From Comamonas testosteroni TK102 (lineage in GTDB: Bacteria > Pseudomonadota > Gammaproteobacteria > Burkholderiales > Burkholderiaceae_C), in the NCBI RefSeq assembly GCF_000739375.1, contig NZ_CP006704.1, positions 186,001-250,000 of the forward strand: a stretch of 64,000 nt of DNA, given 5' to 3'. A model generated the notes under the pieces. It was not told where the DNA came from and made no database searches. It saw only the letters and a list, made by a program, of their open reading frames with translations. The position numbers were made by a program, and so were the translations under genes. Of this stretch, positions 1 to 64,000 are shown one piece after another (the stretch's first letter is position 1; every line of letters starts with the position of its first letter).

Positions 1-1
1 C

Positions 2-1618
2 TGGCTCGCCGAAGCGGCCTATCGCATGATCCAGAACAACCTGGACCCGGATGTGGCCGAGAACCCCAAGGCGCTCGTCGTCTACGGCGGCATCGGCCGC
101 GCGGCTCGCAACTGGGAGTGCTATGACGAGATCCTGGCCCAGCTCAAGAAGCTCGAGGCCGACGAATCGCTGCTGATCCAGTCGGGCAAGCCGGTGGGCG
201 TGTTCAAGACCCACCCCGATGCGCCGCGCGTGCTGCTGGCCAACTCCAATCTGGTGCCCAAGTGGGCCAACTGGGAGAAGTTCAACGAGCTCGATCAGAA
301 GGGCCTGTTCATGTACGGCCAGATGACGGCCGGCAGCTGGATCTACATCGGTGCCCAGGGCATCGTGCAGGGCACCTTCGAGACCTTTGTCGAGGCCGGT
401 CGCCAGCACTACAACAACGACCTGACCGGCAAGTGGATCCTCACCGCCGGCCTGGGCGGCATGGGGGGTGCCCAGCCGCTGGCCGGCGTGCTGGCCGGCG
501 CTTGCGTGCTGGCCATCGAATGCAAGCAGTCCAGCATCGACTTCCGCCTGCGCACCCGCTATGTGGACAAGCAGGCCAAGGATATCGACGACGCTCTGGC
601 CCTGATCAAGCATCACACCGAAAAGGGCGAGGCCGTCTCCATCGCGCTGCTGGGCAATGCGGCCGAAGTCCTGCCCGAGCTGGTCAGGCGCGCCAAGGCC
701 GGCGGCATCCGTCCCGACATCGTGACCGACCAGACCTCTGCCCACGACCTGATCAACGGCTATCTGCCCGTGGGCTGGACCGTGGAGCAATGGAACGCCG
801 CTGCGGCCGACCCCGGCCAGCACCCCACGCTCAGGAAGGCCGCCGCCCAGGGTTGCGCCCAGCATGTGCAGGCCATGCTGGACTTCCAGGCCATGGGCAT
901 TCCCACGGTGGACTATGGCAACAACATCCGCCAGGTGGCCCTGGACGAAGGCGTGAAGAACGCCTTCGACTTCCCCGGCTTTGTGCCTGCCTACATCCGT
1001 CCGCTGTTCTGCGAAGGCAAGGGCCCGTTCCGCTGGGTGGCGCTGTCCGGCGATCCCGAGGACATCTACAAGACCGACGCCAAGATCAAGGAGCTGTTCC
1101 CCGAGAACAAGCACACCCACCGCTGGCTGGACATGGCCAAGGAACGCATCGCCTTCCAGGGCCTGCCATCGCGCATCTGCTGGCTGGGTCTGGGCGAGCG
1201 CCACAAGGCGGCCCTGGCCTTCAATGAAATGGTCAAGAACGGCGAACTCAAGGCGCCCATCGTGATCGGCCGCGACCACCTGGACTGCGGCTCGGTGGCC
1301 AGCCCCAACCGCGAGACCGAAGCCATGAAGGACGGCACCGATGCCGTCTCCGACTGGCCGCTGCTCAACGCCCTGCTCAACACGGCGGGCGGCGCCACCT
1401 GGGTCAGCCTGCACCACGGCGGCGGCGTGGGCATGGGTTACTCGCAACATGCCGGCGTTGTGATCGTGGCCGATGGTACGGACGAGGCTGCGGCCCGCCT
1501 GAATCGCGTGCTCTGGAACGATCCCGCCACCGGCGTGATGCGCCATGCCGATGCAGGCTACGAGATTGCCGTGCAAGCGTCCAAGCGCCATGGCTTGAAT
1601 CTGCCGATGGTGAAGTAA
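2..1618 (+). CDS. hutU: Urocanate hydratase (5' end outside window)
   Basis: Urocanate hydratase (urocanase) adds water to urocanate to give 4-imidazolone-5-propionate, the second step of histidine breakdown, in the cytoplasm with tightly bound NAD+. The frame is open from the first complete codon of the window; about 538 residues are present against a usual 555-565, so roughly 20 N-terminal residues lie to the left. The family sequence is continuous, including [13 protein letters not shown] near the start, [10 protein letters not shown] in the NAD-binding region, and the Gly-rich [13 protein letters not shown] near the C-terminus. The run of six G inside GMGGA is read in frame here. It is followed downstream by hutD, hutI, hutF and hutG, so it belongs to the hut cluster. 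hutH and any hutC repressor must lie outside. The internal ATG at 26 should not be used as the start. Confidence 0.97.
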
Positions 1619-1662
1619 CTGTCACCCCCTGAGGCGCTTACGCCTAGGCGGCCCCACGCCTT

Positions 1663-1689
1663 CCCCCTCTCTCGCTGCGCGGGAGGGGG
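1663..1689. repeat. GC-rich intergenic inverted repeat
   Basis: The hutU-hutD gap (1619-1789) contains C5-TCTC paired with GGGAG4-type sequence around a TCGCTGCGC loop, followed by the phrase CTCGCTGCGGGGCGGCCC. I recall this pattern as a dispersed intergenic element of Comamonadaceae chromosomes, but only one copy is visible here, so that is inference. The stem has one mismatch and no T-run, so it is not a typical terminator. Confidence 0.4.
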
Positions 1690-1789
1690 ACGACAGCCTC
1701 GCTGCGGGGCGGCCCTTCCTCGCTGTCTCTCGTCTGGGCCGTGCCAGTTTTAAGCTGCGTTTTGTGGTAGTTTTTTGTGCTTTTGATCG

Positions 1790-2356
1790 ATGCAACGCTT
1801 TGACCTGAACCAGATTGCGCCCAGCCCGTGGAAGAACGGGGGCGGCAGCACGCGCGAGATTGCCTGCTGGCCGCAGGGCGCGGGCATGGACAGCTTTGGC
1901 TGGCGCGTGAGCGTGGCCACGATTGCCCAGGCCGGCCCGTTTTCGGCATTCCCGGGCATAGACCGCCAGATCATGCTGCTCGATGGCGACGGGGTGCGGC
2001 TGCACAGCGTCCAGGGCCAGGTCGAGCACGCATTGACCGATCGCTGGCAGCCCTTCGCCTTTTCGGGCGATACGGCTCTCGATTGCGATCTGCAGGGCGG
2101 GCCGTCCAGCGATTTCAATGTCATGACCCGGCGTGGACAATGGTCGGCACGGCTGGAGCTGCTCGCCGGCCAGGCCGAGGTGGGGCTGAGCGCTGCAGGA
2201 CTTTGCATGGTGCTGCAGGGCAGCTGGAAAGCTGCCGACGGCCGGGTGCTGGAGACCGGTCAGGGCCTGTGGTGGAGCAGTACCGGGGCCGAGTCGCTGG
2301 TGGCGCAAGGCGAGGATGCCAGACTGATCCTGGTCAGCCTGACAGCGCACACCTGA
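1790..2356 (+). CDS. hutD: HutD family protein
   Basis: HutD is a small cupin-fold protein found with histidine utilisation genes in proteobacteria. Its biochemical role is not settled; a regulatory or ceiling-setting role in hut expression has been proposed for Pseudomonas HutD. The 188-residue product fits the family length and begins MQRFDLNQIAPSPWKNGGGS. The motif PWKNGGG..TREIA is characteristic of the family, and the central FSAFPGIDRQIMLLDGDG segment is also typical. No strong ribosome-binding sequence precedes the ATG. It sits 171 bases after hutU and 139 before hutI on the same strand, consistent with cotranscription. Confidence 0.9.
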   Translation: MQRFDLNQIAPSPWKNGGGSTREIACWPQGAGMDSFGWRVSVATIAQAGPFSAFPGIDRQIMLLDGDGVRLHSVQGQVEHALTDRWQPFAFSGDTALDCDLQGGPSSDFNVMTRRGQWSARLELLAGQAEVGLSAAGLCMVLQGSWKAADGRVLETGQGLWWSSTGAESLVAQGEDARLILVSLTAHT

Positions 2357-2495
2357 AACAGGAGCAGCTTGCGCCTATGTACCGGACACTTCAATGAAGA
2401 TTGATCTGAAAAGTTAAAAGGGGCAGGCGCTGGTAGCTATGAAATCAGGAGTTTCATGGCCTGGATTGTCGTCATCGAACACGAGGAGCATCGCC

Positions 2496-3758
2496 ATGGC
2501 GCAAGCTAATCCCCATCCCGCAGTCTCCGCCGACGGCTGCTGGCACAACCTGCGTCTGGCGCCGGAGCTGTATGTCTCCGAGGTGGCGGATATTCCCGAA
2601 GGCACGCTGGCCTGCATCGTGGTGCAGCAAGGCCGCATGGTCTGGGTGGGACCGCAGCATGCCATGCCTGCCGAATACCAGGCGCTGCCCAGGCACGACG
2701 GCGCAGGGCGCCTGGCCACGCCGGGCCTGATCGACTGCCACACCCATCTGGTCTATGGCAGCGAGCGCGCCAACGAGTTCGCGATGCGCCTGGCCGGTGC
2801 CAGCTACGAAGAAGTGGCCCGGGCCGGCGGCGGCATCGTCTCTAGCGTCAGGGCCACGCGCGAAGCGTCGGAGGACGAGCTGGTGGCGCTGGCGCTGCCG
2901 CGTCTTGAACAGTTGCTGGCCGAGGGCGTGACGGCCATAGAGATCAAGTCGGGCTACGGCCTGGCCCTGGAACACGAGCGCAAGCAGCTGCGTGCCGCAC
3001 GGCGCCTGGGCGAGCTGTGTGCCGTGACCGTGCGCACCACCTTTTTAGGGGCCCATGCGCTGCCGCCAGAGTATGCTGGCCGCAGCCAGGAATACACGGA
3101 TCTGGTCTGTCAGGTCATGCTGCCGGCGCTGGCCGCCGAAGGCCTGATCGATGCCGTGGACGTGTTCTGCGAACGCATCGCCTTCTCGCTGGCCGAGACC
3201 GAGCAGGTCTTCGAAGCGGCCAAGGCCTTGGGCCTGCCCGTCAAGCTGCATGCCGAGCAGCTGTCGAATATGGAGGGTGCCGCCCTCGCGGCCCGCTATG
3301 GCGCCCTGTCATGCGACCATATCGAGCACCTGTCCGAGCACGGCATCACCGAGATGAAGAAGGCCGGTACCGTGGCCGTGCTGCTGCCCGGGGCCTTCTA
3401 CACGCTGCGCGACACCAAAGTGCCGCCCATTGAAGGTTTAAGAGCTGCCAAGGTCCCGATGGCCGTTTCTACCGATCACAATCCGGGTACCTCCCCGTGC
3501 TTGAGCTTGCTGCTCATGGCCAATATGGCTTGCACGCTGTTCCGTCTGACGGTTCCCGAGGCTCTGGCCGGCATCACCCGGCACGCTGCGCATGCTCTGG
3601 GCCTGCAGGACGAGCAAGGCCTGATTGCCGTGGGCCGTCCCGCCAATTTCGTGCTCTGGCCCGTGCAGCGGGCTGCAGAGCTGGCCTACTGGTTTGGCAG
3701 CAAGCCTGACTGTACGGTGGTGCGCCAGGGCCGGATTGCGCAGCAAGCCAAAGCCTGA
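2496..3758 (+). CDS. hutI: Imidazolonepropionase
   Basis: This cytoplasmic metal-dependent amidohydrolase opens the ring of 4-imidazolone-5-propionate to give N-formimidoyl-L-glutamate, the third step of histidine degradation. The product is 420 residues, a normal length. The metal-binding HxH is in [19 protein letters not shown], and later family segments KLHAEQLSN and STDHNPGT supply further metal and substrate ligands. I chose the ATG at 2496 because GAGGAG lies seven bases upstream (2483-2488). An in-frame ATG at 2439 would add 19 unlike residues and overlaps a small inverted repeat (ATGAAA-N7-TTTCAT, 2439-2457). It is followed after 24 bases by the dehydrogenase gene. Confidence 0.96.
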
Positions 3759-3782
3759 AGCGGGGAGCGCGAAAGGTTGCTG

Positions 3783-5171
3783 ATGTCTCACGAACAATTT
3801 CTCAATGAACTGATTTCCACCCTGGGCGCCGATGTGGCGCTGCGCGGCAATGACACGCCGGAGCGTAGCCGCACCGACTGGAGCGGCACGCCGCCCCAGC
3901 AACCGCTGGCGCTGGTGCGCCCACGCACCACGGAGGAAGTCAGCGCCGTCATGCGTCTGTGCAGCGCCCACAGGATTGCGGTGGTTCCGCAGGGTGGACT
4001 GACCGGGCTGGCCGGTGCCGCAGTCCCTACGGAGGGCGCTGTCGCGCTGTCGCTGGATCGCATGAACCGCATCGAGGACATCGATGCCCAGACCGGGTTG
4101 ATGCAGGTGCAGGCCGGCGTCACCCTGCAAGCCGTGCAGGAGGCGGCCGTGGATGTCGGCATGGTGTTCGGCGTGGATCTCGGCGCTCGCGGCAGCTGCC
4201 AGATCGGCGGCAATGTCTCCACCAACGCGGGCGGCAACGGCGTGCTGCAGCACGGCATGATGCGCGAGCAGGTGCTGGGCCTGGAGGTGGTGCTGGCCGA
4301 CGGCACGGTGCTGCCCATGCTGCGCCCCATGATCAAGAACAACACGGGTTACGACCTCAAGCAGTTCTTCATCGGTGCCGAAGGCACGCTGGGCATCATC
4401 ACGCGCGTGCTGCTGCGCCTGCGTCCTGCGCCGCAGGCCACGGCCACGACGCTGGTGGCCATGCCCGATTTCGACTCGGCGCTGGCCGTGCTCAAGCGCA
4501 TGCAATCGCACTTCGGCAACAGCGTCGCGGCCTATGAGCTGATGTGGGACAGCTTTGTGCAGGCCTCCATGGCCTGGCTCAAGCTCGCTGCGCCTTTTGA
4601 ACAGCGTTACCCCTTGCTGGCCCTGATCAATGTGGACGGCAAGGACGAGGCGCAGTTGCAAGGCGATGTGCAGCAGGTGCTCGAGGAGGCCATGGAGGCC
4701 GGCGAGGTGCTCGATGCCATCGTGGCCCAGTCGGTCGCCCAGGTACAGCAGCTGTGGAAGCTGCGCGAGGCACCTGCCGAGCTCAACAGCAATATGCATC
4801 CCGCGATCAACTTCGATGTGAGCCTGCCCCAGGCCGACATCGGCCGTTTTGCCGAGGCCTGCATGCAGGCCTTTGCCACTCGCTGGCCCGCTCACCAGGC
4901 GCTGTACTTCGGCCATGTGGGCGACGGCAACCTCCATGTCTCGGTGGATGGCAAGACCGTCAACGGCGAATGCGAGCAGGTGGAGGCGCTTCTCTACCGC
5001 ATCGTGGGCGAGATGCAGGGCAGCGTCTCCGCGGAGCACGGCATCGGCCTGCACAAAAAGCCCTATCTGGGCAACAGCCGCACGCCCGCAGAGCTGGCGG
5101 CGATGCGGGCCATCAAGCTGGCCCTCGATCCCATGGGCCTGATGAATCCCGGAAAGGTGTTTGATCTATGA
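3783..5171 (+). CDS. FAD-linked 2-hydroxyacid dehydrogenase (GlcD/D-2-hydroxyglutarate type)
   Basis: The product (462 residues) belongs to the vanillyl-alcohol-oxidase flavoprotein group that oxidises D-2-hydroxyacids such as D-lactate, glycolate or D-2-hydroxyglutarate. The N-terminal half carries the FAD-binding segment with PQGGLTGLAGAAVPT (about residues 63-77) and GGNVSTNAGGNGVLQHG. The C-terminal half ends with the family signature GHVGDGNLHV and EHGIGLHKK, which bind metal and substrate. The ATG at 3783 is preferred over a TTG six bases earlier because AAAGG stands six bases before it. Its last four bases overlap hisC (ATGA), so the two are translationally coupled. Its position inside the hut cluster suggests an imidazole-containing hydroxyacid such as imidazole-lactate as substrate, but the sequence does not prove this. 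Confidence 0.87.
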   Translation: MSHEQFLNELISTLGADVALRGNDTPERSRTDWSGTPPQQPLALVRPRTTEEVSAVMRLCSAHRIAVVPQGGLTGLAGAAVPTEGAVALSLDRMNRIEDIDAQTGLMQVQAGVTLQAVQEAAVDVGMVFGVDLGARGSCQIGGNVSTNAGGNGVLQHGMMREQVLGLEVVLADGTVLPMLRPMIKNNTGYDLKQFFIGAEGTLGIITRVLLRLRPAPQATATTLVAMPDFDSALAVLKRMQSHFGNSVAAYELMWDSFVQASMAWLKLAAPFEQRYPLLALINVDGKDEAQLQGDVQQVLEEAMEAGEVLDAIVAQSVAQVQQLWKLREAPAELNSNMHPAINFDVSLPQADIGRFAEACMQAFATRWPAHQALYFGHVGDGNLHVSVDGKTVNGECEQVEALLYRIVGEMQGSVSAEHGIGLHKKPYLGNSRTPAELAAMRAIKLALDPMGLMNPGKVFDL

Positions 5172-6328
5172 CGAATTCCCTGGTGGCCTCGCTGGCCCGC
5201 GCCCAGGTGCGCCCGCTGCCCGCGTACAACGCCGGCCTGTCCAATGAAGCGGTGCGGGCGCGCTATGGCGTGACCGATATCGCGCGACTGGCCAGCAATG
5301 AAAATCCCTTCGGTGCCAGCGCCTCGGTGCGCCGGGCGATTGCCGAGGTGGCCAACGATGTGGGCAACTATCCGGATGCCAACTGCACGGCCTTGCGCGA
5401 AGCCATTGCCGAGCGCACCGGGCTGCCCGCCGGGCGTCTGGTGTTCGGCGACGGCTCGGAAGACCTGATCAAGATTCTCTGCGAGGTCTTTCTCGCCCCC
5501 GGCGATCTGGTGGTGACCCAGCGTCCCGTGTTCGGCCTGCACGAAATCTATCCAAAGATGATGGGCGCGGAGGTCGAGCTCCTCGAGCTGAACGAGGAGC
5601 TGGGCTTCGATCTGGGCGCCTGGTGCGCTGCCGTGGCCAAGGCCCCCAAGATCGCCTTCCTGCCCAACCCGTCCAACCCCGTGGGCTGCATGATGGATGC
5701 GGCGCAGTTTGCAAAGGTGCTGGAGGCCACGCCCGCCAACACCGTGCTGGTGGTGGATGAGGCCTATTACGAATACGCGCTGCATGACGATGACTATCCC
5801 GATGTGCTGGCCATGCTGGATGCGCGGGTCGGGCCCTGGATCGTGCTGCGCACCTTCTCCAAGGCCTGGGGCCTGGCCGGTCTGCGCGTGGGCTACGGCA
5901 TGGCCGACAGCGCCGAGCTGGTGAGCCTGATGGACAAGGTGCGCTCGCCCTTCAACGTGAACATGGCGGCCCAGCGCGCGGCGCTGGCGGCCTGGAACGA
6001 TCCTGCGCACATGCGCAGCGGCGTGGCGACCACGGTGGCGCTGCGCGAGGATCTGCGCAGACAGCTGCTGGCGCTGGCAGGGCCGGGCCAGCCGCTGCAA
6101 GGCCTGCGCATTGCGCCTTCGGTAGCCAACTTCCTGTTTCTCGACCTGGGCCGTCCCAATGCACCGGTGACGGAGGCGCTGCTCAGACAGGGCGTGATCG
6201 TCAAGCCCTGGAAGGAGCCCGGTTTCGAGAATTTTCTGCGCGTATCCATAGGTACCGAGAAGGACAACGCGCGTTTTGTTCTGGCTTTGCTCGCTGCGAT
6301 GGAGCAGACTGAGCGCGTGACTGCATGA
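5168..6328 (+). CDS. hisC: Histidinol-phosphate aminotransferase-type enzyme (HisC)
   Basis: This fold-type I PLP aminotransferase of the HisC family (386 residues) normally transfers an amino group between glutamate and imidazole-acetol phosphate in histidine biosynthesis; many paralogues act on aromatic amino acids or histidine. The PLP lysine is in RTFSKAWGLAGLRVGYG; LASNENPFG near residue 41 and LPNPSNPVG are family motifs. The start overlaps the stop of the upstream dehydrogenase by four bases. No other his biosynthetic gene is adjacent, while hutI and hutF flank the pair. A catabolic histidine/imidazolepyruvate transaminase role is therefore as plausible as biosynthesis. The family call is firm, the substrate open. 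Confidence 0.88.
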   Translation: MTNSLVASLARAQVRPLPAYNAGLSNEAVRARYGVTDIARLASNENPFGASASVRRAIAEVANDVGNYPDANCTALREAIAERTGLPAGRLVFGDGSEDLIKILCEVFLAPGDLVVTQRPVFGLHEIYPKMMGAEVELLELNEELGFDLGAWCAAVAKAPKIAFLPNPSNPVGCMMDAAQFAKVLEATPANTVLVVDEAYYEYALHDDDYPDVLAMLDARVGPWIVLRTFSKAWGLAGLRVGYGMADSAELVSLMDKVRSPFNVNMAAQRAALAAWNDPAHMRSGVATTVALREDLRRQLLALAGPGQPLQGLRIAPSVANFLFLDLGRPNAPVTEALLRQGVIVKPWKEPGFENFLRVSIGTEKDNARFVLALLAAMEQTERVTA

Positions 6329-6370
6329 GCTGCGCGGTTTGATCTTTTCCGCCTCATAGAGACCATCACC

Positions 6371-7795
6371 ATGACTGCATCCTCATCCATTTCGCGTACC
6401 TTGTTTGCCGCAGACGCCTTGCTGCCCACGGGTTGGGCGCGCAATGTCCTGCTGAGCTGGAACGAGAGCGGCCAGCTGACCGAAGTGCTGACCGATGTGG
6501 ACCCGCAAAGCGGCGAGGCCGGGGAGGCGGAGGACGCCGCCAAGGCGGCCGGCCCGCTGATCCCGGGCATGCCCAATCTGCACTCGCACGCCTTCCAGCG
6601 CGCGTTCGGCGGGTTGACCGAATTTCGCGGTCAGGCGCAGGACAGCTTCTGGAGCTGGCGCAAGCTGATGTACGGCTTTGCCAATCGCATGACGCCCGAG
6701 GCGCTGGAGGCGATTGCGACCTGGCTGTACCTGGAGATGCTGGAGGCGGGCTATACCTCGGTGTGCGAGTTCCACTATGTGCACCATGATGCCGGTGGCA
6801 AGCCCTATGCCAACGATGCCAGCCTGTCGCTGGCGCTGCTGCGCGCGGCGCAGAAGACCGGCATCGGCATGACCTTGCTGCCCGTGCTCTATCAGACCAG
6901 CGGCTTCGGGGGCCTGCCGCCTCGCGAGGACCAGGCCCGTTTCATCCGCAGCACGGACAGCATGCTCTGCCTGCTGCAGCAGCTGGAGCCCGTGACCAGG
7001 GCGCAGCAGGCAGCTCTGGGCCTGGCTCCGCACTCGCTGCGCGCCGTGCCGCCGGACAGCCTGAAGACCGCGCTCGCAGGCCTGCACGCCCTGCTGCCCA
7101 AGGCTCCGGTGCACATCCATATCGCAGAGCAGACCCAGGAGGTGGATGACTGCCTGGCCTGGAGCGGTCAGCGCCCCGTGCAATGGCTGCTCGACCATGC
7201 TCCCGTCGATGCGCGCTGGTGCCTGATCCATGCCACGCACATGACGCCCGAGGAATATGCTGGCGCGGCACGCAGCGCGGCCGTTGCCGGCATCTGTCCC
7301 ACCACCGAAGCCAATCTCGGCGACGGCATCTTCGACATGCCGCTGTGGCTCAGGCATGGCGGCCGCTGGGGCATTGGCTCGGACAGCCATGCTTCGGTGA
7401 ATGCCGCCGAAGAGCTGCTGATGCTCGAATACAGCCAGCGCCTGAGCTTGCGCCAGCGCAATGTGCTTGGCGGCGGCGCCCAGCCCCAGGTGGCGACCTC
7501 CATGACCTTGCAGGCGGTGGCCGGCGGTGCCCAGGCGTCGGGCCGCGCCATTGCCGGTCTGGCCGTGGGCCAGCAGGCCGACTTCGTGGTGCTCGATGCC
7601 CGCCATGTGGCCCTCAACGGGCTGCCTGCCGACAGCGGTCATGCGGCCCATGTGTTTGCCAGCCATCGCACTTCGGCCATTGCCGAAGTCTGGGTTCGCG
7701 GCCAGCAGCGCGTGCAGGCAGGCCGTCATGCGCTGCACGAAGTCGCTCAGCAAGGCTTTGTGCAGACCCGCAAGGCATTGCTGCAGAACGCCTGA
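6371..7795 (+). CDS. hutF: Formimidoylglutamate deiminase
   Basis: HutF deaminates N-formimidoyl-L-glutamate to N-formyl-L-glutamate and ammonia, step four of the five-step hut pathway. It is a cytoplasmic Zn-dependent amidohydrolase. The 474-residue product carries the metal HxH in GMPNLHSHAFQRAFGGLTE, then HIHIAEQTQEVDDC, CLIHATHMT and WGIGSDSHASVNAAEELL, which give the remaining His and Asp ligands in the expected order. Presence of hutF with hutG, and no formiminoglutamase gene, shows that this strain uses the formylglutamate branch. The gene lies 42 bases after hisC and 41 before hutG. Confidence 0.96.
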   Translation: MTASSSISRTLFAADALLPTGWARNVLLSWNESGQLTEVLTDVDPQSGEAGEAEDAAKAAGPLIPGMPNLHSHAFQRAFGGLTEFRGQAQDSFWSWRKLMYGFANRMTPEALEAIATWLYLEMLEAGYTSVCEFHYVHHDAGGKPYANDASLSLALLRAAQKTGIGMTLLPVLYQTSGFGGLPPREDQARFIRSTDSMLCLLQQLEPVTRAQQAALGLAPHSLRAVPPDSLKTALAGLHALLPKAPVHIHIAEQTQEVDDCLAWSGQRPVQWLLDHAPVDARWCLIHATHMTPEEYAGAARSAAVAGICPTTEANLGDGIFDMPLWLRHGGRWGIGSDSHASVNAAEELLMLEYSQRLSLRQRNVLGGGAQPQVATSMTLQAVAGGAQASGRAIAGLAVGQQADFVVLDARHVALNGLPADSGHAAHVFASHRTSAIAEVWVRGQQRVQAGRHALHEVAQQGFVQTRKALLQNA

Positions 7796-7836
7796 GGGCG
7801 GCTGCATTCAGATTTTTGACAGAAGAGAGACGCTCC

Positions 7837-8652
7837 ATGAGCCAAGCCATCGCCCCCTTTGTCTTTCACCAGGGTACGGCACCGCTGCTGATTTCCATGC
7901 CGCATACCGGCACCCATGTGCCGGCCGACATTGCGGCCAAGCTCACGCCCGAAGGGCGCGAAGTCCATGACACCGACTGGCACATGCCGCAGCTCTACGA
8001 CTTCGCCAAGGCACTGGGCGCATCCATTCTGGCTGCCACGCATTCGCGCTATGTCATCGATCTGAACCGTCCGCCCGATGGTGCCAGCCTCTATCCGGGC
8101 CAGAGTGTGACCGGGCTGTGCCCGGTTGACGGCTTTGACAGCAAGCCTCTCTATGCCAGCAAGGACCTGGAGCCCGACGAGGCGGAAGTCGCGCGCCGTC
8201 GCGAACTCTACTGGCAGCCCTATCATGCGCAGCTGCGCGCCGAGCTCGATCGCATCAAGAGCCAGCATGGCGTGGCCATGCTGTGGGATGCGCACAGCAT
8301 CCGCTCGGTGCTGCCGCGCTTTTTCGAGGGCAAGCTGCCCGACCTGAACCTGGGCACCGCCGACGGCAAGAGCTGCGCGCCGGCGCTGGCCCAGCAGCTG
8401 CTGGACATTGCACGGCAGGCACCGGACCACACCAGCGTGCTCAATGGCCGCTTCAAGGGCGGTTTCATCACGCGCAACTATGGTCAGCCGGAGCAGGGCT
8501 TCCACGCCGTGCAGCTGGAGATGACGCAGTCCAGCTATATGCAGGAGCAGATGCCATTCGACTACCTGCCCGAGGTTGCGGCCCGCATCCAGCCCACCAT
8601 GCAGCGTCTGCTGCAGGCCGTGCTGGCCTTCGCCCAAGCCAGCGGCCGCTGA
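7837..8652 (+). CDS. hutG: N-formylglutamate deformylase
   Basis: HutG hydrolyses N-formyl-L-glutamate to glutamate and formate, the last step of the pathway. The 271-residue product is normal for the family. It shows LLISMPHTGTHVP near the N-terminus, the VHDTDWHMPQLY segment, IDLNRPPDG, and MLWDAHSIRS, which carry metal and substrate ligands in this family. The ATG at 7837 is preceded by AGAAGAGAGA. The reading frame is open far upstream inside hutF, but that extension has no family similarity. It converges on soxR with only seven bases between the stop codons. Confidence 0.96.
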   Translation: MSQAIAPFVFHQGTAPLLISMPHTGTHVPADIAAKLTPEGREVHDTDWHMPQLYDFAKALGASILAATHSRYVIDLNRPPDGASLYPGQSVTGLCPVDGFDSKPLYASKDLEPDEAEVARRRELYWQPYHAQLRAELDRIKSQHGVAMLWDAHSIRSVLPRFFEGKLPDLNLGTADGKSCAPALAQQLLDIARQAPDHTSVLNGRFKGGFITRNYGQPEQGFHAVQLEMTQSSYMQEQMPFDYLPEVAARIQPTMQRLLQAVLAFAQASGR

Positions 8653-8674
8653 GCCGAGGCTAGTGGCCCTCGGC
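8653..8674. terminator. Possible shared hairpin between hutG and soxR
   Basis: GCCGAGG at 8653-8659 can pair with CCTCGGC at 8668-8674 around an eight-base loop. It lies directly after the hutG stop and overlaps the end of soxR. There is no T-run on either strand, so termination efficiency is doubtful. Confidence 0.35.
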
Positions 8675-9130
8675 CTGCAGCTCGTCGCCTAGCCAGCGGC
8701 GCGGCCCCGGGCCGCCACGCTGGCATTGGTCGCCGGGGTTGTACATGCTGCAGACCTTGAGCGACAGACAGCCGCAGCCTATGCACTGGTTGAGGCTGTC
8801 GCGCAGGCGCTGCAGCTCGTCGATGCGCTCGTCCAGCCGCTGCTGCCAGATGCGCGACATCTTCTGCCAGTCGCCGCCCGTGGGCACATGCCGCGTCGGC
8901 AGCCGCGCCAGCTGCGCGGCGATCTCCTCCAGCGTGAAGCCCACGCGCTGCGCAAACACGATGTAGGCGATGCGCCGCAGGCCCGAACGGTGGTAGCGCC
9001 GCCTTCCGCTGCTGCTTCGCACCGATTCGATCAGACCCAGCGACTCGTAGTAGCGCAATGCCGATGCGTTGACGCCGCTGCGCTGGGCGAAGTCGCTGAT
9101 GCTCATCAGCGGATCATCCTCAATTTTCAT
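8660..9130 (-). CDS. soxR: Redox-sensitive transcriptional activator SoxR
   Basis: SoxR is a MerR-family dimeric regulator whose [2Fe-2S] cluster is oxidised by redox-cycling compounds and then activates promoters with an over-long spacer. The 156-residue product has the N-terminal winged helix (ISDFAQRSGVNASALRYYE, residues 11-29), a dimerisation helix, and the cluster ligands C116, C119, C121 and C127 in CIGCGCLSLKVC, exactly the CX2CXCX5C spacing of SoxR. The start at 9130 has GGAGAAAG just upstream. Outside enteric bacteria SoxR usually controls efflux and redox enzymes directly rather than soxS, and here the divergent neighbour is an RND pump. Confidence 0.96.
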   Translation of the reverse strand: MKIEDDPLMSISDFAQRSGVNASALRYYESLGLIESVRSSSGRRRYHRSGLRRIAYIVFAQRVGFTLEEIAAQLARLPTRHVPTGGDWQKMSRIWQQRLDERIDELQRLRDSLNQCIGCGCLSLKVCSMYNPGDQCQRGGPGPRRWLGDELQAEGH

Positions 9131-9148
9131 GATGTCTTTCTCCGGAGC

Positions 9149-9179
9149 TTGACTTCAAGTTAACTTGAACTTGAAGAAT
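9149..9179 (+). promoter_or_regulatory. SoxR operator within a long-spacer promoter
   Basis: A perfect 16-base palindrome, TTCAAGTTAACTTGAA (9154-9169), matches the core of known SoxR boxes (CTCAAGTTAACTTGAG type). On the plus strand it lies between TTGACT (9149-9154) and AAGAAT (9174-9179), a 19-base spacer typical of MerR-family activated promoters. It lies 24 bases upstream of the soxR start, and the same site could govern soxR on the minus strand and the efflux operon on the plus strand. Confidence 0.85.
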
Positions 9180-9253
9180 GCCGCCATTGTGATCGATAGC
9201 CGGTGGAGCCGCAATCAACGGCCCATGCGCTGGTCGGAGTTCTTCTGCTATTC

Positions 9254-9333
9254 ATAGCTGCATCCGCTTGATGAAAAATGATTTCAGGTGGTTTTATGCC
9301 TGAAGTCGTTTATTAAAAAGCGATAGCAGCTAT
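9254..9333. repeat. AGCTGC/GCAGCT-type intergenic hairpin repeat
   Basis: ATAGCTGCATCCGCTT (9254-9269) pairs with AAGCGATAGCAGCTAT (9318-9333) through two arms with a three-base internal mismatch. A smaller inner hairpin, TTCAGG (9283-9288) with CCTGAA (9299-9304), sits in the loop. The element is AT-rich compared with its surroundings and resembles elements at 33739, 40378 and 48028. It lies between the SoxR-type promoter and the efflux operon, in the only long gap (9131-9471) of this region, so it would be in the 5' leader. Confidence 0.65.
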
Positions 9334-9471
9334 CTTTATTGAATCTCTTCCAGCCACCTGCCAATGCTTGTCACAAGCATGGCCGCTCCTGCGTCTTATC
9401 GGCAGAGGCGGTCGTTCCGTCAGGCCTGCTGCCGCCAGCAGGGCGGGCGCATTCATTCAGGGAGAGTCCAT

Positions 9472-10662
9472 ATGTCAGTCCATTCCACGCCGCCGCTGCG
9501 GCCCTTGCTGCTGGCCGGCGGCCTCGCGGCGCTGGTCCTGCTTTCAGGCTGCGGCCGTCCCGGCGCGGGCGATGCCCATGCCGGCAACGGCCCGCCGCCC
9601 GCGCCCGAGGTGCAGGTGGCCGAGGTCGCCTTGCAGGCCATACGCCCCTGGGACGAGTTCAACGGCCGCATCGAGGCCGTGGAGTCGGTGCAGCTGCGCT
9701 CACGCGTGTCGGGCTATGTCGAGCGCATCGCCTTCGCCGAAGGCCAGGAGGTGAAGAAAGGCCAGCTGCTGTTCGTGATCGACCCGCGGCCTTACCGCGC
9801 GGCCCTGGCCAGCGCCCAGGCCCAGCTCGAACGCGCGCGTGCCGCTGCCGGGCTGGCGCAGACGCAGGACCAGCGCGCGCGCCAGCTGGTGGCCGAGAAT
9901 GCGGTCTCGCGCGAGGAGGCCGACACGCGGGCCGCAACGCTGGCCCAGGCCACGGCCCAGGTACGTGCGGCAGAGGCCGAGCTGGCCACCGCACGGCTGC
10001 AGCTCGACTTCACCGAGGTGCGTGCGCCCATCACGGGCCGTGCCAGCCGCGCCCTGCTCACCGTGGGCAACATGGCCCAGGCCGACCAGAGCGTGCTGAC
10101 CACCCTGGTCTCGCAGGACCCGGTGTATGTGTATTTCGATGCCGACGAGCACAGCTTTCTGCGCTACCAGAAAGCCGGCCTGAGCGGCCCTGGCCGCGCG
10201 GTGCGTGTCGCCCTGGTCGGCGACAGCGGCTTTGCCCATGCGGGCACGCTGGACTTCAGCGACAACCAGCTCCAGCCGGGCACGGGCACCATGCGTTTGC
10301 GCGCGCGCCTGGCCAACCCCGACCGGATGCTGACGCCGGGCCTGTTCGCACGCGTGCAGATGCAAAGCGGCCCGCAGCGGCAGGAGGCCGAGCCCCAGGC
10401 GCTGCTGATCGACGACAAGGCCGTGCTCACCGACCAGGACCGCAAGTACGTCTATGTGGTGGGCGAAGGCAATCTTGCCGAGCGCCGCGACCTTACGCTG
10501 GGGCGCATGGTCGATGGCCGGCGCCTGGTGGAAAAAGGCCTGGCAGCGGGTGACCGGCTGGTGGTGGGCGGCGTACAGCGCATCTACTACCCCGGCATGC
10601 CCGTCAATCCCAGGCCGGTGGCATCGGCGGCCGCGCAGCCCGTGCCCGCCGCTGCGCAGTAA
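9472..10662 (+). CDS. RND efflux periplasmic adaptor lipoprotein
   Basis: This is a membrane-fusion protein that links an inner-membrane RND pump to an outer-membrane channel. The 396-residue product starts with a signal and lipobox (VLLSGC, Cys27), indicating lipid anchoring to the inner membrane facing the periplasm. It continues with the biotinyl-lipoyl segment (LRSRVSGYVERIAFAEGQEVKKGQLLFVIDP is the recognisable region, about residues 77-106), an Ala-rich coiled-coil hairpin, LDFTEVRAPITGRASRA, and beta-barrel domains. The ATG at 9472 follows GGGAGAG (9460-9466). The frame is open upstream to 9364 but that part lacks a signal peptide pattern. It is the first gene of a three-gene operon likely controlled by the SoxR operator upstream. 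Confidence 0.93.
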   Translation: MSVHSTPPLRPLLLAGGLAALVLLSGCGRPGAGDAHAGNGPPPAPEVQVAEVALQAIRPWDEFNGRIEAVESVQLRSRVSGYVERIAFAEGQEVKKGQLLFVIDPRPYRAALASAQAQLERARAAAGLAQTQDQRARQLVAENAVSREEADTRAATLAQATAQVRAAEAELATARLQLDFTEVRAPITGRASRALLTVGNMAQADQSVLTTLVSQDPVYVYFDADEHSFLRYQKAGLSGPGRAVRVALVGDSGFAHAGTLDFSDNQLQPGTGTMRLRARLANPDRMLTPGLFARVQMQSGPQRQEAEPQALLIDDKAVLTDQDRKYVYVVGEGNLAERRDLTLGRMVDGRRLVEKGLAAGDRLVVGGVQRIYYPGMPVNPRPVASAAAQPVPAAAQ

Positions 10663-10673
10663 GGGGGAGTGCC

Positions 10674-13600
10674 ATGGACTTCTCCAAATTCTTCATAGAC
10701 CGGCCCATTTTTGCGGTCGTGCTCTCCATCATCATGTTCGCCGTGGGCTTGGTCGCGATTCCGCAGCTACCCGTGGGCGAGTACCCCGAGGTCGTGCCGC
10801 CCAGCGTGGTGGTGCGCGCCACCTATCCAGGGGCCAATCCCAAGGAGGTCGCCGAGTCGGTGGCCGTGCCGCTGGAGGAAGCCATCAACGGGGTCGAAGG
10901 CCTGATGTACATGAAGTCGGTCGCGGCTTCGGACGGCAGCCTGCAGGTGGTTGCCACCTTCCGCCCCGAGATCGACCCAGACACCGCTGCCGTGCGCGTG
11001 CAGAACCGTGTCAGCCAGGCCCAGAGCCGGCTGCCCGAGGAGGTGCGGCAGTTCGGCGTGACCACGCAGAAGCAGGCGTCCACGCCGCTGATGTACGTGG
11101 GTCTGGTGTCTCGGGACGGCGCGCATGATGCGCTGTATCTGCGCAACCATGTCACGCTCAAGATCAAGGATGTGCTGGCGCGCATTCCCGGCGTGGGCGA
11201 CGTGGGCATCTACGGCGCAGGCGACTATGCGATGCGCGTCTGGCTGGACCCGCACAAGGTGGCGGCACGCCAGCTCACGGCCGGCGAGGTGATCGCCGCC
11301 ATCCGCGAGCAGAACATCCAGGTCTCGGCCGGCCAGCTGGGCGCCGAGCCCAGTGCGCAGAAGTCCGACAAGCTGCTGTCCATCAATGTGCGCGGGCGGC
11401 TGAAGACGGCCGAGGAGTTCGGCGACATCGTGCTCAAGAGCGGCGAAGGCGGTCAGGTCGTGCGTCTGGCCGACGTGGCGCGCATCGAGCTGGGCGCCAG
11501 CGACTACACGCTGCGCTCGTGGAGCGACACCAAGAACATGGCTGCCGTGGGCATCTTCCTGTCGCCGGGCGCGAATGCGCTGGGCGTGGCCGAGCAGGTC
11601 TACGCGGCCATGGACCGGCTCTCCAAGGACCTGCCCGAAGGCGTGGCCTTCGAATCCGTCTGGGACCCCACGGTCTTTGTGCGCGACTCGATCAAGGCCG
11701 TGCAGAGCACACTGATCGAGGCCGTGATCCTGGTGGTGCTGGTGGTCATCGTCTTTCTGCAGACCTGGCGCGCCTCCATCATTCCGCTGCTGGCTGTGCC
11801 CGTGTCCATCATCGGCACTTTCGCGGGCCTGTACCTGCTGGGCTATTCCATCAACACGCTGACGCTGTTCGGCCTGGTGCTGGCGATCGGCATCGTGGTG
11901 GACGACGCCATCGTCGTGGTCGAGAACGTGGAGCGCTACATCGAGCAGGGCCACAGCCCGCAGGAGGCGGCCCATCTGGCCATGAAGGAGGTCTCCGGGC
12001 CCATCATCGCCATCGCCCTGGTGCTGTGCGCGGTCTTCGTTCCCATGGCCTTTCTCAGCGGCGTCACGGGCCAGTTCTACCAGCAGTTCGCGGTGACCAT
12101 CGCCATCTCCACGGTGATCTCGGCCATCAACTCGCTGACCCTGTCGCCGGCGCTGGCGGCCAGGCTGCTGCAGCCGCACGGCGCACCGCGCGACGCGCTG
12201 GCACGCGTCATCGACAAGGGCATGGGCTGGTTCTTCCGGCCCTTCAACCGCTTCTTCGATCGCAGCGCCCAGGGCTACCAGAACTCGGTGGGACGCTCGC
12301 TGCGTCGACGTGGCCTGGTGTTCGCGGTCTATGCGGCACTGCTGGCCGGCACCGCCGTGCTGTTCCATGCCGTGCCCGGGGGCTTCATCCCCATGCAGGA
12401 CAAGCTCTACCTGTTTGCCGGCGCCAAGCTGCCCGAGGGCGCGTCGCTGAACCGTACCGATGCGCTCACGCGCCAGATGGTGGAGACGGCCAAGAGCGTG
12501 GATGGCGTGGACATGGTCGCCGCCTTCGCGGGCTTCAATGCGCTGCAGTCCACGACCACGCCCAATCTGAGCAGCTCCTACATCATGCTCAAGCCCTTCG
12601 GCGAGCGCACACGAAGCGCCGAGGCCATCAATGCCGAGCTGGGCGCCAAGTTCGCGCAGATCGAGGGCGGTTTCGCCTATGCGCTGATGCCGCCGCCCAT
12701 CCAGGGCCTTGGCAACGGATCGGGTTATTCGCTGTTCCTGCAGGACCGCGCAGGCCTGGGCTATGCAGCGCTGCAGCAGGCGCTTGAGGCCTTTCAGGCC
12801 GAGATTGCCAAGACACCGGGCATGACCTATCCGGTCAGCAGCTACCAGTCCAACATCCCGCAGCTGGAAGTGAAGGTGGACCGCATCAAGGCCAAGGCCC
12901 AGGGTGTGGCGCTGACCGACCTGTTCCAGACCCTGCAGGCCTATCTGGGCTCGGTCTACGTCAACGACTTCAACGCCTTCGGCCGCGTCTGGCGCGTGAT
13001 GCTGCAGGCCGATGCCGACTACCGGCAGGCCGTGGAGGACATCGCCCAGCTGCGCACGCGCAACGCGCGCGGCGAGATGGTGCCCATAGGCTCCATGGTC
13101 ACCGTGGTGCCCAGCTACGGACCCGATCCGGTGCTGCGCTACAACGGCTTTCCGGCCGCCGACCTGATCGGCGACTCCGATCCGCGCCTGCTGTCCTCGG
13201 CCGAGGTGCTGACCAAGCTGCAGGAGATCGCGCAGCGCACGCTGCCGCGCGGCATCGAGCTGGCCTGGACGGATCTGAGCTACCAGCAGGTCGAGCAGAG
13301 CCATGCCGCAGCCGTGGTCTTCGTGATCGCCGTGATGCTGGTGTTTCTGGTGCTGGCCGCGCTCTACGAGAGCTGGACCCTGCCGCTGGCCGTGATCCTG
13401 ATCGTGCCTGTGTGCATCTGCGCGGCGCTGTTCGGCGTATGGCTGGCAGGGGGGGACAACAATGTCTTCGTGCAGGTGGGCCTGGTGGTGCTCATGGGAC
13501 TGGCCTGCAAGAACGCGATTTTGATCGTCGAGTTCGCACGCGAGCTGGAGATGCGCGGTTCGGCAACAGTCGATGCCGCGCTGCAGGCCTGCCGTTTGCG

Positions 13601-13868
13601 GCTGCGACCCATCGTCATGACTTCCATCGCCTTCATTGCGGGCGCCGTGCCCTTGCTGATCGGCAGCGGCGCGGGCAGCGAGGTGCGGGCGGCCACGGGC
13701 GTGACGGTGTTCTCGGGAATGCTAGGCGTGACCTTGTTCGGCCTCTTCCTCACGCCGGTGTTCTACGTCACGCTGCGCCGTCTGTCGGGCCGTTCGCTGG
13801 CGGCTCGCACGACCGCCCAGCCGGCCTCTGCTGTGTCACCCGCATCCCTGGAGGGCAGCCATGTCTGA
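10674..13868 (+). CDS. RND family multidrug efflux transporter (HAE1 type)
   Basis: This proton-driven inner-membrane pump (1064 residues) of the hydrophobe/amphiphile efflux-1 family exports drugs, dyes or redox-active metabolites as a trimer. It begins MDFSKFFIDRPIFAVVLSII, the standard first transmembrane helix, and contains two large periplasmic loops. The proton-relay pair DD lies in VLAIGIVVDDAIVVVENVERY on TM4 and the relay lysine in LVVLMGLACKNAILIVEFA on TM10. A seven-G run near 13449-13455 is read in frame as Gly-Gly. It begins 11 bases after the adaptor gene and overlaps the outer-membrane gene by eight bases. It resembles MexF and MexI groups; which is closer needs alignment. Confidence 0.95.
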   Translation: MDFSKFFIDRPIFAVVLSIIMFAVGLVAIPQLPVGEYPEVVPPSVVVRATYPGANPKEVAESVAVPLEEAINGVEGLMYMKSVAASDGSLQVVATFRPEIDPDTAAVRVQNRVSQAQSRLPEEVRQFGVTTQKQASTPLMYVGLVSRDGAHDALYLRNHVTLKIKDVLARIPGVGDVGIYGAGDYAMRVWLDPHKVAARQLTAGEVIAAIREQNIQVSAGQLGAEPSAQKSDKLLSINVRGRLKTAEEFGDIVLKSGEGGQVVRLADVARIELGASDYTLRSWSDTKNMAAVGIFLSPGANALGVAEQVYAAMDRLSKDLPEGVAFESVWDPTVFVRDSIKAVQSTLIEAVILVVLVVIVFLQTWRASIIPLLAVPVSIIGTFAGLYLLGYSINTLTLFGLVLAIGIVVDDAIVVVENVERYIEQGHSPQEAAHLAMKEVSGPIIAIALVLCAVFVPMAFLSGVTGQFYQQFAVTIAISTVISAINSLTLSPALAARLLQPHGAPRDALARVIDKGMGWFFRPFNRFFDRSAQGYQNSVGRSLRRRGLVFAVYAALLAGTAVLFHAVPGGFIPMQDKLYLFAGAKLPEGASLNRTDALTRQMVETAKSVDGVDMVAAFAGFNALQSTTTPNLSSSYIMLKPFGERTRSAEAINAELGAKFAQIEGGFAYALMPPPIQGLGNGSGYSLFLQDRAGLGYAALQQALEAFQAEIAKTPGMTYPVSSYQSNIPQLEVKVDRIKAKAQGVALTDLFQTLQAYLGSVYVNDFNAFGRVWRVMLQADADYRQAVEDIAQLRTRNARGEMVPIGSMVTVVPSYGPDPVLRYNGFPAADLIGDSDPRLLSSAEVLTKLQEIAQRTLPRGIELAWTDLSYQQVEQSHAAAVVFVIAVMLVFLVLAALYESWTLPLAVILIVPVCICAALFGVWLAGGDNNVFVQVGLVVLMGLACKNAILIVEFARELEMRGSATVDAALQACRLRLRPIVMTSIAFIAGAVPLLIGSGAGSEVRAATGVTVFSGMLGVTLFGLFLTPVFYVTLRRLSGRSLAARTTAQPASAVSPASLEGSHV

Positions 13869-15345
13869 TATCTGCAAACCCTTGCGCCGGCATGCACTGG
13901 CATGTGCCGTGGCGGGCCTTTCGGCCTTGCTGGCAGGCTGCGCCGTCGGCCCCGATTTCCGCGCACCCGAGCCGCCCCCAGCCGGCGCGCAGTTCGCGCG
14001 GGCCGAGCCGTCTGCAGTCCCGCAGCAGGTATTCCCCGAGACCGGTTCCGATGCGGCGTTCTGGCGCCAGTTCCAGGATGGGCAACTGACGCAGCTGGTC
14101 GAGCAGGCCCTGCGGGCCAACCAGGAGCTGCGCGGTGCACTGGCGCGACTCGATGCGGCCCAGGCCCTGCTGGGAGAAAGCCGTCTTGATCAGTTCCCCA
14201 CGCTCACCTTGTCGGGTCAGGCGCTGCAGCAACGACGCAGCGAAAGCCAGGCACCAAGCGGGACACCAAGCGGGCCGCGCAGCCAGCGCAGCTACAGCGT
14301 CGGCATCAACGCGAGTTGGGAGCTGGACCTGTTCGGTCGTGTGCGTCGCAACATCGAGGCCGGCAGCGCCGACCTGCGCGCCAGTGCCGCCGACCTGGCC
14401 GCGCTGCAGGTCGCCATTGCGGCCCAGGTCGCGGCCGGCTACGCCGATCTGCGCGGCTGGCAGCAGCGCCTGCATCTGGCCGAGGCCAATGCCGCGAATC
14501 AGCAGGACACGCTGCGCCTGGTGCAGCTGCGGCTGGCGCACGGCAGCGGCACCGACTTCGACCTGGCGCGCGCCCAGGCGCAGCTGGAGAGCACGCGCTC
14601 GCGCATTCCGGCGCTGCAGGCCCGGATCGCCGTGGCCCAGCACCGGCTGGCCGTGCTCACCGGCCAGGTGCCCGAGGCTCTGATCGCGGCGCTGGACGTG
14701 CCGGCGGCATTGCCGCAGTTGCCAGAGAGCATCGCTCCCGGCACGCCCGCCGAGCTGTTGCGCCGTCGCCCCGATGTGGCCGCCGCCGAGGCGCGTCTGC
14801 ATGCCGCCACGGCGCGGGTGGGCGTGGCCACGGCAGAGCTGTTCCCGCGCCTGTCGCTGGGCGGTCTGCTGGGCAGCTCCGCCCTTGGCGCGGGCGCGCT
14901 GTTCGAGGCCGGCAGCGCGAGCCGCAGCGTGTTCCTGGGTGTGGACTGGTCTTTTCTCGACGTGGGCCGCGTGCGCGCGCGCATCGCTGCCAGCGAGGCC
15001 GGTGCCCAGATCGCCCTGGCCCAGTACCAGCAAAGCGTGCTGCAGGCACTGGAGGACACCGAGAACGCCCTGGTGGGTCTGGCGCGCACCCGCACCGAGG
15101 ATGCCCATCTGGCCCAGGCCGCCGAGCAGCGAGCACGGGCCGAGCAGCTCGCGCAGCGCCGCTACCGCCTGGGCAGCGTGGGCCTGTACGAGGTGCTGGA
15201 CGCGCAGCGCGACCTCTACGCGGCCCAGGACGCTGCGGCCGACAGCCGCGTGCGTGGCCTGCGCGCCGCCGTGGCGCTGTATCAGGCGCTGGCTGGCGGC
15301 TGGGAGGGGCAGCCACCGGCCAGGCCTATGATGGCGTTGCAATGA
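13861..15345 (+). CDS. Outer-membrane efflux lipoprotein (NodT/OprM family)
   Basis: This TolC-like outer-membrane factor forms the exit duct of the tripartite pump. The 494-residue product has a lipoprotein signal with LLAGC (Cys27) followed by AVGPDFRAPEPP, the usual start of NodT-family mature proteins. Two repeated outer-membrane-factor halves follow, with ASWELDLFGRVRRNIEAGSA in the first and RRRPDVAAAEARLHAATA in the second, both family signatures. It overlaps the pump gene by eight bases and ends in an ATGA overlap with alkB. Confidence 0.94.
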   Translation: MSDICKPLRRHALACAVAGLSALLAGCAVGPDFRAPEPPPAGAQFARAEPSAVPQQVFPETGSDAAFWRQFQDGQLTQLVEQALRANQELRGALARLDAAQALLGESRLDQFPTLTLSGQALQQRRSESQAPSGTPSGPRSQRSYSVGINASWELDLFGRVRRNIEAGSADLRASAADLAALQVAIAAQVAAGYADLRGWQQRLHLAEANAANQQDTLRLVQLRLAHGSGTDFDLARAQAQLESTRSRIPALQARIAVAQHRLAVLTGQVPEALIAALDVPAALPQLPESIAPGTPAELLRRRPDVAAAEARLHAATARVGVATAELFPRLSLGGLLGSSALGAGALFEAGSASRSVFLGVDWSFLDVGRVRARIAASEAGAQIALAQYQQSVLQALEDTENALVGLARTRTEDAHLAQAAEQRARAEQLAQRRYRLGSVGLYEVLDAQRDLYAAQDAAADSRVRGLRAAVALYQALAGGWEGQPPARPMMALQ

Positions 15346-16016
15346 CGCTTTCGCTGTTTCCTGACGATCCCCTGCCCGCCGAAATCATTGATGACGGTGC
15401 CGTGCTGCTGCGCGGCTTTGCGACAGCCGAGGAGCAGCGCTGGGTGGCCGAGGCGAGGGCCTTGCAGACACGGGCAGCGTTTCGCACCATGCAGGTGCCC
15501 GGCGGCAAGTCCATGTCGGTGGCGATCACCAACGCCGGCGGCTGGGGCTGGATTTCGGATCTGCAGGGCTACCGCTACAGCGCTGCCGATCCGCAGACCG
15601 GCAAGCCCTGGCCTGCCATCCCCGCTTTTCTGGGCGAGCAGGCCGCCAGGGCTGCGGCGCTGGCCGGCTATCCGGGCTTTGCGCCCGATGCCTGCCTGAT
15701 CAACTGCTATCAGCCGGGTGCGCGCATGGGCTTGCACCGCGACCAGGACGAGCATGACTTTGCGGCGCCCATCGTCTCGGTCTCGCTGGGTCTGGCTTGC
15801 AGCTTTCTCTGGGGCGGGCTGACGCGCCAGAGTCCCACCCGGCGCCTTGCACTCACCCATGGCGATGTGCTGGTCTGGGGCGGGCCTTCGCGCCTGGTGT
15901 TTCATGGCGTCGCTCCGCTCAAGCCGGGCCAGCACCCGCTGCTTGGCAATGAGCGCTGGAATCTGACGTTCCGCATGGCCAAGGCTCGCTACCCGGCAGG
16001 CCAGCCATCGGAATAG
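15342..16016 (+). CDS. alkB: Alpha-ketoglutarate-dependent DNA dioxygenase AlkB
   Basis: AlkB removes methyl groups from 1-methyladenine and 3-methylcytosine in DNA by iron- and 2-oxoglutarate-dependent oxidative demethylation. The 224-residue product carries the iron ligands H132 and D134 (LHRDQDEHD) and H188 (VFHGV), the 2-oxoglutarate-binding arginines R205 and R211 (RWNLTFR), and NCY at 121-123. The start overlaps the stop of the efflux channel gene (ATGA), so it is likely translated from the efflux transcript. This places a DNA repair enzyme in a putative SoxR-controlled operon, although an internal promoter cannot be excluded. Confidence 0.95.
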   Translation: MTLSLFPDDPLPAEIIDDGAVLLRGFATAEEQRWVAEARALQTRAAFRTMQVPGGKSMSVAITNAGGWGWISDLQGYRYSAADPQTGKPWPAIPAFLGEQAARAAALAGYPGFAPDACLINCYQPGARMGLHRDQDEHDFAAPIVSVSLGLACSFLWGGLTRQSPTRRLALTHGDVLVWGGPSRLVFHGVAPLKPGQHPLLGNERWNLTFRMAKARYPAGQPSE

Positions 16017-16082
16017 GCGCTGGCGGCGGGGCAATGCCCGGCTGCCCGGCAAAGCCTGCCAGCTTTCCTACAATGGCGGTCT

Positions 16083-17159
16083 ATGAGCCAGTCGCACCCC
16101 ACCCCCGCCTACACCCGAGCCCAGGAGCTGCCCGCAACGCTTGCCAAGCGCCTCGTCATTCTTGACGGTGCGATGGGCACCATGATTCAGCGTTTCAAGC
16201 TGGGCGAGGCGCAGTACCGCGGCGAAGGCTATGCCGGTGCCGACGCTGTGGACGAGCGCTTCAAGGACTTCGCCTATGACGTCAAGGGCAACAACGAGCT
16301 GCTGTCGCTGACCCGTCCCGACGTGATTCGCGACATCCATGAGAAATACCTGGCTGCCGGCGCCGATCTGATCGAGACCAATACCTTTGGTGCGACCACG
16401 ATTGCGCAGGAGGACTATCACATGGCCGATCTGGCCTACGAGATGAACCTCAAGAGCGCGCAGCTGGCGCGGGCGGCCTGCGACAAGTACAGCACGCCCG
16501 ATCACAAGCGCTATGTGGCCGGCGCCCTGGGCCCCACGCCCAAGACGGCCTCCATCAGCCCCGATGTCAACGACCCGGCTGCGCGCAACATCACCTTCGA
16601 GCAGCTGCGCCAGGCCTATCTGGAGCAGACGCTGGCGCTGATTGAAGGCGGTGCCGACGTGATCCTGGTCGAGACCATCTTCGACACCCTCAACGCCAAG
16701 GCCGCGCTGTTTGCCGTGGACGAGGCCTTCGAGCAGACCGGCGAGCGCCTGCCCATCATGATCAGCGGCACGGTCACCGATGCCTCGGGCCGGATTCTGA
16801 GTGGACAGACCGTGACGGCCTTCTGGCACAGCGTGCGCCATAGCAACCCGCTGTCCGTGGGCCTGAACTGCGCGCTGGGTGCCACGCTGATGCGTCCCTA
16901 TGTGCAGGAGCTGGCCAAGGCGGCTCCCGACACCTTCATCAGCTGCTACCCCAATGCCGGCCTGCCCAACCCCATGAGCGACACCGGCTTTGACGAAACG
17001 CCCGAGATCACCAGTCGTCTGGTGCACGAATTCGCGGCCGAAGGTCTGGTCAATATCGTGGGCGGCTGCTGCGGCACCACACCCGACCATATCGGTGCCA
17101 TTGCCAGGGCCGTGCAGGCCACGGCCACGCGCAAGCTGTTCTACCCGGCCGAAGCCTGA
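16083..17159 (+). CDS. Methionine synthase homocysteine-binding subunit (split MetH, N-terminal part)
   Basis: The 358-residue product corresponds only to the first domain of cobalamin-dependent methionine synthase, which binds homocysteine through zinc. [11 protein letters not shown] (about residues 28-38) is the domain start, and the zinc ligands are C263 (GLNCALG) and C329-C330 (GGCCGTTP). The usual E. coli MetH has about 1227 residues with folate, B12 and reactivation domains. These are absent, and no partner gene follows. In several betaproteobacteria MetH is encoded as two proteins, so the partner is expected elsewhere. The stop is clean, with no remnant of the next domain in 17160-17346. 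Confidence 0.88.
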
Positions 17160-17346
17160 TTCCGCCCAGAATGGTTCGCCCCTGACCCTCGCTTCGGATC
17201 GCAGGCGTGAACCATGCGGCCCCGGCAAGATCCGGGCAGCCCTGGTGCTTGAGCCACAAGCACTGGCAGCTCTTTTTCAGATGCTTATTGCAGGGGCGGG
17301 CACAATGGCCTGATTCCGGCTTTGATGTCCCGCCACCGACGACCGC

Positions 17347-18492
17347 ATGACTGCACCACTGCAACCCGTTGCCTCCGTACTGCCCGTGTCCGTGCCCACG
17401 GGTCAGGCGGCTGCGCAGGCCGGCAATGTGGCTGCAGCCGCTGGCCCGGATCTTCCCGCAGCGCAGCAACTGCCCGCCGCTCAGGCGACGCCCCCGGCGA
17501 CCAGCATCGTGCAGTGGTCGCCGCAAACCTTGCAGAACCTCAAGCTCCAGGCCTTTGAACATCTGATTGCGCAACTGGCCCTGCAGGTGCAGGCCCAACC
17601 TGGTGCGCCTGCGGCGAGCTGGCCCAGTCAGGGCCTGCCAGCGGCCGTGCAGCAGTTTGTGCAAAGCCTGCTCGCGCAGGTTCAGATCAGCCTGCAGGGA
17701 CAGGCCCGGCCCTTGCAGCTGCTGGCCGGCCAGCAGGGATCGGTTGCGCTGATGCAGGCCTTGGCGCAGGCTGCGGTGTCTGGCGCGCAGCCGCCCAGCT
17801 CGGCTTTGCAGACGGCTGCGGCCCTGTCGCCCACGGCGGCCGTGGCGCTGGAGCAAGCACAGCAGGGCATGGCTGCAACCGCTGCCGGCGGCGCTGCCGC
17901 ACCGCGTCTGCCCCAGCTGCAGAACTGGCTGGTGCAGCAAGGCACGCTGGCCACGCCGCAAGGCGAGCGCAGCTTTTCCCTGACATTGCAGGTGCCCGCC
18001 GCCTGGGCGCAGGCTGTGGGTGCGGCAAGCATTCCGGCAGCCCAGGGAACGGGGACGGCCCTGCGCCTGCCCATGGCGGAGCCGGGTGTCTTGAGCAGCG
18101 GTCCTCTGGCTCTGGTGGTGCAGCCGCAGTCGTCGGCGGCGACCAGCACGCTTGCCACCAGCGCATTGCTGTGGCTGGAGTTGCAGCCCGTCACGGCGAG
18201 CGCTGCTCAGGCGACGCCGGCACAGATGGCCGGTCTGCCACTGGCCATGCCCGCACCGGCGCTGGCGCAGGAGGTGCAGCAGCTGCTGCAGAACAGGTCC
18301 GATCCCTGGCTGATGATGGCAGCGGCCCAGGCTGCCAATGCCCTGCCTGTGCCGCGCCGCAATAGCGGGCACCGTTCGCATTTGTGCATGACCGAAGGCT
18401 GTCAGTACCAGGGTCTGGCCCCCTGTGCCCAGCCTTTTTGCAGCGAGATGAATCGCATCTGGGCCGCTTCCGGCGTGGCGCGCAGCGGCTGA
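17347..18492 (+). CDS. Unrecognised Ala/Gln-rich protein with C-terminal cysteine cluster
   Basis: I do not recognise this 381-residue protein. Residues 1-60 are low-complexity Ala/Pro/Gln. The middle is rich in Ala, Gln and Leu, with helices such as LQNLKLQAFEHLIAQLALQ, and a possible beta-rich part around SFSLTLQVPAAW and LLWLELQP. These features loosely recall the hook-length control protein FliK, but no FliK signature is clear. The C-terminus is different in character: a compact motif with C347, C352, C360 and C365 (CX4C-X7-CX4C), preceded by RRNSGHRSH and ending near MNRIW, suggests metal binding. There is no signal peptide. It stands alone between the MetH fragment and a porin. Codon use matches its neighbours, so a real gene is likely. 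Confidence 0.65.
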   Translation: MTAPLQPVASVLPVSVPTGQAAAQAGNVAAAAGPDLPAAQQLPAAQATPPATSIVQWSPQTLQNLKLQAFEHLIAQLALQVQAQPGAPAASWPSQGLPAAVQQFVQSLLAQVQISLQGQARPLQLLAGQQGSVALMQALAQAAVSGAQPPSSALQTAAALSPTAAVALEQAQQGMAATAAGGAAAPRLPQLQNWLVQQGTLATPQGERSFSLTLQVPAAWAQAVGAASIPAAQGTGTALRLPMAEPGVLSSGPLALVVQPQSSAATSTLATSALLWLELQPVTASAAQATPAQMAGLPLAMPAPALAQEVQQLLQNRSDPWLMMAAAQAANALPVPRRNSGHRSHLCMTEGCQYQGLAPCAQPFCSEMNRIWAASGVARSG

Positions 18493-18750
18493 ACCAAGCT
18501 GACGACAGACTGGACTCTGCGCAGGCCAGACTTTCATAATGCGTCTCGTTGCCTGCTTTTTGAGCAGGCTTCTCGGGTCGGAATTGGCAGCCCCGCTGCC
18601 AGCCATGTTCCGGCTGTCTTCAGTGCATCAGGCAGTGCCTGACTGCCTGTCATCGCCTCATCTCACAGGTCTTCGACCTTCTCTGTCTTCTGCTGTGCCA
18701 TGGGCTGGCTGCGGGGGCAGTGACTTCACAATTCAAGGAGAACCATCGGC

Positions 18751-19746
18751 ATGCGCTTGCGTACTGGCATTGCTTGTTCCACATGTTTGACTCTTTTGTC
18801 TGCCGCTCTGCCTGCGGCAGCCCAGTCTTCCAGCGTCAGCATTGGCGGTCTGATCGACGGTGGCATCTATCGCGGCTTTGATGGCACGGCCCAGGCCGGC
18901 ACGATCCAGCGCAGCAATCTCGCGATTGCGGGCTGGGAAGATCTGGGCGGCGGTCTCAAGGCCACATTCCGCCTGAGCGCGCGTTTCGATATCGACACCG
19001 GGCGCCTGGAGGATCAGGGCAGCAAGCCGTTCTGGCACGACGAGTCCACGGTGGGCCTGCAAGGCGGCTTTGGCCATCTGCGCCTGGGCCGCGCCCTGTC
19101 GGCCATGTGGTCGCAGGACTGGAAATTCGACCCCTGGGCCAATTTCAACCGCATTTCCTCGCCGGCCTGGTACCAGTGGCACTACCTCACGCCTACCGAC
19201 CGCTACAGCAACAACGGCACGGCCGAGTATGGGCGGATGGCCAACGGCGTCTTCTACGACTCGCCCACGGTGGGCGGTTTCACCCTGCATCTGAGCGCCT
19301 CGCCGGAGCGAACCGAGGTGCCGCTGACCCTGCGCCGCGAAGGACGCGGCTACTCGGCCTCTCTCAATTACGACTCGGACAGCCTGAGCGGCATGCTGGC
19401 CTTCGAGCGCAACGGCAGCGGTGACAAGGACACTTTTGTCGCGGGTAAATACCGCTTTGGCGCGGCCGCCGTGATGGCCGCCTGGGACTATTCGCGCGTG
19501 GCCCAGACGGCACTCTCGGCCAAGGCCCTGACGCTGGGTGCCACCTACCAGATGGGGCAGACCACGCTGAAGGCCGGCTATGGCCGCCAGCGCATGCAGG
19601 AGCAGACCAACCATTTCTATTCCCTGGGGGCCGACTACGCGCTGTCCAAGCGCACCACGCTCTATGCCAGCCTGGGGCGCAAGAGCTACGAGTACGGTGC
19701 GGACTCGGGAACTTCGTTCGGCGTGGGCATGGCTCACGCCTTCTGA
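18751..19746 (+). CDS. Outer-membrane porin (Gram-negative porin family)
   Basis: A general diffusion porin of the betaproteobacterial type, 331 residues, likely trimeric and 16-stranded. It has a signal peptide ending near ALPAAAQ-SSSVSIGGLIDGGIY, and the typical WEDLGGGLKATFRLS strand (about residues 65-79). HLRLGRALSAMW, a constriction-loop region with YSNNGTAEYG, and the C-terminal GVGMAHAF with terminal Phe used for outer-membrane assembly are also visible. The ATG has AAGGAG ten bases upstream. A close paralogue, frameshifted, lies 5 kb downstream on the other side of the biotin genes. The preceding gap (18493-18750) must hold its promoter; I see no clear consensus there. Confidence 0.93.
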   Translation: MRLRTGIACSTCLTLLSAALPAAAQSSSVSIGGLIDGGIYRGFDGTAQAGTIQRSNLAIAGWEDLGGGLKATFRLSARFDIDTGRLEDQGSKPFWHDESTVGLQGGFGHLRLGRALSAMWSQDWKFDPWANFNRISSPAWYQWHYLTPTDRYSNNGTAEYGRMANGVFYDSPTVGGFTLHLSASPERTEVPLTLRREGRGYSASLNYDSDSLSGMLAFERNGSGDKDTFVAGKYRFGAAAVMAAWDYSRVAQTALSAKALTLGATYQMGQTTLKAGYGRQRMQEQTNHFYSLGADYALSKRTTLYASLGRKSYEYGADSGTSFGVGMAHAF

Positions 19747-19765
19747 ACCCTGCCTACCGCCCTCC

Positions 19766-19791
19766 AGCCGCAGCCTTGCTGCGGCTTTTTT
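19766..19791 (+). terminator. Rho-independent terminator after porin
   Basis: AGCCGCAG (19766-19773) pairs perfectly with CTGCGGCT (19779-19786) around a five-base loop and runs into six T. It lies 20 bases after the porin stop codon. Confidence 0.9.
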
Positions 19792-20209
19792 GTGCCCGGT
19801 GCGAATGTCCAACAAGAGTTGAGGGAATTAAATCCGCCAGTTTGGGGTGTTTGTCCGCCTTGGCACGGACGGCACAGCACCGTTTCAGGCCCTGATCCAG
19901 GCCTTGTCCGGGTAAAAGTCGCCCAAAACCGTGTTTTTTGGCGATATCTACACTCTTCCTCGTTGAAATCCAAAGCGTGAATCCGGTGCATTGCGCTGAA
20001 TTGAGTGCACAAGGGCGGCAGTTGACGGAAGTTATGGCTGGCTGTTTCGAATGCGCGCTGAAAATCTGTCAAATGCACTGAAAAATCATTCAAAAATAGC
20101 GCTTCTTGCGGCAACTCTTTGGTGACCAACTATTTGCATGCGGGCTCTGTGAATCCTTGATTTTTTTGCCCAAAATGCGCGGCATTCCCCCGATTGAGGA
20201 GAGACCGCG
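19792..20209. other. Long upstream region of bioB
   Basis: These 418 bases hold no credible gene. They are lower in GC than the flanks. A short perfect palindrome, TTGGTGACCAA (20119-20129), lies 80 bases before bioB. TTGACG at 20022-20027 could be a -35 element, but no convincing -10 follows it. I see no BirA-type or BioR-type operator that I can defend. The biotin gene promoter is presumably here. Confidence 0.5.
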
Positions 20210-21283
20210 ATGTCCTATTCCATGCCCGAGCAAGACCACCCAGTGCGCATCGCCGACGCACAGCAAGCCGCCGCCGGCGGCAGCCAGACTGTGCACTGGC
20301 ATGCACCGGCCAAGCCTGCCGCAGCCGCTCAGGCGCAGCGCTGGCCGGTGGAGGCCGTGCAATCCCTGCTGGATATGCCATTCCTGGATTTGCTGCACCG
20401 CGCCCAGAGCGTGCATCGCGAGCACTGGCCTGCCGGCGAGATCGAGCTGGCGACCCTGCTGTCCGTCAAGACCGGCGGCTGCCCCGAGAACTGCGGCTAC
20501 TGCCCGCAGTCGGCCGAGTTCGATACGGGAGTGAAGGCCGAGAAGCTGATGAGCGTGGAGGAGGTCACCCGCGCCGCCAAGGCGGCCCAGGATGCCGGAG
20601 CCACCCGCTTTTGCATGGGCGCCGCCTGGCGCGCGCCCAAGGACCGCGACATCGAGAAGATGAACGAGCTGATCGGTGCCGTGAAGGGGCTGGGCATGCA
20701 GACCTGCGCCACGCTGGGCATGCTGCAGCCGCACCAGGCGGCATCGCTGCGCGATGCGGGTCTCGACTACTACAACCACAATCTCGATACCGCGCCGGAG
20801 TACTACAAGGATGTGGTCAGCACGCGCCAGTACCAGGATAGGCTGGACACGCTGGCGGCCGTGCGCGATGCGGGCATCAGCGTGTGCTGCGGCGGCATCA
20901 TCGGCATGGGCGAGACCGAGGTCCACCGTGCCGGCCTGATTGCCCAGCTCGCGAATATGCAGCCCTATCCCGAGTCCGTGCCCATCAACAGCCTGGTGCC
21001 CGTGCCCGGCACGCCGCTGGCCGACAGCGAGCCGGTGGACCCGCTGGACTTCGTGCGTGTGATCGCCGTAGCGCGCATCACCATGCCCAAGGCGCGTGTG
21101 CGCCTGTCGGCTGGCCGCCAGCAACTGGGCGAGGCCGTGCAGACCCTGTGCTTCATGGCGGGAGCCAATTCCATCTTCTACGGCGACAAGCTGCTGGTGA
21201 CCGGCAATCCCGATGTGGAGGCCGATACAAGCTTGATGCGCAAGCTGGGCCTCAAGGGCCTGGGGACATCGGCCGCAAGCTGA
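20210..21283 (+). CDS. bioB: Biotin synthase
   Basis: BioB inserts sulfur into dethiobiotin to make biotin, using radical SAM chemistry. The 357-residue protein carries the radical-SAM [4Fe-4S] ligands C91, C95 and C98 in [26 protein letters not shown] and later SAGRQQLGE, with the Arg that binds the auxiliary [2Fe-2S] cluster, are also present. The first 40 or so residues are an Ala/Gln-rich extension not needed in E. coli BioB. TGAGGAGAG precedes the ATG. It is separated from bioA by 131 bases that include a hairpin, so bioB and bioADF may be expressed at different levels. Confidence 0.97.
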
Positions 21284-21295
21284 TCCCTGAATCTC

Positions 21296-21319
21296 CCCCG
21301 GCCATCGCGCCGGGGTTTT
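21296..21319 (+). terminator. Hairpin with short T-run between bioB and bioA
   Basis: CCCCGGC (21296-21302) pairs with GCCGGGG (21309-21315) around a six-base loop, followed by four T. It starts 12 bases after the bioB stop. The short T-run suggests partial termination, which would lower bioADF expression relative to bioB. Confidence 0.65.
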
Positions 21320-21414
21320 CTCGTTGCAAATTGCATGGCCCTGCCTCCGGTGCAGGCCAGGCCGCGCTGCGCCTGCGTTTTGACAAGGCCGGTGATTCGC
21401 CTCAGGAGTTTTTG

Positions 21415-22758
21415 ATGGACCACAGCCTTGCCAGCCGCAGTCTGCGCCATGTCTGGCACCCTTGCACCCAGATGAAGCGGCACGAAGCCGCGCCGCCGAT
21501 TGCCATTGACCATGCCAGCGGTCCCTGGCTGATAGATACCGAGGGCCGCCGTTATCTGGACGGTATCAGTTCCTGGTGGGTCAATCTGTTCGGTCACTCG
21601 CATCCGCATATCCGGGCGGCACTGACCGAGCAGTTGCGCAAGCTCGATCATGTGATGCTGGCGGGTTTCACCCACGCTCCCGTGGTCGAGTTGTCCGAGC
21701 GCCTGGCCGGCCTGACTGGCCTTGGTCATGCGTTCTACGGCAGCGACGGCGCTTCGGCCACGGAGATCGCGCTGAAAATGAGTGCGCATTACTGGCGCAA
21801 CCAGGGGCAGCCAGCCAAGCACCGCTTCGTGGGCCTGGCCGGCGGCTACCACGGCGAGACCGTAGGTGCGCTGTCGGTCACCGATATTGCGCTGTTCCGC
21901 GACGCCTACGGCCCTCTGTTGCGTCTGTCGGCCACCGTGCCCAGCCCCGATGCACGCCAGGCCCGGCCCGGCGAATCCGCTGCCGATGTGGCGCGCCGCG
22001 CAGCAGAGGGTCTGGAGGCCTGGCTGCAAGCGCATCACCAGGAGACTGCTGCCCTGATTCTGGAGCCGCTGGTGCAGTGCGCCGCCGGCATGGCCATGCA
22101 TGACGCCGAATACCTGCGTCTGGCCCGGGCGCTGTGCGATCACTATTCAGTGCATCTGGTGGTGGACGAGATCGCCGTGGGCTTTGGCCGTACCGGCAGC
22201 CTGTTTGCCCATCAGCAGGCAGGTATCAGGCCGGACTTCATCTGCCTGTCCAAAGGCTTGACGGGCGGCACGCTGCCCTTGTCTGCCGTGCTGACGACCG
22301 ATGAGGTCTATGCCGCTTTTTATGACGACGATGCCGCGCGCGGCTTTCTGCACTCGCACTCCTATACCGGCAACCCGCTGGCCTGCCGCGCTGCCGTGGC
22401 CACGCTGGAGCTGTTCGAGCAGCTGGACCAGCTGGCTGCCAATCGGCAACTGGCTGAAAAGATCAGTGCTGCATTCGCCGGGCTGAATGCTCACCCCTGC
22501 GTCAGCAACGCGCGCCGGCAGGGAATGATATGGGCCTGGGACATCGATACCGCCTTGCCGGACTTCGGGCAGCGCTATCACCAGGCGGCGCTGGATCTGG
22601 GCCTGCTGCTGCGCCCCATAGGACGCACGCTTTACTGCATGCCGCCCTATGTGCTGGACGATGCCGATATCACCCACCTGGGTCAGGCCGCGCTGGCCGC
22701 GCTGAACACCACCTTGCAGCAGGAAGCGGAGCTTGCCGCGAAGAAGGGAAAAGCATGA
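21415..22758 (+). CDS. bioA: Adenosylmethionine-8-amino-7-oxononanoate aminotransferase
   Basis: BioA converts KAPA to DAPA with S-adenosylmethionine as amino donor, using PLP. The 447-residue product begins with the typical HVWHPCTQM. It shows DGISSWWVNLFGHSHP, YGSDGASATEIALKM, the Asp that contacts the PLP ring in LVVDEIAVGFGRTG, and the PLP lysine in CLSKGLTGGTLPLS. The ATG at 21415 has AGGAG six bases upstream; the frame is open further upstream with no family similarity. Its stop overlaps bioD by four bases (ATGA). Confidence 0.97.
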   Translation: MDHSLASRSLRHVWHPCTQMKRHEAAPPIAIDHASGPWLIDTEGRRYLDGISSWWVNLFGHSHPHIRAALTEQLRKLDHVMLAGFTHAPVVELSERLAGLTGLGHAFYGSDGASATEIALKMSAHYWRNQGQPAKHRFVGLAGGYHGETVGALSVTDIALFRDAYGPLLRLSATVPSPDARQARPGESAADVARRAAEGLEAWLQAHHQETAALILEPLVQCAAGMAMHDAEYLRLARALCDHYSVHLVVDEIAVGFGRTGSLFAHQQAGIRPDFICLSKGLTGGTLPLSAVLTTDEVYAAFYDDDAARGFLHSHSYTGNPLACRAAVATLELFEQLDQLAANRQLAEKISAAFAGLNAHPCVSNARRQGMIWAWDIDTALPDFGQRYHQAALDLGLLLRPIGRTLYCMPPYVLDDADITHLGQAALAALNTTLQQEAELAAKKGKA

Positions 22759-23438
22759 TCGGCTGTTTCGTCACGGGCACCGATACCGGTGTGGGCAAGA
22801 CCCTGGCCAGCTGCGCACTGCTGCACGCACTGGCAGGACACCATTCGCGCGTGGTGGGCATGAAGGCCGTGGCCGCAGGCGCCGATCCCGACGGGCAGGG
22901 CGGCTGGGTCAACGAAGACACGGTGGCCTTGCGCGCTGCCTCCACGCTGGCCGTGCCGGCAGCGCTGGACAACCCCGTGTTGCTGCCAGACCCCATGTCG
23001 CCGCATATCGCGGCCCGGCGCGCGGGCGTGGAGGTGACACTGGCGCCGATTCTGGACGCCTACCGGCAATTGGCGGCGCAGGCCGATGCCGTGGTGGTCG
23101 AGGGCGCGGGCGGCTGGCGTGTGCCGCTGTCGGACTCTCTTTGCATTGCCGATCTGGCCGTGGCGCTGCAGCTGCCGGTGGTGCTGGTGGTGGGCCTCAA
23201 GCTCGGTTGCCTGAACCATGCGGTGCTGACCGTCGAGGCGATTCGCGCCGCCGGCTTGCCGCTGGCGGGCTGGGTGGCCAGCCGTGTGGAGCCACAGATG
23301 CTGGTGCCCGAGGAAAACATGGACTGGCTGCGTCATCAGCTGGGGCGGCTGGGCGCGCCGCTGCTGGCCGATATTCCATGGCAGGCCACTCCCGATCCTC
23401 GCCTGACCAGTTTCTCTTTGCCCAAGGAATGGCAATGA
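22755..23438 (+). CDS. bioD: Dethiobiotin synthetase
   Basis: BioD closes the ureido ring of dethiobiotin from DAPA, CO2 and ATP. The 227-residue protein has the P-loop GTDTGVGKT (residues 8-16), the KAVAAG substrate loop (36-41), and the VEGAGGWRVPLS motif. The start overlaps the bioA stop and the end overlaps bioF, both as ATGA. bioA, bioD and bioF therefore form one coupled unit. Confidence 0.97.
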   Translation: MIGCFVTGTDTGVGKTLASCALLHALAGHHSRVVGMKAVAAGADPDGQGGWVNEDTVALRAASTLAVPAALDNPVLLPDPMSPHIAARRAGVEVTLAPILDAYRQLAAQADAVVVEGAGGWRVPLSDSLCIADLAVALQLPVVLVVGLKLGCLNHAVLTVEAIRAAGLPLAGWVASRVEPQMLVPEENMDWLRHQLGRLGAPLLADIPWQATPDPRLTSFSLPKEWQ

Positions 23439-24631
23439 CCACATCTTCCAATTTCTGGCTGCAGGATATTCCACGGCAGCTGGCTGCCCTGGACGCCGCC
23501 GCGCTGCGCCGCACCCGCCGTACCGTGGCGCCCTTGCAAGGTGCGCGCATTCAGGTTGACGGGCAGCCCATGCTGCAGTTCTGCAGCAACGACTACCTGG
23601 GGCTGGCCCAGCACCCGGCCATGATTGAGGCGGCCTGCGCCGGTGCGCAGGACTTTGGCGTGGGCTCGGGCGGCTCTCCCATGGTCAACGGCCATAGCAC
23701 GGCCAATGCCGCGCTGGAGGAAGAGCTGGCCCGCTTTGTGCAACTGCCCCGTGCGCTTTACTTCTATGCCGGGTTTGCCACCAATGCCAGCATCATCCCG
23801 GCGCTGGTGGGCGCGGACGATGCCATTTTTTCGGACGCTCTTAACCACGCCAGCCTGATCGATGGCTGCCGCCTGTCGCGTGCACAGATCCACCGTTTCG
23901 GGCATGGCGACCTGGCCGCATTGGAGCAGTTGCTGGCTGCTTGCCCGGTGCAGCGCAAGCTGGTGGTGAGCGATGCCGTCTTCAGCATGGACGGCAATGT
24001 GGCTGATATCGAGGGTCTGCTGGCGCTGTGCGAGCGCTACGACGCCCTGCTGCTGCTGGACGATGCCCACGGCTTCGGCGTGCTCGGCCCGCAAGGCCGC
24101 GGCAGCCTGGCGGCCGCAGGGCTGACGGGGGCCAAGGCTTCGCCACGCGTGCTTTACATGGCCACGCTGAGCAAGGCGGCCGGCGTCTCGGGCGCCTTTG
24201 TGGCAGGCCATGAACTGCTGATCGAGTGGCTGCTGCAGAAAACGCGCAGCTACACCTTTGCGACGGCTGCACCCGCGATGCTGGCGCGTGCATTGCAAAC
24301 CAGTCTGCAGCTGATAGAGCAGCAAAGCGCCCTGCGCCTGCAGTTGCAGGCCCGTATCGCCCAGCTGCGCGCGGGTCTGCAGCCCTTGTTGCAGGGCAAG
24401 GGCTGGCGGCTTTTGCCATCGGACACCGCCGTGCAGGCGCTGGTGGTGGGCGGCAACGACGCTGCGCTCAGCCTTATGGAAGGGTTGCGTCGTCATGGCC
24501 TGTGGGTGCCGGCGATCCGTCCCCCCACCGTGCCTGTGGGGACGGCACGGCTGCGCATCGCCCTGTCGGCGCTGCACACCGAGGCAGACGTGAAGCAGCT
24601 GCTGGCGGCGCTGCAGGAGCTGGCAGGCTGA
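23435..24631 (+). CDS. bioF: 8-amino-7-oxononanoate synthase
   Basis: BioF condenses pimeloyl-thioester with alanine to make KAPA, the first ring-assembly step. It is a PLP enzyme of the alpha-oxoamine synthase family, 398 residues. It shows FCSNDYLGLAQHP, GSGGSPMVNGHSTANAALE, the DDAHGFGVLGPQGRG motif and the PLP lysine in MATLSKAAGVSGAF. The ATG at 23435 overlaps the bioD stop and has AAGGA six bases before it. An ATG six bases upstream is too close to that site. Gene order bioB-bioA-bioD-bioF lacks the pimelate-forming bioC and bioH. Confidence 0.97.
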   Translation: MTTSSNFWLQDIPRQLAALDAAALRRTRRTVAPLQGARIQVDGQPMLQFCSNDYLGLAQHPAMIEAACAGAQDFGVGSGGSPMVNGHSTANAALEEELARFVQLPRALYFYAGFATNASIIPALVGADDAIFSDALNHASLIDGCRLSRAQIHRFGHGDLAALEQLLAACPVQRKLVVSDAVFSMDGNVADIEGLLALCERYDALLLLDDAHGFGVLGPQGRGSLAAAGLTGAKASPRVLYMATLSKAAGVSGAFVAGHELLIEWLLQKTRSYTFATAAPAMLARALQTSLQLIEQQSALRLQLQARIAQLRAGLQPLLQGKGWRLLPSDTAVQALVVGGNDAALSLMEGLRRHGLWVPAIRPPTVPVGTARLRIALSALHTEADVKQLLAALQELAG

Positions 24632-24817
24632 CGCTGGCCGGGCGGAGGGATTTGCACTGACAGGCCTGTGTTGCACAAGGCCCTGGCTGCGGCCTTCGCC
24701 GATTTGACCGTTATCAAACCGAACTTTCCGGCCCTTGGGCCATTCACGGGCCGGTGGTGCGATTGCGCTTGGGCGCGTGCGGATTCTTGATTCTCAACCT
24801 CGCAGTCAGGAGCGATT

Positions 24818-25826
24818 TTGATAGGTTTTTCTCGAGGTCTGGCCGCGTCGCTGGGCATGTTTGCGCTGGGTGCGGCCTGGGGCCAGTCTTCCCCGGTCCA
24901 GATCAGCGGTCTGCTTGATCTGGGCATTTACCGCGACTTCAAGGGCACGGCGCAGCTGGGCACGATTCAACGCAGCCACATCACATTTTCGGGTGTCGAG
25001 GATCTGGGGGGGCGGACTCAAGACCACGTTTCGCCTCAGCCATCGACTGGATCTGGACACCGGTCTGAACGAAGGCTTTGGGCAAAAACCCTTCTGGCAC
25101 GGTGAATCCACTGTCGGCCTGCGCGGCGACTGGGGTCATGTGCGCATGGGGCGGGCTTTGTCGGCACTCTGGGCCCATGACTGGAAGTTCGATCCCTGGG
25201 GGCATATCAATCGCGTGGCCTCCTCGGCCTGGTACCAGTGGTTCTATTACGCGCCCACGGATCGTGTCAGCAACAACGGCGCGCCCGAATTCGGCCGTAC
25301 GCCGAACGGCATTTTCTATGACTCGCCCACGCTTGGCGGCTTCACCCTGCATCTGAGCGGATCGCCCGAGCGTACCCAGGGCGCGGGTGGTGGCAAGCCC
25401 TATGCGGCATCGCTGGAATACGCCAGTGGTCCGCTGTCGGGCCTGCTGGCGCTTGACCGCAACGGCAGCGGCGACCGGGCCCTGTTTGGGGCCGTCAAGT
25501 ACCGGCTGGGCGTCACCACGCTGGGCGAAACGACGCTGGGCGACACTTCGCTGATGGCTTCGGCCGACGACAGCTGCAGGGCCCAGGGCCTGGGGCGCTC
25601 GCGCGTGCTCTCGGTCGGTGCCACGCACAAGCTGGCCGCGCAGACCACGCTCAGGGTCGGCGTGGGGCGGCAGAAGCTTGATGGCGATACCCGTCTGTTC
25701 TATTCGCTGGGCGCAGACCATGCGCTGTCCAGACGCACCACGCTATACCTCAGCCTGGGGCACCAGCGGCCGGACCACAAAGGCGGCAGCACCTCGCTGG
25801 GCGCAGGCATGTCGCACGCCTTCTGA
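24818..25826 (+). pseudogene. Porin gene broken by one extra G
   Basis: This is a close paralogue of the porin at 18751. The first part (TTG start with AGGAG five bases before it) encodes a signal peptide ending AWGQ, SSPVQISGLLDLGIYRDF and FSGVEDLGG. After the G7 run at 25006-25012 the family sequence continues one frame over as GGLKTTFRLSHRLDLDTG through to GAGMSHAF. Removing one G gives a continuous 335-residue porin with a normal C-terminal Phe. As written, translation would stop at 25105 after 95 residues. Sequencing error, a true lesion or phase variation at the G-run are all possible. The protein has an insertion with a TTLG(E/D)T repeat near residue 230 relative to its paralogue. Confidence 0.85.
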
Positions 25827-25992
25827 GGTGATAAAAAGCCGCTGTTCTTGCCGCGACTTGTCGATGGGGCGCAGGCCGGTCTACTTGCTCGCACCCTCCA
25901 CCCGCTTGGGCACGGCACGGCTGCGCACTCTGCTGGCGGGGGGCACACCAGGACTGCTGGTGCTGCACCGGGTACCGGGTGCATGGAGCCGG

Positions 25993-27474
25993 TCAGGGGC
26001 CTAGCGTACGCAGCACGCTCGCCAGCTTTTTGGCAGCGACTTCCAGCTCATGCGGTGTGTGAGCGGCAAATCCCATGAGAAAACCCGCCTGGAGCGGGTT
26101 CGATGCATGCAGCTGCGTCAACCCGAGCAGGTCGATGTCCGCTTTGCGGGCGCAATCCACGGCGGCGCGCTCGGAAATGTCGCGAATCAAGCGACACGGC
26201 ATCTGCATGCCGCCCGCAGGCACCCTCGGCTCCAGAAAATCCCCCAGGTGCTCGCGTACCAGCCGAGCCAGCACGTCACGCCGCTCGGCATAGACGGCGC
26301 GCATGGTACGCACATGCGCGCCCAGGTGTCCGCCTTCGATGAACCGCGCCAGTGTCAATTGCGCAATGGGTGCGCTGTGTCCATCGAGCAAGGTCCGCGC
26401 CACCGTCATGGGGGCAACCAGCGAAGCTGGCAACACCATATAGGCAATGCGCAGCCCGGGGAACATCGACTTGGTGAAGGTGCCGATATAGATGGTGCGC
26501 TCGTGCTGATCGAGCCCCTGCACGCAGGCCTTGGGCTTGCCGGCGTAGTGAAACTCGCTGTCGTAGTCATCTTCGATGATCCACGCCTGCTCCTGCTGCG
26601 CCCAGGCAATGGCGGCTAGCCGGCGATCCAGGGCCAGAGTGGTGCCCGTCGGGAACTGGTGGGAGGGCGTCAGGAACACGGCCTTGGCGCAGGGCATGGT
26701 CTGCAATAGATCCACCTGCATGCCGTCGGCATCCAGCGGCACGGGCACGCACTCCAGCCCCGCCGCATCGAAGGCTTTGCGTGCGCCGTGATACACCGGG
26801 TCTTCGATGAAGATGCGGTCACCTGCATCGAGCAGCACATTGGCACACAGGGTCAGAGCCTGCTGCGAACTGGTCAACACCAGCACGCGTTCGGGCGTGG
26901 CGCGCGCGCCGCGCTCCAGGTTGACATAGGCGGCAATGGCCTGGCGCAAAGCCTCGGTGCCCTGTGGCGGACTGTGCAGCAGAGCCTGGGTGCCGTACTC
27001 CTTGAAAACCTGCCGCTGCAACCTTTCCCAGGTCTGAAGCGGAAAGTTGCGTGTCTCCGGCACACCGGGCGCAAAAGCGCGTGGGGCCAGGAAATCACGC
27101 AGGCCACCGCCCGCGAACATGGCTGCGCCACGCTGGCTCAAGCGCAAGGCGGGAGTGTGCCCTACAGGGCTGTACATCTGGCCACGCCCCGGAAGTCGCT
27201 GCACCTGCTCGGACACAAAGCTGCCGCTGCCCGTGCGTCGTTCGATAAAGCCTTCGGCATGCAACTGGGTATAGGCGGTCTCCACCGTATCGCGCGAGAC
27301 GGCCAGCGATTGGGCCAGGGCGCGCGATGCCGGCAGGCGCCGGCCCACGTCCAGCGCGCCATCGAGGATCAGCTGCCGCAGGGCCCGCTGGATGCGGGCA
27401 TGCAGCGGCAAGGGGCCATGAGCGGGGTCGCTGATCCAGGCCTTGACGGATTCGAGTTGGGCGTGCTTGAACAA
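25993..27474 (-). CDS. MocR/GabR-type transcriptional regulator
   Basis: The 493-residue product joins an N-terminal GntR winged helix (GRRLPASRALAQSLAVSRDTV region, residues 43-64) to a full aminotransferase-like domain. The latter has IIEDDYDSEFHYAG and the PLP lysine in TFTKSMFPGLRIAY. Such proteins bind PLP as effector and regulate amine, GABA or vitamin B6 genes; PdxR and GabR are characterised examples. It is transcribed away from the BenE-type permease at 27582 with a 107-base gap, the usual place for its operator. The start codon is probably TTG at 27474; no ATG lies close by and the Shine-Dalgarno sequence is weak, so the exact start is uncertain. Confidence 0.88.
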   Translation of the reverse strand: MFKHAQLESVKAWISDPAHGPLPLHARIQRALRQLILDGALDVGRRLPASRALAQSLAVSRDTVETAYTQLHAEGFIERRTGSGSFVSEQVQRLPGRGQMYSPVGHTPALRLSQRGAAMFAGGGLRDFLAPRAFAPGVPETRNFPLQTWERLQRQVFKEYGTQALLHSPPQGTEALRQAIAAYVNLERGARATPERVLVLTSSQQALTLCANVLLDAGDRIFIEDPVYHGARKAFDAAGLECVPVPLDADGMQVDLLQTMPCAKAVFLTPSHQFPTGTTLALDRRLAAIAWAQQEQAWIIEDDYDSEFHYAGKPKACVQGLDQHERTIYIGTFTKSMFPGLRIAYMVLPASLVAPMTVARTLLDGHSAPIAQLTLARFIEGGHLGAHVRTMRAVYAERRDVLARLVREHLGDFLEPRVPAGGMQMPCRLIRDISERAAVDCARKADIDLLGLTQLHASNPLQAGFLMGFAAHTPHELEVAAKKLASVLRTLGP

Positions 27475-27581
27475 TTGGTCTGTATGCCTTCAAAAAAGTG
27501 GCGGGGAACATCAGTCCATTTTGATTCTATAAATCGCAGGCCTCCCAAGGCCAATCAATTTTCAAGAGCTCCTGCAAGACC

Positions 27582-28811
27582 ATGTCAACCATCCACTCGC
27601 CAGCGCGCCTTCGCTGGAACGATCTCATTCATCCCGTCGTGGCAGGCCTGATCTCGGTCATCGTCAACTACGGCGGCACCTTCATCCTGGTGTTCCAGGC
27701 GGCCAAGGCGGCGGGCCTCGACCCGGAGCTGACGGCCTCCTGGGTATGGTCGATTTCGATGGGCGTCGGGGTGACAGGCCTGTTGCTGAGCTGGGTGACG
27801 CGCGAGCCCATCATCACGGCCTGGTCCACGCCTGCGGCGGCCTTCCTTGTGACGGCCCTGGCGACCACGCCTTACGCCGAGGCCGTGGGGGCCTATCTGG
27901 TCTCGGCGCTGGCTTTCGTGGTGCTGGGACTGTCGGGCTATTTCGAGCGCGTCATCCGGCTGATTCCCGCCGGCGTTGCGGCCGGGCTGCTCGCGGGCAT
28001 CCTGCTGCAATTCGGCATCAAGGCGTTTGGCGGCATGAGCGTCGATCCCGCGCTGGCTGGCCTGCTGATCGTGGCCTATGTGGTGCTCAAGCGGATTTCG
28101 GCACGCTATGCCGTCGTCGGCATTCTGGTGCTGGGGCTGGTCTTTTTGCTGTCCCAGAACCGGGTTGATTTGTCCGGGCTGGAGTTGAAGCTCGCTGCTC
28201 CCGTGTTCACCAGGCCGCAGTTCTCGCTCAATGCCCTGCTCAGCGTCGCGCTGCCGCTGTTTCTCATCACGCTGACCGGCCAGTACATGCCCGGCATGCT
28301 GGTGCTGCGCAACGATGGCTTCAAGACCAGTGCCAACCCCATCGTCACGATCACGGGCCTGGGATCGCTGCTCATGGCGCCGTTTGGTTCGCACGCATTC
28401 AACATCGCCGCGATCACGGCCGCCATCGCCACGGGCCCGCAGGCGCATGAAGATCCGTCCAGGCGCTGGATCGCCGGCGTTGCTGCAGGCCTGTGCTACA
28501 TCCTGGTCGGCATGTTCGGGGTCACGCTGGCGGCGGTCTTCATGGCTTTTCCTGCCACCTTCATCACCACGCTGGCGGGACTCGCCCTGCTGGGGACCAT
28601 TGGCACCAGCCTGGCCACGGCCCTGGCGGATGCCAAGGTGCGCGAGGCCGCGCTGATCACCTTCCTGGCTGCCGCCGCCAACATCACGCTGCTGGGTATT
28701 GGCGGTGCCTTCTGGGGCCTGATTATCGGACTGCTTTGCTACGCGGTGCTCAACGGGCAGATGCCGTGGAGCGCACGGCCGGGCGCGACAGCCGCCATCG
28801 AACAAGCATGA
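27582..28811 (+). CDS. BenE family permease
   Basis: This inner-membrane protein (409 residues, about 11-12 hydrophobic helices) belongs to the benzoate/H+ symporter BenE family. It shows typical stretches such as LISVIVNYGGTFILVFQAA, SWVTREPIITAWSTPAAAF and FGSHAFNIAAITAAI. Members are named after benzoate but few have been tested. No aromatic degradation gene is adjacent. The neighbours are a PLP-binding regulator, a PLP-homeostasis protein and PLP enzymes, so the substrate may be different here. It ends five bases before the ATG of yggS (or ten bases before the start I prefer), indicating an operon. Confidence 0.85.
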   Translation: MSTIHSPARLRWNDLIHPVVAGLISVIVNYGGTFILVFQAAKAAGLDPELTASWVWSISMGVGVTGLLLSWVTREPIITAWSTPAAAFLVTALATTPYAEAVGAYLVSALAFVVLGLSGYFERVIRLIPAGVAAGLLAGILLQFGIKAFGGMSVDPALAGLLIVAYVVLKRISARYAVVGILVLGLVFLLSQNRVDLSGLELKLAAPVFTRPQFSLNALLSVALPLFLITLTGQYMPGMLVLRNDGFKTSANPIVTITGLGSLLMAPFGSHAFNIAAITAAIATGPQAHEDPSRRWIAGVAAGLCYILVGMFGVTLAAVFMAFPATFITTLAGLALLGTIGTSLATALADAKVREAALITFLAAAANITLLGIGGAFWGLIIGLLCYAVLNGQMPWSARPGATAAIEQA

Positions 28812-28821
28812 GGGGATGCCC

Positions 28822-29628
28822 ATGACTTCAGAAACCCTGACCCGCCACGATCAACACGGCCTGTACCTGGAGCCGCGCACGGTAGAGGATTTCCGCAGCA
28901 ACCTCGCCACAGTCCAGGCGCGTATCGCTGCTGCCTGCCAGCGCGTGGGGCGAGATCCAGCCAACGTGCGCTTGCTGCCCGTCAGCAAGACCAAACCGCA
29001 AGCCAGTTTGCGTCTGGCCTATGCGGCGGACTGCCGCTGGCTGGGCGAGAACAAGGTGCAGGAGGCTTTTGGCAAATGGGAGTCCCTGCAGGACCTGACC
29101 GATCTGCGCTGGTCGGTCATCGGCCATCTGCAGACCAACAAGGCCAGGCTGGTGGCACGCTTTGCCAGCGAGTTCCAGGCCTTGGACAGCCTGCGAGTCG
29201 CCGAGACGCTGGACAGGCATTTACAGGCCCAGGGGCGGTCGCTTGATGTGTTTGTGCAGGTCAATACTTCGGGTGAGGCCAGCAAATTTGGACTGAGCCC
29301 CGAGGCGGTGCCGGACTTCGTCCGGCAGTTGCCCGTATTTTCCGCATTGCGCGTGCGCGGACTGATGACGCTGGCGCTGTTTTCCGCCGAAGCCGAACGC
29401 GTGCGCCGCTGCTTCATTGTGCTGCGTGAGCTGCGCGATCAGCTCCTGCAAAGTGCGCCTGCCGGCATGGAGCTCAATGCGCTGTCGATGGGGATGTCCG
29501 GCGATTTCGAGATTGCCATCGAGGAGGGCGCTACCGTGGTGCGCGTGGGGCAGGCCATCTTTGGCGCGCGTGCATTGCCCGACAGCCACTACTGGCCAGT
29601 GCGCTCCGATCCGGATACGCCGCACTGA
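28822..29628 (+). CDS. yggS: YggS family pyridoxal phosphate homeostasis protein
   Basis: This single-domain TIM-barrel protein (268 residues) binds PLP without known catalytic activity and helps balance B6 vitamers and amino acid pools. The PLP lysine is K56 in RLLPVSKTKP; GENKVQEAFGKW, IGHLQTNKAR and LSMGMSGDFEIAIEEGATVVRVG are family signatures. The ATG at 28822 is preferred over 28816 because GAGGGG stands six bases before it. The N-terminus is about 30 residues longer than E. coli YggS. It follows the BenE-type permease directly. The 260 bases after it show no gene I can support. Confidence 0.93.
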   Translation: MTSETLTRHDQHGLYLEPRTVEDFRSNLATVQARIAAACQRVGRDPANVRLLPVSKTKPQASLRLAYAADCRWLGENKVQEAFGKWESLQDLTDLRWSVIGHLQTNKARLVARFASEFQALDSLRVAETLDRHLQAQGRSLDVFVQVNTSGEASKFGLSPEAVPDFVRQLPVFSALRVRGLMTLALFSAEAERVRRCFIVLRELRDQLLQSAPAGMELNALSMGMSGDFEIAIEEGATVVRVGQAIFGARALPDSHYWPVRSDPDTPH

Positions 29629-29888
29629 GCCCGCGACCAATTGACACCTATATCGACGCAATCGCAAGCGGCATGTGCCGGTGTGGCGCATGGCGGTCGC
29701 TGGACCGGCGCAATGTCTCCGCGCTGGGCGCCTAAGCCTGCCGGCAAGTCCGACAGCTGCTGCGCCATGCCCGGCAGACGCAATGCGTGCAGTTTTTTGC
29801 CGCTGACACCGGGCCTCGACCCGCTGCAGCGCTCTCCTGAACCGGCTGATTCACGCCAGCTTTCCTTCACATCCCACCGGAGCATTGC

Positions 29889-31088
29889 ATGTTGCAAACC
29901 GACTCTCACCTGATGCGGGCCTACGCCCGCCAGCCCGTTTCTTTTGTGCGCGGACGTGGTGCGCGCCTCTGGGATGAGCAAGGGGTGGAATACCTGGACG
30001 CCATCGCCGGAGTGGCCGTCACCAGCCTGGGCCATGCCCATCCGGAGATAGCCGCCGTCATGGCCGATCAAGCCGCGACGCTGCTGCATACTTCCAACGT
30101 GTTCCGTGTCGACTGGCAAGAGCAACTGGGCCAGCGCTTGTGCACGCTGGCCGATATGGAGAAAGTGTTCTTCTGCAACTCGGGCGCCGAGGCCAACGAG
30201 ACGGCTCTCAAGCTCGCCCGGTTGCACGGCCATCGCAAACAGGTGGCCGTGCCGCAAATCCTCGTCATGGAGAACGCTTTCCATGGTCGCACGCTGGCGA
30301 CGCTCGCTGCCACTGGTAACGCAGCCAAGCAACAGGGCTTCGGGCCGCAGATGCCCGGCTTTGTGCGCGTGCCCTATGACGACATCGATGCGGTGCGCCA
30401 AGCGGCCCGGGAGACGCCGGACATCGTTGCCGTGCTGGTTGAGCCCGTACAGGGCGAAGGCGGTATCCGTGTCCCCAGCTCCGGCTACCTGCGTGCGCTG
30501 CGAGAGCTTTGCGACGCTCGGGGCTGGCTGTTGATGCTCGACGAGATCCAGACCGGCCTGGGCCGAACGGGGGCCTGGTTCGCACACCAGCACACCGCGA
30601 TCACGCCCGATGTGATGACCCTGGCCAAGGCACTGGGCAACGGTGTCCCCATCGGCGCCTGCCTGGCGCGCGGCGCCGCCGCCGATCTGTTCTCCCCGGG
30701 CCAGCACGGCTCAACCTTCGGTGGTAATCCGCTGGCCTGCCGAGTCGCCTGCACCGTGCTCGACATCATGGCCAGAGACGATTTGGCGCAGCGGGCGGCC
30801 CTGCTGGGCGAGCGCATGTTGGCCGGGCTGCGGCGGGCTCTGGGCGAAATCCCTGGAGTACAGGCCATCCGAGGCATGGGTCTGATGGCTGGAATAGAGC
30901 TGGACCGCAGCTGTCAGGATCTGGTCGGCCGCGCACTGGCTGAACAGCGATTGTTGATAACCGTGACCCGTGAGCGCACGATTCGTCTGTTGCCGCCGCT
31001 GATCTGTGACGAAGCGCAGATTGACGACATCGTGGCTCGAGTTGCCAGTCTGTGCCATGACAGTGGCGCAAGCCACCACGCCCTCTAG
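29889..31088 (+). CDS. argD: Acetylornithine aminotransferase-type enzyme (ArgD)
   Basis: This class III PLP aminotransferase (399 residues) converts N-acetylglutamate semialdehyde to N-acetylornithine in arginine synthesis; some members also serve succinyl-diaminopimelate or succinylornithine. It shows FFCNSGAEANETALKLAR, ENAFHGRT, VEPVQGEGGI, MLDEIQTGLGRTG, the PLP lysine K247 in TLAKALGNGVPIGA, and GSTFGGNPLA. No other arg gene is adjacent. It is convergent with alr, and a long shared hairpin lies between them. Confidence 0.88.
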   Translation: MLQTDSHLMRAYARQPVSFVRGRGARLWDEQGVEYLDAIAGVAVTSLGHAHPEIAAVMADQAATLLHTSNVFRVDWQEQLGQRLCTLADMEKVFFCNSGAEANETALKLARLHGHRKQVAVPQILVMENAFHGRTLATLAATGNAAKQQGFGPQMPGFVRVPYDDIDAVRQAARETPDIVAVLVEPVQGEGGIRVPSSGYLRALRELCDARGWLLMLDEIQTGLGRTGAWFAHQHTAITPDVMTLAKALGNGVPIGACLARGAAADLFSPGQHGSTFGGNPLACRVACTVLDIMARDDLAQRAALLGERMLAGLRRALGEIPGVQAIRGMGLMAGIELDRSCQDLVGRALAEQRLLITVTRERTIRLLPPLICDEAQIDDIVARVASLCHDSGASHHAL

Positions 31089-31105
31089 CTCGCGCCTGCT
31101 GAGTC

Positions 31106-31142
31106 CGCAAAGAAGCCGCGGCCATGCAGCGGCTTCTTTGCG
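31106..31142. terminator. Bidirectional terminator between argD and alr
   Basis: CGCAAAGAAGCCGC (31106-31119) and GCGGCTTCTTTGCG (31129-31142) form a perfect 14-base stem with a nine-base loop. The TTCTTT and AAAGAA arms give a U-rich side on both strands. It stands 17 bases after the argD stop and 14 before the alr stop. Confidence 0.88.
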
Positions 31143-31156
31143 AGAGGCGGGCAGTC

Positions 31157-32263
31157 TTATCTGCCGGCACCCTCCACCAGCTTGGGCACGCGGGGAGCCA
31201 CGGCGCACATCAGCTCATAGCCCAGCGTGCCGGCGGCAGCGGCCACCTCGTCGATGGGCAGCACGGCGCCATTGCTGGCGCGGCCCCAGAGCGTGACCTC
31301 GCTGCCCAGTCTGGCCTTGGGCACGGGGCTCAGGTCCACGGCCATCATGTCCATGCTGACGCGGCCCAGCGTGCGGGTGCGCACACCTTCCACCAGCACC
31401 GGCGTACCTGTGGGGCAGACGCGCGGATAGCCGTCCGCATAGCCGCAGGCCACCACACCCAGACGCAGCGGAGCGTCGCACTGGAAGCGCGAGCCATAGC
31501 CCACGGTATCGCCCGGCTGCAGCTCCTGAATGCCTATGATTTTTGACGACAGCGTCATGGTCGGCTCAAGCCCCCAGTGGGCCGCGTCGTGAGCGGGGAA
31601 GTCGGGCGAGCTGCCATAGAGCACGATGCCGGGGCGCACCCAGTCGCAGCGCACATTGCTCTCATCGCCATACAGCAAGGTGGCGGCGCTGTTGCTGATG
31701 CTGCGCTCGCCGGGCAGGTCCAGCGTGGTTTCGTGGAAGACCTTGAGCTGATGATCGATGCCATGCTCCACATCGGCATCGCTGAAATGGGTCATGAACG
31801 AGATCTCGTCGACCTGGGGCAGGGCGTTCAGCCGCGCATAAGCCGCACGAAAACGCTCGGGTGTAAAGCCCAGCCGGTTCATGCCGCTGTTCATCTTGAG
31901 GAAGACACGGTGGCCGACCTGGGTCTTGTGGGCGGCCAGCCAGTCGATCTGTTCGTCGCAGTGCACGGCATGCCAGATACCGAGGCGCGAGCAGATTTCC
32001 AGGTCGCGCAGCTCGAACACGCCTTCGAGCAGCAGGATGGGGCCGCGCCAGCCCAGTTGGCGCACGCGCTGTGCTTCATCCAGGTCCAGCATGGCAAAGC
32101 CGTCCGTCGCTCGCAGCCCCTCAAACACGTTTTCGATACCGTGGCCATAAGCGTTGGCTTTGATCACGGACCACAATTTGGCATCCGGGACGGCTTGCCG
32201 TACCCGCTCCAGATTGTGGCGAACGGCTTCAGGATGGATGGTGACAGTAATGGGACGAGGCAT
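31157..32263 (-). CDS. alr: Alanine racemase
   Basis: Alr interconverts L- and D-alanine for peptidoglycan (biosynthetic) or alanine use (catabolic). The 368-residue product has the PLP lysine K35 in WSVIKANAYGHG and the catalytic tyrosine of the GYGSRF motif. MNSGMNRLGF and CGYADGYPR are also typical. The ATG at 32263 has GAGAAA upstream; the in-frame TTG at 32275 lies inside that site. It is divergent from lplT across a 132-base gap that must hold both promoters. Confidence 0.95.
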   Translation of the reverse strand: MPRPITVTIHPEAVRHNLERVRQAVPDAKLWSVIKANAYGHGIENVFEGLRATDGFAMLDLDEAQRVRQLGWRGPILLLEGVFELRDLEICSRLGIWHAVHCDEQIDWLAAHKTQVGHRVFLKMNSGMNRLGFTPERFRAAYARLNALPQVDEISFMTHFSDADVEHGIDHQLKVFHETTLDLPGERSISNSAATLLYGDESNVRCDWVRPGIVLYGSSPDFPAHDAAHWGLEPTMTLSSKIIGIQELQPGDTVGYGSRFQCDAPLRLGVVACGYADGYPRVCPTGTPVLVEGVRTRTLGRVSMDMMAVDLSPVPKARLGSEVTLWGRASNGAVLPIDEVAAAAGTLGYELMCAVAPRVPKLVEGAGR

Positions 32264-32395
32264 GGTTTTTCTCAATCAGACCAGTGGGATTCTGGCACTG
32301 TCAGCCGGAGCCTGCGTGATATAACCGCCAGTCACTTGCCACGGGGTCTCTTATTTCTTGGCATCGGTCCGCCCGGTGCCAGTTACAGCTAATTC

Positions 32396-33697
32396 ATGAA
32401 GCGCGGTTTCTACACCATCATGTCAGCGCAGTTTTTCAGCTCGCTGGCAGACAACGCCTTGTTTGTGACCGCTGTAGAGCTGTTGCGTGCCAATGGTGCC
32501 CCGGAGTGGCAACGTGCTGCCCTGGTGCCCATGTTCGCACTGTTCTACGTGGTTCTGGCGCCCTTTGTCGGAGCCTTTGCGGATGCCTTGCCCAAGGGGC
32601 GGGTCATGTTCATCAGCAACGCCATCAAGGTGGTGGGCTGTCTGATGATGCTTTTCGGCCATCATCCGCTGATCGCCTACGCTGTCATCGGCCTGGGCGC
32701 AGCGGCCTATTCGCCGGCCAAGTACGGCATCCTGACCGAGCTGCTGCCGGCCTCCCAGCTGGTCAAGGCCAATGGCTGGATCGAGGGCCTGACCATCACC
32801 TCCATCATCTTGGGGGTGCTGGTGGGTGGCCAACTGGTGGGGCCGACCATCTCAGAGCATCTGCTGGGCTTTGACTTCCCGTATTTCAACACCGGCGTGG
32901 ATAGCCCGGCAGAGGCAGCGATTGCCGTGCTGATCCTGATCTACATCGTGGCGGCCTGGTTCAATCTGCACATCCCGTTGACGGGCGTGGCCATGCGTCC
33001 GCTGCGTGAAGACCCGAGCAAGAGCCTGATGGCCAATCTGCTGGGCCTGCTGCCCGATTTCTGGCGCTGCAGCAAACGCCTGTGGGCTGACAAGCTGGGT
33101 CAGATCTCGCTGTCCACGACCACGCTGTTCTGGGGCGCATCGGGCAATTTGCGCTATATCGTGCTGGCCTGGGGCGCTGCGGCCCTGGGCTACAGCACCA
33201 CCCAGGCATCGGCCCTGGTGGGGGTGGTCGCCATAGGCACGGCCGTCGGTGCGGTGCTGGCCTCCATGCGCATGCGCCTGGACAACGCCACGCGGGTGAT
33301 TCCCATGGGCGTGCTCATGGGTCTGCTCGTGGTCTGCATGATCTTTATCGACAATCTCTGGGTGGCCGTGCCCTTCCTCATTCTGCTTGGCGGTCTGGGC
33401 GGTTTTCTGGTCGTGCCCATGAATGCGCTGCTGCAGCACCGCGGCCACAACCTCATGGGTGCGGGTCGCTCGATTGCGGTGCAGAACTTCAACGAGCAGC
33501 TGGCCATCCTGGCCATGGGCGGCTTCTACAGCCTGTCCACCAAAATGGGATTGACTGCTTTTGGTGCGATCACGGTATTCGGTCTGCTGGTCGCCGCTAC
33601 CATGGTGCTGATCGGCCTCTGGCACTGGAATAACTGCAAAAAGCACCCGCAAGAGGTCGAGAAACTGCTGGACATCGCTCGTCGCGACTGCCATTGA
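32396..33697 (+). CDS. lplT: Lysophospholipid transporter LplT
   Basis: LplT is an MFS permease of the inner membrane that flips lysophospholipids inward for reacylation. The 433-residue product begins MKRGFYTIMSAQFFSSLADNALF and has about 12 helices, with AYSPAKYGILTELLPASQLVKANGWIEG as the recognisable family stretch. In enteric bacteria lplT is followed by the acyltransferase aas. Here no acyltransferase follows; a terminator-like repeat and a DMT exporter do instead. Confidence 0.92.
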   Translation: MKRGFYTIMSAQFFSSLADNALFVTAVELLRANGAPEWQRAALVPMFALFYVVLAPFVGAFADALPKGRVMFISNAIKVVGCLMMLFGHHPLIAYAVIGLGAAAYSPAKYGILTELLPASQLVKANGWIEGLTITSIILGVLVGGQLVGPTISEHLLGFDFPYFNTGVDSPAEAAIAVLILIYIVAAWFNLHIPLTGVAMRPLREDPSKSLMANLLGLLPDFWRCSKRLWADKLGQISLSTTTLFWGASGNLRYIVLAWGAAALGYSTTQASALVGVVAIGTAVGAVLASMRMRLDNATRVIPMGVLMGLLVVCMIFIDNLWVAVPFLILLGGLGGFLVVPMNALLQHRGHNLMGAGRSIAVQNFNEQLAILAMGGFYSLSTKMGLTAFGAITVFGLLVAATMVLIGLWHWNNCKKHPQEVEKLLDIARRDCH

Positions 33698-33738
33698 AGC
33701 CCTGCAGCCGGCGCGCTGCATTCACTACACAATCAATA

Positions 33739-33778
33739 GCTTCTAGCGCTTGTAGGGTAAGCGTTAGAAGCCTTTTTT
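33739..33778 (+). terminator. Repeat-family hairpin acting as terminator after lplT
   Basis: GCTTCTAGCGCTT (33739-33751) pairs with AAGCGTTAGAAGC (33759-33771) with one G-U pair and a seven-base loop, followed by CC and then six T (33773-33778). It is a member of the AGC-TTCTAGCGCTT repeat family seen at 9254, 40378 and 48028. The ATG of the next gene begins at the very next base, 33779. Confidence 0.88.
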
Positions 33779-34663
33779 ATGCATAGTCCACTGCCTGTAT
33801 TTGCGCTGCTGCTCAATGCCCTGATCTGGGGTCTGTCATGGTGGCCGTTTCGTCTCATGCATGAGGCCGGACTGCATCCGCTTTGGGCCACGGCATTGAT
33901 GTATGCACTGGTGCTGGCCGGTCTGCTGACACTGCGCCCGGCCAGCATCAGGCAGGCCTGGCAATACCCGGTGCTCCTGCTGCTGGCGGCCAGCTCGGGC
34001 CTGAACAACGTGGCCTTCAACTGGGCCGTGACCGTGGGTGACGTGGTGCGCGTCATCCTGCTGTTCTATCTCATGCCGGCCTGGGCGGTGCTGCTGGCCT
34101 GGAAGCTGCTGGGCGAAAAGCCCACGCCGATGGCGCTGCTGAGGCTGTTGCTGGCCTTTGGCGGTGTGGTGCTGGTGTTGCTGCCCGCCGATGCCTCGCT
34201 CTCCGGGCTGTTTGCCGGACTGACCCTGGCCGATGCGCTGGCCGTGTTTGGCGGCTTCATGTTCGCGCTGACCAATGTGCTGCTGCGCCGCTTTCAAGGC
34301 ATTCCGGCCCAGGCCCGCATGCTGGCCATGTTTGCCGGCTGCATGAGCATGGGCCTGCTGACAGCCCTGACCGCCAGCAGCCTGGGCGTGGTGCCTGGCT
34401 TTCCGGCCTTTGACGGCAGCTGGGCCCTGGTGGCGCTGGGTCTGGCCGTGCTGCTGATGCTGGGCAACTGGGCCCTGCAATTCGGTGCCGCCCATCTGCC
34501 TTCGGGCGTGACCTCGGTGGTCATGCTCAGCGAAGTGGTGTTTGCCAGTGTCTCCTCGGTGCTGATCGCCCATGAGGCGCTTTCGGCGCGCACGCTGGCC
34601 GGTGGCGCCCTCATCATGGGTGCGGCGTTGCTGGCGACCTTGGGCAGAACCCCGAGAAAGTAG
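33779..34663 (+). CDS. EamA/DMT family transporter
   Basis: A ten-helix drug/metabolite transporter of 294 residues with two EamA repeats; the family exports amino acids and other metabolites. The first helix starts at once (FALLLNALIWGLSWWPFRLM), where the NALIWG motif is typical of the family. The second repeat holds ADALAVFGGFMFALTNVLLRR. The ATG is immediately downstream of the T-run of a strong terminator-like hairpin, so there is no room for a normal Shine-Dalgarno site. Expression would need read-through, a leaderless message, or a later start that would lose the first helix. The substrate is unknown. Confidence 0.85.
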   Translation: MHSPLPVFALLLNALIWGLSWWPFRLMHEAGLHPLWATALMYALVLAGLLTLRPASIRQAWQYPVLLLLAASSGLNNVAFNWAVTVGDVVRVILLFYLMPAWAVLLAWKLLGEKPTPMALLRLLLAFGGVVLVLLPADASLSGLFAGLTLADALAVFGGFMFALTNVLLRRFQGIPAQARMLAMFAGCMSMGLLTALTASSLGVVPGFPAFDGSWALVALGLAVLLMLGNWALQFGAAHLPSGVTSVVMLSEVVFASVSSVLIAHEALSARTLAGGALIMGAALLATLGRTPRK

Positions 34664-34721
34664 CCCGCCACGACACCAGAGCATCCTGCAGGAGCCGCGC
34701 CGCAGCGGAGCGCTGGCTGGG

Positions 34722-35237
34722 TTACAGGAGCTTGCCGGCCAGGATCAGGTATCCGGGCACCCAGCCCGTGAGCACGCCTTGCGCGATGCACAGCCAGCCC
34801 GTGGGGCGCTCAATGCTTTTCCTCAGGGCCAGCAGTGCGAAGAACAAGGCCCAGAGCACGGCCCAGGCGGCCCAATTGACGCCCATCCACCAGTCCAGCC
34901 CCGAGCTGGCGCTGGTCAGCGAATCCAGGGCCACGGGCACGGCGGTGATCGCCACGAAAAGGCTGAACCAGCCCAGACCCCGGCCGTCGGCACCGCTGAA
35001 GCGATTGAAAGCCACCCAGAGATAGGTGAAGGCAAACAGCAAGGTCAGAGCGCCGCTCTTGACCGATGCCGCATCGGCTGCCGGGCCGAAGATGCTGGCC
35101 AGACCGATGCATAGCGACACCACGCCGGTGAAGATGTTGATGACCCAGATTTCCTTGTCGGCAATCTTGCCCAGCATCCACAGGCCGTTGAGAAACAGCA
35201 CCGCACCCACATAAAACAGCGACAAACCCAACCACAT
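34722..35237 (-). CDS. AmiS/UreI family amide or urea channel
   Basis: This inner-membrane protein of 171 residues has six to seven hydrophobic helices and starts MWLGLSLFYVGAVLFLNGLWMLG, the family start. Members form channels for urea (UreI of Helicobacter) or short-chain amides (AmiS). AAGGAG precedes the start. No urease or amidase gene is in the window, and the gene is monocistronic in appearance, 117 bases downstream of the regulator gene at 35355 on the same strand. They may share a transcript. Confidence 0.85.
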   Translation of the reverse strand: MWLGLSLFYVGAVLFLNGLWMLGKIADKEIWVINIFTGVVSLCIGLASIFGPAADAASVKSGALTLLFAFTYLWVAFNRFSGADGRGLGWFSLFVAITAVPVALDSLTSASSGLDWWMGVNWAAWAVLWALFFALLALRKSIERPTGWLCIAQGVLTGWVPGYLILAGKLL

Positions 35238-35354
35238 ACAAAAGCTCCTTGGCTGCAGGCTGGTGCAGCGCGGCGAGGATTGTGGGGCCGTGCGGGGCGG
35301 GGCGTAACCCTGGGTGAACGCAAAAGAGTCTTGCGCCGTGGGTCGGGAATGGGC

Positions 35355-36530
35355 TCAGAACTCCCCATCCCGACCGCCGCGCAGACGGCGGTACAGCGTG
35401 CCGCGGGAGATGCCCAGGGCGCGGGCGGCCTGGGAGACATTGCCGCCATGCTGGTCCAGCGTCTCCCTGATCAGCTGTGCGCTGTGCTCGCGCAGCGTCG
35501 CGAGAGGCTGCGCCTCGGGGACATGCGTTGCTTCGGGGGCTAAGGGGCAGGCCTGGTCTTGCTCGCTGCTTGCGTCCAGGTGCGAGCCAAGGCCGTGCGA
35601 AGTTTGCAGATGCGCCTGCATCCAGATGCCCAGGCCGCTGGCCAGGCGCAGCGGCGCGGGGCCGGGCTGGCCGCTCAGTTGCAGCAAGCGCGGCAGATCA
35701 AGGCCCAGCAGCTCCTGCGCGTTGCACGCTGTATGTCCGGGCTGGCCGATGAGCTGGGCGGCGGTGCCGTTCATCCAGGCGACGTGGCCATCGGCGGCCA
35801 CGCCCATCAGCGCCTGCAGCGGCGTATGCAGCAGGGCTGGCGTCACCTGAAAGCGCAGCACCAGATGCTCGTGCGACTGCGCCTGCAGCAAGGTGTTTTC
35901 GATGGTCGTGGCGTACATGCCGACCACGGGACTGGCGTCGAAGCTGAAATGCTGCTCCTCCACCATCAGATTGAGCACCCCGGCCAGGCGGCCGTGCACG
36001 TCGCGTATCGGTGCTGCTGCGCAGCGGAAGGCGTACAGCTCGTCGAAATAGTGCTCGCCGTTGGTGACGGTGCAGGCCTGGCCGGTGGCGGCGACGATGC
36101 CCGGTGCGGTCGTGCCCATGGCCTGCTCGGACATGTTCAGGCCGACTCTCTCGTCACGGGGCCGCATGGATGCCGGGGAGACATGGAGCACGATGCCCTT
36201 GTCATCCGTCAGCATCACGCGCGTGCCGGTGCCCGCCAGGGCCTGCTCCAGGGTCGGCAGCTCGTGCTGCAGCGCGAGCAGCAGGCCGCGGCAGCGCTCC
36301 TGCGTGGCATGCAGCCGGCTGGGGCTGACGGGAGCCAGAGCCAGCCGCCGTCCATTGCAATGCTGGCGCTGGCTGCGCAGCCAGGACTGGATGACCGCCT
36401 CGCTGACCAGGCCCGAGGGACGTATGCCGGCCTCGAAGAATTGACGGCGAGCCTGCAGGGCCCGCTCCGCTCCGGTGCTCGAGAAGCACTGCTGTAGCGC
36501 GTCCATCGCGCGTGGCTCATCAACGCTCAT
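35355..36530 (-). CDS. AcoR-like regulator lacking the AAA+ domain
   Basis: The 391-residue product resembles the N- and C-terminal parts of AcoR-type enhancer-binding regulators. A GAF domain (about residues 75-210, with GTRVMLTDDKGIVLHVSP and GLNMSEQAMGTTAPGI) is followed by a PAS-like segment (LQALMGVAADGHVAWMNG). A C-terminal Fis-type helix-turn-helix follows: GGNVSQAARALGISRGTLYRRLR. The central sigma-54-interacting ATPase, with Walker A and GAFTGA, is entirely missing. The protein therefore cannot act as a classical sigma-54 activator. I place the start at 36530 (MSVDEPRAMDAL); the frame is open to 36653, but that segment covers the promoter of the divergent alcohol dehydrogenase. A role in controlling that gene is likely from position. 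Confidence 0.8.
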   Translation of the reverse strand: MSVDEPRAMDALQQCFSSTGAERALQARRQFFEAGIRPSGLVSEAVIQSWLRSQRQHCNGRRLALAPVSPSRLHATQERCRGLLLALQHELPTLEQALAGTGTRVMLTDDKGIVLHVSPASMRPRDERVGLNMSEQAMGTTAPGIVAATGQACTVTNGEHYFDELYAFRCAAAPIRDVHGRLAGVLNLMVEEQHFSFDASPVVGMYATTIENTLLQAQSHEHLVLRFQVTPALLHTPLQALMGVAADGHVAWMNGTAAQLIGQPGHTACNAQELLGLDLPRLLQLSGQPGPAPLRLASGLGIWMQAHLQTSHGLGSHLDASSEQDQACPLAPEATHVPEAQPLATLREHSAQLIRETLDQHGGNVSQAARALGISRGTLYRRLRGGRDGEF

Positions 36531-36564
36531 GTCATGTCCAGGCTGTTCGCAGGAGCGGTCAATG

Positions 36565-36581
36565 TGTTCCGCAATGGAACA
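36565..36581. promoter_or_regulatory. Palindromic operator candidate TGTTCC-N5-GGAACA
   Basis: TGTTCC (36565-36570) and GGAACA (36576-36581) form a perfect inverted repeat with a five-base centre. It lies between the AcoR-like regulator and qhEDH, 87 bases before the dehydrogenase start. It is a good candidate for binding of the Fis-type helix-turn-helix protein encoded next to it. Confidence 0.6.
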
Positions 36582-36667
36582 GTTCGAGCCTGGGGAAATC
36601 CCGATCTTGAAGAAAAACAGGCGATACACCATGCTTTGCGGCATAGCAATCACAACAGGAGACCTCG

Positions 36668-38794
36668 ATGGAACGGCTGATCGACAACTCTCATGGATGG
36701 CCGGGCCGCATGGTCTGGCTGCTGGCCGCCTGCCTGGGCAGCGCAGCGGCTTTTGCGCAAACCGGCCCTGCAGCGCAGGCTGCTGCTGCCGTGCAGCGCG
36801 TCGACGGCGATTTCATCCGCGCCAATGCCGCCAGGACGCCTGACTGGCCCACCATCGGCGTGGACTATGCCGAGACCCGCTACAGCCGCCTCGATCAGAT
36901 CAATGCCGCCAACGTCAAGGACCTGGGCCTGGCATGGTCGTACAACCTCGAGTCCACGCGCGGCGTGGAGGCCACGCCTGTCGTGGTGGACGGCATCATG
37001 TATGTCAGCGCCTCATGGAGCGTGGTGCATGCCATCGACACCCGTACCGGCAACAGGATCTGGACCTATGACCCGCAGATCGACCGCAGCACCGGCTTCA
37101 AGGGGTGCTGCGACGTCGTCAACCGCGGCGTCGCGCTGTGGAAGGGCAAGGTCTATGTGGGGGCGTGGGATGGCCGCCTGATCGCGCTGGATGCCGCCAC
37201 CGGCAAGGAGGTCTGGCACCAAAATACCTTCGAGGGGCAGAAGGGGTCGCTCACCATCACCGGCGCCCCGCGCGTGTTCAAGGGCAAGGTCATCATCGGC
37301 AACGGCGGCGCCGAATATGGCGTGCGCGGCTATATCACTGCCTATGACGCCGAGACCGGGGAGCGGAAATGGCGCTGGTTCAGCGTACCCGGCGATCCCT
37401 CCAAACCCTTCGAGGACGAGTCCATGAAGCGCGCCGCCAGGACCTGGGACCCCAGCGGCAAATGGTGGGAGGCCGGCGGCGGCGGCACCATGTGGGACAG
37501 CATGACCTTCGATGCCGAACTCAACACCATGTACGTGGGCACGGGCAATGGATCGCCCTGGTCGCACAAGGTGCGCAGCCCCAAGGGCGGCGACAACCTG
37601 TACCTGGCCTCCATCGTGGCCCTGGATCCCGACACCGGCAAATACAAGTGGCACTATCAGGAAACACCGGGCGACAACTGGGACTACACCTCCACCCAGC
37701 CCATGATCCTGGCCGACATCAAGATCGCCGGCAAGCCGCGCAAGGTCATACTGCATGCGCCCAAGAACGGCTTCTTCTTCGTGCTCGACCGCACCAATGG
37801 AAAGTTCATCTCGGCCAAGAACTTCGTGCCCGTGAACTGGGCCAGCGGCTACGACAAGCACGGCAAGCCCATCGGCATTGCCGCAGCGCGCGACGGCAGC
37901 AAGCCCCAGGACGCGGTGCCGGGCCCATATGGCGCGCACAACTGGCACCCCATGTCCTTCAACCCCCAGACGGGCCTGGTGTATCTGCCTGCGCAGAACG
38001 TGCCCGTCAACCTGATGGACGACAAGAAATGGGAGTTCAACCAGGCCGGACCGGGCAAGCCCCAGTCGGGCACCGGCTGGAACACGGCCAAGTTCTTCAA
38101 TGCCGAGCCGCCCAAGAGCAAGCCCTTTGGTCGTCTGCTGGCCTGGGACCCCGTTGCGCAAAAGGCCGCCTGGAGCGTGGAGCATGTCTCGCCCTGGAAC
38201 GGCGGCACGCTGACCACGGCGGGCAATGTGGTGTTCCAGGGAACGGCTGATGGCCGCCTCGTGGCCTATCACGCGGCCACGGGCGAGAAACTGTGGGAAG
38301 CGCCCACGGGCACCGGTGTGGTGGCCGCGCCCAGCACCTATATGGTGGACGGCAGGCAGTATGTCTCTGTGGCCGTGGGCTGGGGCGGTGTCTACGGTCT
38401 GGCTGCGCGCGCCACCGAGCGCCAGGGCCCGGGCACGGTCTATACCTTCGTCGTGGGCGGCAAGGCCAGGATGCCGGAGTTCGTGGCCCAGCGCACCGGC
38501 CAGTTGCTGCAGGGCGTGAAATACGACCCCGCCAAGGTCGAGGCCGGCACCATGCTGTATGTGGCCAACTGCGTTTTCTGTCACGGCGTGCCTGGCGTGG
38601 ACCGTGGCGGAAACATTCCCAATCTGGGTTACATGGACGCGAGCTATATCGAGAACCTGCCAAACTTTGTCTTCAAGGGCCCGGCCATGGTGCGCGGCAT
38701 GCCGGACTTCACGGGCAAGTTGTCGGGCGATGACGTGGAGTCCCTCAAGGCCTTCATCCAGGGCACGGCGGACGCCATCCGGCCCAAGCCCTGA
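36668..38794 (+). CDS. qhEDH: Quinohemoprotein ethanol dehydrogenase (PQQ and heme c)
   Basis: This soluble periplasmic enzyme oxidises primary alcohols to aldehydes with PQQ and passes electrons to its own heme c. The 708-residue precursor matches the size of the characterised C. testosteroni enzyme. It has a signal peptide ending near SAAAFAQ (about residue 31). An eight-bladed propeller follows, with the vicinal disulfide C147-C148 (GCCD; 116-117 in mature numbering). The C-terminal cytochrome domain has heme ligands C635, C638, H639 (CVFCH) and a Met ligand at M674 or M678 (MVRGMPDF). AGGAG stands seven bases before the ATG. No pqq genes are nearby, so the cofactor is made from elsewhere or acquired. 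Confidence 0.97.
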   Translation: MERLIDNSHGWPGRMVWLLAACLGSAAAFAQTGPAAQAAAAVQRVDGDFIRANAARTPDWPTIGVDYAETRYSRLDQINAANVKDLGLAWSYNLESTRGVEATPVVVDGIMYVSASWSVVHAIDTRTGNRIWTYDPQIDRSTGFKGCCDVVNRGVALWKGKVYVGAWDGRLIALDAATGKEVWHQNTFEGQKGSLTITGAPRVFKGKVIIGNGGAEYGVRGYITAYDAETGERKWRWFSVPGDPSKPFEDESMKRAARTWDPSGKWWEAGGGGTMWDSMTFDAELNTMYVGTGNGSPWSHKVRSPKGGDNLYLASIVALDPDTGKYKWHYQETPGDNWDYTSTQPMILADIKIAGKPRKVILHAPKNGFFFVLDRTNGKFISAKNFVPVNWASGYDKHGKPIGIAAARDGSKPQDAVPGPYGAHNWHPMSFNPQTGLVYLPAQNVPVNLMDDKKWEFNQAGPGKPQSGTGWNTAKFFNAEPPKSKPFGRLLAWDPVAQKAAWSVEHVSPWNGGTLTTAGNVVFQGTADGRLVAYHAATGEKLWEAPTGTGVVAAPSTYMVDGRQYVSVAVGWGGVYGLAARATERQGPGTVYTFVVGGKARMPEFVAQRTGQLLQGVKYDPAKVEAGTMLYVANCVFCHGVPGVDRGGNIPNLGYMDASYIENLPNFVFKGPAMVRGMPDFTGKLSGDDVESLKAFIQGTADAIRPKP

Positions 38795-38811
38795 AGCCAG
38801 CACTCCACCAC

Positions 38812-38859
38812 GCCGGTGCGCCGGTGCGCCGGGCCGCCGGGCCGCCGGACCACCGGTGC
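38812..38859. repeat. Six-copy octamer tandem repeat
   Basis: Between qhEDH and the aldehyde dehydrogenase gene lie six consecutive eight-base units: GCCGGTGC twice, GCCGGGCC twice, GCCGGACC and ACCGGTGC. They make the mRNA leader region very GC-rich and variable in structure. Copy number may vary among strains. Confidence 0.8.
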
Positions 38860-38930
38860 GCCCGAGCCACGCACCGGCGGCCCCAGATCGCAAACCTCTT
38901 CTTTTGACTCGACACCAAGGAAATAGCCTT

Positions 38931-40361
38931 ATGCAAGACCATCTGCAGTTCTACATCGACGGCCAATGGGTGAATCCGGTCAGCCCGCGCAGCCTGGAGG
39001 TCATCAATCCCTCCAACGAGCAGGCCATCGCCCGCATCAGCATGGGCTCGGCCGCCGACGTGGACAAGGCCGTGGCCGCCGCGCGCCGCGCCTTCGAGAG
39101 CTACTCGCGCACCAGCCGCGAAGAGCGCCTGGCCCTGCTGGCCAAGGTGCTGGAGGTCTACCAGCGTCGCTACGGCGACTTTGTGCAGACCATCTCGCAG
39201 GAGATGGGGGCGCCGCTGTGGCTGTCCAAGGCGGCACAGGCCGCCATGGGCGTGGCCCATCTGGGCTCCACCATCGAGGTCCTCAAGAACTTCGCCTTCG
39301 AACAGGTGCAGGGCAGCACGGCCGTCGTGCACGAGCCCGTGGGTGTGGTCGGCATGATCACGCCCTGGAACTGGCCCATCAACCAGATCATGTGCAAGGT
39401 CGCTCCGGCCCTGGCTGCCGGCTGCACCATGGTGCTCAAGCCCTCGGAGGTTGCGCCGCTCAATGCCCTGCTCGTGGCCGAGGTGCTGCACGAGGCGGGC
39501 GTGCCGGCCGGCGTCTTCAACCTCGTCAACGGCGACGGCCCCGGTGTGGGGGAAGCCATGTCCTCCCACCCCGACATAGACATGATGACCTTCACCGGCT
39601 CCACGCGCGCAGGCATTGCCGTGGCCAAGGCTGCGGCCGACAGCGTCAAGCGCGTGGCCCAGGAACTGGGCGGCAAGTCCGCCAACATCGTGCTGGATGA
39701 CGCCAATCTGCAAAAGGCCGTGACCCAGGGCGTGCAGGCGGTGCTGATGAACTCGGGCCAGAGCTGCAATGCTCCCACGCGCATGTTCGTGCCGCGCGCC
39801 TTGCATGGGCAGGCCGTGGAGATTGCCCGTAGCGTCGCCGCCGCAGCGACCGTAGCCGATGCGCTGGCCGAGGGCATGCACATGGGCCCCGTGGTCAGCG
39901 AGGCGCAATGGGGCAAGATCCAGGCCCTGATCCGCAAGGGCATTGAAGAGGGCGCGACCCTGGTGGCAGGCGGTACAGGCCGCCCCGAGGGGCTGGCCCG
40001 GGGCTACTTTGTCAAACCCACGGTGTTTGCCGACGTGAGCAACGACATGACCATCGCGCGCGAGGAAATCTTCGGTCCCGTGCTGGTGATGATTCCCTTC
40101 GATGACGAGGAAGACGCCATCCGCATGGCCAACGACACGGTGTACGGCCTCTCGGGCTATGTGCAGTCGGGCAGCCTGGAGCGTGCGCGCCGCGTGGCCG
40201 CACGACTGCGCACAGGCATGGTCCACCTCAACGGTGCGGGGCCTGACTTCAATGCGCCGTTCGGCGGCTACAAGCAGTCAGGCAATGGCCGTGAATGGGG
40301 CGAGCATGGTTTCCGCGATTTCCTGGAAACCAAGGCCGTCATGGGCTACGGCGCGGCCTGA
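38931..40361 (+). CDS. NAD(P)-dependent aldehyde dehydrogenase
   Basis: A class-1/2-like aldehyde dehydrogenase of 476 residues that oxidises aldehydes to acids in the cytoplasm. The catalytic cysteine is C279 (NSGQSCNAPTR) and the general base E245 (AQELGGKS). NWPINQIMCKVAPALAAGC, TFTGSTRAG and EEIFGPVL are standard family motifs. AAGGA lies nine bases before the ATG. It follows qhEDH by 136 bases, including an octamer repeat, and probably completes ethanol oxidation to acetate. The start is placed at MQDHLQFYIDG; the frame is open further upstream into qhEDH in another register. Confidence 0.93.
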   Translation: MQDHLQFYIDGQWVNPVSPRSLEVINPSNEQAIARISMGSAADVDKAVAAARRAFESYSRTSREERLALLAKVLEVYQRRYGDFVQTISQEMGAPLWLSKAAQAAMGVAHLGSTIEVLKNFAFEQVQGSTAVVHEPVGVVGMITPWNWPINQIMCKVAPALAAGCTMVLKPSEVAPLNALLVAEVLHEAGVPAGVFNLVNGDGPGVGEAMSSHPDIDMMTFTGSTRAGIAVAKAAADSVKRVAQELGGKSANIVLDDANLQKAVTQGVQAVLMNSGQSCNAPTRMFVPRALHGQAVEIARSVAAAATVADALAEGMHMGPVVSEAQWGKIQALIRKGIEEGATLVAGGTGRPEGLARGYFVKPTVFADVSNDMTIAREEIFGPVLVMIPFDDEEDAIRMANDTVYGLSGYVQSGSLERARRVAARLRTGMVHLNGAGPDFNAPFGGYKQSGNGREWGEHGFRDFLETKAVMGYGAA

Positions 40362-40377
40362 CCTATTCAAAATCAAT

Positions 40378-40418
40378 AGCTGCTGGCGCCTATCTGATGG
40401 GCGTCAGCAGCTTTTTTT
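40378..40418. terminator. Repeat-family hairpin terminator between aldehyde dehydrogenase and ProQ genes
   Basis: AGCTGCTGGCGCC (40378-40390) pairs with GGCGTCAGCAGCT (40400-40412) with one G-U pair and a nine-base loop, followed by seven T (40412-40418). It lies 17 bases after the dehydrogenase stop and abuts the stop codon of the convergent ProQ/FinO gene. It belongs to the same repeat family as 9254, 33739 and 48028. Confidence 0.85.
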
Positions 40419-41169
40419 ATTGAATATTCTGCTGACGGCGACGCGCGCGTTCCAGCTGCTGGGCGACCTGGCGCGGGTTCATGCCGTACATCTCGGCGAA
40501 CTCCTGCTCCGAAGTCTGGCCGCTGAGCTCGAAGGAGCGCAGCAGCGCCTCGTCCTTGGCGGCACGGGCGTCGGCCTCGGCCAGCGCATCGGCCACCAGG
40601 GCATTGGTCTTTTCGTCACGGCCCTGGACGCGCTCGGCGTATTCCTCGCGCGTGAGACCGGAGGCTTCGTAGGCGACGACGATACGGTTGCGCAGCTTGG
40701 GCGTCAGGTCTTCCTGCGTGCGCTGCTGGCGGCGGCGGAAGACTTCGATCAGCGCGTGGTGCACATGCTCGGGCAGCGTGGCTTCCACGGGCTGACCGCT
40801 CAGGTCATGGCGCTGCTGACCGCTGGCCATGGCCGCCAGATAGCGACCGGAGCGGGTGTGCTGCTGCAGCGCGCTCTTGAGTGCGTCCTTGTCCAGCTCC
40901 GGGTGGGCGGCCAGCAGGTCTTCAAAAATGCCGCGCTTGAAGGGCAGCAACTGCTCGCCGAACAGGGCTGGGTGCCACTGCGCCAGCTGCTCCAGCAAGG
41001 GGTGTTGCGGGCGTGCGGCCTGCGGGGTGGCTTTGGCGGCAGGAGCCGGGTTCTGGCGGCCACGGCCGCCTCGGCGCGAGCGTGAGCCGGGCTGCGAGTC
41101 CTGCACGCTGTGCTGCGATGCCGCTTGCGTGGCTTTCTGCTCTTGTGATTCAGACACGATTTCAGTCAT
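40417..41169 (-). CDS. ProQ/FinO family RNA chaperone
   Basis: The 250-residue product has a FinO/ProQ RNA-binding domain, seen as HPLLEQLAQWHPALFGEQLLPFKRGIFEDLLA (about residues 56-87) and LKSALQQHTRSGRYLAAM. Such proteins bind structured RNA and stabilise small RNAs or mRNA 3' ends. A basic, disordered N-terminal tail (SRSRRGGRGRQNPAPAAK, residues 30-47) precedes it, and a charged coiled-coil C-terminal tail ending RARRRQQNIQ follows. The start at 41169 gives MTEIVSESQ; the frame continues upstream without similarity. It lies downstream of glcF on the same strand, 76 bases away. Confidence 0.88.
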   Translation of the reverse strand: MTEIVSESQEQKATQAASQHSVQDSQPGSRSRRGGRGRQNPAPAAKATPQAARPQHPLLEQLAQWHPALFGEQLLPFKRGIFEDLLAAHPELDKDALKSALQQHTRSGRYLAAMASGQQRHDLSGQPVEATLPEHVHHALIEVFRRRQQRTQEDLTPKLRNRIVVAYEASGLTREEYAERVQGRDEKTNALVADALAEADARAAKDEALLRSFELSGQTSEQEFAEMYGMNPRQVAQQLERARRRQQNIQ

Positions 41170-41245
41170 GGCAAAGCCCGTGGGCCTGGGAAAACAAAAC
41201 CCCCAATCATGCCAGCATTGCAAACTGCAGTGGCATGCGGGGGTG

Positions 41246-42499
41246 TCAGCCGGTGGCCAGCGCCTGATCCAGCAGCTCCACCCAGTGCATGACCGGGACC
41301 TCGGTGCCGTTTTGCAGATGGACGATACAGCCCATATTGGCCGAGAGAATCGCCGCCGGCTTTTCGGGCGCGAACGGCTCGTCCAGTGCTGCGATCTTGC
41401 GGTCTCGCAACTGGTGCGAGATGTCGGGCTGCAGCACCGAGTAGGTGCCGGCAGAGCCGCAGCACAGATGGGATTCGGTGCGCGCCACGCGCAGATCGAA
41501 GCCCAGCTCGCGCAGGCCCGCCTCCACGCCGCCACGCAGTTTCTGCCCATGCTGCAGCGTGCAGGGCGGGTGGTAGGCCACGGGGGCCCGGGGCGCGGTG
41601 ATGCGGTCCTTGAGCTTGTCCACCAGCTCGGGCAGCATGTCGGGCAGCAATTCGCTGAGGTCGCGGGTCAAGGCGCTGATGCGCGCGGCCTTGTCGGCGT
41701 ATTGCGGCTCCAGCCGCAGCAGATGGGCGTACTCCTTGACGGTGACACCACAGCCCGAGGCGTTCATCACGATCGCCTCGACTTCGCCGCGTTCCACCAG
41801 CGGCCACCAGGCGTCGATATTGGCGCGCATCTGGGCTTTGCCGCCGTCCTGGTCGTTGAGGTGGAATTTCACCGCGCCGCAGCAACCGGCCTTGTCGGCA
41901 ATCACGGTCTGCACGCCCACGGCGTCCAGCACGCGGGCCGTTGCGTAGTTGATGCGCGGCATCATGGCAGGCTGCACGCAGCCTGCCAGCAGCAGCACCT
42001 TGCGCGCATGCTCGCGCACGGGCCAGGCCCCGGCATCCTGGGCGGCTGGTATCTTCTCGCCCAGGGACTCGGGCAGCAGGCCTTTCACGGCGCGGCCCAG
42101 CTTCAACGCGGGGGCGAACAGCGGGGAATTCATGCCCTCCTTGAGCAGCCAGCGCTGCAGCTTCTCGCCCGTGGGGCGCTCGACCTGTTCATCGACGATC
42201 TTGCGGCCGATGTCGACCAGATGGCCGTACTGCACGCCGCTGGGGCAGGTGGATTCGCAGTTTCGGCAGGTCAGGCAGCGGTCCAGGTGCAGTTGCGTGG
42301 ACCGCGTGGGCGTCTGGCCTTCGAGCACTTGCTTGATCAGATAGATGCGGCCGCGCGGGCCGTCCAGCTCATCGCCCAGGGTCTGGTAGGTGGGGCAGGT
42401 GGCGGTGCAGAAGCCGCAATGCACGCATTTGCGCAAAATGGCTTCGGCTTCCTGGCCTTCTGGCGTGGCACGGTATTCGGGCGCGAGATTGGTTTGCAT
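41246..42499 (-). CDS. glcF: Glycolate oxidase iron-sulfur subunit
   Basis: GlcF carries electrons from the flavin subunits of glycolate oxidase to the respiratory chain at the membrane. The 417-residue product has two [4Fe-4S] motifs, CVHCGFCTATCP (about residue 25) and CLTCRNCESTCP (about residue 75). Two CCG-type domains follow, with AGCVQPAMMPRIN, KAGCCGAVKFHL, CTLQHGQKLRGG and HLCCGSAGTYSVLQP. It follows glcE by 18 bases. The glcD catalytic subunit is not adjacent. Confidence 0.95.
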   Translation of the reverse strand: MQTNLAPEYRATPEGQEAEAILRKCVHCGFCTATCPTYQTLGDELDGPRGRIYLIKQVLEGQTPTRSTQLHLDRCLTCRNCESTCPSGVQYGHLVDIGRKIVDEQVERPTGEKLQRWLLKEGMNSPLFAPALKLGRAVKGLLPESLGEKIPAAQDAGAWPVREHARKVLLLAGCVQPAMMPRINYATARVLDAVGVQTVIADKAGCCGAVKFHLNDQDGGKAQMRANIDAWWPLVERGEVEAIVMNASGCGVTVKEYAHLLRLEPQYADKAARISALTRDLSELLPDMLPELVDKLKDRITAPRAPVAYHPPCTLQHGQKLRGGVEAGLRELGFDLRVARTESHLCCGSAGTYSVLQPDISHQLRDRKIAALDEPFAPEKPAAILSANMGCIVHLQNGTEVPVMHWVELLDQALATG

Positions 42500-42517
42500 G
42501 GGGTGCTGTCCTTGTTC

Positions 42518-43657
42518 TTACCAATGCGCCGAGAGACGGTTCACATTGAGAATGCCGGCGGGGTCGAAGGCCTGCTTGAGGCGGGCATGCAGCTGTGCCG
42601 ATGTGCGGCCTGCCGGGCTGGCCTGTGCATGCGTGTCGAGATCGCTATTGGCGCTTGTCTGGCTGCCTTCCTCGGCCCTGAAAAGCGAGGCGGAACCACC
42701 GGCTGCCTGCGCCAGCTGCTGCAAGGCTGCTGCGGCCGAACGCGGGGCCTGCACCCAGCGCTGTGCGCCATGCCAGTCGATCAAGGGGCCGATGGCATCG
42801 CCGGGCAATTGCAGCGGTGCTGCGGTCGCGGGAACGGACAGACGCCACAGACAATGATCGGCAGCGCGCTGCTGGAACCAGGGCAGGCTCAGATCGCGGC
42901 TGGCGCTCCAGTCGGCGGCAACGGCATCGTTGTCCAGCCGCTCGCCACCCAGGCGCAGCGTGGCGGCCTGAACGGCGGCGCGGGCGCCGCGCAGTCGCAG
43001 ATACAGCGTGCCCTTGCCGTCTTCTTCCAGCCAGTTGCTGGCATTGAGCGGCAGAGGCTGGCCGCCCCAGTGATTGAGCCAGTCCAGAGCCTGCGCCTGG
43101 CTGCAGGCGTCAAAGCGTAGCGTGGCCTCGGCCGGAGCCACGGGCAGGACCTTGAGGCTGACCTCGGTGATCAGACCCAGCGTGCCCCAGCTGCCCGTCA
43201 TCAGGCGCGAGACGTCATAGCCGGCCACATTCTTCATGACCTGGCCGCCGTAGCGCAGCAGCTCGCCCTGGCCGTTGATCATCTCCAGGCCCAGCACAAA
43301 GTCACGTACTGCACCCACGCTGGCACGCGACGGGCCGGACAGGCCTGCTGCGACCATGCCGCCCACGGTGCTGGCGGCGCCGAGGTGCGGCGGCTCGAAA
43401 GCCAGGCACTGACCCTGGGCGGCCAAGCCCGCTTCCAGCTCGGCCAGCGGCGTGCCGGCGCGCACGGTGACCACCAGCTCGCTGGGCTCGTAGCTGACGA
43501 TGCCACTGAGCGCGCGCGTGGACAGCGGCTCGCCCTGCAGGCGCAGGCCGTAGAAGTCCTTGCTGCCGCCGCCGCAGATGCGCAGCGGGGTCTTGTCACT
43601 GGCAGCGGCGCGAATGCGCTCGCTGAGCTGATTGATTTGGCTGGTGGCTGAATCCAT
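42518..43657 (-). CDS. glcE: Glycolate oxidase FAD-binding subunit
   Basis: GlcE is the smaller FAD-binding subunit of glycolate oxidase. The 379-residue product has the FAD-binding region PLRICGGGSKDFYG, the STVGGMVAAGLSGPSRASVGAVRD stretch, and YDVSRLMTGSWGTLGLITEVSLKV. A short C-terminal end, FDPAGILNVNRLSAHW, is typical of GlcE. An alternative ATG lies nine bases upstream at 43666; neither has a strong Shine-Dalgarno site. Upstream is the amtB terminator, so the transcript of glcE starts in the 140-base gap or further up. Confidence 0.92.
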   Translation of the reverse strand: MDSATSQINQLSERIRAAASDKTPLRICGGGSKDFYGLRLQGEPLSTRALSGIVSYEPSELVVTVRAGTPLAELEAGLAAQGQCLAFEPPHLGAASTVGGMVAAGLSGPSRASVGAVRDFVLGLEMINGQGELLRYGGQVMKNVAGYDVSRLMTGSWGTLGLITEVSLKVLPVAPAEATLRFDACSQAQALDWLNHWGGQPLPLNASNWLEEDGKGTLYLRLRGARAAVQAATLRLGGERLDNDAVAADWSASRDLSLPWFQQRAADHCLWRLSVPATAAPLQLPGDAIGPLIDWHGAQRWVQAPRSAAAALQQLAQAAGGSASLFRAEEGSQTSANSDLDTHAQASPAGRTSAQLHARLKQAFDPAGILNVNRLSAHW

Positions 43658-43732
43658 GGCCTGCATGGTAGCCGGGGTGCCCCCGGGGCAGGAAGGGCCG
43701 ATCTTTGATTTTTTTGAAAAGCAGGCGTGAAT

Positions 43733-43763
43733 AAAAAAAGCCCCGCAGCTTGCACTGCGGGGC
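43733..43763 (-). terminator. Rho-independent terminator after amtB
   Basis: GCCCCGCAG (43740-43748) pairs with CTGCGGGGC (43755-43763) around a six-base loop. The seven A at 43733-43739 form the U-run on the minus strand. It lies 36 bases after the amtB stop. Confidence 0.92.
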
Positions 43764-43799
43764 AACGTAATGAAACTGAACTTGCGAAGAGCCTGCCGC

Positions 43800-45152
43800 T
43801 TAGCGGGTGTAGGCCACCTCACCATGGGAAGTGATGTCCAGGCCTTGGCGTTCGGACTCTTCCGAGACACGCAGACCCACGGTCAGATCGGCAATCTTGT
43901 AGGCCACGTAGGAGACCACGCCGGACCAGACGATGGTCACCAGCACGCTCTCGACCTGCACCCACAGCTGATGGGCCATGTTGTAGCCCTCGGGCTCGAT
44001 ACCGCCCAGGCCCTTGGCGCAGAACACGCCGGTCAGGATGGCACCCAGGATACCGCCGACACCGTGGACACCGAACACGTCGCAGACGTCGTCGACCTTG
44101 AGCATGTGCTTCAGGCCGGAGACGCCCCAGAAGCACAGAGGGCCGGCGATGATGCCCATGACGATGGAGCCCATGGGGCCGACGAAACCGGCGGCGGGCG
44201 TGATGGTCACCAGACCGGCCGCGGCACCCGAGGCGGCGCCCAGCATGGAGGCCTTGCCGCGCAGCAGCGCTTCGGCCACGATCCAGGAGATGGCGGCAGC
44301 GCCGGTCGCCAGGATGGTGTTGATGAAGGCCAGGCCGGCAATGCCGTTGGCGGCACCGGCAGAGCCGGCGTTGAAGCCGAACCAGCCCACCCACAGCAGG
44401 GAAGCGCCCACCATGGTCAGCGTCAGGCTGTGCGGAGGCAGGGCTTCCTTGCCGAAGCCGATGCGCTTGCCCAGCATGTAGGCACCCACCAGGCCAGCCA
44501 CGGCTGCGTTGATGTGCACCACGGTGCCGCCCGCGAAGTCCAGCGCGCCATCGGCACCCAGCAGACCGCCGCCCCACACCATGTGGGCCATGGGGATGTA
44601 GCTGAAGGTGAACCACAGCACGGAGAACACGATCACGGCCGCGAACTTGATGCGCTCGGCAAACGCCCCCACGATCAGCGCCACGGTGATGGCCGCGAAG
44701 GTGGACTGGAAGGCCACGAACACGTATTCGGGGATGGTCTTGAGCATGGACGACAGCGTGTCAGGCGTGATGCCCATGAGGAACAGCTTGTCGAAGCCCG
44801 CGAAGAACTTGCCCTCGCCGCCAAAGGCCAGCGAGTAGCCATAGATGGCCCACAGCACGGTGATCAGCGAAAAGATCACGAAGACCTGTGCCAGCACGGA
44901 CAACATGTTCTTGCTGCGTACCAGACCGCCGTAGAACAGCGCCAGGCCGGGGATGACCATCAGGATCACCAGCATGGTCGAGGTCAGCATCCAGGCGGTA
45001 TCGCCGGCGCTCAGGGTGGGAACAGCCTCGGCTGCGGCTTCGGCCACAGGTGCTGCGGCGGCGGCAGCGGTGGCGGCTTCCTGGGCAAAGCCAGCAGCGC
45101 TTGCAGCCAGCAGGCCCAGTCCCAGGCCTGCGCTCAGTAATTTCTTGGTCAT
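43800..45152 (-). CDS. amtB: Ammonium transporter AmtB
   Basis: AmtB is a trimeric inner-membrane channel for ammonium. The 450-residue product has a cleavable signal peptide (MTKKLLSAGLGLGLLAASAAG) followed by 11 helices. The twin pore histidines are visible in GTVVHINAAVAGLVG and FGVHGVGGILGA. The ATG at 45152 has GAGAAAGA upstream; a start 15 bases earlier (MRKIA) is possible. It is the last gene of torF-glnK-amtB, 39 bases after glnK, so its uptake can be blocked by GlnK when nitrogen is plentiful. Confidence 0.96.
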   Translation of the reverse strand: MTKKLLSAGLGLGLLAASAAGFAQEAATAAAAAAPVAEAAAEAVPTLSAGDTAWMLTSTMLVILMVIPGLALFYGGLVRSKNMLSVLAQVFVIFSLITVLWAIYGYSLAFGGEGKFFAGFDKLFLMGITPDTLSSMLKTIPEYVFVAFQSTFAAITVALIVGAFAERIKFAAVIVFSVLWFTFSYIPMAHMVWGGGLLGADGALDFAGGTVVHINAAVAGLVGAYMLGKRIGFGKEALPPHSLTLTMVGASLLWVGWFGFNAGSAGAANGIAGLAFINTILATGAAAISWIVAEALLRGKASMLGAASGAAAGLVTITPAAGFVGPMGSIVMGIIAGPLCFWGVSGLKHMLKVDDVCDVFGVHGVGGILGAILTGVFCAKGLGGIEPEGYNMAHQLWVQVESVLVTIVWSGVVSYVAYKIADLTVGLRVSEESERQGLDITSHGEVAYTR

Positions 45153-45191
45153 GGCAATCTTTCTCAAAACGGTTCCAGAGAGACTGGGCCT

Positions 45192-46300
<1,109 letters not shown>

Positions 46301-46355
46301 TCAGGGTTCCTCCGGTTTGAAAATTTCGTGGCAAAAATCTCGGATGAACTCTCAA

Positions 46356-46371
46356 AGCACAGACCGTGCCA
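46356..46371 (-). promoter_or_regulatory. Sigma-54 promoter of torF-glnK-amtB
   Basis: On the minus strand TGGCAC (46371-46366), five bases, then GTGCT (46360-46356) match the -24/-12 consensus TGGCAC-N5-TTGCW at all but one position. The invariant GG and GC are ten bases apart. The start of torF follows about 55 bases downstream. Confidence 0.88.
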
Positions 46372-46511
46372 GTCTCTGCGGCCGCTGCGGCGCGGTGTGC
46401 AGTCATCGGCCTCAAACAGGCAGCGGGCCATAGCTGCCGAGTACAAAAAGCTACGAATTTTCACAATCACTGAGCGCAACTTTCGCCACCTGGCTGGCGG
46501 TCTGGATGGAT

Positions 46512-46588
46512 TGCACCAAGATGGTGCGTTTTTGCGATGCACCGCCGTGGCCCGGCTTTTGCGCAGCTTTTTGCACCAAACAGGTGAT
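46512..46588. promoter_or_regulatory. Two NtrC-like enhancer sites
   Basis: TGCACC-AAGAT-GGTGCG (46512-46528) matches the NtrC consensus TGCACC-N5-GGTGCA at all but the last base. TGCACC-AAACA-GGTGAT (46572-46588) matches it with two changes. Their centres are 60 bases apart and lie about 160-220 bases upstream of the sigma-54 promoter, the usual enhancer distance. A further TGCACC half-site is at 46538-46543. These sites explain most of the 373-base gap 46301-46673. Confidence 0.85.
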
Positions 46589-46627
46589 TTGCAAGTGAGT
46601 GCATGCTCTTTGTTCGAGCGCAGACGC

Positions 46628-46657
46628 AAAAAAGCCCATCGCCAGGGCGATGGGCTT
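46628..46657 (-). terminator. Rho-independent terminator after sulfatase gene
   Basis: AAGCCCATCGC (46632-46642) pairs with GCGATGGGCTT (46647-46657) around a four-base loop; the A-run 46628-46633 is the U-run on the minus strand. It ends 16 bases beyond the sulfatase stop. Confidence 0.9.
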
Positions 46658-46673
46658 GCAGGTCGCGCGCCGC

Positions 46674-48002
46674 TCAGAAGCTGGCCTGCGGCAGGTCTGC
46701 CTTGGTGAATACCAGCGAGACCTTGGCTTCCTCGGGAATCGGCGGCAAGTCCTGATTCCAATGCTCCCAGGCGCTGCGCAGTTCGGCCAGCTTCCGGGGC
46801 TCACGATCACGCAGATTGGCGCGCTCGCGCGGGTCGTTGCCGATGTGGAACAGGTACTCGATGCCCTCGATCTGCAGATATTTCCAGTCGCCGCGTATCA
46901 AGGCCTTTTGCTCGCGGTGCTTCATGCGCCAGGCCAGGTCGCGCTCGGGCATCCAGCGTTGATCCTGCATCAGGGGCAGCAGGCTGATGCCGTCCAGCGG
47001 ATAGTCGGCATGTGCGGCTACGCCCGCTGCAGCCAGGAAGGTGGCCGACCAGTCCATGGTCAGGCTGGGCGTGTCGCAGACGGCTCCGGCCGTCATGCGC
47101 GCCGGCCAGCGGGCCAGCAAAGGCACGCGGATGCCGCCTTCGAGCAGGTCCATCTTCTGGCCCACGAAAGGCCAGGTATTGGAGAAGCGCTCGCCGCCGT
47201 TGTCGCTGGTGAAGACGATGAGCGTGTTCTCGCTCATGCCTTTTTCCTCCAGCGCATCCAGCAGCCAGCCGATGCCTTCGTCCATGTGATGGATCATGCG
47301 CTGATAGGTGTCGATGGAGCCGCCGTCGATATGCTTGCCCATGCCTTGCAGGCGTTCGGACTCGGCGCGGTCCTCGCGCGTCAGCCAGGGCCAGTGCGGC
47401 GCGCTGTAGTGCAGCGAGAGGTAGAAGGGCTGCTCGGCCGTCTGGCGCTTGACGAAGTCCACGGCGCGGCGGCTCAGCAGGTCGGTCAGGTAGCCGTCTT
47501 CGGTGTGCGGCTCCTCGTTGCGCCAGAAGTCGGGGCGCCCGCGCGGATCGCAGTGGGCGAAGTAGTCGGCGCCGCCGGCATGAAAGCCGTAGAACTCCTC
47601 GTAGCCCGACAGGCGCGGGCCGAAATGCGGCGGGTAGCCCAGATGCCATTTTCCGACCAGGGCCGTGGCATAGCCGGCATCGCGCAGCAGCGAGGCCACC
47701 GTGGGGTGATCGGGCGGCAGACCCAGCACCTTGTCGCCATGCACACTGGCGATGGGTTCCTCGGCCGCACCGCGCAGTCGGTACTGCCAGCGGCCCGTGG
47801 CCAGCGCAAAGCGCGTGGGCGAGCACACCGAGGAGTTGGAATAGCCGCGCGTGAAGCGCAGGCCCTGGGCGGCCATGGCGTCCAGGCGCGGCGAGACGTC
47901 GGTGGCGTTGTTGTGTGCATCGCGCGCACCGGTGCAGCCCAGGTCGGCATAGCCGAGGTCATCGGCCAGGATGAAGATCAGATTGGGGCGGGAGTCGGTC
48001 AT
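46674..48002 (-). CDS. Arylsulfatase family sulfatase, cytoplasmic
   Basis: This enzyme family hydrolyses sulfate esters using a formylglycine made from cysteine. The 442-residue product has metal ligands D14 and D15 (ILADDLGYADLG). The sulfatase signature around C60 is NSSVCSPTRFALATGR; CSPTR is an accepted variant of CxPSR. GKWHLGYPP and TSDNGGERFSNTWPFVGQK are also present. No signal peptide is visible, so it acts inside the cell on an imported sulfate ester. The ATG at 48002 is preferred; a TTG 21 bases earlier is possible. A formylglycine-generating enzyme is not in the window. It lies downstream of two Bug receptor genes. Confidence 0.9.
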   Translation of the reverse strand: MTDSRPNLIFILADDLGYADLGCTGARDAHNNATDVSPRLDAMAAQGLRFTRGYSNSSVCSPTRFALATGRWQYRLRGAAEEPIASVHGDKVLGLPPDHPTVASLLRDAGYATALVGKWHLGYPPHFGPRLSGYEEFYGFHAGGADYFAHCDPRGRPDFWRNEEPHTEDGYLTDLLSRRAVDFVKRQTAEQPFYLSLHYSAPHWPWLTREDRAESERLQGMGKHIDGGSIDTYQRMIHHMDEGIGWLLDALEEKGMSENTLIVFTSDNGGERFSNTWPFVGQKMDLLEGGIRVPLLARWPARMTAGAVCDTPSLTMDWSATFLAAAGVAAHADYPLDGISLLPLMQDQRWMPERDLAWRMKHREQKALIRGDWKYLQIEGIEYLFHIGNDPRERANLRDREPRKLAELRSAWEHWNQDLPPIPEEAKVSLVFTKADLPQASF

Positions 48003-48027
48003 GGGAGAGCGGGGAACATTCAAAAAC

Positions 48028-48109
48028 AGGAGCTTCTATCGCTTTTTAATAAAGGATTCTGAATAGATTTGATGCTGAAAATGTTTGGTAGCAAGCGATA
48101 GATGCTCCT
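48028..48109. repeat. Long intergenic hairpin repeat
   Basis: AGGAGCTTCTATCGCTT (48028-48044) pairs with AAGCGATAGATGCTCCT (48093-48109) with a three-base internal mismatch. It resembles the elements at 9254, 33739 and 40378. It fills the gap between the bug gene at 48116 and the sulfatase gene and would lie inside their shared transcript. Confidence 0.7.
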
Positions 48110-48115
48110 CAAATA

Positions 48116-49114
48116 TCAGGGCTTGAAGCCCGAGCGCTGCACCACCGGCGCCCATTGCGCGCGGTAGGCCTTGAGCATTTTTTCCGTGTCCTGCGCGCTG
48201 CTGACCACGGGCACCAGGTTGGAGGCGGCGAACTTGTGCTGCGTGTCGGCTTCCTTCATCACTTCCTGCACCAGCTGCGAAAGGCGCTGCACCGTGGCCG
48301 GCGCCATGCTCTGCGGGGCGAACAAGGTGTTCCAGCCCGTGCCGACCAGGTTCACGCCCAGCTCCTTGAGCGTGGGAATGCCGGGCGCCATGGCACTGCG
48401 GCGCTCGCCCGAGGTGGCCAGCACGCGCAGCTTGCCCGCTTCGTGCTGGGCAATCTGGGTGTCGAAAGTGTCGACGGCGATGGGGATCTGCCCGCCCATC
48501 AGGTCGGTGAGCAGCGGGCCCGAGCCCTTGTAGCCCACGACCTCGACCGGCACCTTGGCGGTCTCGCCCAGCATCAGCGCGAAAAAGTGCGGCAGGCTGC
48601 CCGTGGCCGGCACGCCGAAATTGGCCTGCTGCGGATTGGCCTTGAGCCAGGCCAGCAGGTGCGGCAGCTCCTTCACGGGTACGGCGCTGGCGACGGCCAG
48701 GCCGAACTCGTAGCGGTTCACCTCGCTGATGGGGCGGAAGTCCTTTTCCGGGTCGTAGCCGGAGTCCGGGAACACCAGCGGCGCCACCACCATCACGGCG
48801 GGATTGGCCAGCAGCACGGCGGGCTGGGAGGCGGGCGCGTTCTTCACGTACTGGGCCGACAGACGGCCGCCCGCGCCGGGCTTGTTTTCCACGATCACCG
48901 GGCTGCCCAGCCGGGCCTGCAGGCGGTCGGCCACGATGCGTGCCACGCGGTCGGTGGCGCCGCCGGGCGGATAGCCGACCACCATGCGCAGCGGTGTCTT
49001 GTTGGGAAACAGGGCATGGGTCTCCTGGGCCTGCAGCGCGCCGCTGCCCAGCAATCCTGCGCTCAGGCCGAGCCCCGCCGCGAGCTTGCCGAAGATTCTT
49101 CTTTGCATCGTCAT
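48116..49114 (-). CDS. Bug family periplasmic substrate-binding protein
   Basis: A tripartite tricarboxylate receptor (Bug) of 332 residues. It has an N-terminal signal (MTMQRRIFGKLAAGLGLSAG, cleavage near LQAQ), VVGYPPGGATDRVARIVAD, the IVENKPGAGG motif and VVGYKGSGPLLTDLMGGQIP, which are family signatures. Bug proteins capture carboxylates, aromatics or amides in the periplasm and often act without their own permease genes. The start at 49114 has AGGAGAGAC upstream; the frame is open further without a signal peptide. It lies between a second bug gene and the sulfatase. Confidence 0.92.
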   Translation of the reverse strand: MTMQRRIFGKLAAGLGLSAGLLGSGALQAQETHALFPNKTPLRMVVGYPPGGATDRVARIVADRLQARLGSPVIVENKPGAGGRLSAQYVKNAPASQPAVLLANPAVMVVAPLVFPDSGYDPEKDFRPISEVNRYEFGLAVASAVPVKELPHLLAWLKANPQQANFGVPATGSLPHFFALMLGETAKVPVEVVGYKGSGPLLTDLMGGQIPIAVDTFDTQIAQHEAGKLRVLATSGERRSAMAPGIPTLKELGVNLVGTGWNTLFAPQSMAPATVQRLSQLVQEVMKEADTQHKFAASNLVPVVSSAQDTEKMLKAYRAQWAPVVQRSGFKP

Positions 49115-49237
49115 GTCTCTCCTGGTCTGTGGTCCGCGCCGCGGTCTCACGCCATTGCTGATGGGAAAGTGGGCAGTGTAAGTGCGTGCCGGCACCGGCC
49201 TGAACAGCTCGGACGGGCGGTGTCCGGGCCTGCGGCC

Positions 49238-50209
49238 TCAATCGGGCTTCAGATTGATCTTGCGGGCCAGCGCTTCCCATTTGTCAGAGATCTCGCGCAC
49301 CCTGGCCTGGGCCTGCTCGGGGCTGCTTCCCACCATCTCGATATCCACGGCCTTTACCCGCTCCTGCTGCTGCGGCGAGCGGATGGCGGCATCCATGGCG
49401 GCGAGAAAGCGCTTCTGGATCTCGGCAGGAACGCCCTTGGGGGCGGCGAGCAGCAGCCAGTAGGTGCCGTCGAAGTCGGGGTAGCCGGACTCGGCAATCG
49501 TTGGCAATGCCGGCAGCAGGGGCGAGCGCGTGCGCCCCGTGGTGGCCAGGGCGGTGACGCGACCGCTCTGGATCTGGGGCAGCACCGTGGGGGCGGCCAG
49601 GAAGCCGCAATCCACCTGGCCGCCCATCAGATCCTGCATGGCCGGTGCCGGCCCCTTGTAGGGCACATGCACCATCTTCACGCCGGTGCTGGACAGCAGG
49701 GACTCCATGACCAGATGGCCGGGCGAGCCCGCGCCGCCCGTGGCATAGGTCAGCTCGCGCGCCTTGGCGGCGTCCAGCATGTCCTTGACGGACTTGAAGC
49801 CGAGGCCGGGGTTGCAGATCAGGGTCTGCGAGAACCTGGCGGCGGCATTGAGCACCACGATGGCATCGCTGGAGTAGCCGATGTTCTTGTAGATATGCCT
49901 GTTGACGGTGAGCACCGGGTCCATGGCCCACAGCCAGGTGTAGCCGTCGGCTGCGGCGCGGGCGACCTCGGCCGCCCCGATATTGCCGTTGGCCCCGGCT
50001 CGGTTCTCCACGATCACGGCCTGGCCCAGGGCCTTCTGCACGGCCGCCGCGAGCGGGCGCACGGCGATGTCGGACGGGCCGGCGGGCGGTGTGGGAACGA
50101 TGATGCGTATGGGCTTGGCGGGCCAGGTGTCGGCCGCATGGGCTGCCGTGAGCAGCGCGGCGGCCGCCAGCCCGGCCAGAGTGCGGCGGGCGATACGGGT
50201 GCAAGGCAT
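49238..50209 (-). CDS. Bug family periplasmic substrate-binding protein
   Basis: A second tricarboxylate-receptor-type protein, 323 residues, with a signal peptide (MPCTRIARRTLAGLAAAALLTAAHA). IIVPTPPAGPSDIAVRPLA, the IVENRAGANGNIGAAEVARA region and HVPYKGPAPAMQDLMGGQVD are family signatures. AGGAGACACC precedes the ATG at 50209. It is divergent from a MarR gene, with an operator-like palindrome between them. It and the next bug gene probably serve the same substrate uptake as the downstream sulfatase. Confidence 0.92.
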   Translation of the reverse strand: MPCTRIARRTLAGLAAAALLTAAHAADTWPAKPIRIIVPTPPAGPSDIAVRPLAAAVQKALGQAVIVENRAGANGNIGAAEVARAAADGYTWLWAMDPVLTVNRHIYKNIGYSSDAIVVLNAAARFSQTLICNPGLGFKSVKDMLDAAKARELTYATGGAGSPGHLVMESLLSSTGVKMVHVPYKGPAPAMQDLMGGQVDCGFLAAPTVLPQIQSGRVTALATTGRTRSPLLPALPTIAESGYPDFDGTYWLLLAAPKGVPAEIQKRFLAAMDAAIRSPQQQERVKAVDIEMVGSSPEQAQARVREISDKWEALARKINLKPD

Positions 50210-50258
50210 GGTGTCTCCTGTCGTTTTCTTTGGAGCCACTGTAAGCAGTGACTCGATA

Positions 50259-50273
50259 ATGGATCTAATCCAT
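50259..50273. promoter_or_regulatory. MarR-type operator candidate ATGGAT-N3-ATCCAT
   Basis: A perfect inverted repeat with a three-base centre lies between the divergent bug and marR genes, 50 bases from the bug start and 29 from the marR start. Its size and place suit repression of both genes by a MarR dimer. Confidence 0.65.
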
Positions 50274-50301
50274 CATTCCTAGAGAAAACCCACAAACATC
50301 C

Positions 50302-50850
50302 ATGACCAAGGTGCAGTGCCACCCCTGGCGGCAGCCGTCCGAGCTGGACGATCTGTTCCTCTACCATCTGGCCCGCCTGATGAGCTCGACCGGGACCATG
50401 GTGGTGCGTCTGTGCGAGGGCGGCTTCGGCATCACCCGGCGCGAGTGGCGCATGATCGGCCTGCTGGCCACCAAGGGTGCCATGCAGCCGTCCCGGCTCG
50501 CGGAGCTGGCACAGCTCGATCGCACGCGCACCTCGCGCACCATCTCCGCGCTGATTGCCAAGGGGCTGCTGCACAAGCAGGGCATGGCCGGCGACGGGCG
50601 CCAGGCCATGGTGCAGCTGACGCCAGCCGGGCTGGCGCTGCATGTGCAGCTGTTTCCGCAGATTCAGGCAATCAACCAGGAGCTGCTCGGCGACGTCAGC
50701 GATGCCGAGCTTCAGGTGTTGTCGCAGGTGTTCGAGCGCGTGCGCAATAGGGCGTCCCGCATGCAGGAGCAGGGCAGCTTTCCCAAGGCCGAGCGCCGCC
50801 GTGGCCGGGCCGCCGGCAGGCAGCCCGCCCGTGATGACGCCGCCGGCTGA
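50302..50850 (+). CDS. MarR family transcriptional regulator
   Basis: A 182-residue winged-helix regulator. The DNA-binding part spans about residues 45-105, with ITRREWRMIGLLATKG, SRLAELAQLDRTRTSRTISALIAKGLL and GDGRQAMVQLTPAG forming helix, recognition helix and wing. The C-terminal 30 residues are basic (ERRRGRAAGRQPARDD) and longer than usual. It is divergent from the bug-bug-sulfatase genes and is probably their repressor, relieved by a carboxylate or phenolic ligand. Confidence 0.9.
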   Translation: MTKVQCHPWRQPSELDDLFLYHLARLMSSTGTMVVRLCEGGFGITRREWRMIGLLATKGAMQPSRLAELAQLDRTRTSRTISALIAKGLLHKQGMAGDGRQAMVQLTPAGLALHVQLFPQIQAINQELLGDVSDAELQVLSQVFERVRNRASRMQEQGSFPKAERRRGRAAGRQPARDDAAG

Positions 50851-50935
50851 CGGCCTGTGCACACCCCTATTGCCTGTTTGAGCCGCTGGCGCATACGCTA
50901 GGCCCTACAGTCCGGCTTGAAGGGGAGGGGGCGTG

Positions 50936-52473
50936 ATGGGTCTGGCTCTGGTTCAAAGTCGTGCCTTGCTGGGCTTGCAGGCACCAGGCGTCACTGTGGA
51001 GGTCCATCTGGCCAACGGCCTGCCTTCGTTCACCCTGGTGGGCCTGGCGGATGTGGAGGTCAAGGAGGCACGCGAGCGTGTGCGCGCGGCCATCGTCAAT
51101 GCGGGGCTGCAGTTCCCGAACAACCAGCGCATCACGGTCAACCTGGCTCCGGCAGACCTGCCCAAGGACTCCGGCCGCTTCGACCTACCGATAGCGCTGG
51201 GCATTCTGGCGGCCAGCGGGCAGATCGATGCTCAGCGGCTCGCCGACTATGAGTTTGCAGGAGAGCTGTCCCTGACCGGTGCGCTGCGCCCGGTGCGAGG
51301 GGCCCTGGCAACGGCGCTGGCCTTGCAGCGTCAGCAGCGCCGCGTGCGGCTGGTGCTGCCGCCGGACAGTGCGCAGGAGGCCGCTTTCGTACCGGCAATC
51401 GAAGTCTTCAGCGCTGCGCATCTGCTGGATGTGGTCAGGCAGTTCATCGCGCATGACGCCACCCTGGCGGAGCAGGGCGATGACGCGGAGGGCTGGCAGC
51501 GGGTGCACTCCAGACCTGCCGAAGCCTCTTCGCAGTCGCTGGATCTGCGCGAGGTGCGCGGCCAGATGCAGGCCAAGCGCGCGCTTGAAATTGCAGCTGC
51601 CGGCGCACATGGTGTGCTCATGATCGGCCCTCCGGGTTCGGGCAAATCCATGCTGGCCCAGCGCTTTGCCAGCTTGCTGCCGGGCATGACCGATGAGGAA
51701 GCGCTCGAAGCAGCAGCCATTGCCAGCCTCAGCGGTCGTTTCACGCCGCAGCTGTGGCGCCAGCGGCCGTTTGCCGCGCCTCATCACACGGCCAGCTCCA
51801 TTGCGCTGGTCGGCGGCGGCTCTCCACCCCGGCCTGGCGAGATCTCCTATGCTCATTGCGGGGCGCTTTTTCTGGATGAGCTGCCCGAGTTCGCACGCAG
51901 TGCCCTGGAGGCCCTGCGCGAGCCGCTGGAGACCGGGCGCATCACCATCGTGAGGGCCGTGCAGAGGGCGGAGTTTCCGGCCCGTTTCCAGCTGGTGGCA
52001 GCCATGAACCCCTGTCCCTGCGGCTACTGGGGCTCGCGCGTCAGGGCCTGCCGCTGCTCCCCCGATCAAGTGGCACGTTATCAGGCGCGCATCAGCGGGC
52101 CCTTGCTGGACCGCATCGATCTGCATGTGGAGGTGGCGGCATTGTCGCCGCAGGAGCTTCTGGCAGCGCCCGAAGGGGAGAGCAGCGCTGCTGTGCAGCA
52201 ACGCGTGAGTGCGGCCAGGGACAAGGCCTTGCAGCGCCAGGGCCTGCCCAATCATCAGTTGCAGGGGGGCAGCTTGACACGCATCTGAAGCTGGAGCCCG
52301 AGGCGCTGACCTTTGCGCACAAGGCTGCAGCGCGCCTTGGCTGGTCGGCGCGCGGCACGCACCGGGCCCTGAAGGTGGCACGAACCATTGCCGATCTGGC
52401 TGGCTCCGATTCCATCACCCAGACCCACCTGGCCGAGGCATTGCAATACCGCCGTGCGCTGATGCAGCCGTGA
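50936..52473 (+). pseudogene. comM: YifB/ComM family Mg-chelatase-like ATPase, frameshifted near C-terminus
   Basis: ComM/YifB is an AAA+ helicase-like protein that aids branch migration during natural transformation. The product starts MGLALVQSRALLGLQAPGV, the usual start. It has Walker A GPPGSGKSMLAQRFASLLPG, the PHHTASSIALVGGG stretch, Walker B ALFLDELPEF, and a zinc-type CPCGYWGSRVRACRCSPD motif. In the written sequence it stops at 52288 after NHQLQGGSLTRI. With one more G in the G6 run at 52264-52269 (or two fewer) the frame continues QLDTHLKLEPEALTFAHKAA to a TGA at 52473, giving about 512 residues, the normal length. Sequencing error is the simplest explanation. Confidence 0.88.
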
Positions 52474-52485
52474 TGCCTGGCGTGC

Positions 52486-53415
52486 TCAGGCAGCCAGGGC
52501 CAGCGGCACGGGCCGTGCCTGCGCGGTTCGGGGATCGACGCCCAGCACCTGGGCAAACGCATGCAGTGCGGGGGACCAGCCTTCAACGGCTGCGGTCACA
52601 AAACAGGTGTCGACAAAGGCCAGCTCCTGTCCGCTCCTGCCGGGCAAGGTCATCCAGTGCACGCCAAAGCGCTGCTGCTGAGCTTCGACCAGAGAGCGCG
52701 ACAGCAGCGCATAACCCATGCCGGCGGCCACGCAGCCGAGGATGGTGTCCAGCATGCCCAGCTCCATGATGCGCACCGCCGTCACCCCCATCGACGCCAT
52801 CAGCAGCTCGATCCGCTGGCGGTAGCTGCAGCCCTGGCGGAAGGCCAGGAACACAGCGTTGCCGAAGTCCGCCGCGGTGGGAAAGCGCGTCAGCGGCTGT
52901 CCGCTGACCAGCACCAGCTCTTCGCGGAACAGCGGCCAGGAATGCAGCTCGCTCTGCGGTGCGGCCCCGTTGATGAAGGCGCAGTCGATGCGACCAGCCG
53001 TCAGCTCCATCAGCAATGCTGCCGTGGGCTGGGCATCCAGTTCCAGGTCGATGTCCGGATGCAGCCTGCGCAACTCGGCCAGCAGCGGTGGCAGACGCAG
53101 GGCGGCCGTGGTTTCCATGGAGCCTATGCGCAAGGCGCCCTTGACCTGGCCGGCGGCAAGCTGACGGGCCTGCAGCATGGCCAGCACCTGGTCATGCGAC
53201 TGCAGCATCTGCCGCGCAGATTCCAGCAGCGTGCGTCCGGCCGGAGTGGGAAAGACCGGGTTGGCTCGCATCAGCAGCTGCACCCCTGCTTCGTCCTCGA
53301 GCTTTTTGATATGGGCCGTGACATTGGATTGCACGGTGTGCAGCCGCTGGGCAGCGGCGCCAAAGCTGCCGCTTTCGCAGACAGCTTCGAACATGCGCAG
53401 GGATTTGAGTTGCAT
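52486..53415 (-). CDS. LysR family transcriptional regulator
   Basis: A 309-residue LysR-type regulator. The N-terminal helix-turn-helix is in LRMFEAVCESGSFGAAAQRL and HTVQSNVTAHIKKLEDEAG (residues 5-43), followed by a periplasmic-binding-like effector domain (GALRIGSMETTAALRLPPLL onward). The ATG at 53415 has GGAG six to ten bases upstream; a TTG 12 bases earlier is less likely. It is divergent from a YbfB/YjiJ-type MFS gene and probably controls it. The gap contains ATGA and TCAT half-sites but no clear T-N11-A box that I would defend. Confidence 0.92.
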   Translation of the reverse strand: MQLKSLRMFEAVCESGSFGAAAQRLHTVQSNVTAHIKKLEDEAGVQLLMRANPVFPTPAGRTLLESARQMLQSHDQVLAMLQARQLAAGQVKGALRIGSMETTAALRLPPLLAELRRLHPDIDLELDAQPTAALLMELTAGRIDCAFINGAAPQSELHSWPLFREELVLVSGQPLTRFPTAADFGNAVFLAFRQGCSYRQRIELLMASMGVTAVRIMELGMLDTILGCVAAGMGYALLSRSLVEAQQQRFGVHWMTLPGRSGQELAFVDTCFVTAAVEGWSPALHAFAQVLGVDPRTAQARPVPLALAA

Positions 53416-53525
53416 ATGCGGCTCCAATATCTTGAAATGAGATGTAGGTCATCATTTTGAATCATTGGACATGATCGAGTCGCAGCGTTTAGGCTTGATA
53501 CCAATTTCCCTCCGGAACCCGAGCT

Positions 53526-54707
53526 GTGATCGAGCGCAAAGAACTTCCCCTGCTGTTGACCGGTTTCATGGCCACCTTGAGCGGCGTCGGCCTGGCCCGT
53601 TTCGCCTATACCGCGCTGATGCCGCAGATGGTCCATGCGGGCTGGTTCAGCGGCGAGCAGGTGGCTTATCTGGGGGCCGCCAATCTGCTCGGCTATCTGA
53701 TCGGGGCTCTGGTCGCCGCGCCGCTGGCCGAGCGCATGGGCGCGCTGCGCGTGCTGGTGATCTGCTGGGTGGCCGTGATGCTGAGCTTTGCCGGATGCAG
53801 CCTGCCCCAGCCTATGGCCTTGTTCTTTGTCTGGCGGCTGATCTCGGGCATTGCCGGGGCCGCGCTGATGGTGCTGGGCCCGTCGGTGGCCATGGCTGCG
53901 GCCGCGCCGCAGCGCCGCGCCACGCTGGGCCCGCTGATGTTCTGCGGCATTGGCGTGGGAGCCTTGCTGGCCGCCACCCTGGTGCCCATGTTTGCGCGCA
54001 GCAGCCTGAGCGCCGTCTGGTGGGCGCTGACGGCGCTATGTGCGCTGGCGCTCTACAGCGGCTGGCATGCTGCGCGCCGGATCCCGCTGCATGCGCCGGT
54101 GGCGGTCCAGCCCACGGCAACGGCCGCAACGTCCGGTGCAACGCCATGGAGCCTGGCGGTGATCCTGGTGTTGACCGCCTATGCCTGCGACGCCTTCGGC
54201 TTTGTGCCGCACACCGTGTTCTGGGTGGACTACCTGGATCGCGAGCTGCAGCTGGGCGGCGCCTATGCCTCGACGCAATGGGCATTCTTCGGGCTTGGCG
54301 CGATGGTTGGGCCGCTGTGTGCGGCCTACTGTGCCACGCGCTGGGGCTGGTGGGGAACGACCACGGGCGCCTATGCCCTCAAGGCCGTGGCCATCGGCCT
54401 GCCGCTGGTCTGGGCCGGTTTCGGCGGTCATGCGCTGTCGGGTTTTGTGGTGGGGGCGCTGTCACCGGGCATGGCGGCCATCACCTCGGGTTATCTGATG
54501 CAGCTCATTGGCCCCGGCCAGCACAAGAAAATGTGGGGCTATGCCACGGCGGCATTTGCGCTGTTGCAGGCTAGCTCCGGCTATCTGATGGCATTTGTCT
54601 ACGCCAGCAGCGGCAGCTATCGCCAGCTGTTCGTGCTGGGCTGCGCGGCGCTGGGCCTGGGGGCGCTGCTGGTGGCCTCCAGCCGCCTGGCCCGCGCGAC
54701 GCAATGA
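53526..54707 (+). CDS. YbfB/YjiJ family MFS transporter
   Basis: An inner-membrane permease of 393 residues with 12 predicted helices. The start [33 protein letters not shown] carries the GxGxxRFAYT-like motif of the YbfB/YjiJ family, and helix pairs are separated by a proline-rich central loop near residue 205 ([14 protein letters not shown]). The substrate is unknown. The start codon is GTG with a weak ribosome site; later ATGs would remove the first helix. It is divergent from the LysR gene and followed after 34 bases by a flavin monooxygenase gene, probably in the same operon. Confidence 0.85.
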
Positions 54708-54741
54708 TCCATATCGAGAAGTGACAACCAGGAGACGCACG

Positions 54742-55809
54742 ATGAGCAAACTACCTTTGTGGATGACAGGCCTGGGTCTGCAGCATCCCATCATTCAGGC
54801 CCCGATGGCCGGGACCTCGACCCCGCAGCTGGCGGCTGCCGTGAGCAATGCATACGCCCTGGGTTCGGTCGGCATAGGCGCCTACGGCCTCGAGCAGGCG
54901 CGCCAGCACATTGAACAGACGCGTGCGCTGACCAATCGCCCCTTCAACGTCAACCTCTTCTGTCACCGTGCGCCAGCAGCAGATGCAGAGCGCGAAGCGC
55001 AGTGGCTGCGCTATCTGGCGCCGGAGTTCGAGCGCTACGGCGCGTCCGTGCCGTCTGGCCTGCGCTGCATCTACGAGTCAGCGCTGGGCAATGCGCGATT
55101 GCAGGCCATGCTGCTGGAGCTGCGTCCCGCCGTGGTGAGCTTTCATTTCGGCCTGCCGGAGCAGGGCTTTGTCGATGCCTTGCGCGCGGCCGGCATTACC
55201 ACGCTGGCCTGTGCCACCAGTCTTGATGAGGCGCGCCAGATCGAGCAGGCCGGGGTGGATGTGATCGTGGCCCAGGGCATGGAGGCGGGTGGCCATCGCG
55301 GCGCTTTCGTGCCCGAGCAGGACAGACTGATGGGAACCATGGCGCTGGTGCGGCTGCTGGCGCGCGAGTCCCGCCTGCCGGTGGTCGCCGCAGGCGGCAT
55401 CATGGACGGCTCGGGCATTGCCGCTGCGCTGCAGCTCGGAGCCTGTGCCGTGCAGATGGGTACGGCCTTCATACTCTGCCCCGAATCCGCAGCCAGCCAA
55501 GCCTACCGCGCCGAGCTGCAAGGCGACAGCGCGCAGCACACCGCCATCACTGCCGCCATTTCCGGGCGTCCTGCGCGCGGCATGTTCAACCGTCTGCACC
55601 AGTTGGGACGAGACTATGCAGGCGCACTGCCCGCCTATCCCATGGTGTATGACGCAGGCAAGGCGCTGCACCAGGCAGCCAGCGCGCAGGGCAGCAGCGA
55701 CTATGCCGCGCACTGGGCCGGTCAGGGCGCACCGCTGGCACGTGCCCTGCCTGCCGCCGAACTCGTGCGCACGCTGGCGCAGGAGCTGGATGCGGCGACT
55801 TCGGCTTAG
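54742..55809 (+). CDS. Nitronate monooxygenase family flavoprotein
   Basis: A TIM-barrel FMN enzyme of 355 residues. It shows [21 protein letters not shown] near the start, NVNLFCH, and the [11 protein letters not shown] segment with the active-site histidine. [28 protein letters not shown] binds the FMN phosphate. These match class I nitronate monooxygenase (2-nitropropane dioxygenase) proteins, which oxidise propionate-3-nitronate and related toxins. AGGAGACGCACG precedes the ATG. It follows the MFS gene closely, suggesting that the pair handles a nitro compound or its detoxification. Confidence 0.88.
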
Positions 55810-55862
55810 CCCGGATCAGGCGCGGTGGGCCACCCAACAAGGCATGGTGTGGTCCTCCGAAG

Positions 55863-57146
55863 CTAGAGGACCTGTTTTTCGCGCAGCGCCTGCAGTTGCG
55901 CAGCGTCGAGCTGCAGTCTTTCACGCAACACCTCCTCGGTGTGCTGGCCCAGGGCTGGAGGCGCATAACGCAGTGTTGCCGGAGTGTCGGACAGGCGCAA
56001 AGGGCTGGCTGTGGTGACAACCTGGTTGATGCACTCGTCCTGCGGCAGCGGTCCATCCGGGTAGCGCTGCTGCGTGATGCGCAGGCCACGTGCCTGCACT
56101 TGGGGGTCTTCAAAGGCCTGATGGATGTTGTTGATAGGGCCGCAGGGCACGGCGCGGGCTTCCAGCAACGCGATCCAGTCGGCCGTGCTGCGGCTGCGGG
56201 TCAGCTCGGACATCATGTCCACCATCTCCCCACGGTGAATGACCCGGCCCGCGTTCGTGGTGAAGCGCGCGTCCTGGTGCCAGGCCACGCCGGCCGCTTC
56301 GCAAAAGCGTGCGAACTGGCCGTCGTTGCCGATCGCCAGCAGCATATTGCCGTCGGCCGTGGGAAAGTCCTGATAAGGAACCACGCTGGGGTGGGTGTTG
56401 CCCTGGCGGCCCGGAATGCTGCCGGTGTTCAGGAAACCTGTGCCCTGGTTGGCCAGCACTGCCATGGCCACGTCCAGCAGCGCCATATCGATATGCTGGC
56501 CTCGGCCTGTGTGGTGTCGTGCTTCCAGAGCGCTCAGAATGGCGCTGGTGGCATACATGCCGGTGAACAGATCGATCACGGCCACACCCACGCGCAAGGG
56601 GCCGCCGCCGGGCTCGCTGTCCGCGCGGCCGGTGATGCTCATCAGGCCGCTCATGGCCTGGATCAGCAGGTCGTAACCTGCGCGCGGCGCATAGGGCCCG
56701 GTATGGCCGAAGCCGGTGACGGAGCAGTAGATCAAGCGGGGATTAAGGGCCGCGAGGCTGGCGTAGTCCAGACCGTAGCGCTGCAGGCCACCGGTCTTGA
56801 AGTTCTCCACCACGATGTCGCTGTCCTTGGCCAGCTCGCGGATGATGGTCTGGCCTTCCGGGGTCGCCATGTCGACCGTCACCGAGCGCTTGTTGCGGTT
56901 GCAGGCTGCGAAGTAACAGGCGTGTGCAGATGCATCGCCCTGCGCATCGGCAAAAAAGGGCGGGCCCCAGTGGCGGGTGTCATCGCCTTCGCCGGGCTTT
57001 TCGATCTTGATCACGTCGGCGCCCATATCGGCCAGATTCTGTGTGCACCAGGGGCCAGCGAGCACGCGGGAGAGGTCCAGCACGCGCAGATGGCTCAGGG
57101 CACCTGTGCGGGCAGTGGCGGAAGAGTCAGGGGCAGCAACAGTCAT
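55863..57146 (-). CDS. CaiB/BaiF family CoA transferase
   Basis: A class III CoA transferase of 427 residues that moves CoA between carboxylic acids. It shows LSHLRVLDLSRVLAGPWCTQNLADMGADVIKIEKPGEGDDTR near the start, NRNKRSVTVDM, the catalytic aspartate in AGYDLLIQAMSGLMSITG, and GRGQHIDMALLD. The start at 57146 (MTVAAPDSS) is preferred; starts at 57191 and 57224 are possible, as no strong ribosome site is seen. It is divergent from a LysR regulator gene. It may activate or transfer CoA for the acid degraded by the genes to its right. Confidence 0.9.
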   Translation of the reverse strand: MTVAAPDSSATARTGALSHLRVLDLSRVLAGPWCTQNLADMGADVIKIEKPGEGDDTRHWGPPFFADAQGDASAHACYFAACNRNKRSVTVDMATPEGQTIIRELAKDSDIVVENFKTGGLQRYGLDYASLAALNPRLIYCSVTGFGHTGPYAPRAGYDLLIQAMSGLMSITGRADSEPGGGPLRVGVAVIDLFTGMYATSAILSALEARHHTGRGQHIDMALLDVAMAVLANQGTGFLNTGSIPGRQGNTHPSVVPYQDFPTADGNMLLAIGNDGQFARFCEAAGVAWHQDARFTTNAGRVIHRGEMVDMMSELTRSRSTADWIALLEARAVPCGPINNIHQAFEDPQVQARGLRITQQRYPDGPLPQDECINQVVTTASPLRLSDTPATLRYAPPALGQHTEEVLRERLQLDAAQLQALREKQVL

Positions 57147-57303
57147 GGAAGCGAAAAGAGGGTTCAGGTCCGAAAAGAGGCTGGCAGCCATCGTAGGCAA
57201 GCGCGGCCTCTGTGTGTTTCGCATTTGTGGAAGCCGGGTTTATCCGGGCCGGTCACGCCAATACGCGACAGCCAGCCAACTGGCGGCGTTCTTACAATGG
57301 GCC

Positions 57304-58227
57304 ATGTCCATGCACTTTGACCTCGTAGACCTGCGCTTGATGACCCATATCGCGGAGGCCAACAGCATGACTCGTGGCGCCGAGCTCTCGTGCATTTCGC
57401 TGCCGGCCGCCAGCACGCGCATCAAGAACCTGGAAGACAGCATCGGCACCAAGCTGCTCTACCGCACCAGCCAGGGCGTGACGCTGACGCCGCCCGGCCA
57501 GGCGTTTGTCACCCATGCACGCATGGTGCTCAGCCAGATCGAGCACCTGCGCGGCGACATGCAGGAGTATGTGCGTGGCATCAAGGGCCATCTGCGCGTG
57601 TATGCCAACACCACTTCGCTGAGCGAATTCCTGCCGCCGGTATTGCGCGAGTTTCTGGGCCGCAATCCGGATGTGAATGTGGATCTGCGCGAGCGTCTGT
57701 CCCACGACATCGTGCGCGCCGTGACCGAAGGGCAGACCGACATCGGCATCGTGGCCGGTCTGGTGCGCACCGAGAACCTGGAAACCCTGCCCTACCGCAA
57801 GGACAGGCTGGTGTTGGTGGTGCCCAAGGGGCATGCGCTGGATGGGGAGATGCAGCTGGCGTTTTCCGACACGCTGGATCTGGACTATGTGGGCCTGCAC
57901 GAGTCCAGCGCCATCCATGCTTTTCTGCGTCAGGCCTCGGACCATCTGCACAAGCCCATCAAGCAGCGCATCCAGGTCGGCAACTTCGAGACGGCTTGCC
58001 GCATGATCGAGTCCGGCGTGGGCGTGGGCGTGCTGCCGGAGTCGGCGGCCAGCCGCCACGCGGCGGTCATGAACATAGCCATCGTGCCGCTGTCGGATGC
58101 CTGGTCGGTGCGCGATATGCAGATCTGCATGCGCAGTCTGGATGCGCTGCCCAGTTTTGCCAAGGAGCTGGTGCAGCTGCTGGTGATCGATGCCGCGGGA
58201 ACGTCCGATACCGGCGAGCTGCTCTAG
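57304..58227 (+). CDS. LysR family transcriptional regulator
   Basis: A 307-residue LysR-type regulator. The helix-turn-helix region is DLRLMTHIAEANSMTRGAELSCISLPAASTRIKNLE (about residues 9-44), followed by an effector domain beginning GHLRVYANTTSLSEFLPPVL. It lies divergent from the CaiB-type gene (157-base gap) and convergent with the thioesterase gene, so control of the CaiB gene is the simplest reading. A start six bases later (MHFDL) is possible. Confidence 0.91.
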   Translation: MSMHFDLVDLRLMTHIAEANSMTRGAELSCISLPAASTRIKNLEDSIGTKLLYRTSQGVTLTPPGQAFVTHARMVLSQIEHLRGDMQEYVRGIKGHLRVYANTTSLSEFLPPVLREFLGRNPDVNVDLRERLSHDIVRAVTEGQTDIGIVAGLVRTENLETLPYRKDRLVLVVPKGHALDGEMQLAFSDTLDLDYVGLHESSAIHAFLRQASDHLHKPIKQRIQVGNFETACRMIESGVGVGVLPESAASRHAAVMNIAIVPLSDAWSVRDMQICMRSLDALPSFAKELVQLLVIDAAGTSDTGELL

Positions 58228-58327
58228 GCGCGTAAGCACTTTCTAGAACGAGAGCGCGCTGCGCACGTGGAATATACATTTCAAGGCAATTCAAGCTCAA
58301 AGACTTGATTTCATCAGCGGGAGCTGC

Positions 58328-58771
58328 TCACTTTTCCAGTGTGGTGGGGGCTTTCCAGTACTTGAACGTGCCCTGGGCGGTAGCCACCAGCGTGCCTTGT
58401 GCGTCGGTGATCCTGGCGGCGCAGCTGCACAGGCTGCGGCTGGCTTGCACTACCCAGCCCTCGGCCAGCAAGCCGCCGCGACCGGGGCGGTGAAAGCGGC
58501 TGCTCATCTCCACAGTCACGGCGGTCTGCGACGGCGCCTGGGGCAGCGCGCTGGCGGCGCGCGACATCACCGAATCCAGCAGGCTCATCAGCACGCCACC
58601 ATGAGCGGCAGGCAGCTGGTTGAGCAGCTCCTCACGCAACTCGGGCAGTCGTATCTGCACCATGCCGGGGGGCGCATCGGCCACCTGGCAGGCGCCCAGC
58701 AGGCGCATGAAAGCGCTGCGCTCATGGCCGAATTCCACAGGCCTTGTTGTCGGCGGGGCGATGGCGCTCAT
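58328..58771 (-). CDS. PaaI family hotdog thioesterase
   Basis: A 147-residue hotdog-fold protein with the PaaI-type signature AAHGGVLMSLLDSVMSRA. The His-Gly-Gly and Asp are catalytic or structural in this family, which hydrolyses acyl-CoA thioesters and relieves CoA sequestration. It is the last gene of the minus-strand CoA operon. Its ATG is the third of three identical ATGA start-stop overlaps generated by a 14-base tandem repeat after the acyl-CoA dehydrogenase stop. Confidence 0.9.
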   Translation of the reverse strand: MSAIAPPTTRPVEFGHERSAFMRLLGACQVADAPPGMVQIRLPELREELLNQLPAAHGGVLMSLLDSVMSRAASALPQAPSQTAVTVEMSSRFHRPGRGGLLAEGWVVQASRSLCSCAARITDAQGTLVATAQGTFKYWKAPTTLEK

Positions 58772-58804
58772 GCGTTGGCGCTCATGCGTTGGCGCTCATG
58801 CGTT
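58763..58804. repeat. Three-copy 14-base tandem repeat linking two genes
   Basis: The unit GGCGCTCATGCGTT is repeated exactly three times (58763-58776, 58777-58790, 58791-58804), then continues for five more bases. On the minus strand each unit contains ATGA, so each repeat places a start codon over a stop codon. It spans the end of the acyl-CoA dehydrogenase gene and the start of the thioesterase gene. Confidence 0.95.
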
Positions 58805-59956
58805 GGCGCGGGCTTCGCGCACCATGTTGCGGGCAATGATGATCTGCTGGATCTGCGTCGTGCCTTCGTACAGCCGGAACAGGCGCACATCGCGGTAGAA
58901 GCGCTCGATGCCGTATTCGGACATATAGCCCGATCCGCCCAGGATCTGCACCGCGCGGTCGGCCACGCGGCCGCACATCTCGGTGGCGAACATCTTGGCG
59001 CAGGAGGCCTCGGTCGACACATTGCTGCCGTCGTCACGGCGGCGGGCTGCATCGATCGTCATGCATTCGGCCGCGTACAGCTCGGCCTGGCTGTCGGCCA
59101 GCATGGCCTGCACCAGCTGAAAGTCACAGATCGCCTGGCCGAACTGCTTGCGCTCCAGCGCGTACTGCAGGGCATCGCGCAGAATGCGCTTGGCGCAGCC
59201 CACGGCCACGGCGGCAATGTGGATGCGGCCTTTTTCAAGCACCTTCATGGCAGTCTTGAAACCCTTGCCTTCCTGCAGGCCGATCAGATTGGCGGCCGGC
59301 ACCTTGACGTTGTCAAAGATCACGTCGCAGGTGTGGGCGCCGCGTTGGCCCATCTTCCTGTCGTATTTGCCGAAGCTGATCCCCGCAGACCTGGCGTCGA
59401 CGATGAAGGAGGACACACCACCCGCGCCCTTGTCCTCGGGGTTGGTGCGGGCCATCAGCGTGAACATGCCCGCGTGCGGCGCATTGGTGATGAAGCGCTT
59501 GGTGCCGTTGACGATGTAGTGGTCGCCGTTCTTGACCGCCGTGGTGCGCAGCGATGCCGCGTCCGAGCCGGCTTCGGGCTCGGTCAGCGCGAACGAAGCA
59601 ATCACCTCGCCGGTGGCAAGCCTGGGCAGCCACTGTGCCTGCTGCTCGGGCGTACCATCCATCAAAATGCCTTGTGAGCCAATGCCGACGGTGGTGCCGA
59701 TGACGGAACGAAATGCCGGTGCAGTCTGGCACAGCTCCAGCAGCACGCGAACCTCTTCCTCCATGGTCAGCTCCAGCCCCCCGAAGCGCTCGGGAATGGT
59801 CAGACCGAAGAGGCCCAGATCGCGCATCTCCTGCACGATGGAGGCGGGGATCTCGTCGGTGTCGGCCACTTCGTTTTCGGCAGGCACCAGACGCTCGCGC
59901 ACAAAGCGGCGCACGCTGTCGAGCAGGGCTTCAAGGGTTTCGGGATCGCGAATCAT
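58796..59956 (-). CDS. Acyl-CoA dehydrogenase
   Basis: An FAD-dependent acyl-CoA dehydrogenase of 386 residues that introduces a 2,3 double bond and passes electrons to ETF. It shows FALTEPEAGSDAASLRT, KRFITNAP, GKGFKTAMKVLEKGRIHIAA, QILGGSGYMSEYGIERFYRD and the C-terminal catalytic glutamate in FRLYEGTTQIQ. AAGGA lies nine bases before the ATG at 59956. The stop codon overlaps the first ATG of the 14-base repeat. The gene lies downstream of the thiolase-like gene. Confidence 0.95.
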   Translation of the reverse strand: MIRDPETLEALLDSVRRFVRERLVPAENEVADTDEIPASIVQEMRDLGLFGLTIPERFGGLELTMEEEVRVLLELCQTAPAFRSVIGTTVGIGSQGILMDGTPEQQAQWLPRLATGEVIASFALTEPEAGSDAASLRTTAVKNGDHYIVNGTKRFITNAPHAGMFTLMARTNPEDKGAGGVSSFIVDARSAGISFGKYDRKMGQRGAHTCDVIFDNVKVPAANLIGLQEGKGFKTAMKVLEKGRIHIAAVAVGCAKRILRDALQYALERKQFGQAICDFQLVQAMLADSQAELYAAECMTIDAARRRDDGSNVSTEASCAKMFATEMCGRVADRAVQILGGSGYMSEYGIERFYRDVRLFRLYEGTTQIQQIIIARNMVREARANA

Positions 59957-60125
59957 GTGATTTATTCCTTGTCTCGTATGGCTATGTCTTGCCTGATGGA
60001 TAGCTTCTTCAAGAACCACTCAGCAGCTGCTGTCCGTGAGGAAAAAGCCGGTGCGGCTTCGCGCGGAGGCTGGCCTGCACCGAAAAGCGGGTTCCTTGCT
60101 TTGGGTGACGCGTAGCGGCCTGGGC

Positions 60126-61337
60126 TTAGAGTGCCTGCGCGGTTCCCAGAACCGCCGTGGCCTGGCTGGACAGCGTGCCGCCATTGCCATGGACCACGGC
60201 CGTGCTGTGGCGTGCCAGCTGTCGCTGGCCGGCCTGACCGCGCAGCTGGCGCACGGCCTCGATCAGCAGGAACACGCCATACATGCCCGGGTGGACGCAG
60301 GACAGGCCGCCGCCATTGGTGTTCACGGCCAGACGGCCGCCGGGGGCGATGGCGCCGCCTTGCACAAAGGAGCCGCCCTCGCCCTTGCGGCAAAAGCCCA
60401 GGTCTTCCAGGAAAAGGATGGTGTTTATCGTGAAGGCGTCATACAGCTGGGCCATGTCCATGTCGGCTGGCGTCAGCCCTGCCATGGCAAAGGCCTGCCG
60501 GCCGGATTGGGTGGCCGAGGTCACGGTCAGATCGGGCATGCAGGAGATCTGGCGGTTCCAGCAGGCCGTGGAATTGCCCAGGATGTAGACGGGGGGCTGT
60601 GGCAGATCCCTGGCACGGTCTGCGCGGGTGAGCACGATGGCGCCGGCACCGTCGGTGACCAGACAGCAGTCGCGCACGCCCAGGGGACTGGAGACCATGC
60701 GCGCCTTCAGCACATCGTCGATGGTGAGCGGGTCGCGCATAAAGGCTTCGGGGTTGAGCTGGGCCCAGGCACGGGCCGCTACCGCCACCTCGGCCAGCTG
60801 CTCGCGAGTGGTGCCGTACTGGTGCATATGGCGCTGGGCAGCCAGCGCATAGGCCGAGGCCGGCAGCAGCGGCTCGTAAGGGTGTTCATAAGGCTGAGGG
60901 TCCATGGTGCGGCGCGCGGCCACGATGTCCTTGCGGCCTGCGGAACCTGAGCGCTGGGCGCTGCCGTAGCAGATCAGCACGGCTTTGCACTGGCCGGCTT
61001 CCAGCGCGCGCATGGCGGGCAGCAAATGGGCCACGAAGCTGCTGCCGCCCAGCATGGTGCCGTCGATGTAGCTGGGATTGATGCCCAGATGTTCGATCAC
61101 CGGCATGGCCCACATGCTGGCGGTGACGCTGCAGGTGGCAAGGCCGTCGATGTCCTGCATGGTCAGGCCGGCATCGGCCACGGCCGCGTGGGCAGCACGT
61201 ACCAGCAGCGTCATATCGTCCATGCCGGGGGCTTCGCCGCAGCCATAGGTGGCAGCGCCGGCAATGGCAACCTTGCCGCGCAGGGCACGATTCACGGTTG
61301 CGGCATCCAGGCTGGATGAAGGCAGAGAAACGCTCAT
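60126..61337 (-). CDS. Thiolase-like protein lacking the nucleophilic cysteine
   Basis: The 403-residue product belongs to the thiolase/SCP2 superfamily. It starts VAIAGAATYGCGEAPGMDDMTLL, has DIDGLATCSVT, and ends with NTNGGGLSCVHPGMYG, which carries the conserved Gly-His region. At the place of the usual GGACASG nucleophile it reads TMLGGSSFVAH, with no cysteine. Similar proteins paired with a DUF35 partner include Ltp2-type retro-aldolases of steroid side-chain breakdown. An aldolase rather than a thiolase reaction is therefore possible. It overlaps the DUF35 gene by four bases (ATGA), so the two are made together and probably form a complex. Confidence 0.85.
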   Translation of the reverse strand: MSVSLPSSSLDAATVNRALRGKVAIAGAATYGCGEAPGMDDMTLLVRAAHAAVADAGLTMQDIDGLATCSVTASMWAMPVIEHLGINPSYIDGTMLGGSSFVAHLLPAMRALEAGQCKAVLICYGSAQRSGSAGRKDIVAARRTMDPQPYEHPYEPLLPASAYALAAQRHMHQYGTTREQLAEVAVAARAWAQLNPEAFMRDPLTIDDVLKARMVSSPLGVRDCCLVTDGAGAIVLTRADRARDLPQPPVYILGNSTACWNRQISCMPDLTVTSATQSGRQAFAMAGLTPADMDMAQLYDAFTINTILFLEDLGFCRKGEGGSFVQGGAIAPGGRLAVNTNGGGLSCVHPGMYGVFLLIEAVRQLRGQAGQRQLARHSTAVVHGNGGTLSSQATAVLGTAQAL

Positions 61338-61723
61338 GCGACCTCTCCTGGTGCATTGACGGCGGGGTGGAATACGACCAGTCCCTTGCCGTTGTGCTGG
61401 ATCGTCTGGGCAGTGACCCGCATGCCGATCTGCACGCGCTCGGGTGCAATGCCTTCGATGCGGCTCATCATGCGCACGTCTTCATCCAGATCGATCAGCG
61501 CCACGTTGTAGTCACCGCCGGCTTCGGCTTTGCGGGCGATGGTGGTGGTGGAGTAGACCGTGCCCTGGCCGCTGGGGCGTACCCAGCGCAGCGGGCTGGC
61601 GCCGCAGTGCGGGCACAGCTCACGGGGAGTTAACACATGTTGCTGGCAGGCCGTGCATTGCTGGATGGCGAATCGGCCGGCATCCAGTTCGGCCTGGTAA
61701 TGGGTCTGCGCGCTTAAGTGCAT
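61334..61723 (-). CDS. Zn-ribbon/OB-fold DUF35 protein
   Basis: A 129-residue protein with a zinc ribbon (C23, C26, C37, C40 in CTACQQHVLTPRELCPHC) followed by an OB-fold with GQGTVYSTTTIARKAEAGGDYNVALIDLDEDVRMMS. DUF35 proteins act as partners of thiolase-like enzymes and help bind the CoA substrate. The start at 61723 has GGAG upstream; the frame is open further but without similarity. Its stop overlaps the thiolase-like start. Confidence 0.92.
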   Translation of the reverse strand: MHLSAQTHYQAELDAGRFAIQQCTACQQHVLTPRELCPHCGASPLRWVRPSGQGTVYSTTTIARKAEAGGDYNVALIDLDEDVRMMSRIEGIAPERVQIGMRVTAQTIQHNGKGLVVFHPAVNAPGEVA

Positions 61724-61934
61724 GGGTGAGGCTCCGGGTTTCCTTGTTTTGAGGTCAGCATGCCTGCACCGCGCCCCGGTCTCAATTCGTGAATCTGAAA
61801 CACCGTCTTCACGGAATATGGCGCCGCATCCGGGAGTGTCGCGGAACGGCGACCGGGCATGGCGCGCAAGCGACAGAAGCGCCTCGGGCATGCTGTTTTC
61901 CCCCGGAACCATGGCTGCGCGGTGAGACAGAGGA

Positions 61935-62924
61935 TCAGCCGGCCTTGATGCCTGCGGTCTGTATCACCTTCTGCCATTTCCGGAGCTCGGCTTTCAGACG
62001 TAGGCGCATCTCTTCGGGCGTGCCAGGATCGCCTTCGGCGCCGGCCTCCAGCAGACGGGTCCTGACGGCAGGATCGCTCAGGGCCAGGTTGAAGTCGGCG
62101 TTCAGCTTGGCCAGCACTGCCTCCGGCGTCTTGGCTGGTGCAAACAGCGCTGCCCATGAATAGGCTTCATAGTTCGGCAGACCGCCGGATTCGGCAATCG
62201 TCGGCACCTGGGGCAGCATGTCCGAGCGCTTCTTGCTGGCCACGCCCAGCACCTTGATACGGCCTGTCCTGATGTGTTGCAGGGCCGAGGGGGCATCGGC
62301 AAACATCAGCTGGATCTGCCCGCCCAGCAAGTCGGTCATGGCAGGTGCACTGCCCTTGTAGGGAATGTGCTGCAGCTGGGTGCCGGCTTCCATGTTGAAG
62401 AGTTCGCCGGCCAGGTGGGTGCCGCCGCCATTGCCGGAGGAGCCATAGCTGAGCACCGTGCCTTTTTGGGACAGGGCTATCAGCTCTTTGACATTGTTCG
62501 CCGGCACGGAGGGATGGGTCACCAGAAAGACCGGGAACAGCGCGGCAAAGCTGACGGGGACAAAGTCCCTTTCGATGTCATAGGACAGCTTGCCCATCAG
62601 CCAGGGATTCACTGCATGGTGGATGGAGCCGACAAAGAAGTTGTAGCCATCGGCGGGATCCTTGGCTGCAGCCGCGGCACCGACCACGCCGCCCGCGCCG
62701 GCACGGTTGTCGATGATGGCGGCCTGGTTCCACATCGTGGTCAGCTTTTGCGTGAAGATGCGCGCCGTGGTGTCCACCGGGCCGCCGGGAGGAAACGGCA
62801 CGGTGAACTTCACGGCCTTGACTGGCCATTGGCTGGCCTGGGACCAGGAGGCATTGCCCAGGGAGCTGAGCACGGCCGCTGCGAGCAGATGGCGGCGGTT
62901 CAGGGAAACGGCGTGGGATGGCAT
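61935..62924 (-). CDS. Bug family periplasmic substrate-binding protein
   Basis: A third tricarboxylate-receptor-type protein, 329 residues. It has a signal peptide (MPSHAVSLNRRHLLAAAVLSSLGNASWSQA) and FTVPFPPGGPVDTTARIFTQ. IIDNRAGAGGVVGAAAAA and IPYKGSAPAMTDLLGGQI are also typical. It lies between an acyl-CoA ligase and the DUF35 gene, so it probably captures the acid that the operon degrades. The ATG at 62924 has no clear Shine-Dalgarno site. The 211 bases to the DUF35 gene hold nothing recognised. Confidence 0.91.
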   Translation of the reverse strand: MPSHAVSLNRRHLLAAAVLSSLGNASWSQASQWPVKAVKFTVPFPPGGPVDTTARIFTQKLTTMWNQAAIIDNRAGAGGVVGAAAAAKDPADGYNFFVGSIHHAVNPWLMGKLSYDIERDFVPVSFAALFPVFLVTHPSVPANNVKELIALSQKGTVLSYGSSGNGGGTHLAGELFNMEAGTQLQHIPYKGSAPAMTDLLGGQIQLMFADAPSALQHIRTGRIKVLGVASKKRSDMLPQVPTIAESGGLPNYEAYSWAALFAPAKTPEAVLAKLNADFNLALSDPAVRTRLLEAGAEGDPGTPEEMRLRLKAELRKWQKVIQTAGIKAG

Positions 62925-62962
62925 GGAGGATGTCTCACTGGATCTTGGCGGAGGCCCGGGCC

Positions 62963-64000
62963 TCACATGGGAAGGGATTCGGCCTGGGCATGCAGCAGGC
63001 GCTTGACGATTTTCCCGTTGGGATTGGTGGGCAGCGCTGCCACCGTCTCGATGCGGGATGGACGCTTGTAGGGCGCCAGGCGTTCGCGCAAATGGGCTTG
63101 CAGGGCCGGGATATCCAGCTGGCAACCGGGGCGCAGTTCCACGAAGGCAATCACCTGCTCGTTGCCATCGGCCTCCTTGCGCCCCACCACGGCCGAGCGC
63201 TCGATGCTGGGATGTGCATTCAGTGCGGTCTCGACCTCTGCGGGGTAGACGTTGAAGCCGGAGCGAATGATCATTTCCTTCAGGCGGCCCACCACCCACA
63301 GAGCGCCGTCTGAACTCAGCTTGCCCAGGTCACCGCTGGCATACCAGCCTCCGGCTCGCATGGCTGCCGCAGTGGCTTGCGGGTCGCGGAAATAGCCAGG
63401 CATCAGACCGCGGCCGCGCACCCACAGCTCTCCGCGCTCTCCGCAGGGCAGGGCCTGGCCGGTGACTGGGTCGGTCACCTGTACTTCGGCCTCGGCCACG
63501 GCATAGCCAGCGCTGGTGTCCTTGCGCCACTCGCACATGCGGGTGATGTGGACCGAGCCCGCGTATTCCGACAGGCCGTAGCCGTGGTGCAGGGCCTGAC
63601 CGAAGAGGGTTTCCACACGTTCCTTGAGCGCCATGTCGAGAGGGCCGGCACCGGTATAGACAAAGCGCAGCGCCGGAGCCTTGACCTGATCTATGCCTTG
63701 CTCCTGCAGGTAGGCCAACAGACGAGAGAACAGTGCGGGCGGACCTTGCAGTTGCGAGACCCCATGGTGTTCGAGTGCATCCAGCAGATCGGCCGGGTCG
63801 AACTGGGGGGCGCATTACCAGCTGGGCCCGCGCATGCAGGGCCGTGAGCATGACGGTGGCCAGGCCAAAGATGTGCGTCATGGGTACGAAGGCATAGCAG
63901 CGGTCGGCCGGGGACAGCGCACGCGAGGCCGCAGACTGCTGCGCAAAATGGCACAGCGCATCATGGCCCAGCATCACTCCCTTGGGCTGGCCCGTGGTAC
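62963..64000 (-). pseudogene. Acyl-CoA synthetase (AMP-forming), frameshifted and cut by window edge
   Basis: The gene enters from the right edge with the ATP-binding loop TTGQPKGVML, then CYAFVPMTHIFGLATVM. At a C6 run (G6 on the plus strand, 63805-63810) the frame changes; with one base fewer it reads RPQFDPADLLDALEHHGVSQ and goes on to QGPPALFSRLLAYL. It then runs to YASGDLGKLSSDGALWVVGR, KEMIIRSGFNVYPAEVE and the C-terminal catalytic lysine in NPNGKIVKRLL. These are all motifs of acid:CoA ligases. The break is probably a sequencing error or slippage, since the rest is intact. About 150-170 N-terminal residues lie outside. It is the first visible gene of the minus-strand CoA operon. Confidence 0.85.

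Follow-up and report, generated by a model that had tools for sequence, protein, structure and literature searches.

We lean towards the view that a FAD-linked D-2-hydroxyacid dehydrogenase (FAD-DH) and a HisC-like aminotransferase (AT), both encoded within a hut cluster of Comamonas testosteroni TK102, form a feeder branch of hut that would convert imidazole-lactate to histidine. The evidence lies in the gene order, the family membership, the catalytic residues and the AT pocket, and in the recurrent coupling of AT to hut genes and to varied dehydrogenases. The features found in the window, that is, the whole stretch of 64,000 nucleotides analysed, are listed in Table 1.

Table 1. Features of the hut cluster in the window
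Feature	Position	Strand	Basis and remarks
hutU, urocanate hydratase	1..1618	+	NCBIfam; 5' end precedes the window
hutD	1790..2356	+	Pfam PF05962
hutI, imidazolonepropionase	2439..3758	+	NCBIfam; internal ATG at 2496 may be the true start
FAD-DH, FAD-linked D-2-hydroxyacid dehydrogenase, 462 aa	3783..5171	+	Pfam FAD_binding_4 and FAD-oxidase_C; ATG at 3783, TGA at 5169-5171; predicted D-imidazole-lactate dehydrogenase
AT, HisC-like class I aminotransferase, 386 aa	5168..6328	+	NCBIfam NF003496; ATG at 5168, final base 6328; predicted imidazolepyruvate/histidine aminotransferase
ATGA start/stop overlap of FAD-DH and AT	5168..5171	+	Read from bases CT-ATG-ACG; 4-base overlap
hutF, formimidoylglutamate deiminase	6371..7795	+	NCBIfam
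hutG, N-formylglutamate deformylase	7837..8652	+	NCBIfam; makes glutamate that could be the amino donor

Using NCBIfam and Pfam naming, the plus-strand order is hutU-hutD-hutI-FAD-AT-hutF-hutG, with gaps of 24 bp between hutI and the FAD-DH gene and 42 bp between the AT gene and hutF, and no terminator-like sites were found in 3400-8800. The open reading frame list starts FAD-DH at an upstream in-frame TTG (3777). Both coordinates and domains confirmed the earlier note, which had described an ATGA-coupled FAD-linked 2-hydroxyacid dehydrogenase and HisC-type aminotransferase between hutI and hutF. Located 5' of the window are an NMT1/NitT-type ABC transporter, hutC, hutH, a Transp_cyt_pur permease and, on the minus strand, a second HutC-type regulator; hutH was named by sequence and from the matching gene in other hut loci. 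The genes hutH, hutU, hutI, hutF, hutG, hutC and hutD are all together. The FAD-AT pair is kept inside hut clusters of Comamonas, Delftia, Acidovorax and Hylemonella and in one of two Variovorax loci, and dN/dS was 0.07-0.10 for FAD-DH and AT alike (two close pairs compared per gene), which argues that the arrangement goes beyond chance. The expected conservation of the pair in hut clusters was borne out to this extent, but FAD-DH is often found without AT.

AT belongs to Pfam Aminotran_1_2 (1.4e-53), and scored 610.2 bits against NCBIfam NF003496, 'histidinol-phosphate transaminase' (cut-off 540), and 271.2 bits against TIGR01141, narrowly under the cut-off of 276.55. A separate hisC, which is 27 % identical to AT and passes TIGR01141 with 290.5 bits, lies elsewhere in the genome with hisD, hisH and hisA, all within 9 kb of each other. 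AT is, therefore, not the only hisC; the opposite outcome would have spoken against the reading of the earlier note. The pocket residues Asn103, Tyr127, Met129, Tyr261 and Arg337 of the histidinol-phosphate aminotransferase HspAT are replaced in AT by E, F, L, F and K, respectively, though Phe127 and Lys337 have no discriminating value, as both also occur in the genome's own HisC. The Glu of AT aligns with Asn103 of the Mycobacterium tuberculosis HspAT, a residue described as contacting histidinol phosphate at its ring/amino group, and Phe, Leu and Phe at the remaining pocket positions match the aromatic enzyme ArAT (PMC4703992). Thus, AT has the family and the PLP lysine in common with HisC (EC 2.6.1.9), but differs from it at Glu103, Leu129 and Phe261, and in lying among hut rather than his genes.

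The claims that the hut linkage of AT reaches far beyond this genome and that, in hut loci, AT repeatedly adjoins 2-hydroxyacid dehydrogenases of more than one family were both upheld when AT-like loci were sorted by the aligned residue at HspAT position 103. All 54 loci with Glu103 (the window excluded) also carry Leu129, His130 and Lys337, whereas among the 62 loci with Asp or Asn at this position Leu129 was found in two and His130 and Lys337 in none. A hut gene or HutC-type regulator was present in 46/54 loci of the Glu103 clade (41/54 if regulators are ignored) and in 0/62 of the others, and a 2-hydroxyacid dehydrogenase adjoins AT (within 300 bp, same strand) in 37/54 as against 0/62. The adjacent enzymes are of the FAD type, of several kinds, in 35 cases and of the FMN type in two; in Komagataeibacter a distant FAD enzyme adjoins AT and an FMN_dh adjoins hutH, and in Aureimonas a third FAD enzyme adjoins AT, together with hutC and hutH. 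Grouping the clade at 97 % AT identity left hut context in 39/47 and an adjacent dehydrogenase in 30/47. Many of the 54 loci entered the sample through FAD-DH; in a scan with AT only, the counts were 15/18 for hut context (13 without regulators) and 11/18 for an adjacent dehydrogenase, again versus 0/62. Seventeen of the 54 loci, some of them in hut clusters (e.g. L111, L112 and L028-L030), include no adjacent dehydrogenase.

These counts also bear on whether AT could be a redundant second histidinol-phosphate aminotransferase serving histidine biosynthesis, as its database name and NF003496 score suggest. Plasmid homologues of AT are likewise annotated hisC, and three clade members (in L021, L023 and L024) do pass TIGR01141. 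However, given the separate hisC near hisD, hisH and hisA, the altered pocket and the hut context of most clade loci, a biosynthetic role appears improbable; hisD lies beside a clade member in four of the loci read (L022, L182, L183 and L185), and three of these include hutC.

FAD-DH includes the domains FAD_binding_4 (1.3e-39) and FAD-oxidase_C (8.4e-53), and its closest solved structures are 3pm9, then human D-2-hydroxyglutarate dehydrogenase (D2HGDH, 6lpn), the latter being the closest that is characterised (E 6e-87). In an alignment with D2HGDH the catalytic residues R386, H434, H441, E475 and H476 are all kept, which together with the two domains places FAD-DH among the FAD-linked D-2-hydroxyacid dehydrogenases, the flavoprotein family that also includes mouse LDHD. 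Though this closeness might suggest a D-2-hydroxyglutarate dehydrogenase that removes side products of glutamate metabolism, the D2HGDH side-chain residues T390, K401, Y432 and N443 correspond to A, N, F and S (or T in some copies) in FAD-DH, so that the Lys401 and Asn443 that serve the C5 carboxylate are Asn and Ser. The Lys401 position is Asn in 53/53 distinct FAD-DH orthologue sequences aligned, while two paralogues in the same genome retain both Lys401 and Asn443. As mutation of Lys401 is reported to abolish the D-2-hydroxyglutarate activity of the human enzyme (PMC7801405), this role is very improbable. Plasmids of Sinorhizobium and Shinella encode 49 % relatives that also have the pocket Asn, with no hut genes in the annotated stretch, which counts against the feeder branch.

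A survey of 53 genomes of the genus detected FAD-DH in 41, hutU in 28 and AT in 22. FAD-DH was present in all 22 genomes with AT, compared to 41/53 overall (p = 5e-4, phylogeny ignored), and hutU in 19 of the 22 (p = 4e-5, phylogeny ignored), but the association of FAD-DH with hutU (24/28) was not significant (p = 0.11). The possibility that FAD-DH and AT form an inseparable pair was ruled out by this survey, as FAD-DH is the broader of the two and lies beside hutG. Seventeen genomes include FAD-DH and have no hutU match, six of them with FAD-hutG and seven with an ABC-hutD-hutF-hutG-FAD cluster, both arrangements without AT. FAD-DH and hutG are in one gene string in 27 of the 30 genus genomes with long loci, where AT is often absent. 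Both genes are uncommon in the wider samples: AT, FAD-DH and hutU were found in 8, 13 and 61 of 120 genomes from the family and in 6, 5 and 38 of 200 from the order.

In two genomes (G335 and G355), the FAD-linked hutG is nearer to the window's hutG (91 and 89 %) than the hut-cluster copy (80 and 78 %). In a tree of hutG alone, the FAD-linked copies group with that of the window, and the copies from separate hut clusters fall with the G350 one (L149); the idea that the FAD-linked hutG forms a distinct lineage was dropped.

The genus survey suggests that imidazole-lactate may not be the only substrate of FAD-DH. The less likely, but still substantial, alternative is that FAD-DH acts on another D-2-hydroxyacid, at the HutF/HutG glutamate/formate end or in general metabolism, and shares an operon but not a pathway with AT, which alone would be the histidine/imidazolepyruvate transaminase. 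In addition to the genomes lacking a hutU match, this is favoured by the FAD-DH copies outside hut clusters, which have the same pocket residues except Ser/Thr. Three pairs of such copies gave dN/dS values of 0.04-0.07, indicating purifying selection, though L156/L165 is the only pair in which both genomes lack hutU. It is countered by the presence of FAD-DH wherever AT occurs in the genus, and by other 2-hydroxyacid dehydrogenases adjoining AT in distant hut loci.

In the favoured feeder branch, FAD-DH would oxidize a D-2-hydroxyacid; D-imidazole-lactate, which would yield imidazolepyruvate, is the most likely one, the D-stereochemistry being taken from the family, studied members of which act on D-isomers. 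The electrons would pass via FAD to the respiratory chain, which would make this step effectively one-way. AT would then aminate imidazolepyruvate with glutamate as the donor, and HutH-U-I-F-G would degrade the resulting L-histidine to glutamate and formate; as one glutamate comes back from every pass through hut, the amino donor could be regenerated. Transamination is reversible, and the branch could in principle convert surplus histidine via imidazolepyruvate to imidazole-lactate, but flavin-linked 2-hydroxyacid dehydrogenases run in the oxidative direction and HutH of the same cluster already takes away histidine, making this reverse flow the least probable of the readings considered. The imidazole-lactate-to-histidine reading of the earlier note is, thus, partly supported, as a variant of an already known pathway.

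From its pocket and context, AT is a good candidate for the gene of histidine transaminase (EC 2.6.1.38), treated in 2014 as an orphan activity whose discussed candidate was disputed (PMC4084501). Though it had been claimed that no gene was tied to this activity, TTE2137 had been proposed and assayed as a histidine transaminase, and a reviewer reply in that paper records the dispute over its being a biosynthetic hisC, the promiscuity of transaminases being a ground of the objection. Among the matches listed from open-licence PMC papers, no gene other than the disputed TTE2137 was found for imidazole-lactate use or EC 2.6.1.38. Histidine formation from imidazolepyruvate is also reported for E. 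coli, without mention of such a cluster (PMC6096522), so this step does not strictly require a dedicated AT.

A broader reading is put forward more tentatively: the 'hisC'-labelled clade (Glu103/Leu129/His130/Lys337) and interchangeable flavin 2-hydroxyacid dehydrogenases may be an unrecognised, widespread catabolic module, which would bring D-imidazole-lactate via FAD enzymes and the L-form via FMN enzymes into hut, would supply the gene for EC 2.6.1.38 and, carried on enterobacterial plasmids, would allow hosts such as E. coli to gain histidine and imidazole-lactate use. Under the feeder reading, sequence would predict which 'hisC' genes are catabolic, and bacteria are predicted to be able to consume imidazole-lactate. 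Both of its enantiomers are reportedly microbial-derived metabolites with a dampening effect on urease (PMC12583827). In the proposed feeder, a waste product has the role of substrate.

Among the systems available for comparison, hut clusters without the feeder (e.g. L170 and L171, hutC-H-C-U-D-I-F-G) have the hut genes and order of the window, but neither FAD-DH nor AT between hutI and hutF. The Klebsiella pneumoniae plasmid pKPN-0c4e (hutG-I-C / F-D-ABC-H-U-'hisC'-alpha-hydroxy acid oxidase-FeADH) includes an AT of the same clade (52 % identity) in a full hut setting, also with a 4-base overlap between AT and a hydroxyacid dehydrogenase, but this enzyme (FMN_dh) is FMN-dependent and from a different family (PF01070), one known for L-2-hydroxyacids. 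The older enzymology mentioned in the earlier note comprises two papers by Coote & Hassall. The first (1969), on Pseudomonas acidovorans (now Delftia), names an imidazol-5-yl-lactate NAD(P) oxidoreductase in its title, and the title of the second (1973), on P. testosteroni (now Comamonas), names the L-lactate form (imidazolyl-lactate). Their system involves the same or closely related organisms and a transamination, predicted here as well, by which imidazole-lactate would enter histidine, and to this extent the earlier note is borne out. The agreement does not extend to the dehydrogenase: FAD-DH belongs by Pfam to an FAD-binding family, studied as D-specific, and is thus not the NAD(P)-linked enzyme of 1969. 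Histidine transaminase has been attributed to Delftia acidovorans (PMC6567437), and strain NBRC 14950 of this species (L015) carries the FAD-AT pair inside its hut cluster, placing the candidate gene in a species with the described activity.

The window begins within hutU, and the genes on the + strand run hutU-hutD-hutI-FAD-DH-AT-hutF-hutG, where FAD-DH is the FAD-linked D-2-hydroxyacid dehydrogenase and AT the HisC-like aminotransferase. The earlier note placed this pair inside the hut cluster exactly to the base, including the ATGA overlap shared by the FAD-DH stop and the AT start, and no terminator-like site was found in window 3400–8800. Upstream, beyond the window, the genome (a single contig of 6.06 Mb) carries an NMT1/NitT-type ABC transporter, two HutC-type GntR/UTRA regulators, hutH and a Transp_cyt_pur permease.

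Location of the gene pair in the window
Feature	Position	Strand
FAD-DH	3783–5171	+
AT	5168–6328	+

Downstream of hutG (window 8660–16016) are genes that, from reading of the sequence, encode a MerR-like regulator, an RND set of adaptor, pump and outer-membrane factor, then an alkB-like gene, which several relatives keep beside FAD-DH-hutG without the RND set. In one hut cluster (locus L093, 1933–2667 and 8996–12247), a pair of HutC-type regulators, one of them encoded on the - strand, is accompanied by a Transp_cyt_pur permease and by a third GntR/UTRA regulator, a homologue of which adjoins FAD-DH in genomes G090, G324, G335, G355 and G360.

In NCBIfam, AT is assigned to NF003496, 'histidinol-phosphate transaminase', with 610.2 bits against a cut-off of 540; it falls narrowly under the cut-off of TIGR01141 hisC (271.2 against 276.55). 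Its closest named relatives among the matches listed are from a Comamonas sp. MAG (99 %) and C. testosteroni JL40 (95 %). AT is not the only candidate for the biosynthetic aminotransferase, because the genome includes another hisC (290.5 bits) on the same strand as hisD, hisH and hisA and no more than 9 kb from them. PMC4703992 describes the residues with which M. tuberculosis HspAT and ArAT contact their substrates; these positions were located in AT via alignment to ArAT 4r2n, the chain numbering of which is one ahead of the paper's, and HspAT numbers were carried over through ArAT and motifs rather than by direct alignment.

Pocket residues of AT and their counterparts in the M. tuberculosis histidinol phosphate (HspAT) and aromatic (ArAT) aminotransferases
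AT	HspAT	ArAT
Glu	Asn103	Val86
Phe	Tyr127	Phe110
Leu	Met129	Leu112
Phe	Tyr261	Phe246
Lys	Arg337	Arg322
Arg	Arg346	Arg330

Phe127 and Lys337 are also found in the genome's own HisC and are therefore non-discriminating. Judged from these residues, the pocket appears to be of the aromatic-amino-acid type with an acid at the ring site, which would fit a free imidazole amino acid.

An AT-like gene was present in 130 loci, those from the first searches of the own genome excluded, and removal of 14 recognised duplicates left 116. Position 103 is Glu in 54 of these, here called the clade, and Asp or Asn in 62; Leu129, His130 and Lys337 occur in all 54, and His130 or Lys337 in none of the 62. Among the clade loci, 46 include a hut gene or a regulator of the HutC type (sharing ≥33 % identity with the window's across 100 residues), or 41 when regulators are disregarded, but none of the others does, and a 2-hydroxyacid dehydrogenase lies adjacent (≤300 bp, same strand) in 37 (35 of FAD type, two of FMN type), again versus none. 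Many of the 54 were obtained through FAD-DH, some loci are only 4 kb, plasmid records were hand-picked from a list and the window's close relatives predominate; they form 47 groups at 97 % AT identity, with hut context in 39 and an adjacent dehydrogenase in 30. In a scan with AT alone, 15 of 18 clade loci (13 without regulators) include a hut gene or regulator and 11 an adjacent dehydrogenase, versus none of the 62 others in either case. The adjacent dehydrogenase is missing from 17 of the 54, including full hut clusters in L111 and L112 (same-family genomes), L028 and L029 (MAGs) and L030 (Actibacterium), while L020, L022 and L026 lack hut enzymes as well. We consider it likely that AT is a histidine/imidazolepyruvate transaminase.

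In the proposed route, FAD-DH would oxidise D-imidazole-lactate to imidazolepyruvate, AT would convert this and glutamate to histidine and 2-oxoglutarate, and the hut enzymes would yield glutamate and formate. Since glutamate is the end product, the amino donor could be regenerated.

Relatives of the window pair AT with FAD-DH, arranged as hutI-FAD-AT-hutF-hutG or hutG-FAD-AT. The partner in Acetobacter, Komagataeibacter and Leisingera is a distant FAD enzyme with, by reading, an LDHD-like motif (32–34 % to FAD-DH, 48–65 % to one another). That of Aureimonas is a third FAD enzyme (39 %), in the vicinity of hutC, hutH and an amino-acid ABC transporter. Among enterobacterial records, the surroundings were read for Klebsiella plasmid pKPN-0c4e, on which a complete hut cluster ends hutU-'hisC'-alpha-hydroxy acid oxidase-iron alcohol dehydrogenase. 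This oxidase is an FMN_dh (PF01070) with a 4-base overlap with AT, and its translation starts with V, hence from a codon other than ATG. An FMN enzyme also adjoins AT in Martelella (L021), and in Komagataeibacter both kinds occur, the FAD enzyme next to AT and FMN_dh next to hutH. The substrates of FMN_dh enzymes are L-2-hydroxyacids. Within the FAD family, D2HGDH and LDHD accept D- and not L-isomers (PMC7801405, PMC10589216). The feeder reading should be worded for the D-isomer. One plasmid each of Sinorhizobium, Shinella and Agrobacterium carries a cluster with hutC and hisD in which AT and a short-chain dehydrogenase gene are divergently oriented. A recurring factor near hut-type genes is AT plus a hydroxyacid or alcohol dehydrogenase.

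The complete Klebsiella plasmid hut cluster, in which AT is accompanied by the FMN hydroxyacid dehydrogenase and an Fe-ADH, is locus L187 (NZ_CP026182.1 17000–38500). The AT plus oxidase stretch occurs in 28 of 5,426 E. coli genomes, in 22 of them over ≥80 % of its length, and all 29 places are on plasmids. Of 72,556 plasmid records, 150 contain AT homologues, and Klebsiella, Escherichia or Enterobacter account for 62 of these. Clade members cluster with hisD in L182, L183, L185 and L022, the first three also with hutC, which suggests a feeder for histidinol or a related imidazole in rhizobia and Celerinatantimonas. A gene for a 2OG-Fe(II) oxygenase (DIOX_N + 2OG-FeII_Oxy) adjoins FAD/AT in one genome of the Burkholderiales (L101 12624–13592) and is near FAD/AT in Acetobacter (L023 11141–12100).

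Across 53 genus genomes (E-value limits 1e-130 for FAD-DH, 1e-200 for hutU, 1e-80 for AT), FAD-DH is in 41, hutU in 28 and AT in 22, and the genomes with AT have FAD-DH in 22/22 and hutU in 19/22. The association of FAD-DH with hutU in the genus is not significant (24/28, p = 0.11): no FAD-DH match was found in four genomes with hutU, and 17 genomes have FAD-DH with no hutU match. In the latter group, FAD-hutG alone is seen in six, an ABC-hutD-hutF-hutG-FAD cluster in seven, and FAD, AT and hutG together in two; one has FAD but lacks hutG, and in one a contig ends within hut. Genome-wide searches for hutH in eight genomes found none in G090, G309 and G290; hutI was sought within loci. Of the 30 genus genomes with long loci, 27 have FAD-DH and hutG in one gene string (one further genome was not judgeable and ten are represented by short loci only), and in G335, G355 and G330 a hutU-bearing hut cluster lies apart from FAD-DH. 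Purifying selection acts on the FAD-DH copies that lie outside hut clusters (dN/dS 0.04–0.07 in three pairs, L156/L165 being the only one in which both genomes lack hutU). FAD-DH is therefore of use even where hut is absent: either imidazole-lactate is converted to histidine for growth via a general transaminase, E. coli reportedly turning imidazolepyruvate into histidine (PMC6096522), or the substrate is different or broader. Both genes are uncommon at wider range (AT 6, FAD-DH 5 and hutU 38 in an order sample of 200; 8, 13 and 61 in a family sample of 120).

The clusters ABC transporter-hutD-hutF-hutG-FAD-DH (L154, L155, L156, L163–L166, L169 and L107; SBP_bac_3 and IclR checked in L155) have no hutH, hutU, hutI or AT in the locus and resemble a unit for the use of formimidoylglutamate or formylglutamate; in G330 (L169), hutU and AT are elsewhere in the genome. 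The FAD-DH match falls into two adjacent pieces in G202 (L109 11850–13183) and one TGA is reported in that of G324 (G324:C2:159980-161362), possibly through decay or assembly error.

The metal, carboxylate and hydroxyl residues of FAD-DH are conserved in 60/60 aligned sequences, two being reference structures. In the human enzyme T390, K401, Y432 and N443 hold the far carboxylate of D-2-hydroxyglutarate. At these positions, 52 of 53 distinct orthologue sequences have A/N/F/S or A/N/F/T, and the remaining one has T/N/F/T; two paralogues in the window's own genome retain K401 and N443. Because these residues are replaced and the catalytic ones kept, FAD-DH is unlikely to be a D-2-hydroxyglutarate dehydrogenase; by family it is a D-2-hydroxyacid dehydrogenase, and its predicted side-chain pocket is neutral. 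Relatives at 49 % from other settings (Sinorhizobium, Shinella) share the Asn at the K401 position, so the pocket alone is no proof of imidazole. The chances that imidazole-lactate is the main substrate at this locus seem evenly balanced, and we hold this half with less confidence than the AT half because FAD-DH is used without hut. The imidazole-lactate feeder of the earlier note is strengthened for AT, and its FAD-DH step is plausible but contested.

The title of Coote & Hassall 1969 (P. acidovorans) names an NAD(P)-linked enzyme, which rules out FAD-DH as that enzyme; the 1973 title by these authors names P. testosteroni and imidazolyl-L-lactate. The histidine transaminase reaction (EC 2.6.1.38) is known in Delftia acidovorans, according to PMC6567437, and the FAD-DH/AT pair is present in a D. 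acidovorans hut cluster (L015). An earlier, experimentally tested candidate for EC 2.6.1.38 is disputed in a reviewer reply in PMC4084501 on two grounds, the promiscuity of transaminases in vitro and the location of the gene in a his operon, and no other gene assignment was found among the literature matches listed. Though the first objection would bear on any assay of AT too, AT is free of the second.
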